Source of the DNA: Beroe ovata | Taxonomy: Eukaryota > Ctenophora > Nuda > Beroida > Beroidae | Assembly (NCBI GenBank): GCA_946803715.1 | Contig: CAMPET010000047.1 | Location: 103,040 to 167,039 of the forward strand | Direction: 5' to 3' | DNA: 64,000 nucleotides | In this document: piece by piece, positions 1 through 64,000 of the stretch | Numbering within the stretch: the first letter of the stretch is position 1 | How the letters are laid out: the number at the start of each line of letters is the position of its first letter | Notes under the pieces: generated by a model | Told to the model about the DNA's origin: nothing | Databases searched by the model: none | Seen by the model: only the letters and a program-made list of their open reading frames with translations | Translations under genes and position numbers: made by a program

Positions 1-179
1 AATCAATCTCTCTTCTATTCAATGAAAAAGGTTTTATGACAAAAGATTCCTTCGTTTCATTGCACTGAGGTTTTGAAATGACCTAGGTCGCGCGATCGTC
101 AAAAAAACGCTAAAAATCGCGAAATCCTTAACTTGACAAACCTGCGCAGCGCAGCCACTGTGCAGGGTCTATCATCGAA

Positions 180-237
180 TCGAACATAGAAACAGAGAAT
201 CGAACATAGAAACAGAGAATCGAACATAGAAACAGAG
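180..237. repeat. 20-bp tandem repeat, about 2.9 copies
   Basis: Three near-identical copies of a 20-bp unit (beginning TCGAACATAG) lie head to tail, just upstream of a perfect palindrome. I see no coding potential. The surrounding 60-310 segment resembles the GC-rich dispersed repeats near 19.8 and 38.4 kb. Confidence 0.9.
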
Positions 238-253
238 GTGATCAAACTAAATC

Positions 254-305
254 TGATCTGACATGAACAAAAAAGGAGGCCTCCTTTTTTGTTCATGTCA
301 GATCA
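254..305. repeat. 52-bp perfect palindrome (26-bp arms, no spacer)
   Basis: The two 26-base arms meet at GGAGG/CCTCC with no loop and no mismatch (centre between 279 and 280). Either strand would form a long hairpin. It may be a fold-back element end or a replication-generated inverted duplication. Nothing suggests a prokaryotic terminator in this context. Confidence 0.9.
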
Positions 306-432
306 CAATCCAGTTGTTGATCGATGATTCATCGATCGACAACCGGATCGACAACCGGATTTTTTGCTCCTTCCAATGAAGTTGAGCACTGTTTTGCAAA
401 ATTCTTCCCATAATTTTGATAACTTTTGCATG

Positions 433-510
433 TTTGACGCAATAAGTTGTTTTATAAGTGTTTTATTCTGGGTGCCCAGACTGGGGTACTTACTAGTGAA
501 GTATTGTAGG
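433..510. repeat. Dispersed 78-bp repeat, copy A
   Basis: This segment matches 20401-20478 in the same orientation at 72 of 78 positions. The second copy lies just upstream of a decayed reverse-transcriptase remnant, so the unit may be part of a retrotransposon, such as an untranslated end. This copy has no visible coding remnant beside it. Confidence 0.8.
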
Positions 511-1329
511 GATCAGTCTTAAGTGAACAATAGATTATGGTGTGGTGTTGAAGTGGACTCTTGCAAATATGACTGAATAGAAAATTATTCTTATTCCCAT
601 CAGTATACTAGTAGAGGATTTCTTTCTGAGATTGAAAAAAGATCATTTATCAACCTATCATCCCTGTTCTCTAGTTTTAGGTCAAAACTTCTCAGTTATG
701 ATGACAAGAATGAGACAGAGACATAGTTATGTCTAAATGAACTGGGTTGGCGGCTCAAGGTGAAAGTCCAATTTATCTTTGACTTTAATGCTCGATTAAC
801 AGAATGTTCATGAATGAGTGAAAACCTTGTTCCTCAGGAATCGAATCAAACAAACAGAGGATGAGAAAAAGAGAAAGGTATGCTGTCCTTCTCATGGTTT
901 TGTAACTATCCACATTGCATCTCTAGCTCCCAACTAGCAAAACGAAATGTTTTGTAAAACAAATTGTTTATATTTTACAGCATCGGTACCATCATTCACA
1001 TTAGGTAAATGCTTAATGCTTCAATTTAAAAAGGGGTGGTTTTCTTAACATAATTGCAATAAATATAATAAGCATACCTGCCCTAATTCTATCATCTGTA
1101 GCAAAAAATAGTTCAATGCCCAGAACTCTAGGTTGAAAATCTGGGTTCTAAGCAACCAGATAAAGCATGGTATATACCAGTTACTGTGGGTATTTAGTTC
1201 TACAAGTTAAAGAAATTAATATTCTTAAGACATACATATATTTAGTCCTTAGCGGGTTGCCCTCTTAACAGATTTTAGATTTGACTTGGTGCTAGCCCTC
1301 AGCACAAACTTGAAGCTCCACATATCTAG
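511..1329. other. Intergenic, no gene seen
   Basis: The stretch is AT-rich. I find no exon with usable splice sites, no RNA gene and no recognisable element. Confidence 0.5.
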
Positions 1330-2080
1330 GTATGAAGTGGTGTTAGTGACATAGAGTGACATCAGAGAATGTCGTGCAGTGATGTCAGAGGTGTGTAGTG
1401 ATGTAGATTGTAGGTCATGGAATGTTGTGCCGTTGTGTAGTGGTGGCAGTGTTATGTAGTGGCCAGCAACCACTGACGTAGAGAGGTGCATACATTATGG
1501 AATGCTGCGAGCCGTGAGGTGATGTTACCAGTTAGCAGTGACGTAGGGCAGTGTATACGTCATCAGTCTTGGAATGTTGTGTTGTGATGTCAGCGGTAAG
1601 CAGTGATGTAGAGTGGTGAACACATCATGGAATGTTATGTACTGGTGTCAATGGTATTGGTATGCATTATGCATTGACGTAGAACGGCGTATACGTGTGT
1701 ATACGGTGTATACGTCATGGAATGTCATGAAGTGGTGTAAATAGTGACGTAGAGTGGTGGTTTACTTTTAGTGGTGTATACGTCATGGAATGTATGAAAG
1801 TGGTGTCAGCGATATGTTGTGACGAATAGTGGTGTTTACGTCATGGAATGTTTGAAGTGGTGTCAGCTGTTCTTGTGATGTAGAGTGGTGTATGCGTTAT
1901 GAAGTGTTGTGTTGTGGCGTCAAGGGCATTGGACATTGGTAAGGAGTGGCGTAGAGTAGTGTATACATCATGGAATGTTGTGTAGTGGCGTCAATGCTAT
2001 TGGTAAGCAGTGACGTAGAGTGATGTATACATCATGGAATGTTATGTTGAGTCAGCGGTATGTAATGACGTGGAGTGATG
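1330..2080. repeat. Degenerate minisatellite, period roughly 70-80 bp
   Basis: About nine or ten diverged units share the words CATGGAATGTT, GTGGTGTCAGCGG and GTGACGTAGAGTGGTGTATACGT in a fixed order. Unit length varies through small indels. Each unit carries a TGACGT half-site of the CRE/ATF type. No conserved open frame runs through the units, so the two ORFs that overlap it look accidental. Confidence 0.8.
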
Positions 2081-2654
2081 ATTGCGGTGCTGATATGTAT
2101 GTGTCAAAACTTCCTGAAACCACTGCATAACTGTGACAGGAAGATTGAGTTCGTTGACACCAGTTTGAGATTTGTCAAATCAGGCATCTACGCTGTGACG
2201 GTGCTTATTCGTCACAACTTGTTGACACCACTCCACAACTTTAACATAGGAATCTTTGACACCAGTTCAAGTGGCACACCAGTATCATCCGTGACCAATA
2301 GTTGCCTAAACTGTAATAATGTGACATACCAGTATCCAACACTCACAAACTCTTTCCAGGAATTTTTCGAGAGACAGAGACAGAAAGGTCGAGAGGGGTG
2401 TGTGTTGTCAGAGCCCACTGCACACAGCCAGGATATAATCAGTATGCAAACTGTTGACAAAGTCAACAGGAACCCATGGCTGCTCGGCCCATCCAAAGGT
2501 ATGAAATCGCGCTCCGAAAACACTGCAGTATAGTAACACATCGGATTTGTCGTCCTTTCGACCATTCGAGATCACGGATGATGAAGTCAGAATTGAATAT
2601 CGTCGACCTTTATTCGTATTAATTTCCCATCTGTGGTCGCTGGCTCGCATTTAA

Positions 2655-2745
2655 CACGTGCTTTAACTTTTCAACAGCTAGCAACCGGAATAGAGTAATG
2701 CTGGAGAAGTCAGAACAACCCTCGTCATCACGTGTAAACCACGTG
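2655..2745. promoter_or_regulatory. E-box cluster upstream of the 3048 gene
   Basis: Three CACGTG palindromes lie at 2655-2660, 2729-2734 and 2740-2745, about 300-390 bases before the proposed start codon at 3048. CACGTG is bound by bHLH-ZIP and bHLH-PAS proteins. Promoter function is inferred from position only. Confidence 0.35.
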
Positions 2746-3047
2746 GAGTTATCTCCGAATCAAGGAAGAACAGGTGCGATGTTCCACGCTTCACAATTTA
2801 TGGACCACGCATTGCGAATCAGAAATGAGAAATCTTCGCGATTCAATTTTCAGTCCGTCACAATTTTGTATCACATATTAGTAACGCGCGAAGTTAGAAA
2901 ATCGCCACAATATCATTTTTTCAGCAGTATCCGTAACATAAACTGAGCCGCGCACGCGAGTATCTGCACGCTGATTTGTGGCATTTAGAGAACAACATGG
3001 TTTTCTCTCTCCTGCGGTCACGGCCTTCTTTGCCCTTTCCGTAGACA

Positions 3048-6011
3048 ATGTCGAGTTTTGATCACCTTTTTTCTGGAGAGGAAGAAGTATATGAGTTTTA
3101 TTGATAAACAATCTGCGATCATGCCTTGGCCCTCCAATAATTTGTTCATGGCGTCAATAATGTTTTTTGGGTGTGTCAAATAATTAGTGCTGTCGGGGAT
3201 GTAGCTCAGCGGTAGAGCGTGCGCTTTGCATGCGCAAGGTCCGGGGTTCGAGACCCCGCATCTCCATTTTATTCATTTTTTGACAGTTGTATGTGCTTCA
3301 GAAAAACAGTTGAGACACCCCAAAGAAATATTGCAAAATGCTCTGAGAGGCCCCTTAAATGTGAGTCGTCATTCGGTGGACATCTCAATTTGCGACTTAT
3401 CGTTCGGCTTATCACTTCACTCGACACAATTCATTTCTGATTCACTATGTGTTTTCAGATTCCGTCGTGGGCAGTCTCATCCAAACAGTCCACACAAGAT
3501 GAATGTCCAGGAAACCCAGGTAACACTGTTTCATTGTCCCAAGAAGACAGGCTCACATCAGCGAAGAGTTTTGTTGCAAATATGGGGAAAACGCCAGCCT
3601 CCGCTAGAGTGAAGAGAACTGTCTCCGAGACTCAGAAATCTGGAGACTTTTTCACAGATATGCCGGAGTTTAAACGAATGAAAGAAAGTGGCAGGAGCAA
3701 TGAGAAGGAATTCCAATTCTCCAATAATAGCAGTGTGTCGGATACACCTATCTATAAAAACGGTCATTTGTTCCGACAGGTACCGCAACACCGAACTGAA
3801 GTCGGATCCGTGGCTCAGATGTTTTCAACTTCGCAGTTCAAAACACCCCACCTGCCTAGACAAAGAGACAAGAGGAATTCGGGTATTTTCTCATGCGACA
3901 ACTTTGCTGAAAACAGTCTACTTTCTGTGCTCAATGCGCCCACTTTTGACACTAAGTCATCTGATAAAGGCAAAAGACCGACTAGAAGTAATTTCGATAC
4001 GTCATTACCTGCCCTTGATATATTCGAAAAACCAGTTGAGAGTTCACCCAATCCAGGTACTCGACATTCCAGTTCATATGATCATAGAGAAATAGACCAA
4101 TCATCGCACGAGACCCTGGCAAGGATACCTCACTCCCCGAAAAGTCTAACTCAAATCAAACCAGATCTGTCGAAACAACAAAGTACAATTGCCACACCTC
4201 GACCTTCCCATTACCGACCTCGGCCAATTCCTGAACTTTTGGACGAAAGTCGAGATTTGTTTGCTGACGTATCCGCCAATATCCGCCAGAGGTCAAGAAT
4301 CACACCGACAGTGAGTAGATCGCCTCCAGAAAAACTGGCATCGGCCCAAGTTTGCTCTCCAAACATTTCCGAATATGTTTCAGACGCCATTGATAAATTT
4401 CAATCTCCAGTGAAAGAGGCAATGGAGGTTGATGATTCTCAGAAAAGTGGTAATATCTCCGATCCAATGATCACATCATATGAATCAGTGGTGAATGATA
4501 CGATGCCTTCCCCCACAGTAACACCCAACTCGGTCGCCCACGCACAACCTGAAACAGAAACCCCTGCCAAATTCTCCGGCTCGATGAATTTGAAATGTGC
4601 TCTTTACTCCACCTCAGACCATTCTTACTGCAAAGCTAGCACCTTCTTACGGATGCTTCTCACGTCTGTGGGTAGCCTCTCATTTTACCCCCGTGATGAC
4701 GTCACTGACAAGACCACACAGACCACGAGTGGAGACTTCACCCCAGAACCTCGGGTTGTGGAGAGATCTGACTCACAGAACTCAAAGACACCACCCCCGA
4801 AGGAAGATACTCTCAAACTTGATGATGTCGTACATTTTGGGGACGCAGACTTTGTAACAGAGTTAGAAGTTGTTGACAGTACTCCGGTAGATTCTGTGAC
4901 TGGAGCGGGTGATGATATGAGGGATGAAGAAGATATTGTGAAGAGTGGTGAAGCGGATTGCTCGGGTCTGGTGAAGATTAGTGAAGATGCTGCATCAAGT
5001 CCTGTGAACTCTGTGGATGTGGATCCTGTTGGAAGTGATTTTTCTACAAAAGCAGTTGCTCTGAGTTCGAATGACGTGGAACGACCAGGTAAAATTGATG
5101 CTAAATCTGAGTTTGAAACAATGGTTAATGAAGATGATCCAGCAAAAGGACGAGCCGATGAGAAACGGAACATAATCTGGCCGGACGAAGCCATGTTCTT
5201 TGTGAAGCCACCATCTTTCAGCCCTCAGCAAGTCAATGAGATCGATGATATGCTTTTCCAAGAATTTGCAACTCCGTTCCCTAGTCTCAAAAGTCCCGTG
5301 GCTCAAAAACCAGCTTATGTGAACCCAGGCGAGTTGGTACTTCGAATAAAAAACTCTAAACCCATGAAAAATTCTGACTCTCCAGTGAAGAAGTTTGTCC
5401 CTATTTTCACTTCTCAGAGGAGTTTGGCTAGATCTGATAAGCCGAGTGGTACTACCGATAACCCAATCCAGTTCAGTCCACAGTTTGGAGCAAGATTTCA
5501 TGAGACTACGAAGGGTGATATTGCAATGCCTGGAGAAGAAGTTTCCGAGACGAATGGAGACATGGAAGATATTTCGACTGACACGAAGCTTGAGGGATCT
5601 CCTAAAGAAGTCGTCGAATTAATCGACTGCCCTTCCCTTAAAGTTGAAGTCTCTAAGCAATCACCATTTTTCATTGTTGGCAAAAAGAGAAAGGATGACG
5701 CACTCGATGAAGCTCAGGTCAAGTCGTCTACATCTGATCCGTCTTTCAGCAACAAATCCTCCGGTGACAGTCTGTGTTCTCTAGTTGTTGTCAGTGAGAT
5801 GGACGAAGGTGGAGACATGGGAGAAGATGATAACCAAGAAGAGGATGAAGAGCGAGACTCTGGGTTTCAGGATAACTCCAGCTCCACTTCTTCACAGGAT
5901 GATGGAGTCGGGAAGTCTCCGCAGACAAAAGAGCCGTTTATCACGGACACCGTGTTGTGCAGCGTCGCTGAGACTGCACAAGACAGGGCACTGATTGGTG
6001 GGACTGATTGA
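3048..6011 (+). CDS. Large disordered protein of unknown family (two exons)
   Basis: I do not recognise this protein. Model: exon 1 is 3048-3086 (MSSFDHLFSGEEE), then a 372-base intron with GTATAT donor and TTTTCAG acceptor, then exon 2 at 3459-6011. The join is phase 0 and gives about 863 residues. The alternative start inside exon 2 (Met at 3582) would drop the short acidic N-terminus. The protein is rich in Ser, Thr, Pro, Asp and Glu, with many SP/TP sites, almost no predicted hydrophobic core and no transmembrane segment. A basic KKRK patch near 5680 and a strongly acidic stretch near 5800-5860 fit a nuclear regulatory or scaffold protein, but that is inference. Long antisense ORFs inside it are shadows. 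The intron contains a tRNA gene. Existence is fairly sure because of 851 open codons; function is unknown. Confidence 0.75.
3195..3266 (+). tRNA. tRNA-Ala (anticodon UGC)
   Basis: A full cloverleaf can be drawn. The acceptor stem pairs GGGGATG with CATCTCC (one G-U pair), followed by discriminator A. The D arm holds AGCTCAGCGGTAGAGC, the anticodon stem pairs TGCGC with GCGCA around loop TTTGCAT, and the T arm is CGGGG-TTCGAGA-CCCCG. The anticodon TGC is at 3227-3229. The internal A and B box sequences are intact and a T-run follows at 3267. No intron is present. It lies on the same strand inside the intron of the 3048-6011 gene. Confidence 0.97.
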
Positions 6012-6564
6012 GCTGGCGTCATTGAGTCTGGGACCGGGTCTTCTGATGTTGCACTGTCTTGAGAATACGGGGATTTTGAAGGGAAATCACAACAAGTAGT
6101 AGGTGAAGCAAACTCGGAACATAGTTCAGATGGACGAACTTGATATAGAGTTATTGTGATTATTGAGATGAGTCAGATACCGATACAATCTATATTTTCT
6201 TTGACAAACTCATGGTTGGTAAAAAGTAACGTCAAAACCAAATTTTTGTAGGTCAGTTTTTTGCAATTTTTCTACTTTATTTGGTTGCAATTTTTATCTT
6301 TACCCGTTTTCAAGGATCACTCTATTTTCTTTTTCACTCCACATTTCAGCATAATAATGTTTCTAAAACTTGTTTTTGATTTTCTATTTTTTTGATTTTA
6401 CCCATTTTGTATTCCTCAATCCTTTTTTCATGATTTTCAGTTCTATTTTTGGAACATCCCTTGCTCTAGAGAAAGAAAGTCGAGAGGGAGAACTGTATCT
6501 TTCAGTCCAAGTGAAACCCTGGTACTGTCAATATTCTGTTGTAAGTGCATGATCTGCCACACAC
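6012..6564. other. 3' flank of the disordered-protein gene
   Basis: This AT- and T-rich stretch begins right after the stop at 6011. I see no canonical AATAAA close to the stop and no further exon. It probably contains the 3' UTR. Confidence 0.4.
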
Positions 6565-6568
6565 TTGT

Positions 6569-6968
6569 CACGTGACAGCGCTCAGCCAATCACCGTGCAT
6601 ATCGCCTTGTCACGTGGGTTCTCACAACCAATCAAATTCCACCATACTGAGATTGAAACTCAGAGTTTGATACATTGAAAGGTGTGTCACATGTAGCAAA
6701 ATGATTGTCATTTGGATTATATTTCCGTGTGTTTGTTTACATAATTAGTAAATCACATGATCAGTTCGATTTTGCAGCTGATCAACTCCAATTAGTGGTT
6801 TAATTAGTCGGTGTAACAACTGAACATCACAGGCATAGAAATGTGACCCAGAGTGCTAGAGAGAGTGAGAGCCTCGGTAAAGACAAACGCGCGATAGCTC
6901 TCTCCCCTGCTCCCATTGGCTGAGCGCTCTCTGCTGTTCTCTGATTGGCTAGTTGGCGCGTTACGTCA
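6569..6968. promoter_or_regulatory. E-box/CCAAT/CRE promoter-like cluster
   Basis: Two CACGTG boxes (6569-6574, 6611-6616) are each followed by a CCAAT box (6586-6590, 6628-6632) after exactly 11 bases. Two inverted CCAAT boxes (ATTGG at 6916-6920 and 6944-6948) and a CRE-like TTACGTCA (6961-6968) lie further on. NF-Y binds CCAAT, USF/MYC-type bHLH proteins bind CACGTG and CREB/ATF binds the CRE. This density is typical of a CpG-type promoter. The transcript it would serve is not clear; a possible short exon starting at 7121 lies downstream. Confidence 0.55.
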
Positions 6969-9840
6969 CACAGCTCTATCATTCAAGTAAAACATATCAA
7001 TAGTATAAACTTGTTTATTGCATCTATTTTTTGTGCTGGTTCATCTTTCGATTTTCATGACGTCAGCTTTAGTTTTGGGAACGAGTCAGAAAGCTCATCC
7101 GGCTAAGAAGTGAGTGTAGAATGTGCTGCTTCTTCTTCAAAATGAACAATCGGTATGAAAATCACGTCGCTTTAATGGGAGTCAGTCCTCAGGAACATGT
7201 CTTGTTACTAGCCACATCCGACTTAGCTTTATGTAAATTAGTGAGTGAGCTGAATCGTGTTCTACCCATCTTGTCACGTACTACCCTTGTTTAAAATGTT
7301 TGTCCATCCCCCAACTGTATCTTCAGAGGTCGGTGGGCTACTGCACTTATTGCATTTTATGAAGTTTATCATGCTTTCTCGCCATCTCGTGAAAAATTCG
7401 CTGCACGTATAGGAAGCGTGAGCTACTGTAAAATAGAACATAAATATCACTGTTCCTATGTGTCCAGAGAAGACTCTCCTCACCAAAACACATTAAACTC
7501 GTTCTTTCATGCTCCTTCATATATTCTAGTCCGGTGTCTCAGTCATGCACCGATCATTCATGAATTTCTGAGACAATTCCGTGTTCTGATCACACTGTTC
7601 CATCAAATGCAAGATACATCATCTCATTCTTCCACAATCGCACCTATCCCCAATAAGCACGCAGCTCCACTACAGCTATCGTGTTTAAAGTTTTGAGTGA
7701 ACGTGGTTTAGTTTAAATTGTGGAATCGTGCTTTTCAAAATACGAAGCTATCCTCTAATTATTTTCTAGCCGTTTAGTCATTCCTCTCATTTCGTGGTCT
7801 CCGGGTTAGAAAACACTTATCATCTACGTCCTAAAACGAAACATAGCATACATAATATATGCTCTCTCGTTATGCCGACAATTCGATCGTGTGCTATATT
7901 CACACAATTGTTTGGAGTTTGGTAGTGAAAGGCTCATGGTCAGTTGACTTGTTTTCTGCTTTATTTTGCCAGTTGTAAACGCAGATTTTGCTCCATTTTT
8001 TCCGAATCTTTGTGATGCAGATTGCAGCGTTTAGCAATTTTATAGTTCGACTGGATTCACCTGATGCTTCTTATCAAATTGTTGTGGTAGCTCTCAACAA
8101 ACTTCCCCTTGCTTTACCCAGAAGATACTGCAGTTAGCTCCTCCATTGACCGGCACATCGCTATTCCGCCTATAAGATAACACAATCCTCCTCTTTTTGT
8201 TTCGGATTTCCACTACATCAGATATTTCGTGACAGTGTCATCATTCTACGTTATTTTGATTGTGGTACATACCGATCTGGCTCCATGCTGAGTGGCAACA
8301 GGTCTTGGTATTCTTCAACTAGGATGTAGTATCTCGAGCTGACTCTGGGTGTCACCAGGGGGTGACAACAGTGATGTTGTTTTTGTTGTCACCCCCGTGG
8401 GGTTATGGCACAGCTATTTCTACCCGTTATATGACAGGTCAAATATTCGTTTCACTTTAATCTGGGTTTATGATGAGAGGTATTCGCCGGGGTATGTTAG
8501 CCGCATTGTGGTCAGAGGGGTCACGGTGTGTCAACTGTCGCTAATTATATCGACCTCTAACATCCTTAGTCTTATAACAGTTTATCGAACAGTGATAGGT
8601 ACCTCAACCAGCATACAAGCCACAAAGTTGCAAATGACACAAGCTATGCCATCATGTGTCATTGTTTGTTTCATCACAAGTCATGACACAAACTATGACA
8701 TCATGTGCACGTGGTATGACACGTGGTTCACCCGGACGCACACTTGTTACCAAGGCAACTCCCCTGGTCAAAGATACCAGGCTGTCCCATAACATACAGA
8801 CCACAGTGTATGATTTCTGTACCAGGGTTTGCGTGTTATTTTCCAACTCTTTTCCATCCTTTGCCACCTTCGGTTTGGAGCTTTTGAGAAGTAAACGTTT
8901 AAATGGATCTTTGTTTGTGCTCTTTAATTAGAATTCAGTGACAAGCTATTTGATAGCATGAGGTGAGTTCAATTAGGTGACTCACACATTTCAGAAACTA
9001 TAGTGATCGATGTTAACTCAAGTTGTCTTATCTAAATACTTGATTGAAGTAGATAGCCTAATCCAATATGAACGGTTCTGTCAAATTGGCACGTTCAGTG
9101 GCGACACTTTTTTTCTACGGCTCCCAGTCAATTATGGAATTGTCCAATGACCATTGGTCCATACATACTCACCAAGGAGGCCGAAACTCGATGCTAGCAC
9201 TATGGATGAAGTGACTACCTCGAATAGACATTTGTTCTCCCAGATTTCTAAACTCAGGCAGTCCAGAGTCAAAGAACAGTCCTAGATTAGCGAAGGTGTT
9301 TTCACTTCGTACACACTCAAGCACTCTATTGTTCTGCTCAAAGAGTATTTATACTCTGTATAGTGTAGAGTCTTGGTATCTGCAGTCTGCCACTCTGGTA
9401 CAGATTCATGGTCATTGGTCATGTGATGGACATTGGACAAGTATACCAACTTAATCCACATCAAAATCTTCAATACCTAGTCCTACTTCAGAATAGGTTG
9501 AGTGGCGATGGCAGATTGATTTCAAGCCGCTATGCCTCATGATCAATGCCAGTTTGGTGCTGATGCAGAGTTATGAAATCGAACCTGGCGTGGTATATGC
9601 TTCATCGAGGAAGCAATATCGAGTATTTTACAAAGTGTTTGCCTTCGTCTAGGATGTGAATGACTTTACCTCCGATTTTTGGCCATTTGAGGGGCAGTTT
9701 AACGGTTACTGGGGAAACTTTACCATTTTGTTGACATTAATTCCCCTACTATAAGATGAGATTAATTCGAATACCGACACCAGGCTTCCTACTTGAGACA
9801 AATTATACTGGCAGAGGGTCATGTGGTGCCGAATGCGATG
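6969..9840. other. Long intergenic or 5'-intronic stretch
   Basis: No exon can be supported here. An open frame starting at ATG 7121 ends at a plausible donor (GTGAGT near 7241) and could be a non-conserved first exon, but nothing confirms it. A 24-bp direct repeat (8635-8658 and 8684-8707) contains TGACAC and CATCATGTG words. Two CACGTG boxes lie near 8705-8735. Confidence 0.4.
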
Positions 9841-9845
9841 TTCTG

Positions 9846-9900
9846 ATTGGTTCTCCATTCAAGTATTACCCACGTGACAGCGAGAGCATGCCCATATAAG
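9846..9900 (+). promoter_or_regulatory. CCAAT-N20-CACGTG module with TATA box
   Basis: ATTGG (9846-9850) is followed after 20 bases by CACGTG (9871-9876), and a TATA-like CATATAAG lies at 9893-9900. Element order and spacing suit a plus-strand core promoter starting near 9925. An ATG at 9991 with an open frame up to a possible donor at the end of GCCAATGAG (about 10054) could be a first exon. Confidence 0.5.
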
Positions 9901-10046
9901 GTAAAGCAGCGACAATGAATGCTATAATGCTTTGACATTCGCAGTGTGCTAATACCGTATGAGCTCGGTCGTCATGCCCAGCTGAGTGAAAATGAAGGTA
10001 GCGGTCATGGCTCAGAACCGTAAGATTGAATATGGTGCGGAGCTAG

Positions 10047-10076
10047 CCAATGAGGTATTTATAACTAGATCACGTG
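10047..10076. promoter_or_regulatory. CCAAT-N19-CACGTG module
   Basis: CCAAT at 10047-10051 and CACGTG at 10071-10076 are separated by 19 bases, with TTTATAA between them. This is the second of a set of similarly spaced modules. Confidence 0.45.
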
Positions 10077-10406
10077 GTTACTCACTACCAATGGCATGGT
10101 CAGAAATAGTCGTTGCCATGACAGTGGATTCTGTGATTCTGTGTGTTTCAAATTCTTCATCCATGCTAAAACATTTTCAACTTTCGTTCGAACCATTAAA
10201 TTTTAGGTGTGGTGGAATGGTAATATGTTTTGAAAGCTCCCAACATCACGTGATTTTTGAACCCTGAAAGTGTCAATATATGATTTCGATATTATCTGAC
10301 AAATCGGTATATACTCCATACATCCCGAGGGCACATAACTTGTCATTGCCACATAACAATTTTGGCGCACGAGTGCGCAATAAGGGTCTGGCAAATTGAA
10401 CACTAG

Positions 10407-10467
10407 CCAATCAGAGCGCAGAGATTCCCTAAAATTGGCCAATCACAGGTGCAGTCCTTGTCACGTG
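10407..10467. promoter_or_regulatory. Double CCAAT and CACGTG module
   Basis: CCAAT boxes lie at 10407-10411 and 10439-10443, and CACGTG at 10462-10467, 18 bases after the second. The extended CCAAT context TAGCCAATCAGAG also occurs, inverted, near 6944 and in similar form near 13540. Confidence 0.5.
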
Positions 10468-10621
10468 ATATACGTATGTACAGCTCTACACTGTACAATC
10501 ATAATTTCCTGCGTTTCAAGCACCGATAAGGCGTTCAAGACTATGACACTTAAAAAACGTTTATCCAATCATTCAACATTGTAACATGTACGGATATAGA
10601 CTCGATAGAATGTGTTTCAGT

Positions 10622-10650
10622 CACATGCAAGTGGGTAACGCTCCTATTGG
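10622..10650. promoter_or_regulatory. Degenerate E-box and inverted CCAAT
   Basis: CACATG (10622-10627) and ATTGG (10646-10650) are 18 bases apart. A short open segment from ATG 10741 to a GTGAGG donor at about 10763 follows and could be a first coding exon. However, it ends in phase 1, which does not fit the first recognised bHLH exon. Confidence 0.35.
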
Positions 10651-11641
10651 CCCAGCCTGAATTATCTCTTCAAAAGCTTGCCGCCCTCCATTTCCCCCAA
10701 CTACTATACCTTTACAACAATTACTGTTCACTTAGAGAATATGCTGTCAAGAAACAGGAACGGTGAGGTTAGGCGATTGTTTGGGGCTCATGCGGCGGGG
10801 ATTGCTACTTGTTACAGTGTAACCAAAATGATATATTGGAGGGGAGGGTAATGACGAGTCCTCTACTAGAGTAGGGCCATGATATGGCGAGGAGAGGTTT
10901 TGGTCATCACATAATGATCATCAACCTTCATAAGTCGTGGTTCAGCATTCATCAGGAACTAATTGAGAAGTGGGCAACAGGAGTCCGTGGGAACTGGATA
11001 GCAACTTGGAGTTCTTTTTTATCTTTCTCTCATTGGCGAGTTGAGAACAAATTCTTGAGCTATACTCCATGCTCCAGGATTGTAGTGCGTGACTGCACAC
11101 CATGTCTTCACTTTCATAACTCGGCCTCACTATTCGAGCACACTCGGCGTTTTCCTGCTTAAATCCTGCTAAAGCTTCTGCTCAATTCATCCCATGAGTT
11201 ATCATACAGTCCTGTCATTTTCTATTTCATATTCTCTAAGCATACTTCTTTGAGATGAGTATTTTCTATCCTACTGTCTCCACTTGTTTACTGCTCAGAT
11301 TTTGAGACGGCGTTGCGTCACCGTTTTTGTAGAATCCACAATTTGGATTGATCTCAAGGATTCCCATTTTCTTGATCAGAATAGAGGATTGGTATGATTG
11401 CTGTGATTTTTCGACCACCCTTTTTTCGCGAGCTGGACTTCATAGCTCAAGTATCACGTGATGGTGGCTGAGCGTGTATAATTAATGTGTTTACATGATG
11501 TGTGTGTGTGGATGTGTGTGTGTGAGGAGAGAGAATATAACAAGTACATTGCATCTCATCACAACTCACGGCTTGCTACATTGTAACAATATTTCAGTAC
11601 CTTCCTAGACCGTGGTACGCTACATGCGCGCCCGACACTGT

Positions 11642-11687
11642 CCAATCACAATCACTCTCCGTGTCACGTGCCTCACTATCAGCCAAT
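11642..11687. promoter_or_regulatory. CCAAT-N18-CACGTG-N12-CCAAT module
   Basis: CCAAT (11642-11646), CACGTG (11665-11670) and CCAAT (11683-11687) lie in one 46-base block, combining both spacings seen elsewhere in this stretch. A GC-rich GAGCGCGCGATC follows. It sits about 860 bases upstream of the first recognised bHLH-PAS exon, so it is a candidate promoter for that gene. Confidence 0.55.
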
Positions 11688-12329
11688 GGGAGCGCGCGAT
11701 CAGCCCGCAATCTGGACATCCAATTGGTTGTTGTGTTTGGCATAAAATACATATCGCATAGAAAATATGTTCCCTTGCTTGAGTGGATTTAGAATATATG
11801 CGTTGGTTACACACAAACACACACCCGAGAAAAAGGTAACCAACACAAGTCGATCAAAACCGCACGAAAACGCACACTTTTGGCGCTGGACTCAGGATGG
11901 TATCATGGGAGGAAGTCACTGCCTGGGTCGATGTTATAGCGTCCTACACAAACATTGTAATTATTCGGGGCTAGCTCCGCCATCCCAATTGCAAAGAGCT
12001 ATGGTAATGGAGCGCATTAAATACTCGGAAATTGTTATCCGTGTTTAAATACGATTATAGAAGTTGTGGTGACACGTGTATGCTGTTACAATGTATCAAT
12101 TTTATAGCGGAATGGAGAGAATAATCGAGAATAATTCTGTGGTGATTTTAACTCCTGAGATTTGTCATCTGAAGGGATTCATAATCGATGATCATCCAGT
12201 TAAAATGAAACTCCTCTGGAATGAGCCTTACCTCATCATGACACGTTCCTCTTCTGTCATCTGTGTGTGTGTCATCTGAGGTTGCGTCATATAACCACTT
12301 ATAGTGTTAGTGAACTCAGCTACATCATC

Positions 12330-12541
12330 GCTCCCCAACTCCCACCCCCCTCACACCACTTCCTAATACTCCACGCTCTCTCCTCATACTGTTCCCTAAT
12401 TCCCACACCCCTCCTTGCACCATTCCCTCCCTGCACCACTCCCTAATACACCATTCCCTCCCTTATACCGCTCCCTAACTCCCACTTCATCCTCACTCCC
12501 CTTGTCGCACCACTCCCTAACACCCCACTCCCTCCCAATTA
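12330..12541 (+). repeat. Pyrimidine-rich minisatellite before bHLH exon
   Basis: Imperfect units of the type CACCACTCCCTAA / CACCATTCCCTCC are repeated and run straight into the AATTAG acceptor of the exon at 12543. The tract acts in effect as an oversized polypyrimidine tract. Similar tracts lie before several dynein exons. Confidence 0.75.
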
Positions 12542-12542
12542 G

Positions 12543-15500
12543 AAAGAAGTCGTCATGTGTGGCAAGGGAGCGCCGGACCCAAATCAACCAGACGCTCTAC
12601 GAGCTGGGCACTATTCTGTGTCCAGACCAAGATCGCCTGGATAAGCTGACGGTAGTGAGACTCGCAGCGGCTACCATCAAACTTCATACCTTCCTCAAAG
12701 GTGGGGACAACTGTGTTTGTGCCTTGTTCTATGAATATCTTCTGTGCTCTATACGTGTTCAGGGATGTCATTATGCGATAACAACTCTGATGTTCGATAA
12801 TAGGCCAGGTCAATGTTTTAACTGAAATTGACCCTTGTCCCAACTCTTGGAGACTTTAGTCTCTCGATTGTATTAGGGCACGCCTCAATAGAGTGAACTA
12901 CCTATAATTGGGTGTTTTGACGGTACAATTAATTGGAAGAGTGTTAATTGGATGAGATATGTCTTTATCAACTGCTGATTAGAAGCAACCTATTACCATG
13001 TCCATATAGACACACGACTTAATCCGTTTAGACCTCACCCCTGTTAAAAACCAATCCAATCAACGGCCTTATGACTGGATTGGGCTCCACCGATCTTGTG
13101 CCGACCCATTACCACTTATCTCACTCTCCTCAACGGGAACTTAAGGGGGTCGAGGATATCTCACTGTGAGTATCATCTGCTCCTCTTCCCCCTCTCGTCA
13201 CCCCATGTCCCCTATTTCTATCCCCGGCCCCGCAGTTCCCCCTATCAGTCCCCCTCTTTCATGGACTCCCCCTCCCCCTCTCTTGACCCCCTTACGCTCT
13301 TCCCTTGATCCCCCTATCCCCGCCCACTCTCTCTACTCCCCCTAGCGTGTATCCTAGTTTCTGGATACCGGATGGGTGTTTGCAGGCCTGCATTTCGTCC
13401 TATAATCATCACAATCACGGGGGTCTGTAAACCGGTCCGATTCGTGATCTGCACGCACGACTCGCATTAGCGGCACATTTTTTGTAATAATTCCATAACA
13501 GGGCGTCAGCCAATCGGGTGTGAGTATCTGGAACACTAACCAATGAGAACGGAGATGAGGCACCACGTGATCATCTTGGAAAATTAATCATTTTTGGTGA
13601 GAGCTCAGTGAGATGAAACAATGAGTTAAACAGAGCGGAACTCCGCGCAAAGTCATTCCATATTATGGGAAATCTGTAGTTACCGAGAGCTAGACATGGA
13701 GACGACTTCCTAGGTTCCACGGCGTGGTACCGAGATACCCCTCCAGATGACTGAACTCGCAAACTTGGGGTATCTGGGGGGCACGTGTTCTGTGTGGTAA
13801 TCAGTACGGGGGTAGCTGATGAGTGGATGAATTGGGAATTTGATTTTTCGGGTACAAGCTGTGTTTGGTCTTGAGGTTATGTCTTTTAGAAACAAGCGAG
13901 GGAGAATAAATGAGGGAAAATGGAAATCCGTCTTGATTGTGAAAAGACTTGATGATATATAGGATTCCGACTGTGGAATGTTGGAGTTAAGTATGTTCAG
14001 GATTTGTTCATGTTAACTCCTCTCAGAAACCAGGGGAGGATTTATCACGATCAAAGAATAAGCTTGTGTATTCAATGAGATTTACATATGATCGTGTTTT
14101 ACTTTTAGCTTGTGAATATGACAATAACGATGCTAAACAATTTGGAGAGGCATTCCTCCAAATGTTACTAAATTCAACTTTAAAAACGACTGACTTTTTC
14201 AGGAGTTGATCAGAATAGGCCATGTCAACGTCTGCAACATCAACCTGCCTCGTACACGCGACACTTCGCTAGGGTGAGAAAAGTTAATCCGATATCGATG
14301 TGAACATCAGTAGATCTGCATCTTCATTACAATCGTCTCGTTCCCCCCTCGTTCACCTCCCACTCCCCCCCCCTAACACGAGACCATTCTGAGACAACCC
14401 CAGCCCTACTCTACCCCCCCACTCAGATCCTACCTGGTTTCGTGATTATCCTGAGCGCGAGTGGTCAGGTCCTGTACGTTTCGGACAGTATCAAGGATAC
14501 GCTCGAACACTCGCCGCACAGTGTGGTCGGCGAGTACATCCACAGTCTCGTCCACCCGGACGACCACGATGAGATCAACCACAACCTCGTGAAGGAGACC
14601 ACGACTTTGAACGAGAGCTCGGTCTACAACAGGAAACGGAAGTGAGTTCCCGGGCCGAGGGGAGATATTTAGGATTTCAAGTCCCTGTTCCCATGAGGCT
14701 TTCTCTTTCCAATACTTATATCTGTCCTGGCAGTTAGAGTTCTAACCGTCATCGTCACCGCTTAATGATAGATTTATCATTGGCATTTGACATTTCTTAT
14801 TGCATCATCAGACAGTCCGTCATTAACAGTGAACTTAACCTCCGGCCTCCGGGTTAACAGGGTTGGAAGTTTGATCGATAGGGACTAGGGAGGGCAGGGG
14901 TCTTGCATCATTGAACAAAACACACTATACCCTGACAGTTGACACATGACATCACCAACACCATTCCCAGTTTATAACACACCAGTATTTGACATCACTC
15001 TCCATCTAATAAATCATCATGACATCACCCTCCCCCCAGATGTACGAAGGAGAGTAGCACGGTGTACCACACCTCTGACAAGCTACCCAGAAGTGTGGGC
15101 ATCACTGACATGGATGTGGATATGGGGGGTACGCCCCATCTACCCTGCGGATATAACGACCTCAACTCACCAGACATAACGTCGCCACTGAGAGGTATGG
15201 GGGACGCGGGAAAATGGGTATTCCAGTCTTTGGGTTTTGTCTCTCGTCGAAATTTTGTAGAGATGCGATCTATAGTTCTGACGAATTTCTCAGTGTTACA
15301 TCCGTTATCAAAGACATTGAAGAGGCGATTTTTCTGTAGAATGAAATGCCTGCAACAGCGGAAATTCAAGCGCTTGGTCAAATCATGGGGGTATAAGGTA
15401 AGATGACATAACTTCTTCTTGAATATATTGTGTCTGATAAAGATAGGAATCATCGACTGTATGTCTCCAGCAGTCTATCACGCGTTATCGATAGCGCGTG

Positions 15501-18500
15501 ATAACAACTCACGCGTTACAGACGGTATACTGTAGTGGATATCAGATATACGACACCAAGGAGAGCGGTGGGCTGTCGTGCAAGGGGTTCATCGGTCACG
15601 TGAGACCGCTCCAGCCGCCTGCCATATTTGAGATTCCTCTTGTTGATGGCTCTTTCATGACACATCATTCTCTCGATATGAACTACATCTTCACAGACAA
15701 GAGGTGGGGGGATTGATGAGAAGTGGTGACACTTGTGACTTGATCATTATTGGCAGAATCAGAAAGTACTTCGTTCATAATTTTGACTTTGATCGGCTCA
15801 TGTTTATATTTACTTCTTTATTCACCAATCCCAGGCTGCAAACCGCTCTGGGATATCTGCCTGAAGAAGTGTTAGGTCAGAGTATTTACAACTTTGTACA
15901 CAACGATGATCTGGATCGATTGGCAAGATTCCACAAAAACTGTGAGTTTGAACGTTTTACCAGAAATTCGAACATTTTTGGTCCGTTAGCATGCAAATAC
16001 CATGAATTCTTACGTAATTTCGAGCGCTGAGACGATTGTTGATCGAATTTTGGCGTTATCTCGCTTCCCTGAGGTGTTGTCTTGACACCACTGTAACATT
16101 GACACCGCTCTCACTGACACGTGTACTGACACGTGTACTGACACGTGTACTGACACGTGTACTCCCAGTGTTGGATAAAGGAGAGTGTATCAGTGGTTAT
16201 TACCGGCTTGCAGCGCACGACAGCACGTCCTGGATAACTGTTCAGAGCCAGGCTAACATCATCTACAACAAGAAGGAGCACAACACTCCCGACTACATTG
16301 TCTCCATCAACTACATCATCGGGTTAGTAGTACATGTAACACAGGGAGTTCCCAGTTACCAGTGGATTTGTAACAGAACTTACGCACTCGCACTGAGACG
16401 GGGTCAACGGCTAACCTGTGACTTCTGACCCTATTCAAGTCTACCCATTTGGAGGCGACCGGAATGGAGTCCCTTGCCCCCCCCCAAGATTTTTAGTATT
16501 TCTATCATGATTCATGATGGTTGATAAGCTACAGACACCTTAATGCTCTGTATACGAAACGGGATTTGTTCTGACTGATGTAAAAATAAACCAACTTGTG
16601 TTCTAAGAGCGCAACTGCACATCATCTATGTCACGCAGCATTTATCTATATTTCAAATCTTAATAAGTAACTTGCCTGAGAGATGATGGTTTCGGTATTT
16701 AGTTTTAAAGGTGAAAAAGTGATCGATAAGCTGTGTTCGTGTTCTGGTTTTAGCCACCTTATCTTCGTTACTTTGTTGATGGATTTGATAAAATTGATAA
16801 ATGAATTTATCCGCCGTTAGAAATCTGGTCTCCGCAATTTCAATCTGCAGATTTAAAAACCATTTTTCTCCTCTTCTGAACCACCTATTCCAACAAGATT
16901 AATGTTCATGAAGCCATGTCTATTCAAACCATCTCTCCTGCTTAAAACTGCATGAGTTGATAGGTGATCCCAATTATCCCCGATTTGAGCATTCCTCAAT
17001 CAAAAGTTTGGGTACTTCCTCAGCGATTTTATATACTTCAAAGTTTCATGAGAGTTTCCATCACTAATTGAGAAATGCACTGGTTTGAGCAGGTGATTTT
17101 TTCAAGTTCTCTTTCTCCTTTGAAGGGCAAATGAAGCTCTTTATCTCTCTCATGTTCTATAAAAGAAGTACCTCCTCTAAAATATGTTACAATACAACGT
17201 TTCTTTATTGAGGTCACTCAAAATTGTACACATGCCTCAGCTTGCAAGCACTTATTTCAACAGAAGGTCAATACAAGGCACCACTTTCGCATTGTTGAGA
17301 GCCAAATAAGTGTGGTTGGTTTTTGTGAACAGTTTTTTTTTCTCGGAGTGAAGATTTCTTGCTAACTCGCTGTTCGCTTGAGCTAGAGTTTTCGTTAACT
17401 TTAACTGTATACTTGAAGCAAGAACAAACACCTTCATCGATCTTCGAGTCGATCGCTCTGCGTACTAATTTATTGTCTCAGCTCTTAGTGAGTTAGTACA
17501 AGCATCATGTGCATCATCCCGTACCAAGTTAAACAAGACAGTACCGGGTATGTCGGGAATTATACATGGTTTTGACATCTCGCTGATCCTGCTCCTTCAC
17601 AAAGTTATATTTCAGGCACACCTCGCCCCAGACAGATTCAGCACAACTCGATAGATCCACCTCTGATACCCTCTCCAGGTACGTGTTAGTGTTACATTCA
17701 TAGCCGAATACCGGCATGCTGGCCCATGTCATAGCCATCACTTCGTCTCAGGCTACAATTAATATTCTTAACTGAGACTCAAGTGATATCATCATTATTT
17801 CATCTCAATTCAAACTTCATAAACCCGGAACAGTTTAGTCTGGGCACTTATGCGCATCCGGCCTCTGCAAGAGTAGCTGAGCTTGGTATTTGGACTGTGG
17901 CGGTGCCCTTACTAAGTTACTTTGACACGGAATTGTTCCCAGATCGAATGTATTGATAGAGACAGCCCCTAGACCAGTACAGATAAACGAGCTGTTAGAC
18001 AAAGGGCTGTTCACAACTGCCACTGGGGAGAAAGCTATTCCAGCGCAGGTTAGTGATTAGTGTAAGTTAGGGTTTTTAGCGGTTATCAATGGGGTCTATA
18101 AAATATATGGTTGGATATCAGCATCATTAACATTCTCCTCTTTTGTCTTTTTGCCTAATAGAAGGTGTTCATCCCCAGATTTCTCGTCACGCAGTGCAAA
18201 TGGACACGCCCTCCCTCTCCAGCTTCTACTCCTCAACCCCCTCCTCTCACGCCTTGCCTCACCAACTCCCTCACGCACAGCCGTCAATCACGCGTGACCT
18301 GTCACGTGATATCCCGCCGCACCAGTACCCGTCCTCGTACGTTGTGACTCCGCAAGTTCTCTACAACCCGGATGTGTTTGCTCGAGAGATCGAGTCGTCC
18401 TCGGCACAAATGACGACACGGCGGAACCTGGTTTCATCTCAGCCACTCCGAGTACCAGTTGTGCGTGATGTCTCGTCACTACATCGCGATTCTGCGCTAT

Positions 18501-19217
18501 CCTCTCGTGACGTCGCTCCGCTACCACGTGACATTGTTCCGTTGCCACGCGAAATGACACAAATACCGCGTGACATGACGCAAATACCGCGTGACTTGAC
18601 ACGCGAACAGATGGATATGCGGCATTTGCCAGTCCCGCGAGTACAGCACGAGATATCGGAAGTCAGCAACAATTCCTACCCAGTTTTAGGGGCCCCCTAC
18701 TTCCCTACTTCGCTCCCTTTCTCTCAACCTGAGGTGATAAGAGCTGGGGTTATCACTCCACAATTTGGAGGATATTTTGTGTTTTAATTCTGCTTTTTAA
18801 GCGTCACTGAATGTTTTGTGCACTTTCCTAATGCAAAACATCCTCAGATGATGGATCCCAGGTTTAGTGGCGGCAGTGTAGTTGCCACTCCAAGACTAGA
18901 CCAGCCACCCGGCGCCACTTCTCTGTATCCTGACTGTAACGAGGCTAACTTCTCTCCTCATAACATCTACCTTCAGAGTAATACCTTCCAGTACACTAGA
19001 CCAGTTCCTCAAGTAAGTATGAATGAGTAATTTGATTGCGCTTGACACATGTTATTTGGACAATGGACTAGTACAATGGTGGTTTTACTTTTATCACTTG
19101 TTTTTATCCCAAATAACCGTCGATTGTCCCCAGGCCCCAACTGGACCTCTTATTGGCAACTATCTCCGCTATTTGGAGGATGACCAGATGTACTACGATT
19201 CGAATCGTGTTAGCTGA
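12543..19217 (+). CDS. Alpha-class bHLH-PAS transcription factor (HIF/SIM/NPAS-like), 5' end missing
   Basis: DNA-binding factor expected to pair with an ARNT/BMAL-type partner. Exons: 12543-12700 (bHLH; ARERR basic part, LDKLTVVRLAAATIK helix 2), 14203-14273, 14427-14641 (PAS-A start, GFVIILSASGQVLYVSD), 15040-15194, 15294-15397 (RRFFCRMKC, the PAS-A linker signature), 15522-15703, 15835-15941 (PAS-B, LGYLPEEVLGQSIYNFVH), 16169-16322 (PAS-B end, SGYYRL and IVSINYIIG), 17943-18048, 18179-18733, 18848-19012, 19134-19217 (stop). All phases join, giving about 684 residues. The HSLDM..IFTDKR and GYLPEEVLG stretches match the HIF/SIM/NPAS branch rather than ARNT or CLOCK. I see no HIF-type LxxLAP hydroxylation site, so HIF identity is doubtful. 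Upstream coding exon(s) are unresolved; the first listed exon needs two bases from a previous one. The C-terminus contains a PRD-rich heptad repeat. Confidence 0.85.
13540..13569. promoter_or_regulatory. CCAAT-N19-CACGTG module inside bHLH-PAS intron
   Basis: CCAAT (13540-13544) and CACGTG (13564-13569) are 19 bases apart; another CCAAT lies at 13510-13514. The stretch AACACTAACCAATGAGAACG resembles 10402-10420, suggesting a shared ancestral sequence. Being between the bHLH exon and the PAS exons, it could be an enhancer or an alternative promoter for a form lacking bHLH. Confidence 0.45.
16113..16160. repeat. Four perfect 12-bp units each holding CACGTG
   Basis: The unit ACTGACACGTGT is repeated four times without change, immediately before the acceptor of the exon at 16169. 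Each unit has one E-box with ACGTG cores on both strands. The array lies in an intron of a bHLH-PAS gene, whose family binds ACGTG-type cores. Confidence 0.95.
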
Positions 19218-19839
19218 TGGTACGACTAAACTAGATGTCCAATTCAGACTCGTTTATAATTACAAATCATCGTTCGTGCTGTTATAGACTCGATGCGATA
19301 GGATGCGTTTTCATCATTGTCATAGAATACTACAATTAGTATCGCTGATGCCCGATACTGATATGATTATGTCGATAGCAGAAATGGAGTAATTGCTCCT
19401 CAATTGCGCTTAGGGGTGATGGGGGTTTTTTCCTTTAGTTAAGAACTAGAAGTAACTTATTCAATTAATTCATTACGGTTGCCAATAGTAATACCATAGT
19501 GTAAGCCGATAAATACAGGGCGGTGTGGTTTATTTACTTTTACTAGGTTTAAGTTTAACTTTGTTACTCTGAGATTGAAATTCCAATTTAATATCGTAAT
19601 TGTATTAATATTTAAGAATAATTGTTAATGTTTGTCAATTCGATTTCAAAATCAAATCTCCGTTGGCGTTAAGTTTAACTCCTTCATCCTTCCATTTTAG
19701 TGTTACGGTGAATCGTAACTAGAATAAGTATAGTGAGCGTCTAGACAGTGTCTAGACACTTGCAGTGTAGACACTTGCACTGCGTCACTGCACTGCCCTC
19801 TCAGTCTCACTCGGCGTTTGCCTCACCTGGTTATTGAAT
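19218..19839. other. 3' flank of the bHLH-PAS gene
   Basis: This AT-rich stretch after the stop at 19217 probably includes the 3' UTR. I see no canonical AATAAA close to the stop and no exon. Confidence 0.4.
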
Positions 19840-20230
19840 TGCGCGGCGCGGCGCCGAGTGATGGACCCTATCGAGAATTTCGTTTAACTTTATTTCTGAT
19901 TTAATTTCGCGCGCGCGACGCCGACACAAGCTTTTTGAAAAAGTTTTTCTTCATTCTTATCACGTGGCTTGCAGTTGCATTGCAGCGGTCCAACAATGCG
20001 TATTGCCTATGTGGGAGTTTCAATGCGCGGCGCGCGACGACAAAAATTTCAAGCGGCTTGCGTCGGCAAGATTGGCAATTTGCGCCGCGCAAAACCGAAT
20101 TCTCCACAGGGTTGCATGCACACGTTGCGCGCCCCTGTTCTACTCAGTGAACTGAAAAGTCGTAGAAAGGAGACGCGCAGCGCGCGCGGAGTATTTGGGT
20201 CACGCAGCGCGGGAACACAAAGGGTCATCA
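19840..20230. repeat. GC-rich dispersed repeat, locus 2
   Basis: CG- and GC-dinucleotide-rich blocks (GCGCGCGCG, CGCGGCGC) alternate with words such as CGAGAATTTCGTTT and GACGCAAGCCGCTT, the latter present inverted here. The same words recur at 38420-38960 and weaker relatives at 60-310. Small overlapping ORFs in it look like by-products of the composition. It is probably a mobile or amplified element of unknown class. Confidence 0.6.
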
Positions 20231-20239
20231 ATCAACNAC

Positions 20240-20298
20240 TAGGGTTAGGGTTAGGTTAGGGTTAGGTTAGGGTTAGGTTAGGGTTAGGGTTAGGTTAG
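20240..20298 (+). repeat. Interstitial telomere-like repeat, mixed TTAGGG and TTAGG
   Basis: About eleven head-to-tail units alternate between TTAGGG and TTAGG. A single undetermined base (N) lies at 20237, just before the array. It sits between the GC-rich repeat and a retrotransposon remnant, far from a chromosome end in this window. Confidence 0.9.
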
Positions 20299-20400
20299 CA
20301 TGAAAGCTGGCAGGCGCGTCGCAAGTACCGTCGTGCGCGGATTCAAACGAGGCAGAATAGCACGAGCCTTGAATAAATACCAATAAATAATGAAAATAAG

Positions 20401-20478
20401 TTTGATGCAATAAGTTGTTATATAAATGTTTTATTCTGGGTGCCTAGACTCGGGTACTTACTAGTGAAGTCTTGTAGG
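20401..20478. repeat. Dispersed 78-bp repeat, copy B
   Basis: This segment matches 433-510 at 72 of 78 positions. It lies about 125 bases before the reverse-transcriptase remnant, separated by an AATTC-type microsatellite (about 20508-20530). Confidence 0.8.
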
Positions 20479-20604
20479 ATATTAGTGTTGATTCATGTCA
20501 AAATTATTCAATTCAATTCAATTCAATTCGAAAAATTTCAGCCTCACAAATCTGGAGTGAATCGTGAGTCATCTTGAAGGAACTGGGCTACAATTATAGA
20601 GCTA

Positions 20605-21146
20605 GAGGGGGTTCAAGGTCAGTTCACTAGGCTGATTAGTGGCCTAGGCATGGCTCCCTATAGTAAATGGCTGGCAAAGCTTGATTTTACTACTTTAGCT
20701 GAGAGAAGGTTGAGAGTTGACTTAGTAGAAACGTTCAAGATAGTGAACAATAAAGTTGAATAGTGGCAGAAACTATTTGAACTGGGTAGATGTAGGAGAA
20801 GCTTGTTAACTTATGGGAAACGTTAATCAAATCTTGTCGTGAAATAACGAAGCTTGATGACAATTTTATATCTGAAAGAATTGAAGACTATTGGAACGAT
20901 TTACCACTAACTGTTAGAAATGCTCCAACCCTTGATAATTTTAAGGGTGAATTAGAGCAGTATAAGAAGTCTTCAGTAACACTGAATCCTAGCAATTTTT
21001 GGTATGTCTCTCATCAAGTTATTGGCAAAATTGAAGGTGGTAATTACCTTTCCAACAAAGATTGATTTAATGAATATCTGAGGGCTCATCCTCAAGTAGC
21101 TAGAAAAAAGGTATTGGCGTTTATTAAAAGTATTCCACTTTCCTAG
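20605..21146 (+). pseudogene. Decayed non-LTR retrotransposon, end of reverse transcriptase
   Basis: Read in two frames, the segment gives the typical tail of a LINE-type polymerase. First comes GQFTRLISGLGMAPY followed by LDFTTLAERRLRVDLVETFK (from about 20653). After a frame change near 20830 comes ISERIEDYWNDLPLTVRNAP and a short LDNFKGELEQY. In-frame stops and at least one frameshift show that it is dead. Only the last part of the polymerase remains; no endonuclease domain is seen. Fragments of this type are usual 5'-truncated insertions. Confidence 0.85.
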
Positions 21147-21442
21147 TGACAATGGGCAGTGGACACCTTAGAAAAAAGGTGGTATTGTTCATTGTCTGAG
21201 ATTGTATTGAATAAATTTCCTTGTAATGTGTGATGGTTTCATACCATAAATTCTTATTTTCAAAGGGAAAAAGGATTTTTTACAGGATATTGTTCGTTGT
21301 GATCACAAAAAGGGGCTTGTTGTTAGATTTATTAGTTAATCAATTAATTATTTTATCTTATCTTTAGAGTTTTTTAAGGTTGATTCAATGTCACAACATA
21401 AGGCATTATGTCAACTTTATGCAAACTATTTATTTTTTCAGG

Positions 21443-24400
21443 ATGTCTCTTCATACCAGAAGCCTATCAAGATTATATACTGTATCCAAAGTATACAGGT
21501 TTGTTAGGCTTGATATATGATATATGAATAACTAGGCTTAGGCTGCAGTGCAGCCCCAGGACCCTCTATTATAGACGGTGTAGTGTTTACTGCAATGTGT
21601 TGGGTTGCACCAATGGAACAGTACCATGACATTATGTGCAGATTGTGTCTTAATCAGTCTTAAATATTAAGTGTGTGGGTCCAATAGGTAGATCACACTA
21701 TCTGTAATATCAAGAAAACTGCAATGCTCATACCAACGTTTGTCTATGCACTTCATACTATGAACTGCATCAAAGTAAACTATATGGTTAATAGTTAATT
21801 TCTCAGGGCCAAGTTCCCCCAGAATGTTGCAGCATGTCAGCGTTTGTTTAGCGACTCAGCCAAAAACACATCATTTGCCCGAGGAATATTCCTCGGTGAA
21901 CTGAGAGAAGAAGAATTGTTTCCTTACCCAGATGTTCTCAATGCTGATCAAAAGGAAACAATTTCCATGATGATGGAAGCTGGACACTCCTTCTTTCAAG
22001 TGAGCTGCACCATTTTCATAGCATAAGTTCATTTTACAAAATGTGTTACATATGTATTCTATTGAGATGTCAATATAGGGGACTTTGAACTTAATACTTC
22101 AGCTGGGCTGATATCTAATAAGTTTGTGAAATTTCTCAGGAGACCAATGATGCCGCAGCAAATGACACTAATGAGTGTATCCCTGAAGAACAGCTTGATC
22201 AAATGAGACAACTGGGAATGTATGGGCTAATGGTAAGTGTGACATGTGATTAACGATTTGTATCTTCTGAAGATCAATTGGGAAATTACATCCCAATGTC
22301 TGCTACAAAAGTAGTGCTCCATTATCAGTATACGTGTCCAATGTACATGCATACTGATTATGGAGCACTACTGTCTACTTTTGTACATAATTTTGTACAT
22401 ACCTGCTTGACATCCGATAATAAGATTGATGTCGATGTTATTATTTCGATGTCACCATCAGGTTCCTGAAGAGTTTGGTGGTCTTGCCCTCACCAACACC
22501 ATGTATGCCAAGTTTGGGGAGCTTACAGGGGAATACGATCTTGGTCTAGGTCTGCAGGATGAGTAAAATCACACATATCACCTTGGCAGTGGACACTGGA
22601 AAGGACATAACAATTTGTATTCTCTACAGGAATCCATACCGGCGCTCACCAATCCATCGGCTACAAAGGGATTCTGCTGTACGGTAACCCCGAACAAAAA
22701 GAAAAGTACCTCCCAAACCTGGCATCTGGAGACACGTTTGCCTGCTTCTGCCTTACTGAACCAAGCTCTGGATCGGATGCCAGTGTAAGATTCTGAAATG
22801 CAGATAAATCCATGATACATATCTTATTTGATAATTTCGTGATGTACTGGTAAGAACCTATGTCCTATCATGCGATGCTCAAATCGTTCCTATGTTGCAG
22901 TCGATCAAGACCCGTGCTGTTCTGAACGAGGAAGGAACTCACTACATTATGAATGGGTCAAAGATCTGGATCAGTAATGGTGGAATTGCTGAGGTGGGAT
23001 CAAATTATCTCCAAACCCATATTTGAAGATTTTTGAGTCTGATATGGTATCTATCTTGTTTCTTATCCTCAAATGTCTGCAGGTGTTCACTGTCTTCGCC
23101 CAAACTCCAGTTGTTGATCCTAAGACTGGAGAGACCAAGGACAAAATGACTGCGTTCATTGTTGAGCGTTCATTCGGTGGTGTCAATCAGTAAGTAACGA
23201 CTCGAGGTGACTAGTTCTTGATAATCTTTTCGATAGATTGTACACAATAACGATATTCTTATAGCATGCACGACGCACGTTGAAAGAACGACATTTAAGT
23301 TTTGTCAAGAAATTGTGACAATTGTGTCACAATTGATGTTGGAGCGCGGAAACCATACGACTTTTCTACAGTGATGTTTGCGCAAATTAGATACAGAAAA
23401 TTCCGCGCGCGCAAAGTCTGTGCGCGTTAGATGCCATCGATCGTAGCGGAAGTTCCACTTCTGTCTCATCATGTGATCTCTTAACCACCAGAACAGACTT
23501 TTTGACGAAACTGTCCTCATGAACCTTCTAGTTCGATGACATATGTTCATCTAAATTGCGAAATGACAATTTTCATGACAATTCCCTGACTAGGAGATGA
23601 ACTCAGAAGCTTCATTCTTGGTAATATCTGATCATTTAACAGTTGACTTCTATAATATTGACTGATTAATCATCATTACAGTGGACCTCCAGAGAAGAAG
23701 ATGGGTATCAAGTGCTCAAACACTTCTGAAGTCTATTTCGAGAATGTGCCGGTTCCTGTTGAAAACGTCCTCGGAGAAATTGGGGGTGGATTCAAGGTTG
23801 GTCGTTGTCAAAATTGTTATTTTTCAGTGATAGATCAACACACAAACTGAACAACTAATAATAAATATGTTGTCATCAAATGCATCACAAAGTCTCATTG
23901 TAGTAAACTCAAGAGAGTATTGCACATCGTACAAAACTAAACTAAAGTCCATCATCCTTTTTCCCGTTTAACCGAGATGAAAATCTGAATCTCCCGCTCA
24001 AACTTTTTGTCAAAGATCCTCTCACCCTCCTACTCCCGACTCCGAACCACTTTCTGTACGCTGGCATACGGCTAATGTACACCGTTGGGTTAACACTTGC
24101 GTTGACCATTACAAGGAACACGTGGCAAACAAAGCGCGCGTATGACAGTGTCATATCGCTCATTTTTTCGTAAACTCCAAACAGCTGGAGAAAGAGTATG
24201 ATGATCAGTGGGATTGTACACGACAAACTTACCGCCATGAATATTGTTATTGTGACGGAAACACTTCGGAACCGTTCCCCTCGTCCCCGTTTCGCGATGG
24301 CAGGTTTCCTAAACTTTAGGAAGGCAGTTGAGACGATGAAAGTTACAAAGTTTACCAGCGTCACGAGAGCTATTTCCTGGGTTCCGAACGCTAGAAACAT

Positions 24401-27400
24401 GACGCCGAGCGCATTGTCAGAGTTGTAGTAGTAGATACTGGATGCGAACAGTTTGTCGTAGTGTTCCGGATCCACCGCTCCGATGAGAATGAAAAAGACG
24501 TCTTTTCCGGCGAGCCAGAGTGCGTAAATGAGACACGACCAAACAACAGCACGCTGATTTATCATGTAGAACGGTGCCTTCATAGAAATCGTCCTACTGA
24601 TACTGATAACCATGACAGTGAATAGTGAGTATCGTACGGTAAAGTAGAACACTACGGTCCAGGCGATACTGATGCGCGGATCTCCGTACACCATTGGGGA
24701 GCGGTCCGTATCGCTAACCAACACGGATACGGGACCGAATGCGGTGGCCAGTGTCAGCGTATCCGTGATGGTGACAATCATGTACAGCATGTTGTGAACT
24801 GTCCGGTTAGCGATGTGTGAGAAGTAGTAGAAAGAGAGGAGGTTAGCGGGGATTCCGATCATCATACACAGGATGAGGACCACGCCTAGGGTCGTGTCCG
24901 CTGTGCTGTTCACGCTGGGCGGAGCTGCAGGAGTGGGAGGAGGAGGGAGGAGAATAGGGTCAGGTCCCATTGCTGCTGGAATCGTGTATGATAAAGAGAG
25001 TTCTGATTCAGGAAAAAATACGGAATATGGTTGGATTGCATTCAGGTGATGAAAGAAAACCAGGATATCTGCAAATTGTCAGGCGGGGACCAGGCAAATG
25101 TTGAGGTGTTATATTGCGATACGAGAGTCACACACGCACGTGCAGACATAACTGATACAGGAAGTGTTAACGTCTTGATGATAGTATCCTAGAAAACCTA
25201 TTAGCCCATCAGCGCAAACTGTATTGATTTGTAGATCACAGCGATTAAACATGGGAACAGTTGTTGGAATATAATGAACAAAAATGTGCATTGTTATGAA
25301 GAATAATTCCTTGAAATTGGGTTATGTTGCCCGGCATTATCAACTATCGAATAGTTCAACATTTGGAGAGGGGTTATTTTCAAGAGTCGCATAGTTACTT
25401 AGAATTTGAAGAAAATTTCTGGTATTCCTCTGGTTGCGAACTTAGACAGCGGTTAGTCTTTAATTGGAGAAAACACTTTCAATGTCCAACATCATCTTCA
25501 GTCACCTAGTGAAAGTATATTTATTCACTAGGTGACTGAAGATTATGTGCAATGTAGGTACATTGAAAGTGTTTTCTCGAATTTAAGACTAACCACTGTT
25601 TCAATTGTCTGAGTTCGCAACCAGAGGAATAACAGAAATTTCCTTCAAATTCTAAAAAATCTATCGAATAGTTATGAACGCTCTCAAAAATGCCGACGCC
25701 TGCTATTATACCAACTACAGACAAGTATGATGTTAGTTTTCATGGCGTACCTGTCACTTAACAGAATATTTGCTGACAGGAATGTTGTTGAAAATACGTC
25801 ACCGCGCGCGCATCCACTTATCAATTTAATTGACTCCTTTATCCAGAGAATTTTGCAAATTTCAATGTGATAGTTTACCAGTTACTGGGAATGATAAAAC
25901 ACGAACAAAAACTTGTGTAAAACTACATTCTCACTTGAAGAGGGTGTAGGGGCTTCATTTTAAAACCGTACTGAACAAAGAAGTTGTACCGGGGATGAAT
26001 AGATTACGTTGATGAATAGAATACGTTGCATTGTTTTATCACCGCTACTATTAGCGTGGATGATGTACTGAGTTTTGTGCTGAACAACCTATCCATGGAC
26101 CGTATTACATCAACCAGAGGGCCCATTTCTTCGATTTTAGATGCTCGGTTTGTATCATGTAACGGAAGAAAAGTGATGATAGCTGATAAGCCAGCGATAG
26201 TCAAGGGATTTTCTGGAAATCATTGATATTCACATAGTCAGAGTTAAGATTTGAAGCAGGTCTCTGAGTGGGCGGCATACGATAAACTGAGCAATACGAC
26301 CTCTCGGAGAGTAACGCATGGGAGAGAGATATGATGTTCATGATAATCGCACAAAGAATATACATAATATAGGATTAGGTGTTTATAGGGTCATCCTGCA
26401 ATGCTCGCGCCCATCATGGTGAATTGTTATTGTACATGATGTTACTCTCCCACCGGTATATGGCGTCATAGAGTACACTAGAGCGAACCTATTATTCATT
26501 GAGAACCTTATATTCGTTAAAAAGAGGAGGGAGTGCGTTGTTAGTATTTTTAATCAGCAATGGCACAGTGTGTAATGCACACTGTACATAAGTTGTTCTC
26601 CCGGCCCCTTCTACTCACTCCATGGGGGCGACATCTCTTGATTACTTGAAGCATCACTTGAAACATCACTAGAGACATCAGACTCCAGCTGACACACAAC
26701 TTGAAGCATCACTTATCACTTTGCAGGTTGCGATGAACATCCTGAACAACGGCCGGTTTGGGATGGGTGCCTGTCTGACGGGCACAATGCGCATGCTCAT
26801 CTGGCGGGCTGTTGATCACGCTAACAACCGGAAACAGTTTGTCAGTAATCTGAGGGAGTACCAGGGCATCCAACAGAAGATAGCCAGGATGAACCTGCTC
26901 TGCTATGCTAACGAGGTGTGTGTGTGTGTTTGTGTGTGTTTGTTTGTGTGAGTGTGTGTTTGTGAGTGTGTGTGTGTGTGTGAGTGTGTGAGTGTATGTG
27001 TGTGTGTGTGTGTGTGGTGTCTGGGTAGCGGTAATTCAGCGTGAGGTAGGGGAAGTAATAGTTATCTGGTGTGAAATGTGCGATTTACTCAAATTTGAAC
27101 ACAAGTATGATCCGTATTTGATTGGAATCTCGCAATACAAAATCACACGATTGATATTGGCACTGCCTGGTAACTCCATAACCTGATATTACAGTCGATG
27201 GCGTACATGCTGTGTGGTAACATGGACAGAGGAGCACCAGAGTACCAGCTCGAAGCAGCTATCAGGTAAATTAACCAACTATTAGATAGCTATCAGGTAA
27301 ATTAACCAACTATTAGATAGTTTCGTGTGCATAATTCATCTGATTTATTATTAATCTTATTGAGCTATACAATAGCTGGTAGTTAGATGATTGAGTCCTC

Positions 27401-28701
27401 CTATTTATATTCGACCTGCTACGGCTACCACTACTTGAGTGAGGATTAAGGACTAATTAGGAGGCAATCCCTATAGATACTCCCTCTCGGGTGCTTGCCA
27501 TAAACCGATTCCCAACCACTCCCTGGTTCTAGCACTGATTTATCTAGATCTAAACTCTAATTTGACGTGATTCTTGTCATTTCAGCAAGATATTTGCTAG
27601 TCAGGCAGCTTGGGACGTGTGTGATGAGACTATACAAATTTTGGGAGGGGCAGGATTTATGAAGGATGTCGGCATCGAGCGTTGGATGAGGGATCTCAGG
27701 ATTTTCCGTATATTTGAGGGAACTAATGATATTCTCAAACTGTTTGTCGCTCTCAACGGAGTTCAGGATATCGGCAAGAAACTCAAATCAGCTGGTTTGT
27801 ATTCCCTACTTCTCCCTACCTGTTAGAATAACTTGAATATGTTTATTAGATTGTCGAGTACATTCCGAACAGTCAATTACTTGCATGCCGTGAGTCACGC
27901 ATTTTCAGGTACTGCCGGTGCAGCTTTAGGATTGTTGAAGAGCAGGCTGTTCCCAACAACGGGTCCACTCAAAAACAAAGTTCATCCTGACCTGAACTCC
28001 TCGGTTGACATGGTATTATAGTAGTGCAGTACGTGATTAATCCTCACTAGATTTCACCTCTCACCCCTCCTAAAGTCTTCATCAGATCCTCAATGAGTAT
28101 TCCTCATTTTCACTTCCTCATTCTCCTTTCGAGAACCAACATGTTCTTCTCTACTTCACTCCCTTCTCCACTCTGTCTTTTCCACTCCAGACATTCCTCA
28201 TTTCTGCAGCTACGAGGCGATGTTGCGAAGTTCAGTAGAATTGTAACGGAAAAAGTAATCAAGCACAAAAAGGCTATCATAGAGGAACAAGTACTACTGA
28301 ACAGAGTTGCTGATGTTGCTATCTTGTTGCAGAGTATGGCTGCCGTGATCAGCCGATCAAATACGCAGGCAGACAAGGTATCTGTGTCATTGGGCGATAT
28401 TTTCACTTCATTTCCGCAACTTTCACCACATCTAATCCTCATACCAGGGTCGTTATTGACTCGTGGATCCATGTTGTTGCACATCATGTGCCGCACTCTG
28501 ACAGCAACAAACACCCAGGGTAACTTGGAGGAGATTGCACTGGCTAACGCTTGGTGTGCTGAGAGTCATCACAAACTATCTGGTTATCTTCATGAGCTTG
28601 AAAACCCACAGATATCGAAAATTGACAAGGCCGTCATGGAGATCGGTAGGAAATCATTGGATGCAAATGCTTACCTTGCTACATCTCCGATCAGTGGATA
28701 G
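21443..28701 (+). CDS. ACADVL: Very-long-chain acyl-CoA dehydrogenase (ACADVL/ACAD9 family)
   Basis: Mitochondrial flavoenzyme for the first step of long-chain fatty-acid beta-oxidation. Exons: 21443-21498, 21807-21999, 22140-22232, 22462-22549, 22630-22784, 22901-22993, 23083-23189, 23682-23796, 26727-26915, 27195-27265, 27586-27794, 27909-28012, 28210-28377, 28519-28701. All phases agree, giving 607 residues, near the mature family length. The Arg-rich start ([16 protein letters not shown]) fits a mitochondrial presequence; the ATG sits just after an acceptor-like TTTTTTCAG, so a 5' UTR exon is likely. Visible motifs are [11 protein letters not shown] (FAD site), [19 protein letters not shown] and RIFEGTND, whose Glu (about 431) is the catalytic base. 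The C-terminal [16 protein letters not shown] extension marks the VLCAD/ACAD9 branch; I favour ACADVL but did not exclude ACAD9. Intron 8 (2.93 kb) hosts an antisense GPCR gene. Confidence 0.93.
22302..22386. repeat. Long intronic hairpin, precursor-microRNA-like
   Basis: Core arms of 22 bases (22310-22331 and 22351-22372) pair with one mismatch around a 19-base loop. Pairing continues outward (CTACAAAAGTAG against CTACTTTTGTAC) after a small bulge, for about 85 bases in total. It lies in intron 3 of the acyl-CoA dehydrogenase gene. A microRNA origin is only a possibility. Confidence 0.6.
23942..24970 (-). CDS. Class A-like GPCR, intronless, nested in the ACADVL intron
   Basis: A single 342-codon frame runs opposite to its host gene. 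A Pro-rich N-terminus with an NST glycosylation site precedes seven hydrophobic segments. TM1 has [13 protein letters not shown]2 [11 protein letters not shown], and TM3 ends in SISRT where DRY is usual. TM7 has [12 protein letters not shown], which contains the NPxxY motif. The tail is basic and Ser-rich ([20 protein letters not shown]), consistent with arrestin or kinase sites. The ligand cannot be inferred. The absence of introns in a multi-exon neighbourhood suggests arrival by retroposition or duplication of an intronless receptor. The start is the first ATG of the frame and gives a normal receptor length. Confidence 0.88.
   Translation of the reverse strand: MGPDPILLPPPPTPAAPPSVNSTADTTLGVVLILCMMIGIPANLLSFYYFSHIANRTVHNMLYMIVTITDTLTLATAFGPVSVLVSDTDRSPMVYGDPRISIAWTVVFYFTVRYSLFTVMVISISRTISMKAPFYMINQRAVVWSCLIYALWLAGKDVFFILIGAVDPEHYDKLFASSIYYYNSDNALGVMFLAFGTQEIALVTLVNFVTFIVSTAFLKFRKPAIAKRGRGERFRSVSVTITIFMAVSLSCTIPLIIILFLQLFGVYEKMSDMTLSYARFVCHVFLVMVNASVNPTVYISRMPAYRKWFGVGSRRVRGSLTKSLSGRFRFSSRLNGKKDDGL
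25380..25690. repeat. Fold-back element, about 130-base imperfect arms
   Basis: The left arm (core 25399-25513) and right arm (core 25524-25655) are reverse complements at roughly 85 percent by eye. The innermost 18 bases (25496-25513 and 25524-25541) pair perfectly around a 10-base loop. Because the arms mirror each other, similar short ORFs appear on both strands; these are not genes. The element is MITE- or fold-back-like and lies in intron 8 of ACADVL. Confidence 0.85.
26916..27017 (+). repeat. (GT)n microsatellite starting at a splice donor
   Basis: An interrupted GT repeat of about 100 bases starts with the very GT of the donor of ACADVL exon 9. Many alternative GT dinucleotides follow. 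Confidence 0.9.
27257..27320 (+). repeat. 31-bp tandem duplication spanning a 5' splice site
   Basis: Two identical 31-base copies (27257-27287, 27288-27318) each contain the end of ACADVL exon 10 and its GTAAAT donor. The donors are at 27266 and 27297. Use of the second would read ATC AGG TAA, an immediate stop. Confidence 0.95.
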
Positions 28702-28711
28702 AGAGGGAGAG

Positions 28712-28717
28712 AATAAA
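28712..28717 (+). promoter_or_regulatory. Polyadenylation signal AATAAA of ACADVL
   Basis: A canonical AATAAA lies 10 bases after the stop codon at 28701, implying a very short 3' UTR. Confidence 0.7.
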
Positions 28718-31592
28718 AATGTCATTTGTCAAAAAATCCGACTATATATGAGACGTTTTAGATATACTTGAAGTAAATTTACCAATTTGTGGTTGCTACA
28801 AGACCGTGTTATTATGTTGCTTTTCGATGTTGCTGTGAGTACCATTTTGCCTAGATCAATCGCGTGACCCACCTTTAATTATAACTATCACTAGGTATCA
28901 CCCTTGAATGGTTGTCATGTAACAGCTTCATTCAAATTCTGATAGGATTGTGCCCCTTTTCTTTTACCGCACACTCACCATAAGGAGAGAAGGACCATCT
29001 CATCCTGAATAAGAATAATTCCTTTTGAGATGCTTGAACCATTCCAGTGATTTTACAAAATTGTCTCAGATCAGTATCGCAGACCGATGCGAGTTATGTT
29101 CGAATAATGGAGTTTATGGTGGAATTTGGAAATTTAGTTATTATGTTAGCAGTATGTAAATTCCTTGTGTCAACTGATGAAATTAATTCAACTATCACTT
29201 CATTTCATGTTTCATAGTCTGCTTTTTATTCCATTGACCTATCGCATTTTCGATTGCCCTTCTTCAATTTCCCGAATCTATAGATATGGGAATCTGACTC
29301 AAATACTCACTATTCAAATATCGCTAGGTTCCATGGCCAAGCTGCAGTATGACATTTCACCCTGGATCTGCTCCAGATATAAACTCTCCCTGTGCACTAC
29401 CACGTGACCACACGACGCTGTGCCGTCCAACACTTCACGAAGCGTGGCTCCTGCTACGCACACACACACGCATTGGTGATGGAGCCCCATTCAATACGAC
29501 AAAAGTGGTAGGTGAAGCTTTCAGATGTTCCTATTTCTTGTTAGTGAGTGTGTAAAAACGCGGCGTACCAATATACTGAACATAATGAGACTTGAGGGTG
29601 AGATTGCCGAATCGGTTATCTGCCAGGAATCGGGATATATCCTAGATCTAGACAACAAATTCGTCCTTAATCTTGCAAATTCGGAACAGTCTGCCTTTTC
29701 AAAGTGTGTAAGTTGTCCTAGTCTGTGCCATGTGGTAGTCTATAGTGCCGTGTGATCTGCTGAATTTGTCACGAATTATGAGCGGTCTAGCCGCGCGCGC
29801 AGCTGCAATATATCAGAGGGTAAAAGAGGGGAACAGCCTCCGTACAGCATAGCGATTCGGGGAATTTAGCCAGATCAACATTTAGCAGCTATTGTCTTGT
29901 GTGAATGTGCGATATTCTGCACAAAAAAGGACTGTGAACTTGGTGTGAAGCACATATTGCTCGAGCGGCCGGTCCCTGACTATCAGCCAATATTTAAACT
30001 GCATATGTATGGAGACAGGCGAAAAATTACCATTATATTGTGTGAAAAAATGTTCATAATGATTCTTAAACACCAAATTATTATTCCATCTGGATAATCT
30101 AAGGTCGTGGCGGTATGACCTGTGATCTTTTCGGGGATAGATAGATGAATCTATCACTACTGCACGTGCAATATTATGCGACGTAGTACCCAGCCTATCT
30201 TTCTTTTGTCCCAGCCGAGATTTACCATGCCGCAGCATTGTGCATAATATGTGTGTGTGTGTGTGTCTGTGTGTGTGTGTGTGCGCTGCAAAGAAAGAAT
30301 CGCACAACATAATGGGACATGTCGTGGACGACTTCTCGAATGAATTATCACATATGCTAGGTTGTAACTCTGCGGCAAATTAGGAATGAACGCGCCACTT
30401 CAGCATCACTATATAGTTCCTTTGTAACTATTCCTCTCATTTCCGAGAATCGGGCATTGTCGGGTGATTTTGCGCGGTTATATCTTCACATTTGATCTTC
30501 TCATCTTTCCCTCTCCTTTGTGATTCCTGATAGTTCAAACCCTCCCCCCTCTGCAAGAATGGACAGCAAGAAGTTTGATTAGATCGGCACTGTTGGTCGA
30601 TGTCAGCGAATTGCTATGGATATAGCAGAAAAACAAAACCATATCATCGCTTTCATGACAACAAACTATCCAAATTCTGATATCATCAGAATCCTGTTGT
30701 AAAAAACATAATCATAGCAATGCTGTTTTGACACAGTCCATTTTAAAGTGCACCATGCAACTTTTTAAACAACGTTCTTTGATTTCGCAGTAACATGTAT
30801 CGTCACGTCTGACGTAAGGATCGTGCCGTCTAATAAATGCGCCATATCCACTAGATATCCATCAGTTCTGGGTTGCCCTTTGCAGTTTGTCCTCCTCCAC
30901 CTTTTCATATTGCCCGGACTTGTTGACCCAAAGCAACGATCTTTAGGAAGCAACTGAATCATATTGATCTTTGACTTGATTTCTGATATTCGCGGATATG
31001 ATGGAAATGCACCCCATAATGACGATAGCTATTCAAATGTTCCTTCGATTCTCCACAGAAAATGTTGTGTCAGGATAATCCTCGTACTCGAATATTTTAG
31101 TCTGACTTTGCGTCATAATTTACTCTAAAATGGTGTCATTCATGAATTATTTGCTCTGCCAAAATGTGATCATTTCTCTAAATTGAGAAAATCTCGTCAT
31201 GATCAGCTCGTGAAATGCTATTTTTGAATCACAGCATACTGGCTGCTGCATATGATGGGTGACCCAAGGCGGGGTTGCTTGACTCTCTGTAGGGCTGGGG
31301 GGGGTTAAATCACCCGTGTTAACCCATCCTAACCCTGTCACCGTGCTCTGTTCAAAGGAAGATCAAACAGAGTTTCTTAGGAATTAGCTGCTGCCAAGCA
31401 TTATGTCACGTGTTGTAAAAGTTTAATTACCACGGGTCAATGATTCCATCGTGGTAAAAAGGGCTTGGAAAATCCCCCTTACCCTCCCAAAATAGCTATT
31501 TTGTAAGTACTAATTTCCGCGTGAATGCTTGCCGAAAATATTTCGCACCGTACGCTAAGTCAACTTGTTAATTCTGGCTGAGCGCGTAGCAG
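28718..31592. other. Intergenic, no firm gene
   Basis: A GT/CA microsatellite lies at 30249-30285. Open frames at 29349-29555 and 29525-29755 read well locally, but they cannot be spliced together because only 17 bases separate a possible donor and acceptor. I do not call them. Confidence 0.4.
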
Positions 31593-31602
31593 TATATATA
31601 AA
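31593..31602 (+). promoter_or_regulatory. Strong TATA box
   Basis: TATATATAAA lies in a GC-containing context (AGCGCGTAGCAG upstream, CGCGTTCAGCGG downstream). It is about 890 bases before the start codon of the secreted-protein gene at 32493, so a leader exon and a 5' intron would be needed if it serves that gene. Confidence 0.4.
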
Positions 31603-32492
31603 CGCGTTCAGCGGACACCCTTTGAACTGGATTATCGTGTGGAATGCCCACTTTTGTTGTGGTTACCTTCCCCCCTTTTCGTCCCAGTCTTCCTCTTGAA
31701 CTGACCCTCTCCTCTTTCATATACTCCGACACTATGCAACTATATACCGCGAAACTGAGGGATTTGTGTTAGGCCGCGGGCCACACTATAATCTGTTCTA
31801 GCCATTCTTTTCTAACCAATCTCTGATATTCAGCGCTGATAAATCCGTGTTATGAATTCTCGCATACCTCTCTTCAATGACCTATTTAAGAACTTCTTCC
31901 TCACTTTCCTTCCTATCCTTCTAGATATGCTTCTAGATATGCTTCTAGATATTGTAAATTCTAGCTTCTAACTCATAGCGGATTCTTCGTCTAGCCCGGT
32001 GAATCTCCACGGCCCATAAAGTTGCACATACTACTCTGAACCTTGGAGATTTGTTACATAGCTTGGTCCTCGTGTTATGTCACTTTTATCTGCGGAATTC
32101 TCTGTGGTTTTCATTTATAAACTTGGTTATTCTGGGCTATTCTTAGCTTGGTTAACGGCCCAGCAGCTTGTCTCTTGAGTGCATGACCTTTTCGACTGAG
32201 TAGCAGAATTTCAAATCCTCATTAACAACCCTAACAGTAACTAACAACTTTGGCCACACTAATACATTATAGGGTGGCAACACGGTTGTTGATGCCATTC
32301 TGTTGATAGCCTTGTTTTTCATAATACCTATCGAACCATTCGATAAGCATTTCTAACCCTGTTTTTCATTGTTTCTAGGTAACAAGTACGTATCTATGAA
32401 GTTGGACTCCCTTTGATTCGTGAACGAGAAACACCCCCTAAATTTCTTTGCATCAAAGACCCCCTACATTGTAACCTTTTGGGATCAGTATC

Positions 32493-34511
32493 ATGTTCAG
32501 ATCAATTCTACCTTTCTTCATTACCTACTGTAAGTATTGCATATCTATTTTTATCACCGAACTGTGTCCATTTTTAGCTACAAAAAAGCTAGAGCGATTT
32601 ATTCATTGATTAATTGCGCTAATTTTGATTGCCCAAAATTCCTTTGTCGTCGGGAAAACGGAATGTCTCGGTCTTTCGTAAATGTATGTGACCCGCTATA
32701 ACTATAAAATCAATTTTCTGTATTAATAGCACAGAAAATACAATATAGTTACGCCTTTTTCTTCACGCCTCCATTTTAACACCCCTTTTTCACTGAATCA
32801 CTCACTCGCTGAATCTGTCCCCCATTATAGCCACTCAAACTTACTCAGTACTCACTCACACGTCCCTCCCTTCCTTATCTCCTTCCTTCCTGAGTAAGTC
32901 CCTCGTTCCCGCCCTCTTTCACCCTATCATAACACGCGTGTATCTATCTTTAGTGTGGCAGACATCTCGATGTATCCCAAATGACGCGCTTGACCTGGGA
33001 GGTAGCATCGTGAACTACCTACGAGACATCGACATCAAAACCATCCTGATCCACCAGCAGCCGAACCTCAAACTCAACGGTAAGCGGTGAAGCTTCCCCA
33101 ATTTGTTACTTGTGCTCCATAATGACCTCCGGTTTTGTTGTTAAATTGTATACTACTTTCTTTCAAAAAGTACAAATACATTCCCCACAGGGTTTTCCAC
33201 CATCAGTTTTCAGCGGAAATCCCTTCTCAAAGACGTGAGCAACATGCGCGGAGTAAACATTCCAGAACACCTAAAGAGGCGAGTAGCAACCATATTATTG
33301 TGTTGGAGAAATGTTCATATTTTTCTAGCATGATGGAGCTCTTCACACCATTCCGATGGTGGAATATAAGAGTTATTTTGGAGGACATTTTCCGCCTATT
33401 TTTAGTCCGTAATGATATTTGGCCGTTATTTTGTTTGATTTATCACGCACGAAGGAACAACGGAACTGGTTGGCTGACCGTAAACTCACACACTTTTTAT
33501 AGTCCGGTTGAACAAATTCTCTAATCAATTCTCTCGACCTCAGTAAGGAAATTCATTACCGAGTGGTGAAGCGACTGACGGAGTGCACTGAGTCACAATT
33601 GACCGAGAGCATCAATGAGCTTCACAGCGCCATACCTTATATCTTCACTAAAGCGGTAAGTGTCACGTGACTGTCACGTGACTGTCAAATATATAGATCA
33701 CGCGTTGTTGCGATTCCCGAAACAATGACCAAATGGACCCACTATAGGTATAAGTTTGCTTGATACCATATTTTTGATGATAATTTTAAAGATAATTTTA
33801 CGTACACATAAAACTCAGATTTAAATTATTTCCTTTCATAAGTTGCAAGACAATAATTGATCTATCCAATTCTATAATCTACCATCGTATGAATGACATA
33901 TGTTTGAAGTCAGCATTTGCGTCACAAAAAACTTTTATATTGGAAAAGTGTATCAGATAAAGAATATAAATTGCAAATTATGAAGCATGTTATCAATTAT
34001 GTACCACTACCCGTACACAGGTTGTTATGCGAGCAGAGCGGAAGATATCGCGGAAATTCCGCAAGTTTGTGAAGAACAGCAGTGGGACACACAACACCCC
34101 ATACCCGTTGTGTGAGCTAGAGTACAGGTAGATACCCGCATGCCCATTGCCCGCACATGCCCGCATATGCCCGCACATCTTCTAGATTAACACGAGCGCT
34201 ATCTAGATTAGCGCGAGCGCTTGCTCTATAGTATGTGCAAGCGTGAGCTATGAACAGTTATAATATGGGATACTATAGTATCGGTTGTTTGTTGTATGAA
34301 GCTCACTCTCCTCATGACTATAATATATCACAGGATCAAGCACAACCGCAACTACGCTGCTGCTGTCGACCCCTCTATCCTGGAGATAACCGACATGAAC
34401 CTACTACTGATGATAGTGGAGAGACACAGGAGGAGGAGAGTGCACGGGCGACTCACCACTCCGCCCCCCACTCAACCCCCTCTCTTCACACTCTGGGGTG
34501 GACATACTTAG
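32493..34511 (+). CDS. Small, probably secreted protein of unknown family (six exons)
   Basis: I do not recognise this protein. Exons: 32493-32529, 32954-33079, 33191-33234, 33548-33655, 34021-34127, 34334-34511; phases 1,1,0,0,2 join cleanly to give 199 residues. The N-terminus MFRSILPFFITYLWQTSRC is hydrophobic with one Arg, like a signal peptide. The rest is mostly predicted helix with Leu/Ile heptad character (VVKRLTECTESQLTESINEL). There is a basic stretch (AERKISRKFRKFVK), one NSS glycosylation site, three Cys after the signal region, an RHRRRR basic cluster and a Pro-rich tail ending TLWGGHT. The dibasic runs could be processing sites. A helical secreted factor is one reading; a type II membrane or intracellular protein is also possible. 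The exon 4 acceptor (TAAG at 33544-33547) is preceded by CAG, a possible tandem acceptor; only the TAAG choice keeps the frame. Confidence 0.72.
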
Positions 34512-34601
34512 CGATCAGCTGTGGACACACATAGGGCAGGGTTGTGGACACACATAGCGCCGAGATGTGGGCGCTGGACAGACTACGTGATATGCACTTG
34601 T

Positions 34602-34730
34602 GTGTGTGTGTGTGTGTGTGTGTGNNNNNNNNNNNNNNNNNNNNNNNNNNNNNNNNNNNNNNNNNNNNNNNNNNNNNNNNNNNNNNNNNNNNNNNNNNNN
34701 TATGTGTGTGTGTGTGTGTTTGGTCACTCG
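34602..34730. repeat. (TG)n microsatellite with 76-base assembly gap
   Basis: TG repeats flank a run of N from 34625 to 34700 on both sides. The true length is unknown. ORFs containing X residues here are artefacts. Confidence 0.9.
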
Positions 34731-36006
34731 TCGAGTGGGCAGAGGTGGCATCTTTGCTGCAGCGCAAGAATGGACAGTGGAGAGAAGATTGAGAGGGACT
34801 CTCAAAATGAGGTGGACGTACGGAGACTGTTTTAAATTATTGTTGTTTTTCACTATTTTATGATTATTTTCCCACCAATTTATATATCGGATGTAATTTT
34901 CAGTTAATGTGAAAAGCTATTCATAATGATCATTGATCAGACACCAATGTTTCATGAACCGTTATGCACGTATTTTACATTTAACCACGCCCATTTATAC
35001 TTGTTGCGATATATTTTATCTTTGTCAATGAACATTGAACAGTTATGAATTGTTAGGAATTGGACGTTGATGCTGATAGTGATACAGTTTTTCATCCATT
35101 TAGGTGGGGAAGGAAAGCAGAATTTTGAGAGCAAGAATTTGAGACCTTTCTGACCAGATAGCTTAGCTATCTGGTCAGAAAGGTCTCAAATATTTTTGAT
35201 TTTTTGAAACTTGATAATATAACTAAACACCTTATTATTAAAACTAATAACAAAAACATTCAAAACATATCCGAGCCTCATGATATCCTGAATACTTGAA
35301 TAGAGCCCGTACTACGAGCACTATTCGTACTAGTACTACGAGTCATAGGCAGATATGCCAAACAAACACCTCTCTAAACAACGTCTAGAGTTCACTACAA
35401 TAAGCCCAGCATAACGAATCTAGGAAAAGTTTCAAAATATGGGGTATAGTTTAGAAAACAGGCAGAGAACGAGTGATGGTTTTTGAGATTCCTGTTCAAT
35501 GACGACAGTGCTCAGCCCACAAATCAGCTATCAGCAATCGGTAACTCCTCCTTGTATCTGTAATCATAGTGTAATTCTGACTCAAGTCACTGCACTTCGA
35601 GCGTATGTCAGTGTCACTGCACTCCAATATCCATCAGTCACTGAATTTCCAATTTCCAGTCCGTTGATCACTCAATCACTGCTGCTTGAATTGTTGCAAC
35701 AATTCGCCATATAATTTGATACTGAGATTCAGTACTCGACCTCCAGACTTGAGTTTGAGCTCTTGTGATTGTGATCTGAGTTGAATCCCCTCCCTGCCAG
35801 TTTGAACTTCACTATTTTTTGATAGCCCGTTACCCGACTCGATATGTGCTTCAGTTTCTGTCTCAGCAGACCTCTGAAAATGACAGTGTGATACGGATTA
35901 TCATGATGTTTTGGGTTACTGTGATGTCTTCAAAAATAGAGTCATGTTCTACATCAACATGCAATCTCAATTGCTTGACGTTATGTGACAGGCTAGGTAC
36001 ACAATA
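34731..36006. other. Intergenic between convergent genes
   Basis: No exon seen. It holds the 55-bp palindrome at 35137-35191 and lies between the 3' ends of the secreted-protein gene (+) and the GPCR (-). Confidence 0.45.
35137..35191. repeat. 55-bp perfect palindrome (27-bp arms, 1-base centre)
   Basis: The arms around T at 35164 pair at all 27 positions. It could form a very stable hairpin. No target-site duplication is obvious. Confidence 0.92.
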
Positions 36007-38099
36007 TTAACACCCTCTAGTTGATGTGTACCTGTACTGTGATCCTCTGACATAGTAGAGATAGGGGTTGAGGGTAGCGTTGACGTTGATCAGCAGGTTG
36101 TACAGGACAAAGTCAGTGTTCCACTCAGTGGCCGGGGACATTGCTCCCTGTAAGTGTGTGTGTGTGTGTGTAAACAGATGTGTTGTGAGGGATGGTAATA
36201 ATTGTTGAAAAGTTAGTACGTGACTCTAAAAACTACGTGACTCCAAAAAGTACGTGATTTCAAGAAACTGTTTTTGATGTGCTTACTCAGTTCTAGAGAA
36301 AAAGAGAGTGGAGTGTTTGATGTTTTCCGAAATTTAATCGGTCGAGTGACCAAATTCAAGTACGTATTTCTCTCTAACCTTGATGTTGGTAGCAAGGAAA
36401 CCGTCTATCACATCGGCATACTGCCACGCCCATAGTGGCAGTTGGCAGAGTAGGAACACGATAGCCACCACTGCCACAGTAACCGCACTGCCAGCCCTCG
36501 GGTTATACTTGAGATGCTTTCTCTCCTGGGAATCAACCCAGAAAATCGACAAGAATGAAGAAAAATATCGGAAGCTTTTGCTAAAAACCCTAAAACATCG
36601 TGTCGTTTATGTCCTACAATTTGATTTGAACAGTATGATTGAACTACCTTTGATATGGAGTAGTATGCATGCTGATTGCTCTGTTTGATGATATGTTTCA
36701 CGACAAGTACCGAGGTCACTGGGATGATGAGAGAGTTGAGGAGGGTGGGAAGGATGGCAAACATGATGACCAGCGTGTATATCAGCCACGGGGGCAGCTT
36801 CTCGTAGATACGCAGAATGCACGAGGACACAGCAGGGTGATATCTATACCTGACGCGGGGGGATATGGTAGGGGGGTTATAGGATTAGGAGGTTAGGGAT
36901 AATTGACGGGGATATGGGGGTTGTGGTAGAGGACTTACTTAGTATCTGTGAACTTCATGAGGGCACTGATAGTGAACCCAATGTGTGGTAGTGCGTTGTA
37001 AACCCAGGCTACCGCTATGACTCTCAGTACCTTTGCTCTCTTTATCTTCTCAAAGGGGTGTGCAAAACTGTACCACCTGAAGTAACCAAGTGAAACTGAA
37101 TGAAGCTATGGAGTGCGGTGTGCAATGTGCTGAACAGAAACTGCCAAAATAGGTTGTGTTGTCATAGTGACCGCGCGTAGCACTGTACCCATATCACTAT
37201 GGCGTGAAGATCATGCTGCTGTCAAGTGTGTTTTTACATTTGCAAGGGCTTCGGTTTCATGATGATGATGTGAATTGTTGATGTGGATTGATTTGTCCTA
37301 ATTTATTCCCAAGTACCTGGCTATGCACAGAATGCTGATAATGTTCCCCGTGACATTTGCGCACAGCTCGAACAGCATTCCCTGTAGAGTACAGATGACA
37401 GGACTCTCCAAGATAGTGTTATTGATATTCCTGTTGCTAAACAGCGATATGGTCGTTGTGGTTGAACCTGTGATGTTAGGGGTTGTGGTTGTCATCGGGA
37501 AATAACCCTTGAAATTTGTGTCAGGAAAATCCCAGGTATCCAGTCTTTAAGGCAATTCTAAATCTAATTAGTGTATCTGAACTAGATACACTAATTATAT
37601 CTAGATGAACTATATACAGTATCACTATCTAGATGACACAGTATCTAGATGAACTGTATCTAGATGAACTAGATACAGTAGAGTAGCGTGATGCGACCCT
37701 AGTTTATACCATTACCAGTACCTGTAACGGCGAGCACAAAGTCACAGACACTAAGGTTTAGGTAAAGGACTGTCAGATAATTCTTGAGATAGGAACCCCA
37801 AACACCAATCGCCAGGAAATTCCCTGAAAATTTTGTAAATTATCTTCAAATTTCAACATAGGAAATACTTATTTCGACTCTTTTTTGACAATTTTGAATT
37901 TCCATTGTACCAACGCTGAATGTCAACATGTTCGCTTTCACCGTTGGTTTTCACTTTCAGTACCTATGAAGGAGAAGAATGTCCCGATTATGTAACACGC
38001 TCCGTATATGAGATTAGCTCGTTCCGAGAAGCAGAGAGAGTACATATTTCCGGTCCCGAGTTGCTCTGCATCTGGGGGCGTGCAGTTTGCCTCTGACAT
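36007..38099 (-). CDS. Class A-like GPCR, seven exons
   Basis: Orphan seven-transmembrane receptor. Exons in coding order: 38099-37964, 37823-37722, 37467-37317, 37076-36939, 36849-36648, 36525-36379, 36147-36007; all phases join, giving 338 residues. An in-frame upstream ATG at 38177 would add 26 residues; I took the inner start, MSEANCTPP, which gives a normal short N-terminus with an NCT glycosylation site. TM1 is ACYIIGTFFSFIG-N, and TM2 is LYLNLSVCDFVLAV with the usual Asp. TM3 ends CIARRW where DRY is expected. TM5 is IYTLVIMFAILPTLLNSL, TM6 is VFLLCQLPLWAW and TM7 is NATLNPYLYY with the NPxxY motif. The tail is very short, ending TRGC. Ligand unknown. It is transcribed away from the dynein gene. 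Confidence 0.88.
37565..37680. repeat. Hairpin plus ATCTAGATGAACT repeats in GPCR intron
   Basis: Perfect 14-bp arms (37565-37578, 37584-37597) enclose a 5-base loop. Several copies of TATCTAGATGAACT-like words follow up to about 37680. Confidence 0.8.
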
Positions 38100-38419
38100 A
38101 CGTGATCTAAACGTGAGGTTTCGGTTTGATATGATATGTTTAAATTTAAAATAACTGTAAATGCTAATACAGTTCATGGATTGGACGATTGAATAAGAGT
38201 CGCATGAGTTTCAGTAATACGATGCAGAGAGATAGTTACTGTTAGTTAATTCTCTTTTGAATGCGTCAATAATTGTAATCAAATTAACCTTATCAACATG
38301 CTTCATATCATGATCATCATATTCATTACAATCAAGGCCTGCCTGTCGATGTCGTTGAACGACGAAATTGATCTGTGATCACAATTATTATCAAAAATAA
38401 CGCATTTTCATTTGTAGAT

Positions 38420-38960
38420 AGAGCTTGCTTCGCGGCTTACATCAGCGGTCTGGCATGGGCATCCGGCATGAATCCGGCATCGCCCGACAACAGTGCACTT
38501 GGCAGCTCTAGCTCCGCACTTCCGCGCAGCTGTCGATGATAGCCGGAGCCCCGGGCCGCTCCGGCCCTGTTGAGAATTTCATTTGCATTGCCAATTGCGC
38601 GTGCGCGCCGCAAATTATGCCGCATTCTATCATTCCGCATATGCTTGTCGATCGATGATAGCCCCTGTCGAGAATTTCGTTTTGCGCGCGCGCGGCTCAA
38701 ACTTATTCTCAGACAAAAACTTATTTTTGCTGACGCAAGCCGCTTCGCGGCTTGCATCAGCGGTCTAGCATCGCCAGACAACGCATATGCATACTTTAGA
38801 TTTTTACTTGGACTAAAGAAGTGATCATTGATCAAGCAATTCTAAACTCATACAAAATTTTTGGCGGTCAGCAGCGCATCGGCTCGATCATTGTTTTTTA
38901 CGCCGCGCACGATCGATTGCAGATTTCTCTAATCTAGCGGTTGCGCAAGAATTCTGAAAC
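38420..38960. repeat. GC-rich dispersed repeat, locus 3
   Basis: CTTCGCGGCTTACATCAGCGG (38430 region) recurs about 310 bases later as CTTCGCGGCTTGCATCAGCGG. GAGAATTTC words followed by CG-rich blocks occur twice (about 38572 and 38668). The same vocabulary is found near 19.8-20.2 kb. Its small ORFs in both strands have no recognisable product. Confidence 0.65.
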
Positions 38961-39705
38961 TTAATTGCGCGCTATCAAAGTTTTATTGGCAGTCGTCATA
39001 ACGACAGCTGTGTGTCCATCACAATCAGCCATCCACACATGGCTGAGTATCAATGACTTGTCTTGCTGTGTCCGTTATTGATTTGTTTTAAGTTAGTGTG
39101 TTACATCCATCATCTCTTTCAATATCCGGGACTGCATCGTATATATCTACTCAATATTTTATGTACCTAAGTGACACTCACTTTTCTCTTCCCTAGAATA
39201 TCATTGTTTTTCTTTCAAAATTCACTCACCATCCAGAGACAGTAATGATTACCTATTTTGCTCTGGTCTATTTCGTCCTTTCGTATGTCTGTTCTTACTC
39301 ATCGAATTCAAAATTTCGACCACAGTTTTTCTTATGTGGTCTCACAATGAATTGATGTAGGTAGATAAGCTCTTTTTTACATCAGAGGTCAAAAACTTCC
39401 TATGAATTAAACCTCATATAAGTTTGAGTTTTTATATCACAGCTTAGATACGAATAACTGCATCTAATAATAATATCTGCTACATAGCTGACGTTGACTC
39501 ATGTTTGTCACATGAGTCTGCGGCCCTAGCAGAAGTCGTAAAGTGTCACGTAAAGAATCACATACACATATATCAATGCATGATATTAAAGTCTTCGCCT
39601 AACAAATTCGAAATTCCATGTCCCCAGAGCCTCCATTTAAATAGCAATATATCCCTCATTAGGTACCCGTATATGTAAGAGGGTAGAAGTTTAGAACAGA
39701 ACATC
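38961..39705. other. 5' flank of the dynein gene
   Basis: This AT-rich stretch holds a TATA-like CGTATATGTAAG near 39668, about 35-40 bases before the ATG. I could not find a convincing RFX X-box, the usual ciliary-gene element. Confidence 0.35.
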
Positions 39706-42700
39706 ATGTCTTTCGAGACGGATCCCAGACTCCAGTTCATCGAATCATACACCTTGAAGACGCTGAAAGTCAAGAATGACAAATGGCAGAAACTACTTTC
39801 GCAAGATGAGATGAAACAACTCATCGTTGACTTTGTAGAAAAAGGAGATGAAGTCAACCTAATCATGATTTTGCAGTCAAATGGCATTCCCCAGCCGTTT
39901 TATGAATTCCCCGAATCGCTTAAAGCCAAGTCAGTGTACTTTGTGAAAAAGAATAAAACGTCACTGTCGAAAGGGAATTTCAGATCAGAGTTAATCTATG
40001 GTGATTTGTCGAATTCGCCTCTGGAACAGCTATCAGCTCTTGTAGACGAGGTAATCTAACTGCGAAGCATGTTCTATTGCCCTCTTCCATTGCCTCTCTT
40101 ACACGAACCTAGCCCCATTCCACCCCAGTCCCCACTCTCTCCTCCATTCTCTCCCCACCCTCTCACCAGTCCCCACTCTCTCTCCCATTCTCTCCCCACC
40201 CTCTCACCACTCTCTCCCCACCCTCTCTCCCACTCTCTCCCACTCTAATCCATATCTCTTCAGCTTCTGGTTCCGCTCCTATCTAACAAGAGGAACCACG
40301 AGAACTGGCCTGCTGTTGTCTCTCTAGATGTCCAGCGTCATGTTCACAGCTTGAAGAGCTCGGTGTTTGTTGTAGCGGGTCAGGTCAAGGGAAAAACACT
40401 CCTGCCTCTTCCAGTCGGAGCTGAGTCCTTCACAGATACCGACGAGGACAAGGCTGAGAAGCATCTGAGGAACTCAATCCACCAGATTGAGGGAGTTATC
40501 ATTGGATGGAGCCATCAGATACACGATGTTCTCAAGAGGAAATCTGCCCAGCCTCTGTTAGAGGGACTCAACCCTGAGCCAATGGTCGAGATTGAGTTTT
40601 GGGAATCGAGAGCAAGGAATCTGGAATGTATCTTCGATCAGGTAACTTTGAGACTATACCTTGCTCAGTTCTCCAACACTCTGATGTTCGATAGTGAATT
40701 ACCTGGTTAGCAATCTCTCTTGTCGTATCTTTCAAACTCAGAACATCTGTAGTAATCCTTGTTTTCCGCAGTTGAGATCACAAAAAGTGCGAAAAATGGC
40801 CGAGATACTTGAGAGGACAGAAAGTAGTTACTTCAACTCATTTAAGATTCTTTTCCAAGATGTAGTCAACGGTTAGAGAAAACCCAGAACATTTTCAATT
40901 CAATTGAACCCCTGGTATTTTCTCTACATACATCACTTTCATGCAATGACATTATAAACCCCTGCAGCACTTAAGGAAGCTCGGGAGATCACAATGTACC
41001 TGAACCCTCTCAAATCCACGATCGAGACCCTGGAGGAGTCAGAGTTTGATCAGTTACAACCCCGTTTAGCGCCAGTATTGCACACATTGTGTCTGGTGTG
41101 GGCACACAGCACTCACTACCGCATGCCAAGCCGTATCATCGTGGTTCTCCAGGAGATCTGTAACCTTCTTATCAGGATTGTGAGTATCGTGACTATGTCA
41201 TTTTCATGTCTTGCATATGTCTTCTGTTTTAGCAAAATGGGGATCGTGTAGGAGACACAGTTTCAATCTCACATTTGTGTTGAAGTATAGCGTAACGAAT
41301 CTGCAGTGTGTACCCTTATTATCAACCTCCTCAGTATCCACTCAGAGGAATGAGGGGGAGAGAGTAAATTCCCCCTCATTCCTTCCTCTCTCTCGCCTCC
41401 CCATTCCTCCCTCTCTCCCCTCTCATTCCTCCCCCTCCCCCAGGCTACAGAGTACCTCTCTCCTGAAGAGATATTCAAGGGTGAAACCGACGAGGCCCTT
41501 GTCAAGATAAAGTACGTTATCACGGTCCTTGAACAGTTCAAAACCGATTTCGAAGAGAAGAGGAACACGCTATCGACATATTTCAAGGAATCAGAACCTG
41601 TTCCTTGGGAATTTGCGTCAAGCCTCGTTTTTGCCCGATACAACTGTTTCTTGGGACGAGTCAGACAAATAGAGGTTAGCGAATGACGTATTGGAGTGTG
41701 TCAAGATGTGCAATTGTACGTCGGATAACGGATAAAGTGTGACGGGCAGTATATTCGATACTGATGGTATGTTAATGTGATGAGGGTTGGCGCAAAAAAA
41801 TCGGTAGCAAATTCTACTGGGAGAGTGAGTGTGATAGGGATATCAACTATTAAAACCTGCATAAAACGCAGCAATTTTATGTCACGATCATTTAACTGCC
41901 CGGGAGGGGGAAGCAGCGGTATAATAGGATGGTGTGTATCAGGTGCTTTTCACGTGACATTCACCTTGACGAATCACAGACAGCGTATATAACTGTTATC
42001 ATGTCGTGATATTTCTGTGTGTCAGCGATAATTACAATCAAGTGCGCCTCCAAGAGAAGTTAATAGTGATTGTCATTCTGAGTGACACAATCGTATCCTT
42101 GTCTGAATTTATTCTAACATTCGCATCTATTTCATGATTCCCGAACACAGAAACATAGAGGTTAGAAGGCTTCACTTTTAAATGAATGAAATTAATGGGA
42201 ACACGTGATCCAAAAGCAACTTCGCGTTATATTTGGGAAGTAGAACGCGATGGTTTGAAAGTTTTGAACTGGTGACGAAATTGAAACTTGATTGTCACAT
42301 ACCATAGATAATTGGGTCAGTCATTCCTACCATCCCCAGGATTTAGTGGAAACGACTATTGAGTTTAACCGTTTGGAAAAGATTGAGATTGGTGGAATGA
42401 AGGGCAAAGCTCTTAGCAAACAAGTGGAGAACCTTTTCATAGAATTTACAGAGTTCGTCACCATCTTCCAAAACATAACCTACAACTGCCTCGACATCAA
42501 GGAACCGGTGAGTAGACATTATTGTAAAACGGGAAAACTTGAATAAATAAAACTTACGCATTTTGATCCATACCTAGTTTTATTATTCAAAGCTCCCATG
42601 ACGTTATGCGTTTGTGCACTGCAACTTTTCATGTCTTAGATAGATCTTATACTGATTTATGTTGAGTAATGCTCAATGAATACTCTTGACCATGCTCAAT

Positions 42701-45700
42701 ATCAAGCAAGTGCTCGCTATTCCATTTACTTGTAACATCTGTGCACCTACATGAGCGATGCTTGTCAGTGTAACACGCTACTATAGCAACTGCATATAGT
42801 ATTCATCTAATCTATGATTCTCTTCTTGAATAGACACCACACATGATTGTACAACAAGCATCTGAAATGCACATATTCTTTACTTATTTCCAGTGCATCA
42901 ACAAAAACTTACCTACCAGCTACCTACCTGAGTAAAAAGTGATGATATGAAAAATGGAAATTTTAATTCGAAAATGGTCGAAATAGAATTTTTGAATTCG
43001 GATCCAAAGCAAATCTATGTCTCAAAACGACGACTTTATCAGGCATTCAAGAAAGACTATGATAAGTTCAAGGAGAAGATCGAATACCTTGATTTGAGGC
43101 TGGCCTCAATAATCAACCAAGGATTCGATGACTGTGGATCACTCGAAGCTATTCTCAAGGTTCGTTACAGAACTATGGAAGTTGCAATGCTAGCCCTCAC
43201 ACACTTAACCCTGTATCAAATAATTGTATTGTATCGAACAAGTCGGCTGAATCATAATTCCGACAGATGTTGGATGCATTCGGCTCGCTACTGGACAGGC
43301 CCATTATACGCAAAGACTCTGAGCCCAAATATCCACTTCTGGTGCAAATGTACGAAGTTGAGCTGGATCTTACCAAGAAAATGTTTGACCAACAGAATGC
43401 TCTCCTGAAGGTATGTGTTGAATCACAATCATAATATTGCAATCGGTCTCAAAATAGACGAATTCCACTGGAAGGGTCTTCTTGGTGCTTATTACTAGGA
43501 AAACGTTAGCGTAGCAACAACTTTTGGTGAGCAGTGAGTGTTTTAATTTTACGCGCGCACATCATGGCAGCGTGGGAATTTGGAATATTTAACTCGCGAG
43601 ATATCCTCCTTGTGAATTGATCCTAGAAATACCCCACAATTGATGGTTTACTACTGACTAGATCGCAATTGTCAGCGTAAATGAGTGCATTAGAGATGCT
43701 AAATCAAGGGTAATCTCTCTCTGCTAAGCGAGTTTCAGAGCTTTATCCACGTATCCGGACCCATTGTTCATGATAGGCTATGTGTGATGGACGTGTCACA
43801 TACCAAACTCTCAGGATACCTCAAGCATAGTCCTACACGTGAACATGCCGTTTGTGGCGGGTGTGTTGCAGTGGTGTCAAGGAATGAGAGAGAGGATAAG
43901 TCTCATCAGAAACAAACTCGTCCAACTGAACCACGGGTAGGATATTGTTGTGATGCTGTCACACCCTTCTTGTGATGGCCGATGAGATTTGATTTGATGT
44001 CGATATTTGCTGTGAAGGAGTTGTGATCGAAAACAAAAGAGGTGTGACAATCATGTGCGTCTTCACATAATATGAGGGAATAATTTCACCTATTTTCAGG
44101 ACTGTTGAAACAGCTGAAGCAGTTATTGTGTTCCAGAAGTACGATCAGATGATTGAGCTACTGAAAGAGTGAGTGAAATGGATGATTAAAAAGCTAAATC
44201 TGAAAACAGCCGAATCACACGTATTATCTGCACATAAGCGTTATTTATCGTCATACGTTCCGTTGATCAGTCATCGATGCACATAGATAGTAAGTTGTAC
44301 TATTGATGTTATTGATGAGTGTAAATGATGACGATAGCATGATGTGAGTTTACACCATTATAATAGTAACGGATACTCACCCCACACAGGTTCGAATTGA
44401 AGATTTACTCAGATTGGACAGGTTCTGTGGGTGAAGTATCGGAACTTAACCTGGATCTTCCGCTCCTAACGAGGAACGAGGAGACCAAACTGATCAGCGT
44501 CAACTTTGATCCACAGGTACGTATGGACATTTAAAGATGGTCGAAAAAGCACACACTATCCACTGCGCGATTTCTTATCTAATGAAAGTTTAGAAAAAAA
44601 AGTTGTACGGCTGATTAAATAGAATTAAGATGAGTTAGATCCTAATTAATTGAACACCGTCTGTGCATTTTTGTTTCGGAAATTCTCAGTATAAGCTCGC
44701 GATTTGATTGCATCCAGTCACATGTTCATATCGTACCTAACACGTACACTTCGAAATGAATTGGTCTGATGAATCTTTAGTGGAACCCTATGTGATATAC
44801 AGATACAACGCGATCTCAGATTAACGACTGCATATTTATTATGTTCGGTATTTAAACGGCACTACTGCTGACAGCATCAACACCGAATTATAGTTGACAT
44901 TAATTTACGGTAAACATGTGCGAAATCTATCCCATCTTGTCGGGGAACAATCACCGTGCTATTGGAAAGAATAATTTGATATTTAATCAGCGACTTCATA
45001 TTATACTACTGGTATAATAATTGAGCAAACTAAATACCAGTAAATTGTGCGCATCGTCGTAAATTGACGTTTATTCTAATGCCCTATTTAATCGTTGCTG
45101 CACACAGCAATTACTGCCAACAACAAACTCATATACCGCCACGCTCGTATGTCAACTGACAGCACCACCCCTCCCCCCTTTTAACAGCTGGTGTCGGTGC
45201 TGCGGGAAGTACGGTACCTGGAATCGATCAAGCGAGAAGATATCGAGATCCCGGGCTCGGCCGCAAATATCTACAACAAGAACGATTTGTTCCGTCAGTA
45301 TCTAGCGAACCTGGACCTCATTGTGTCCCGGTAAGGAAAAATCGCGGATAGAATGGCGGGAAATGTGGTTGACGGAGGCGTGTTATGATCCCTGACCATA
45401 AATCACGTTCCTTGACTTTTAAATTAGATCTTGATGGAATGCATCTCTCAAAGGATTACGGAATGTCAATGTTAAAGCTCATTAAAGCATGTCAAGAGAT
45501 GTGACGGTATGTCCCCTTCCCCCAGGTATAATAAGGTCCGGGAAACTATTCTTGACGTTGAGTACCCCCTAATCGAGGGACAACTAGGACATCTGGACGT
45601 ACAGCTAGACCGTGCTATCACCAGTCTCAACTGGAAGAGCGAAGGTAACGCATTACGGGTGCGTCACGTCACGTGCGCGAAGAATGCTGAATAAGTCACG

Positions 45701-48700
45701 TGACACATGATTATATTACCACTTATGCGAATCTGAACTTTTTGGTGTTTGACATTTCAATAGCATCCATTTTGTTATGAAAATATGTGACGATACTTTC
45801 CCGAAGGGAGGATAGTGCATACTACTAAAGTACTAAGTAGCGCACGGCGGTCGTCGTGCATAAATGATATTAAAAGAGCACTAAATAATATAAGAGCAAT
45901 GTTCGTATACCGGAAATGCAACTTTGGTTCGATCTAACGGCTGCTGGATGAAACGTGTTCATTATAATTCGAAATATTCACATCTATCTAAATTTAATGA
46001 GGAAGTCCATGTAACGGCACATTTGCAGCTGTATGGGAGTATATTGAAGAGACACGACAAACAACCGGCGGTTTAGAACAGCGCGTATCGTCTGCCAAGG
46101 ACAACGTGGAGTCCATGAACACGATCATGGCCAAGTGGTGTGACTTCCCCCTCTACGAGAGGAAAGAGAAGAGAGGACTCCTCAACCTCGATGTGAGTAT
46201 GAATTGTCATGAGGAATACGGGCGATTTTTTAGTGTTAGAAAAGTATAGTGTCTGGCCTAAGATTGTTGAAAATGAAAACTTGCATCAAGTGTTCGACTA
46301 TATTCATGTGTGGAGGGTGAAATATGGTTTGTTGTAATCACAAGCTGTGGATTCGTGGTTTTAAATTTTCTAATTCTAGCCATCGTACAAGATTTGTGAT
46401 TAGGGTGTGTTAATGCCGGTTATGCTTTCAGAATAAGAGCCTTAAATAACGTGTTTAATGATAGAGAATATATTGAAATCAAACAGTGTTCACATCATGC
46501 AAGTGGGAATATCTGATCTATATTCCAATACCTAGGACCGAAAAGCAAACCTTGAGAACCGGTACAATCTCATCAAACAAGACGGCGAGAAGATCCAGCA
46601 AATAGTTGCCACTAACCTCGGATTGTTCAAAGCGACGGAGGATAGCGATCACTGGCGGAACTATCTCGACTATGTCGATGATATGATACTCGACGGGTTC
46701 TTCAACGCGGTTCAGTGTTCCCTGGCGTACCTTCTCGAGAATACCGAACCGACCGGACACGATGTGATGCCCCTCATGGAGGCGAGGTGAGTATATCACC
46801 CTCTCTTTAGGCTTACCACAACTTCATATCCCTCGTATATTCCCCATTTCACACAGTCCTCACCCCAAGCTGAGATCTGGCGATCTCCATCTCACACCTA
46901 TTCCACAGCGACTCCCTATCACATTCACCTTCTTCTCACTTCACTTTTTCCTCACCTCTTCTCACCTCACCTCAACTGGTCTCACGTCTTGCCACCCTCA
47001 GGTTGGAGCTAGCTATCCCCGACATGGTGTTTGTGCCCTCTCTGGAGTACGGGTCTGAGGACGGGTTCATGGAGCTGATAGAGGGAATTGTGGATGACGC
47101 GTACAAACTATCATCCCTCATCCCTCGTATTGCCAAACACAACGGCATGGACCATTACCAGATCGAATTGGATGACATGTTAGATCTCAGTGAGATGAGA
47201 CACGATCTCATGGATCGTGTGTCAGCTGTCATCAACAAGGTGAGTAGTTCCGTGTGATCTAAATGTAGACACAGTAACAAATATCGATAAGTGATTTTAA
47301 ATGAAAATCAGGGTTACTTTTGATTCACAGAAAATAGAAATTCGTGACGCCTTTTAAGATCGAAATGGAAATATAATGGTTTACATTGCAAAATGAATCA
47401 GTTAAGAGGTCTTATGATATGAGGAGAATTTGGCACAGATGCGAAGATTAGTTTTCGTCAAAACAAAGCTATCGATCTACATATCACATGGTCTTATCTG
47501 TCACATCTCAAATCACATACACGGGGCACAAATTTGACACCAGTCAACCAACACGTGTTGGTTGACTGGTGTACGCTCGTGACAAGTGATCAAGTGATAT
47601 TTCTCCGAAATATAGCTCAGTGCCCTCCACAGAACTTAGTTGATCATAATTCACCTCATGCAAGATAATGATCACCGAACCTTTAAACGGTGTTTATAAA
47701 ACGGCGTCTCGAAACTTCTTGCTGTCAAAATGCAAATACTAGATTATAGTGGTATTCTGTTTAATGACTGATCTGAAGGTCCCGTACTCCACACTTTTCA
47801 ATCCCCTCCATCACTCTATCCTTCCCCCATCTCCCCACTCTCACAATACCCTTCCTCACTCTATCCTTCCCCCATCTCCCCACTCTCACACTACCCCCCT
47901 CATTCTCTCCTTCCTCACTCTCCTACCCCCTCTCTCAACTCCCTCCCATTCTCACTCCCTCCCATCCTCACTCCCTCCCATCCTCACTCTCTCCTAGAGT
48001 CACTCCCATCCTCAGTCTCATCCTCACTCTCATCCTCCCCCATGTCAGGCTATCGAACAACGGAACCAGTTTGAGAACTACTCCTACCTGTGGACTGAGA
48101 ACAGGGCAGAGTTTCTCCGACAGTTCCTCCTGTACAACCACGTGCTGACCCAGGAGGAGATAGAGAATGCCGGGGAGGAGGGTGTGCCCGAGTCTCCACC
48201 CACTCTCGATCAGTTCAAGGAACAGGTATGTGTGTCGCGCTTGAGTGCGAACAGGTATGTGTGTCATGTAATACAAAATAGAGGCCACTTCACAGTTCAC
48301 ATCGAGCAGTTCACTGTCAGTGAAAAAATGTGCCACGTCCTCCAAAACCTTTGCTAATAACTCTCTCACTCTCAGATGGACACGTACGAGACACTATATG
48401 ACGAAGTCGCTGCCCTACCCGATCTGTACGTTTTCGACCAGTGGTTCCGACTTAGCATCCGACCCTTCAAACAGAACCTCCTGAACGTGGTGAGGAAGTG
48501 GAGTCTCATGTTCAAGACCCACCTGATTGATCACGTGACGAACAGTCTCAAGAGTCTCCAGGAGTTCATCAAGACAACCACGAGTGGTCTCAGCGCGGAG
48601 GTCGAGGATGGAGATTACGAGGGCTTGGTGAGTGAGACGACAGGAGGAAATAGTTATCCACAATCATGACAAGTTGTAGGATGATGGCTGATAATAGTCA

Positions 48701-51549
48701 TATATGATACGATGACCAGGAAACCCTTTAACCTAATAACCTACCCCTTAAATCTTTAACAACTCATCCTGGATAGACCACCTCATCCTCTGCTCTTCCT
48801 ATAATGTAACCCTGCCTCCTGCAGGTCTCGTGTATGGGTCACCTGCTCAATGTCCGGGACAGAACAGCCAACACGGACGAGATGTTTGAACCGCTCAAAC
48901 AGACGATAGACCTGCTCAAGAGCTACGACCATGAGATGAGTGAGGAAGTCCATCAACAACTGCAGGTGAGTGCACACTAGACAGTGGACAAAGTGAGCAA
49001 TGGCCTCAACCATGCTAGACATTTCACATTACCTTGTCGAATTTTATATGCAAGCTGACAGTCACATTTTGTCTGGGTTATATTTGGGTTGTATTAGGGT
49101 TATATTATTGGGTTATATTAGTAGGGTTATATTAGGGTTATATTAGGGTTATATTAGGTTTATATTAGGGTTATAAACGCTTATCAGAAGTTTGCAGAAC
49201 TTAGTAATTTGCTAAATAAGAGCAGGAAAACCTTTTCCATTCATTCACGTAACAGTATTTCAGATTAAAAATGTTGCGAAAAAGTCATTACAAATACACG
49301 CAGGAACTGCCTGAGCAATGGAACAACGTCAAGAAGCAAGGTGTGATGGTTAAGCAACAGGTTGCTCCCCTGCAAGCAAACGAGGTTGCTATCATTAGGA
49401 GGAAGTGCACCTCATTCGATGTAAAGCAACACGAATTCAGAGAGTGAGTTATATCCCTTTAAATACACGGCTATAATGATATCGATCATCGATCCATTGT
49501 CAAATTAACGAATTATGTATCCTACCTTGATACAGGAGCATGACGTGAGAATTTTTGAGCATTTTGACACCCCTCACTCGCGATATCGATTATGCATTGA
49601 CATCATATACCTAACCAGCTCTTGGCCACTGCTAGTATCCTATATAAATGATCTAGATTTATATGATATTGGGATAAGCTTTTGTGATTCCATATAATGT
49701 GGATGAACATTGAACAGCTATGATTGAATTGTCCCAACTTTTAAAAGTTTAAGGTCATTTAATCGATCGAGACAAGGCAAAATTGTTCTTGGGAACTGGA
49801 GATTGCGCGTTGCGTCGCTTACTTTCTCAGGAAGTCAACTATATACAATTCAATCATGTTAACTTCATGTCGGATATAGAATTTGTTCATTTTGACAGTT
49901 CCATGAGTTACGGTTCATCCTTAGACTGGTAAGATGATTACTCTGACTTTCACAGTGACCTCGGTTCATAGCTACACATGTGCCTATTACAACCCCCTTA
50001 ACACCAACACAACTTTAACACCAGCACAACTGATTGTATTATGACATATTGTGCCTACCCTCTCTGATTTCGATCGAGGTACATATTTCCCATCCAAGAC
50101 TAAGGATTATCCGACCATGATCATATTCCAGGCAATTCCGGAAGGAAGCACCCTTCAAGTACGATAGTATGGGAGTGTACGGTAACTTGGACGACATGCA
50201 TATCAAGATCAAGGAAATGGAGGAGGAAATGAAGGAGCTGGCCGATAGTGCGTCCCTCTTCGAGGTCAACATGCCCGAGTTCAAGCAGCTCAAACAGTGC
50301 CGCAAGGAGGTCAAGCTTCTTAAGGTACGAACAGCACGATGCGGATTATTTGTCTTACAGGGGTGAATTTGAGAACTGAATCTTGATCCTACTCGAGAAC
50401 ACATCAAACAGTCACATCTCGTGCAAGTTTATTTGCACAAGTTTAATCTTTACTTGATAAATTAATATGACCTTAATGAATTTATTTAACTGTAAGGGAT
50501 ACAATAGTATCGGTTCCAGCACCACGTTCGCTAAAATATTCAATTTCAATTTTCAGTCCAGATACAGGGAAATATCTGATTTAATCCCGATTTAATGACT
50601 TATGCACATTGGCATAATCTGATGTTGTCTTATCTAATGACGTGGTTGGTGTGACACATCCTGACAATTTTTCAGACATGTTGGGACATGACAGAGCTTG
50701 TGACAAGCTGTTTCGATGACTGGAAGACCACTCTGTGGAAGGCGATCGATGTGGAGAGTATGGAAGTGGAGTGTAAGAAGTTCGTGAAGGAGATCCGTGG
50801 TATGGACAAAGAAATGAGAGCTTGGGACGTGTACAGGTCAGTACGTGCGCGGGATTGGATACCTCTCTTGTAAGAAATGCCGAATTGATTAATCAGATGA
50901 TATTCAGCCGATGGAAGTTGCTGTAACATTGTGTCACCGGCCGAATGCGCGATCTATTCAATTCCTGTAATTTGCTCAAATGGAGTTTTCTTTGACGTTC
51001 ATTTTTAACGACCTATACAAGGTTGTACGAGACGATTTCACATTCTGTAAATTGAATGGGTGAAATAGTTGCAGGTTTTGACTAAAAACTTACGCTTATT
51101 CGGTAGAAGAAGTTTTGAAATGACCGGACATTTCCAATAACGCATTTATTTACTCTAAAATATCGGCAATATTCTAAAATTGAGTAGGATGATATCATAA
51201 AACTCGACTACAACATCATACGTAGAAAGTATGGTGGTTAAGCTGAATAGTCAAAATAGAGTCTACTCGAACTATTGGTTATCGGGACAGGGGGTCTACC
51301 CCCACCACTAGGCCCGGTACCGATTCCTGGGTCATGTTGATGGCGTCTCCCTGCAATGTTCACCTAACAAAGTACCAGTACCACACAAGTAAGCGGTGCG
51401 ATTTAGCTCATAGTTAGATAGTGCGAGCTGTGAAATATGCGTGTTGTCGTCGCATTTGTAAGCGAATATAATTTGATTGTATGCGACGCTCGCTCCTTTA
51501 TTTATAAGGTGCGAATTAGCGCGTTATTAAATGCGCGTACCAACACACC

Positions 51550-51593
<44 letters not shown>

Positions 51594-54500
51594 NNNNNNN
51601 NNNNNNNNNNNNNNNNNNNNNNNNNNNNNNNNNNNNNNNNNNNNNNNNNNNNNNNNNNNNNNNNNNNNNNNNNNNNNNNACACACACACACACACACACA
51701 CACATACACACATACACACAGCAGCCGAGATGAAGCCGAGATTTTCTCGTCATGATAATGGAAGGTAATTGAGTGACGAGTAGATTTGACTCATTAACTA
51801 CCTTTCAACTATCCACACGATTTTTGTGGATAGGATTATGTTATTAATTGATTTGAGAGGTATAGTGGTGGTGAACAATACATGCTGTGAACGTGATGTC
51901 TGAAATCTCTAATATAATACTCCGTAAATAAAATAATTGGGATATTGAATATTCAAGGTAAAATACTAGGTAGTTTATACTGCCCAAACCACTACCCGAT
52001 TAGATTGATCAAAATAGGATCAATGCGGCACTTATAGGGAGTGCAATGCTCTGCCATTTCTATGATGGAACGGTTGCGAAAGCACCATGTGGTTACTTGA
52101 TACAACAACATTTTCACACACGAGTGTATTCCCCCAGTGGCTTGGAAAGCAACGTCAAGAACATGGTGACTTCGCTAAGGGCAGTAACGGAGCTACAGAA
52201 CCCAGCTATCAGGGAGAGACATTGGCTGCAACTTATGCAGACCACTAAGGTATGTGTTTGTGTGATTGTCACCTTCACATTGCCACCGCCAAGTCACCAG
52301 CTAGACTCACGCGTTGTTACTCACGCGTTGTTACAGTTCTAATCTGTATCTCTGCGTGCGTCATGTCTCGGGGAAAGGGCAGCATGCTCATGTATACAGT
52401 GGATGGTTCCAGTTCATGCCAACCATCAGTCGCCCTGTCTATTATATAGAGATAAATCACATTCCCGGCCCTAGGAGGAGGATTCACCTCGTATGTCCCG
52501 GGTCTCCACATTCTCCTCACAATATATGCACCTCTTCTCAGGTACGATTTGTTATGGACGACTCTACCACTCTGAACGACCTGCTTGCTCTCAATCTGCA
52601 CAACTTTGAGGATGAAGTCAGAAACATTGTCGACAAGGCGACAAAGGAGCTCAACATGGAAAAGGTTTGTCTCACTCGCAAAAGTTACAATTGTAGTAAT
52701 TAGCGCTCAGAATTTTCTGACTTTCATCCCTGAACCGAGCCTCTATTTTTCTCAGAACTGTAGGTTTCTCAGTTGTAACTCCAATTTTCGTCAGATTCTC
52801 AAAGAACTCGATTCTACATGGAGTGTCATGGAGTTCGAAAATGATCACCATCTCAGAACACAGACTCCACTCCTTAGATCTTCAGAGGAACTCATTGAGA
52901 CTCTTGAAGATAACCAGGTAGGGTCTGATACTCCACATTTTGATATGAAGCTGACAATTGAAAAAGTTGTTTTGTATCGTATGCCTCGCTCGTTAAACCA
53001 TGCCAGAAAATAAAGTAATTTCTTCGTACTAGCAGGACCCGCGGCCTCCGGCCTCTGTTATCCTGGTAGGGCTATCTTATCTTAAGGTTACAATACAATG
53101 TTAGAGGAATGATAGTCATATATGTTCATTACATTGGGCAAACACCATGTATTCTCGTATTCTTGGTCGTGTTTGCTCCGTCATTTTATGAGGTAGAGAC
53201 TTGAAATTTCTTGAGCAATAAGGAGTTAGTAAAGTCTATTTACGCTGCAAATTTCGTCGTTTAACTCCAAACACGACCAGAGTTATGGGCGTTGAAAGAG
53301 CTGAAAATTCAGTTTTTTGCTGATAACTCGGGCATTTTTTGAGCTAGGAACTTGAAATTTTTGTGGGAAAAATGTATGGCCAATACCTATCAGACCCTAA
53401 AATTTCATCCGGGAACTCTATCCAGAAGCTGAGTTATGAATGTCTACTTTTGTTGCGTTTATTTTGGCACACCCTGTAGTAATCGAGTATTCCCGTCCAT
53501 ATCTTCCTTGGTGATCTAAATGCTTTTCATTCTCAAGTGATGTCAGAGCTACATGTTCCCCGTTTTCGAGTGGTGTCAAGCGTCATGAGCATTCCAATCA
53601 GCTTGCTTGATTGGGTACCGAGTGGTGTCAGATCTCGAGACCCGTAGTATATAAGGAAAACCGGACAGACATACATATATATATATATATATGAGGACCA
53701 ATTATAAGTAGTAAGATGTAGTATGATTATCGTCATTTTAAATTATAGTGGTAGATAATGTGACAAACAAAATTGTTCTGACAACTCCATGACATTCGAG
53801 TCATAAAACTGAACTGATTGAACTTAACCAGAAATGGATGTAGTAATGGCCAACCTCAATTCAGCAGTTGAATCTATAGCGCCACTATTGAGTGGATGAT
53901 ATCAGCCTCTAAATTAATCCGCGAACAGTCACACACGAAAGTTCATTACCATCACACGTGATATTACGGTCACGTGACGCAGAGGTCACGCGTTATATCC
54001 GGACCCTGATCATGACCACGCCCCTCACTCAGGTGCAACTGCAAAACTTGATGACGAGCAAGTACATTGCCTACTTCCTGGAGGAGGTATCCAGCTGGCA
54101 GACCAAGCTATCCACAGCGGATAGCGTTATCTCCATCTGGTTTGAGGTACAGAGAACTTGGTCACATCTGGAGTCCATCTTCATCGGCTCAGAGGATATC
54201 CGGAAACAGCTGCCAGACGACTCAAAGAGGTTCGACGGGATTGACAGTGATTTCAAGGGTCTCATGGAGGATGCTGTGAAGACACCAAATGTCATCGAAG
54301 CTACGAACAAGCCTGGTCTCTTTGCACTTCTTGAGGATATTCAGGTTTGTTGCGAGGAGTGAATACTGAAACCATTTCTTAATGAACTTATGAATGAATT
54401 TCAAAGTGTTCCTAACGAATCAAATGACCTCCTGTAGGACCGTCTGGCGCTCTGCGAGAAAGCACTGGCCGAATATCTGGAGACAAAACGTCTCGCTTTC

Positions 54501-57500
54501 CCCCGATTCTACTTCATATCGTCTGCTGATCTCCTGGACATCCTGTCCAAGGGTAACCAGCCGCTTCTTGTCGCCAGACATCTCTCCAAACTCTTCGATA
54601 ACCTTCACCGACTCGAATTCAGGAAGGTAGGAGCTGCTGTTTCTGTTGGAACATGTTTTGGGGTCTGTGCGAATACGGCCCGCGCTGCAGTTCCGTGGAA
54701 CCTCACTTTTCGTAATTAATTTATGACCGTAATTTACCAGCACAAGTGTGACCGTATTAGCACATATCTGTATCCACGTGACACTTACACGTGACACTCA
54801 CATTAGGAAGGAGAGGAAGAGACGAAGGAGGCTGTGGGGATGTACTCGGGTGACGGCGAGTATGTCGAGTTCAAGGAACCAGTCTGGTGTACTGGTCCAG
54901 TCGAGACATGGCTCAACAAGATAATGGAGGAGAGCCAGCGGACGATCAATACCAATGTGTCTGACGGCGTTGTTACATACGAGGAGAAGGCCAGGGACTT
55001 GTGGCTGTTTGATCATGCTGCCCAAGTGGCCCTTGCCGGCAACCAGATTTGGTGGAGCACTGAGGTAATTATCGTTGCCGATATTGACAACACATGTTAC
55101 CCGCTAGAATGTATACATATGTTAGCCAGAATGTATACATATGTTTACACACCAAGTGTGTTGACACCACACGCACTATATTGCTCATCCCGTATCTCTC
55201 ATTTTAGGTGAAGATTGCATTTGGCCGTTTGGAAGAGGGCTACGAAAATGCTCTGAAGGACTACAACAAGAAACAAGTGGCCCAGCTCATAACCCTGATT
55301 AACCTTCTCGTCGGAGACCTCAGTAAGGGTGACAGGCAGAAGATTTGTACTATTTGTACTATCGATGTGCACAACAGGGATGTGGTCGCCAAGCTTATCA
55401 GCATGAAGGCGGAGAACGCCCAGGAATTCGCTTGGTTGTCGCAGCTCAAACACAGGTCGGTATCATATATCGCATAGTATGCTTTTTAGCGCTGCGAGAT
55501 TCATTTTCTCGGATATAAGCACTTCCTTCATATCAATATTATATGATGGTTGATAATGGTTATGTGAACTGCGAGCACTTCTGTTTGGAATAATGTCTGA
55601 TAAGTGACACATATAACTCTTACTTAACCGCCCAATGGGCGCGGGGGGTTTATAAGTTAATCTATTCTTAGCAACAAGAGTGTTCACCAGCTCAAATCTA
55701 AGCCAAGTTTGCTAATGGTTGTGATAGGCGATCACCTAATGCCCCTCGGCCCTCATGCTGCTCGAGTGCTATAAATAAAATCTCTTAAATTGCTATATCA
55801 GTGATAAGCAAAAGCGCTGTCAAAAAGGCAAAACTATTTGAGAGCACTTAAAGACCAACTTTCGTGTGACAAAGTATTGGTAATTTTCCGAGCTTACGAG
55901 TAATATGAACTTACACGAGTTCGTTTCAGATGGGATGAAAAGCAGTCAAAATGTTTCGTTGATATTTGTGATGCCATCTTCACCTACTCTAACGAGTATC
56001 TTGGAAACACACCTCGACTTGTCATTACACCTCTTACTGACAGGTATGTGGTACTGACAGATAAGTTGTATTGACAGGTATGTGTTATCGGCAGGTTTGT
56101 GTTATTGACAAGTATGTGTTATTGACAAGAGTGTAATGGACAAGCACGTGCTATCTAACACCTAGTGCAGTAGGTAAAGCTCATGACTGTTTCTCGCCAC
56201 TCACTGCCCTATTTCTCCCAGATGTTACATCACCCTGACACAGTCCCTCCATCTGACCATGTCTGGAGCCCCAGCAGGCCCCGCCGGTACGGGCAAAACC
56301 GAGACTACCAAAGATCTGGGTCGAGCTTTGGGCATCATGGTATACGTGTTCAACTGTTCTGAACAGATGGACTACAAGTCTGTGGGTAATATCTACAAGG
56401 GTCTCTCTCAGGCTGGTTAGTATTCAGAGTGATGCAGAAAACTTATTCCCTATCACCAACTTATCACCTATCTAATCCCCTATCTTATTACCTTAGATTC
56501 GCCAGTCTCAGCTTGATCCATGACATGACACCACATGGTCTCCATGAGTCACGAGATAAATCATATTCCAGGTGCGTGGGGATGTTTCGATGAGTTCAAC
56601 AGAATCTCTATCGAGGTGTTGTCCGTGGTAGCTGTCCAAGTAAAGAGTATCCAAGATGCGATCAGGGACAAGTTGACTCGATTCATATTCCAAGGGGAGG
56701 AGATCAGTCTAATTAACACCGTCGGTATCTTCATTACCATGAACCCTGGTTATGCGGGCAGGACTGAGCTCCCTGAGAACCTCAAGGCGCTTTTCAGGTT
56801 AGATCATCCGAACTAGATTTACATTGTATAAGTTCCCGTTATTTACTGATTTTTGTCTGGGATTGGTATGTGCAACTCAGATTTCTTGACCATGTCTCCT
56901 CTTCAGACCGTGTGCTATGGTTGTTCCAGATTTTGGTATGATTTGCGAGATTATGTTGATGTCCGAAGGTTTTATCGATGCCCGAACACTTGCTAGGAAG
57001 TTTATCACACTTTACACTCTGTGCAAAGAACTGCTCTCAAAACAGGTATGATGAGTGAAAAATATCTCCATTTTGATTACACTGGTCTTCCATTTCTGTT
57101 ATGGTTAGTCACAATCGAAAGGCACACTTACTAGAAGTATTGGTAACCTGTGCGTCTTGCTCAGGATCACTACGATTGGGGTCTCCGAGCTATCAAGTCT
57201 GTACTTGTGGTTGCCGGTGCCCTCAAGAGAGGAGACAGAGACAGACCTGAGAATGAGGTCCTGATGAGAGCTCTCAGGGATTTCAACATCCCAAAGATCA
57301 TCACAGACGACATGCCCGTCTTCATGGGTCTCATTGGCGATCTCTTCCCTGCCCTGGACGTGCCAAGGAAGAGAGATTTGGAGAATGAGGCTGCGATAAA
57401 GCGAGCTGCACTGGATCTCAAGCTACAGCCAGAGGATCAGTTCATTCTCAAGGTAACTTCTTCAGAACAAGAGCTATAGCAAGCATATGTCAGTGTCTCA

Positions 57501-60500
57501 TGTTGGTGACACCAGAAGAAGCTGTCGTAACCCTCGCTCAGTCATAACTTGTCCATAACAATGAGTGATTGGTACTTCCTCTATGTCTGTTAGATGTCTG
57601 TTAGATGTCTGTTAGATGAACGTGTTGTATGCTCAATGCTCATGGCAGTTTTTCGTGATGTCTGGTTTGAGTATTTAATATTTATCGCATACCAACACAC
57701 CGTATCAAATCATTACTCCACAATATGCCATGGACACAACGTCGCATCCCCTAACACATCCTCTCACAGGTTGTGCAGTTTGAGGAGTTGTTGGCAGTCA
57801 GGCACTCTGTTTTCGTTATTGGAACAGCTGGAACAGGCAAAACACAGCTCTGCAAAACTCTGTTCAGGACATACATGAACTTGAAAAGGAAGCCAGTGTG
57901 GGCTGACCTGAATCCAAAGGCTGTGACGAATGATGAGCTTTTCGGTTACATCAACCCTGCGACCAGGGAATGGAAGGATGGCCTCTTCTCCAGTATCATG
58001 AGAGATCAGAGTAACATCCAACATGACGGCCCAAAGTGGATCGTATTGGACGGTGATATCGATCCTATGTGGATTGAGTCACTCAACACTGTCATGGATG
58101 ACAACAAGGTCCTGACCCTGGCCTCCAACGAACGTGTCCCCCTCACTCCGGCCATGAGACTGGTATTTGAGATTGGTCATCTCAAAGCGGCTACGCCAGC
58201 CACTGTCTCGAGAGCCGGTATCCTGTATATCAACCCTGCCGATCTGGGATGGAACCCATTCGTCACATCGTGGATCGACACCAGAGAAGTCCAGTCCGAG
58301 AAAGCTAATCTGATCATTCTTTTTGAGAAATACGTTCCAACATGTCTCGATACCCTCAAATCTAGGTAGGACTCACCATCATATCGCTCACTAAAATAAA
58401 CCACTGACCTATATATTATGTTTTTCGAGCACACTTCTAACACTTCTATCATCTCTTTCAGATTCAAGAAGATCACACCGATCGTGGACATTTCTATGAT
58501 CAAGATGTTGTGTTACCTGCTTGAGGGATTGCTTGTTCCGGAAAACACTCCACCCGATTGTAACAAGGAACTCTACGAGTTGTACTTCGTGTTTGCAGCT
58601 GTGTGGGCCTTCGGTGGTGCTATGTTCCAAGATCAGGTAATGGGGAAGTGCAGTTACTCTTGAAATTGAGAGATATTCTCTGTTCCTTACTATAGCAATT
58701 ATTTTCCTATGACCTCAATGCATTAACCCTCTCCTTTTTTTCAGCTTGTGGATTACCGATCCGAATTCAGCAAGTGGTGGTCCAGCGAGTTCAAAACCAT
58801 CAAATTCCCGTCACAAGGAACAGTGTTCGATTACTTCATTGACCAAGACACTAAGAAGTTCATACCGTGGTCCGAGAACGTACCCAAATTCACATACGAC
58901 CCAGACCTCCCACTGCAGTCTACCCTGGTTGCTACCGCTGAGACCTGGCGTCTGAGCTTCTTCTGTAACCTTCTCATGAAGAGACAGCGACCAGTCATGC
59001 TGGTGGGAAGTGCCGGTACCGGTAAAACTGTCCTCATGAATCAGTTGATGGAGGAGCTGGGAGACGACTACACGGTCACACTGGTCCCATTCAACAACTA
59101 CACCACTTCGATGATGTTGCAGGGGGTGCTGGAGAAGCCTCTAGAGAAGAAAGCCGGTAGGAACTACGGTCCACCAGGGTCCAAGAAACTGATTTACTTC
59201 ATTGACGACATGAACATGCCCGAGGTTGATACATATGGTACTGTGGAGCCCCATACGCTCATCAGGCAACACATTGATTACAGCCATTGGTATGACAGGT
59301 CTAAGATGACCCTCAAAGACATCCATAACACGCAGTACGTGTCCTGCATGAACCCCACTGCTGGTTCATTCACCATCAACCCTCGTCTCCAGAGACATTT
59401 CTGTGTCTTTGCTGTGAGTTTCCCTGCTGCTGACGCTCAGAACACCATCTATTCCAACATTCTGAGTGGGCATCTTGAGCTGAACAAGTTCCCTGTAGCT
59501 GTAAAGAGGGTCATGGAAAAGCTCCTACAAGCTTCAATACAGCTCCATGCCAAGATCAACTCTACATTCCTGCCCACTGCTGTCAAGTTCCATTACATCT
59601 TCAACTTGAGGGATCTGAGTAACATTTACCAAGGTATGCTCTACTCTATCCCTGAAATAACCAAGACTGCCCCCGATCTTATTCAACTGTGGATGCACGA
59701 AGCTTCAAGAGTATACAGAGACAAGCTGATCGATAGCAAGGACATTGAATCGTTCGACAAGATGGTTATCGATGTCTGCAAAAAGACATTCGAGGACATT
59801 GATGAGTCTGTCTTCAAACCAACAGTGAATATCTTCACCCATTTCTCCGCTGGAATTGGTGAATTGAAGTACGGTCCAATCCCAGATTATGCCGCCCTTA
59901 ATAAGATCCTGGTGGAAGCTCTGGACAACTACAACGAGATGAACAGCATGATGAATCTTGTGTTGTTTAGAGATGCCATGGAGCATGTGTGCAGAATCAA
60001 CCGTATCCTGGAGAGTCCCCGAGGTAACGCCCTCTTAGTTGGTGTCGGTGGATCTGGTAAACAGTCCTTAGCCAGACTCGCAGCATTTATCAGTAACCTG
60101 GAGGTATTCCAAATTACTCTGCGAAAGGGTTATAATTTGACTGATTTGAAGACTGACATCAACGGTCTGTACATGAAGGCCGGTGTGAAGAATGTTCCAA
60201 CTATGTTCCTCATGACAGATTCCCAAGTTCCTGATCCCAAATTCCTGGTATTGATCAACGATCTGTTAGCCTCTGGCGAGATTCCTGATCTGTTCGCTGA
60301 GGATGAAATTGCGGATATTGTGGGTGCTGTGAGGAACGAAGTGAAGGCATCAGGAATCATCGATACTCTGGATAACTGCTGGAAGTTCTTCATCAACAGA
60401 ATCCGGACCACTCTCAAGGTTGTCCTCTGCTTCTCGCCTGTAGGCTCAACTCTCCGAGTGAGAGGCAGGATGTTCCCAGCTATCATCAACTGTACCAGCA

Positions 60501-63500
60501 TAGATTGGTTCCATGAGTGGCCTGAGGAGGCTTTGGTTTCTGTCAGTTCCACTTTCTTGGAAGAGGTTGATCTACTTTCTAATGAGATCAAGCCATCGGT
60601 TGCAGAGTTCATGGCCCATGTTCAGATATCGTGTAATGAGAAGTCCCAGCAGTATTTGGTCAATGATAGGAGATATAACTACACCACTCCTAAGAGTTTC
60701 TTGGAACAGATTGAATTGTACAAGAAACTCCTTGGTATGAAACATCAAGAACTACAATCTAAGATGGACCGTCTGCTGAATGGATTGCTCAAACTGCAGA
60801 GCACCTCATCACAAGTAGATGACTTGAAGGCCAAGTTGGCATCACAGGAAATTGAGTTGAACCAGAAGAATGAGGATGCTGATAAACTGATTCAGAAAGT
60901 CGGAGTTGAAACTGAGAAGGTGAGTAAAGAGAAGGTTATTGCCGACGCTGAGGAAGTGAAGGTCGATGCCATTAACAAGGAAGTCAGTATCAAGGCATCA
61001 GACTGTGAGAGAGACTTGGCTAAAGCAGAGCCTGCTCTGTTGGCTGCCCAGGAGGCTTTGAACACTCTGAACAAGACCAACTTGACTGAGTTGAAATCAT
61101 TCGGTCAGCCACCCCCAGCTGTAATCAACGTTGTGGCTGGTGTGTTGGTGCTCCTGAGTCCAAGCAATAAGATCCCAAAAGATAGGAGCTGGAAGGCTGG
61201 AAAACTCCTGATGAACAAAGTTGACGCCTTCTTAGAGAGTTTGCTGAATTATGATAAGGAGAACATCCACGAAAACAACCTGAAAGCTATTGAATCTTAT
61301 TTGAACAACCCAGAATTTGATCCTGATTTCATTAGATCTAAATCACTAGCTGCTGCCGGTCTCTGTGCTTGGGTTATCAATATCGTCACATTCTACAGGG
61401 TTTTCTGCGATGTTGAGCCTAAGAGAATGGCTTTAGCTCAAGCTAACTCTGATCTTGCTGCAGCTCAGGAAAAATTGTCTGTTATCAAATCTAAGATTAA
61501 GGAACTTGATGATAACTTGGCAGAATTGACTGCATCGTTTGAAAAAGCAACATCAGACAAGCTTAAGGCTCAACAGGAGGCTGAGACCACAGCCAAGACT
61601 ATTTCCCTGGCTAATCGGCTTGTGGGAGGTCTTGCCTCAGAAAACGTCCGTTGGGCTGAGAGTGTGGAGGAATTCAAAGTCATGGCTTCTAAACTACCTG
61701 GAGATGTGCTGCTCATCACTGCCTTCATTTCTTATCTTGGTTACTTTACCAAGGGCTACAGAGAAGATCTGATGACACATGACTTCATCCCCTTCCTCAA
61801 CAAGCAGAAAGTCAAGATCCCTATCACTGAAGGTGTCGATATCCTCCAGATCCTGATTGACGATGCCGATGTTGCTTCCTGGAACAACGAGGGACTTCCT
61901 TCTGATAGGATGTCGACAGAGAATGCGACAATCCTCACCAACGCCACACGATGGCCCCTCATGGTTGATCCTCAGCTTCAGGGTATCAAGTGGATCAAGA
62001 ACAGAGAGGGTGATGAACTCAAAGTAATCCGTCTCGGACAGAAAGGTTACCTGGACGCTATTGAACGTGCCATCTCCAATGGTGACTGTGTGCTGATTGA
62101 GAACTTGGAAGAGGACATGGACCCTGTGTTGGATCCTGTTATTGGACGAAACACTATCAAGAAGGGCCGTGCTATCAAGATTGGTGACAAGGATGTGGAC
62201 TACAGTCCTCACTTCAGACTTATCCTTCACACCAAATTGGCTAACCCTCATTACAAACCTGAGTTGCAAGCCCAGTGTACTCTGATTAACTTCACCGTTA
62301 CCAGGGATGGTCTTGAGGATCAATTGCTTGCAGAGGTTGTGGCCAAGGAACGTCCAGATCTTGAAGCTACCAAATCTCAATTGACTAAGCAGCAGAACGA
62401 TTTCAAGATCACACTGAAGGGTCTTGAAGATAACTTGCTGTCGAGGTTGTCTGCAGCCGAAGGTAACTTCTTGGGTGATACTGAGCTTGTCGAGAACTTG
62501 GAAAACACCAAGAAGACAGCTAGTGAGATCGAGGTACAGGTCATCCAAGCCAAGGAGACTGAGATTGCTATTAATGAAGCTCGTGAGTTCTATCGTCCAG
62601 CGGCTGCTAGAGGCTCACTTCTTTACTTCATTCTCAATGATCTCAACAAGATCAACCCTCTTTACCAGTTTTCTCTCAAAGCTTTCAATGTCATCTTCCA
62701 CAACTCAATGGATCGTGCTGAGGCTGCTGAGGAACTGAAGATCAGAGTCGATAACCTGATTGACAGTTTGACATACTCCGTTTTTGTGTACACCACAAGA
62801 GGTCTATTTGAGTGTGATAAGATCATCTTCACATCACAGATGGCATTCCAAATCCTGCTCACTAGGAAGGAGATCGATCCTGTCGAGCTGGACTTCCTCC
62901 TACGTTTCCCGAGTGTGCCCAATGTTGTTAGTCCTGTGGACTTCATGACTAATAACAGCTGGGGAGCTGTCAAGTCACTCAGTCAGATGGATGAGTTCAA
63001 GAATCTGGACCGTGACATTGAGGGATCAGCCAAGAGATGGAAGAAGTTTGTGGAGAGTGAGATTCCAGAGAAAGAGAAATTCCCTCAGGAGTGGAAGAAT
63101 AAGTCATCTCTACAGAAGCTGTGTATGATGAGGGCTTTGCGACCTGATAGGATGACCTATGCGGTAGAAATGTTTGTTGAAGAGAAGCTGGGAACAAAGT
63201 ACATTGAGAGCAGATCTGTGCCATTTGCCAAGTCGTTTGAGGAGACTTCCCCCGAGACTCCTGTCTTCTTCATTCTATCGCCTGGTGTTGACCCACTGAA
63301 GGATGTCGAGATTCTGGGAAATAAACTCGGCATCACCATTGCCAATGGAAAGCTGCATAACGTGTCTCTGGGACAAGGTCAGGAGATTGTGGCTGAGAAG
63401 GCTATGGATGTGGCGTGTAAGAACGGAGGATGGGTCATCCTGCAAAACATTCATCTTGTTCAGAAGTGGCTAAGTACTCTGGAGAAGAAGCTAGAGTCCA

Positions 63501-64000
63501 CTGTCATAGACTCTGATCCAATGTACCGAGTGTACATGTCTGCTGAGCCAGCTGCCACTCCAGCTTCTCACATCATCCCACAAGGTATTCTGGAGGCTTC
63601 TATCAAGATCACCAATGAACCTCCCACTGGTATCAAGGCTAATGTACACAAAGCAATGGACCAGTTCTCACAAGATACCCTGGAGATGTGTGCCAGAGAG
63701 AATGAGTTTAAGAGTCTGTGGTTTGCTCTATGCTACTTCCACGCTGTGGTCTGTGAGAGGAGGAAGTTTGGACCGCAGGGCTGGAACAGGACATATCCAT
63801 TCAACATTGGAGATCTCACTATCAGTGTGAATGTGCTGTACAACTACTTGGAGAGCAATCCTAAAGTGCCCTGGACTGATCTGAGGTATCTATTTGGAGA
63901 GATTATGTACGGTGGTCACATCACTGATGATTGGGACAGGAGACTCTGTAAGACTTACCTTGAGGAGTACATGAAACCTGACATGCTTGAGGGAGATCTA
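39706..64000 (+). CDS. Axonemal outer-arm dynein beta heavy chain (DNAH9/11/17 type), 3' end off window
   Basis: ATP-driven, minus-end-directed microtubule motor of motile cilia and flagella, part of the outer dynein arm. Thirty-seven exons can be read with every phase consistent, giving about 4115 residues of an expected roughly 4500. The start [11 protein letters not shown] at 39706 is followed by [11 protein letters not shown] and [20 protein letters not shown], which match the beta-chain N-terminus. P-loops: AAA1 GPAGTGKT (about 1843), AAA2 GTAGTGKT (2124), AAA3 GSAGTGKT (2451), AAA4 GVGGSGKQ (2796); AAA1 Walker B is CFDEFNR. AAA4 has Gln in place of Thr after the Lys. Stalk coiled coils flank the microtubule-binding domain (about 3140-3260). 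Exons 1-36 are 69-596 bases; exon 37 is at least 5256 bases. Beta-chain assignment rests on recalled similarity across tail and AAA1; the exact paralogue is not resolved. Confidence 0.96.
40085..40263 (+). repeat. CT-rich minisatellite before dynein exon 2
   Basis: Repeats of CCCACTCTCTCC / CTCACCACTCTC type end at the acceptor of the exon at 40264. Confidence 0.8.
41365..41443 (+). repeat. CT-rich tract before dynein exon 5
   Basis: Repeats of CCCCTCATTCCTCC type run into the CCCCCAG acceptor before 41444. Confidence 0.75.
46800..47001 (+). repeat. CT-rich tract before dynein exon 16
   Basis: Pyrimidine-rich DNA with CACCTCTTCTCACCTCACCT-type units fills most of the intron up to the acceptor at 47001. 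Confidence 0.65.
47537..47572. repeat. 36-bp perfect palindrome centred on CACGTG
   Basis: Arms of 18 bases meet without a spacer at ACAC/GTGT. It lies in dynein intron 16. Confidence 0.93.
47780..48048 (+). repeat. CT-rich minisatellite before dynein exon 17
   Basis: Two long units (TATCCTTCCCCCATCTCCCC family) and several CACTCCCTCCCATCCT units fill the end of the intron up to the acceptor before 48049. Confidence 0.85.
49075..49176 (+). repeat. 11-bp tandem repeat TTATATTAGGG
   Basis: About nine imperfect copies lie in dynein intron 19. Each contains TTAGGG, but the period is 11, so this is not a telomeric array. Confidence 0.85.
51541..51720. repeat. (AC)n microsatellite with 86-base assembly gap
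   Basis: AC repeats flank N from 51594 to 51679, in the dynein intron between exons 22 and 23. Real length unknown. Confidence 0.9.
53150..53480. repeat. Probable dispersed element in dynein intron
   Basis: Internal near-repeats of GACTTGAAATTTCTTGAG / AACTTGAAATTTTTGTGG and GAGTTATGGGCG / GAGTTATGAATG occur. The stretch ends in TTTGGCACACCCTGTAGT, which looks like an element terminus. No coding region is seen. The class is unknown. Confidence 0.4.
53677..53695. repeat. (TA)n microsatellite
   Basis: About nine TA units lie in the dynein intron between exons 25 and 26. Confidence 0.85.
55930..58636 (+). other. Dynein exons 30-36: AAA1 and AAA2
   Basis: Exons: 55930-56043, 56222-56415, 56572-56797, 56907-57045, 57165-57452, 57770-58365, 58462-58636. 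AAA1, the main ATPase site, has an intact P-loop in exon 31, CFDEFNR Walker B in exon 32 and [10 protein letters not shown] after it. AAA2 has an intact GTAGTGKT in exon 35, with [13 protein letters not shown] and the [10 protein letters not shown] sensor-type motif. Confidence 0.95.
58745..64000 (+). other. Dynein exon 37: single long exon, AAA3 to AAA6
   Basis: The reading frame is unchanged (checked near 59000, 60041, 61982 and 63902) and I read no stop across 1752 codons. It covers AAA3 (GSAGTGKT near 59006), AAA4 (GVGGSGKQ near 60041), stalk coiled coil 1 (about 60730-61080), microtubule-binding domain (61080-61430), coiled coil 2 (61430-61620), AAA5 and part of AAA6. It remains open at the window edge. 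Confidence 0.95.

Follow-up and report, generated by a model that had tools for sequence, protein, structure and literature searches.

The closest described systems are human sites shared by NF-Y and bHLH factors. In the available text of PMC7793273, the E-boxes of human USF1/2 and MITF lie 10-12 bp 5' of CCAAT, and MYC keeps no constant distance to it. Another partly available source places the human E-box 17-18 bp from CCAAT, counted from the E-box centre (PMC7046753). Spacings of 9 and 10 bp, with 21 bp at HoxB7, are reported for USF2-NFYA in text that gives no orientation. In what is available of one study, NF-Y and USF are almost mutually exclusive at human promoters (PMC6238301). Tandem CCAAT boxes in human peak at 31, 41, 52 and 63 bp in the accessible part of PMC4982600, which treats the dimer with c-Fos and gives NF-Y contacts from -7 to +17, counted from the first C of CCAAT, and a DNA bend of ~80 degrees. 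No NF-Y to E-box spacing is found in the text available for PMC2770556 or PMC10735318.

Here we describe spaced CCAAT and CACGTG sites in the ctenophore Beroe ovata, starting from a 64-kb stretch of its genome (contig 47:103040-167039, hereafter the window). As CACGTG is palindromic, a pair has only two arrangements: CCAAT points at the E-box ('towards'), or CACGTG is followed by CCAAT ('away'). The 'away' class with gaps of 11-12 bp resembles the human NF-Y/USF1/USF2 (MITF) sites as far as these are described in the text available, with the E-box 10-12 bp 5' of CCAAT. The flanks are alike too, USF-type around the E-box and NF-Y-type around CCAAT. While the accessible human descriptions have mainly the E-box 5' of CCAAT, Beroe ovata adds a commoner CCAAT-19-E-box arrangement, and the two are fused into a triad. 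Same-strand CCAATs ~31 and ~41 bp apart (start to start) recall the tandem NF-Y dimer promoters described for human, but the 41-bp slot in Beroe ovata holds CACGTG at a set place, in 143 exact copies. Amphimedon, also a compact animal genome, has promoters enriched in a CACGTG-like (G-box-like) E-box; the main text, as far as available, does not mention NF-Y/NFY, and no constant CCAAT spacing was found in it. Neither the CCAAT-19-E-box class nor the triad was found in the available text of the NF-Y/USF literature surveyed, a survey that has the 2013 Genome Research paper on NF-Y stereo-positioning outside its scope.

Spaced CCAAT and CACGTG sites in the window

The first-pass annotation listed regularly spaced CCAAT and CACGTG sites, and a sequence scan of 6.5-13.6 kb located every one of them where claimed. 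It had counted five pairs in which CCAAT precedes CACGTG by 18-20 bp. Four of these are indeed 'towards' pairs, but 9850/9871 (ATTGG-20-CACGTG) is an 'away' pair, and 'away' pairs with gaps of 18-20 stand at the genome background. Read on the minus strand, the ATTGG at 9846 instead forms a 'towards' pair of gap 20 with the degenerate E-box at 9820, and by its arrangement the 9846/9871 pairing is probably a coincidence. The scan also yielded a 'towards' pair at 6586/6611 (gap 20) and an E-box-11-CCAAT pair at 10071/10088, both absent from the earlier list. Sites from the scan and domains of the bHLH-PAS gene matched in Pfam are as follows.

6569..6632, plus strand: array CACGTG-11-[CCAAT-20-CACGTG-11-CCAAT], the triad part being 6586-6632
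9820..9850, minus strand: degenerate module CCAAT-20-CACATG (its CCAAT is the ATTGG at 9846)
9871..9876, no strand: CACGTG 20 bp from the ATTGG at 9846, in the unenriched 'away' arrangement
10047..10092, plus strand: triad CCAAT-19-CACGTG-11-CCAAT
10407..10467, plus strand: CCAAT-18-CACGTG with a further CCAAT upstream (32 bp between the two CCAAT starts)
10622..10650, minus strand: degenerate module CCAAT-18-CATGTG
11642..11687, plus strand: triad CCAAT-18-CACGTG-12-CCAAT
12541..12681, plus strand: bHLH domain of the bHLH-PAS gene (Pfam HLH, E 3.7e-6)
13510..13569, plus strand: CCAAT-19-CACGTG with a further CCAAT upstream (30 bp between the two CCAAT starts), located between the bHLH exon and that of the first PAS domain
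14430..14612, plus strand: first PAS domain of the bHLH-PAS gene (Pfam PAS, E 1.4e-6)
15818..15946 (PAS match span), plus strand: second PAS domain of the bHLH-PAS gene (Pfam PAS_3, E 1.7e-6; PAS, E 4e-5)

Up to 60 bp, the 'towards' gaps in the window are 18, 18, 19, 19, 20, 43, 49, 50 and 52, and the 'away' gaps are 11, 11, 11, 12, 20, 23, 49 and 53; four pairs thus have the E-box 11-12 bp 5' of CCAAT. Positions 6001-14400 contain five 'towards' pairs with gaps of 18-20, against a mean of 0.017 and a maximum of 1 in 300 dinucleotide shuffles. None of 20,000 random placements of equal site numbers over the same interval gave five such pairs.

The spacing rule is genome-wide

Exact matches were counted on both strands of the genome (77.8 Mb, 534 contigs), repeat copies included. 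The gap distribution of CCAAT/CACGTG pairs, the check that had been proposed, is not flat and shows sharp spikes by gap and orientation. CCAAT-N18-20-CACGTG occurs 829 times (276 per gap), compared with 50 for the reversed control and 137 when CAGCTG is substituted for CACGTG; gaps of 21-23 account for a further 199 'towards' pairs. The 2293 'towards' pairs with gaps of 0-30 include 1265 over the 25 gaps outside 18-23, or 50.6 per gap, and 53.6 per gap are expected from the site densities in a sample of 200 kb, made up of twenty 10-kb stretches that lie at round coordinates on C1-C20. The sample itself contains no 'towards' pair with a gap of 18-20, where ~2 are expected. Among the first 100 of the 2293 matches listed, gap 19 is the commonest with 29, followed by gap 18 with 10 and all others with at most 5.

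In the 'away' orientation, gaps of 18-20 show no enrichment (147 pairs, 49 per gap). The 2099 'away' pairs with gaps of 0-30 amount to 57.5 per gap over the 26 gaps outside 11-12 and 18-20. CACGTG-N11-12-CCAAT is found 457 times (229 per gap), part of these being repeat copies; among the first 100 of the 2099 listed, gap 11 occurs 12 times, gap 12 ten, gap 1 eight and gap 13 six, with the others at 5 or fewer. The spacing was first taken for a local grammar. It is instead a genome-wide rule, of which the window is one dense cluster.

A second dense cluster, L029:1874-3068 (C4:322874-324068), packs four perfect 'towards' modules, all on the plus strand, into 1.2 kb; the 5-kb locus around it gave no Pfam match. 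Part of the genome-wide matches are chance or coding, L002 and L003 looking like Ig-like exons by eye. Tandem units of ~23 bp with CCAAT and CACGTG at C10:20767-21211 are present among the matches listed for both gaps 11-12 and gaps 21-23.

Triads and upstream CCAAT arrays

Both preferred halves can share one E-box. CCAAT-N18-20-CACGTG-N11-12-CCAAT is found 143 times genome-wide and its reversed control not at all. Three of the 143 lie in the window (6586-6632, 10047-10092 and 11642-11687), where 0.12 is expected per 64 kb. The following figures refer to 100 listed triads of the 143. The most frequent gap combination is (19,11), with 47, and the two CCAATs start 41 bp apart in 59 and 42 bp apart in 27. 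All 100 strings are distinct, indicating that they are not copies of one repeat; in the 69 with gap 19 the spacers have a mean identity of 37%, although some pairs are near-duplicates (up to 95%). The complete element reads CCAAT-19-CACGTG-11-CCAAT, at times with a CCAAT ~31 or ~41 bp further upstream.

The consensus of the 100 listed triads is about CCAATCAGAGCGCAGTATTnnnGTCACGTGACnnnnATCRRCCAAT. The CCAAT flanks in their logo, RR before and [CG][AG] after, are those of the NF-Y consensus, and the E-box flank GTCACGTGAC is USF-type. Flank frequencies are G 62% at -2 and T 72% at -1 (69 gap-19 triads), A 68% at +1 and C 50-53% at +2. The consensus also has preferred bases inside the spacer (C +12, G +14, A +16, T +17 and T +18, counted from the first C), for which NF-YB contacts, DNA shape or a third factor may be responsible.

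An extra CCAAT 20-45 bp upstream of a module (start to start) occurs 191 times genome-wide. Among 100 of these listed, all with an E-box in the module, 12 were set aside as MITE-like by an ad hoc string rule; of the remaining 88, 52 fall at 29-33 bp, 28 at 40-44 bp and 3 at 34-39 bp. In a group of 25 upstream CCAATs at 40-43 bp, 11 enclose CACGTG, 6 a variant E-box and 8 neither, so this group overlaps the triad class. A second CCAAT in tandem near 31 or 41 bp is the arrangement of a tandem NF-Y dimer site. The window has two such upstream arrays, at 10407-10467 and 13510-13569.

Candidate binding proteins

Two adjoining matches to the NF-YA domain, the NF-Y subunit covered by the search, are present at C297. 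With the human USF1 bHLH as query, five matches were obtained in the genome, with C390 ranking first and C59 second. The top PDB matches of both bHLH exons are USF chains, and we refer to them as USF-like. A triad (22063-22109, minus) is found ~1.1 kb upstream of the C59 exon (20853-20984, minus) and has the same orientation, and another module is located nearby (22330-22390, plus). The proximity of a triad to a USF-like gene may hint at autoregulation.

CACGTG is common to many bHLH factors, and the GTCACGTGAC flank that suits USF is compatible with MITF/TFE as well. Instead of USF, the E-box partner might then be MITF/TFE, MYC/MAX or the bHLH-PAS protein encoded in the window, a serious alternative that we nonetheless regard as rather unlikely. 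It would agree with the five bHLH matches to a single USF query and, as far as PMC7793273 is available, with the equal 10-12 bp offset of human MITF. Against it, two bHLH exons of this genome match USF best, and human MYC has no constant distance to CCAAT in the same text. A USF-type dimer is our preferred partner.

Gene context and orientation of the modules

All five perfect 'towards' modules of the window share their strand with the bHLH-PAS gene, one of them between its bHLH and first PAS exons. The elements probably serve the bHLH-PAS gene, and given the shared strand it is possible that they are several alternative promoters of it, as the first-pass annotation put forward.

Elsewhere, modules are sense to a zinc-finger gene (L031), a PCI gene (L032), a kinase gene with the module inside the gene (L038) and the USF-like exon (C59), and antisense toward PEN-2 (L032), a kinase gene (L033) and FUT8 (L035). 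Counting Pfam genes or the USF exon in the pointing direction gives 5 sense and 3 antisense (P 0.73), the scan of L031 and L032 covering part of the frames or sides. The orientation of coding-score segments around modules is mixed too, and five of ten 5-kb module loci (L029, L030, L034, L036 and L037) have no Pfam gene. Neighbouring modules within 5 kb, among the first 100 matches listed, are tandem in 12 cases, divergent in 6 and convergent in 1; the 6:1 ratio is not significant (P 0.125), and later listings hold more convergent pairs, which are uncounted. By eye, no clear TATA or start motif lies at a constant distance in 33 modules. As to a strict promoter polarity, codon scores, Pfam matches in read-through frames and neighbour orientation all give a mixed picture, and we claim no polarity toward genes. 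At one triad, C1:215433-215479 (minus; L004/L038), a kinase-domain match on the same strand follows ~8 bp away, at a 3' splice site by eye.

The mixed polarity, together with dense clusters lacking a recognised gene nearby, such as the four 'towards' modules at L029, would also suit insulators, loop anchors or another architectural class instead of ordinary promoter or enhancer sites. We consider this improbable: a paper on chromatin loops in early-branching animals mentions none of NF-Y, NFY, E-box, CACGTG or USF in its main text, as far as available (PMC12221973). Promoter-proximal or enhancer elements are the reading we provisionally retain.

Repeats and chance

That the modules might be copies of one promoter-bearing repeat is not borne out. 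Positions 6400-14000 have no match in 337 kb of other genome sequence (blastn, E<=1e-3, low-complexity filter on), and the modules resemble each other weakly, at the motifs. Compared with itself, the interval gives short, weak matches, several at motifs, with the exception of low-complexity sequence at 12.3-12.5 kb.

A broader version of this idea holds that a MITE spread the pair and that the genome-wide spike consists mostly of MITE copies. A MITE-like family, CCAAT-16-CCAATGAAAATC...CGCTGTCACGTG, does bear the gap-19 pair and is a possible vehicle for spreading it. The ad hoc string rule assigns to it 9 of the first 100 'towards' 18-20 matches listed and, as noted, 12 of the 100 listed upstream-CCAAT matches. 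Among 100 listed matches of the 457 with gaps of 11-12, 32 have a near-identical partner, 14 of them in one cluster, and among listed matches repeats weigh more in this class than in the 'towards' class. However, 91 of the 100 'towards' matches listed fall outside the family, 77 of the 100 gap 11-12 matches remain distinct after near-identical spacers are merged, the 100 listed triads all differ and share a mean spacer identity of 37%, and the window interval is without relatives in the 337 kb of Beroe ovata sequence. A mainly MITE-derived spike is hence highly improbable. The family ends are CACGTGACAGCG...CGCTGTCACGTG, with the gap-19 pair inside, for example at C2:559838-559905 (minus).

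Chance pairing in a CACGTG-rich interval has a negligible probability and is refuted for the class by the genome-wide orientation and gap spike and by 143 triads against 0 in the control, even though the window has an excess of CACGTG (44 sites, compared with 12.3 in 50 shuffles) and single pairs, such as 9846/9871, may be coincidental.

A predicted NF-Y/USF composite element

The gap distribution over the whole genome gives strong support to the NF-Y/USF-type spacing grammar that had been suggested for the interval. The observed motifs with their spacings and preferred orientation, their excess across the genome, the variety among the copies, and the presence of NF-YA and USF-like exons are consistent with the modules being composite elements, with CCAAT for NF-Y and GTCACGTGAC for a bHLH-zipper dimer of USF type, in fixed orientation and spacing, a prediction that we consider likely. 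From sequence we infer occupancy, cooperative binding, and promoter-proximal or enhancer use of the elements. The placement rule for the two regulators seems to be old and is apparently heavily used in this genome.

In the triad, two NF-Y trimers ~41 bp apart, or four helical turns, would bend the DNA the same way. With the CCAATs 41 bp apart, a stretch from ~+17 to +34 would be free between the NF-Y contacts. The E-box, at +24 to +29, falls close to the middle of this stretch (computed centres 26.5 for the E-box and 25.5 for the stretch), so that a USF dimer would have room between the trimers and could be seated there, touching one or both. We tentatively propose, as a possibility rather than a probability, that such an NF-Y/bHLH/NF-Y 'sandwich' enhanceosome of about four turns, combining the human-type E-box-11-CCAAT half with the CCAAT-19-E-box half, is a major general cis-regulatory syntax in Beroe ovata, with autoregulation suggested. 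The whole arrangement may be ancient among animals, mammals having retained mainly one of its halves.

Bare genome sequence seldom reveals rigid spacing rules for two factors. Here, in a 78-Mb genome, one half matches the ChIP-derived human spacing, as given in the text available, within a base or so. Deep conservation of the motif grammar, as opposed to that of enhancer sequence, thereby becomes something that can be tested directly across genomes, and the triad predicts in concrete structural terms how NF-Y and a bHLH dimer would sit together.

Other genes in the window

A single ORF at 23945-25078 (minus) resembles a rhodopsin-type GPCR. It has no Pfam match itself, and one relative with 63% identity bears PF00001. 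An axonemal dynein heavy chain exon is located at 57755-58366 (plus), its best PDB matches being DNAH9 and DNAH17. Nearby ORFs on the same strand, extending to 63997, look as though they form one gene with the dynein exon.
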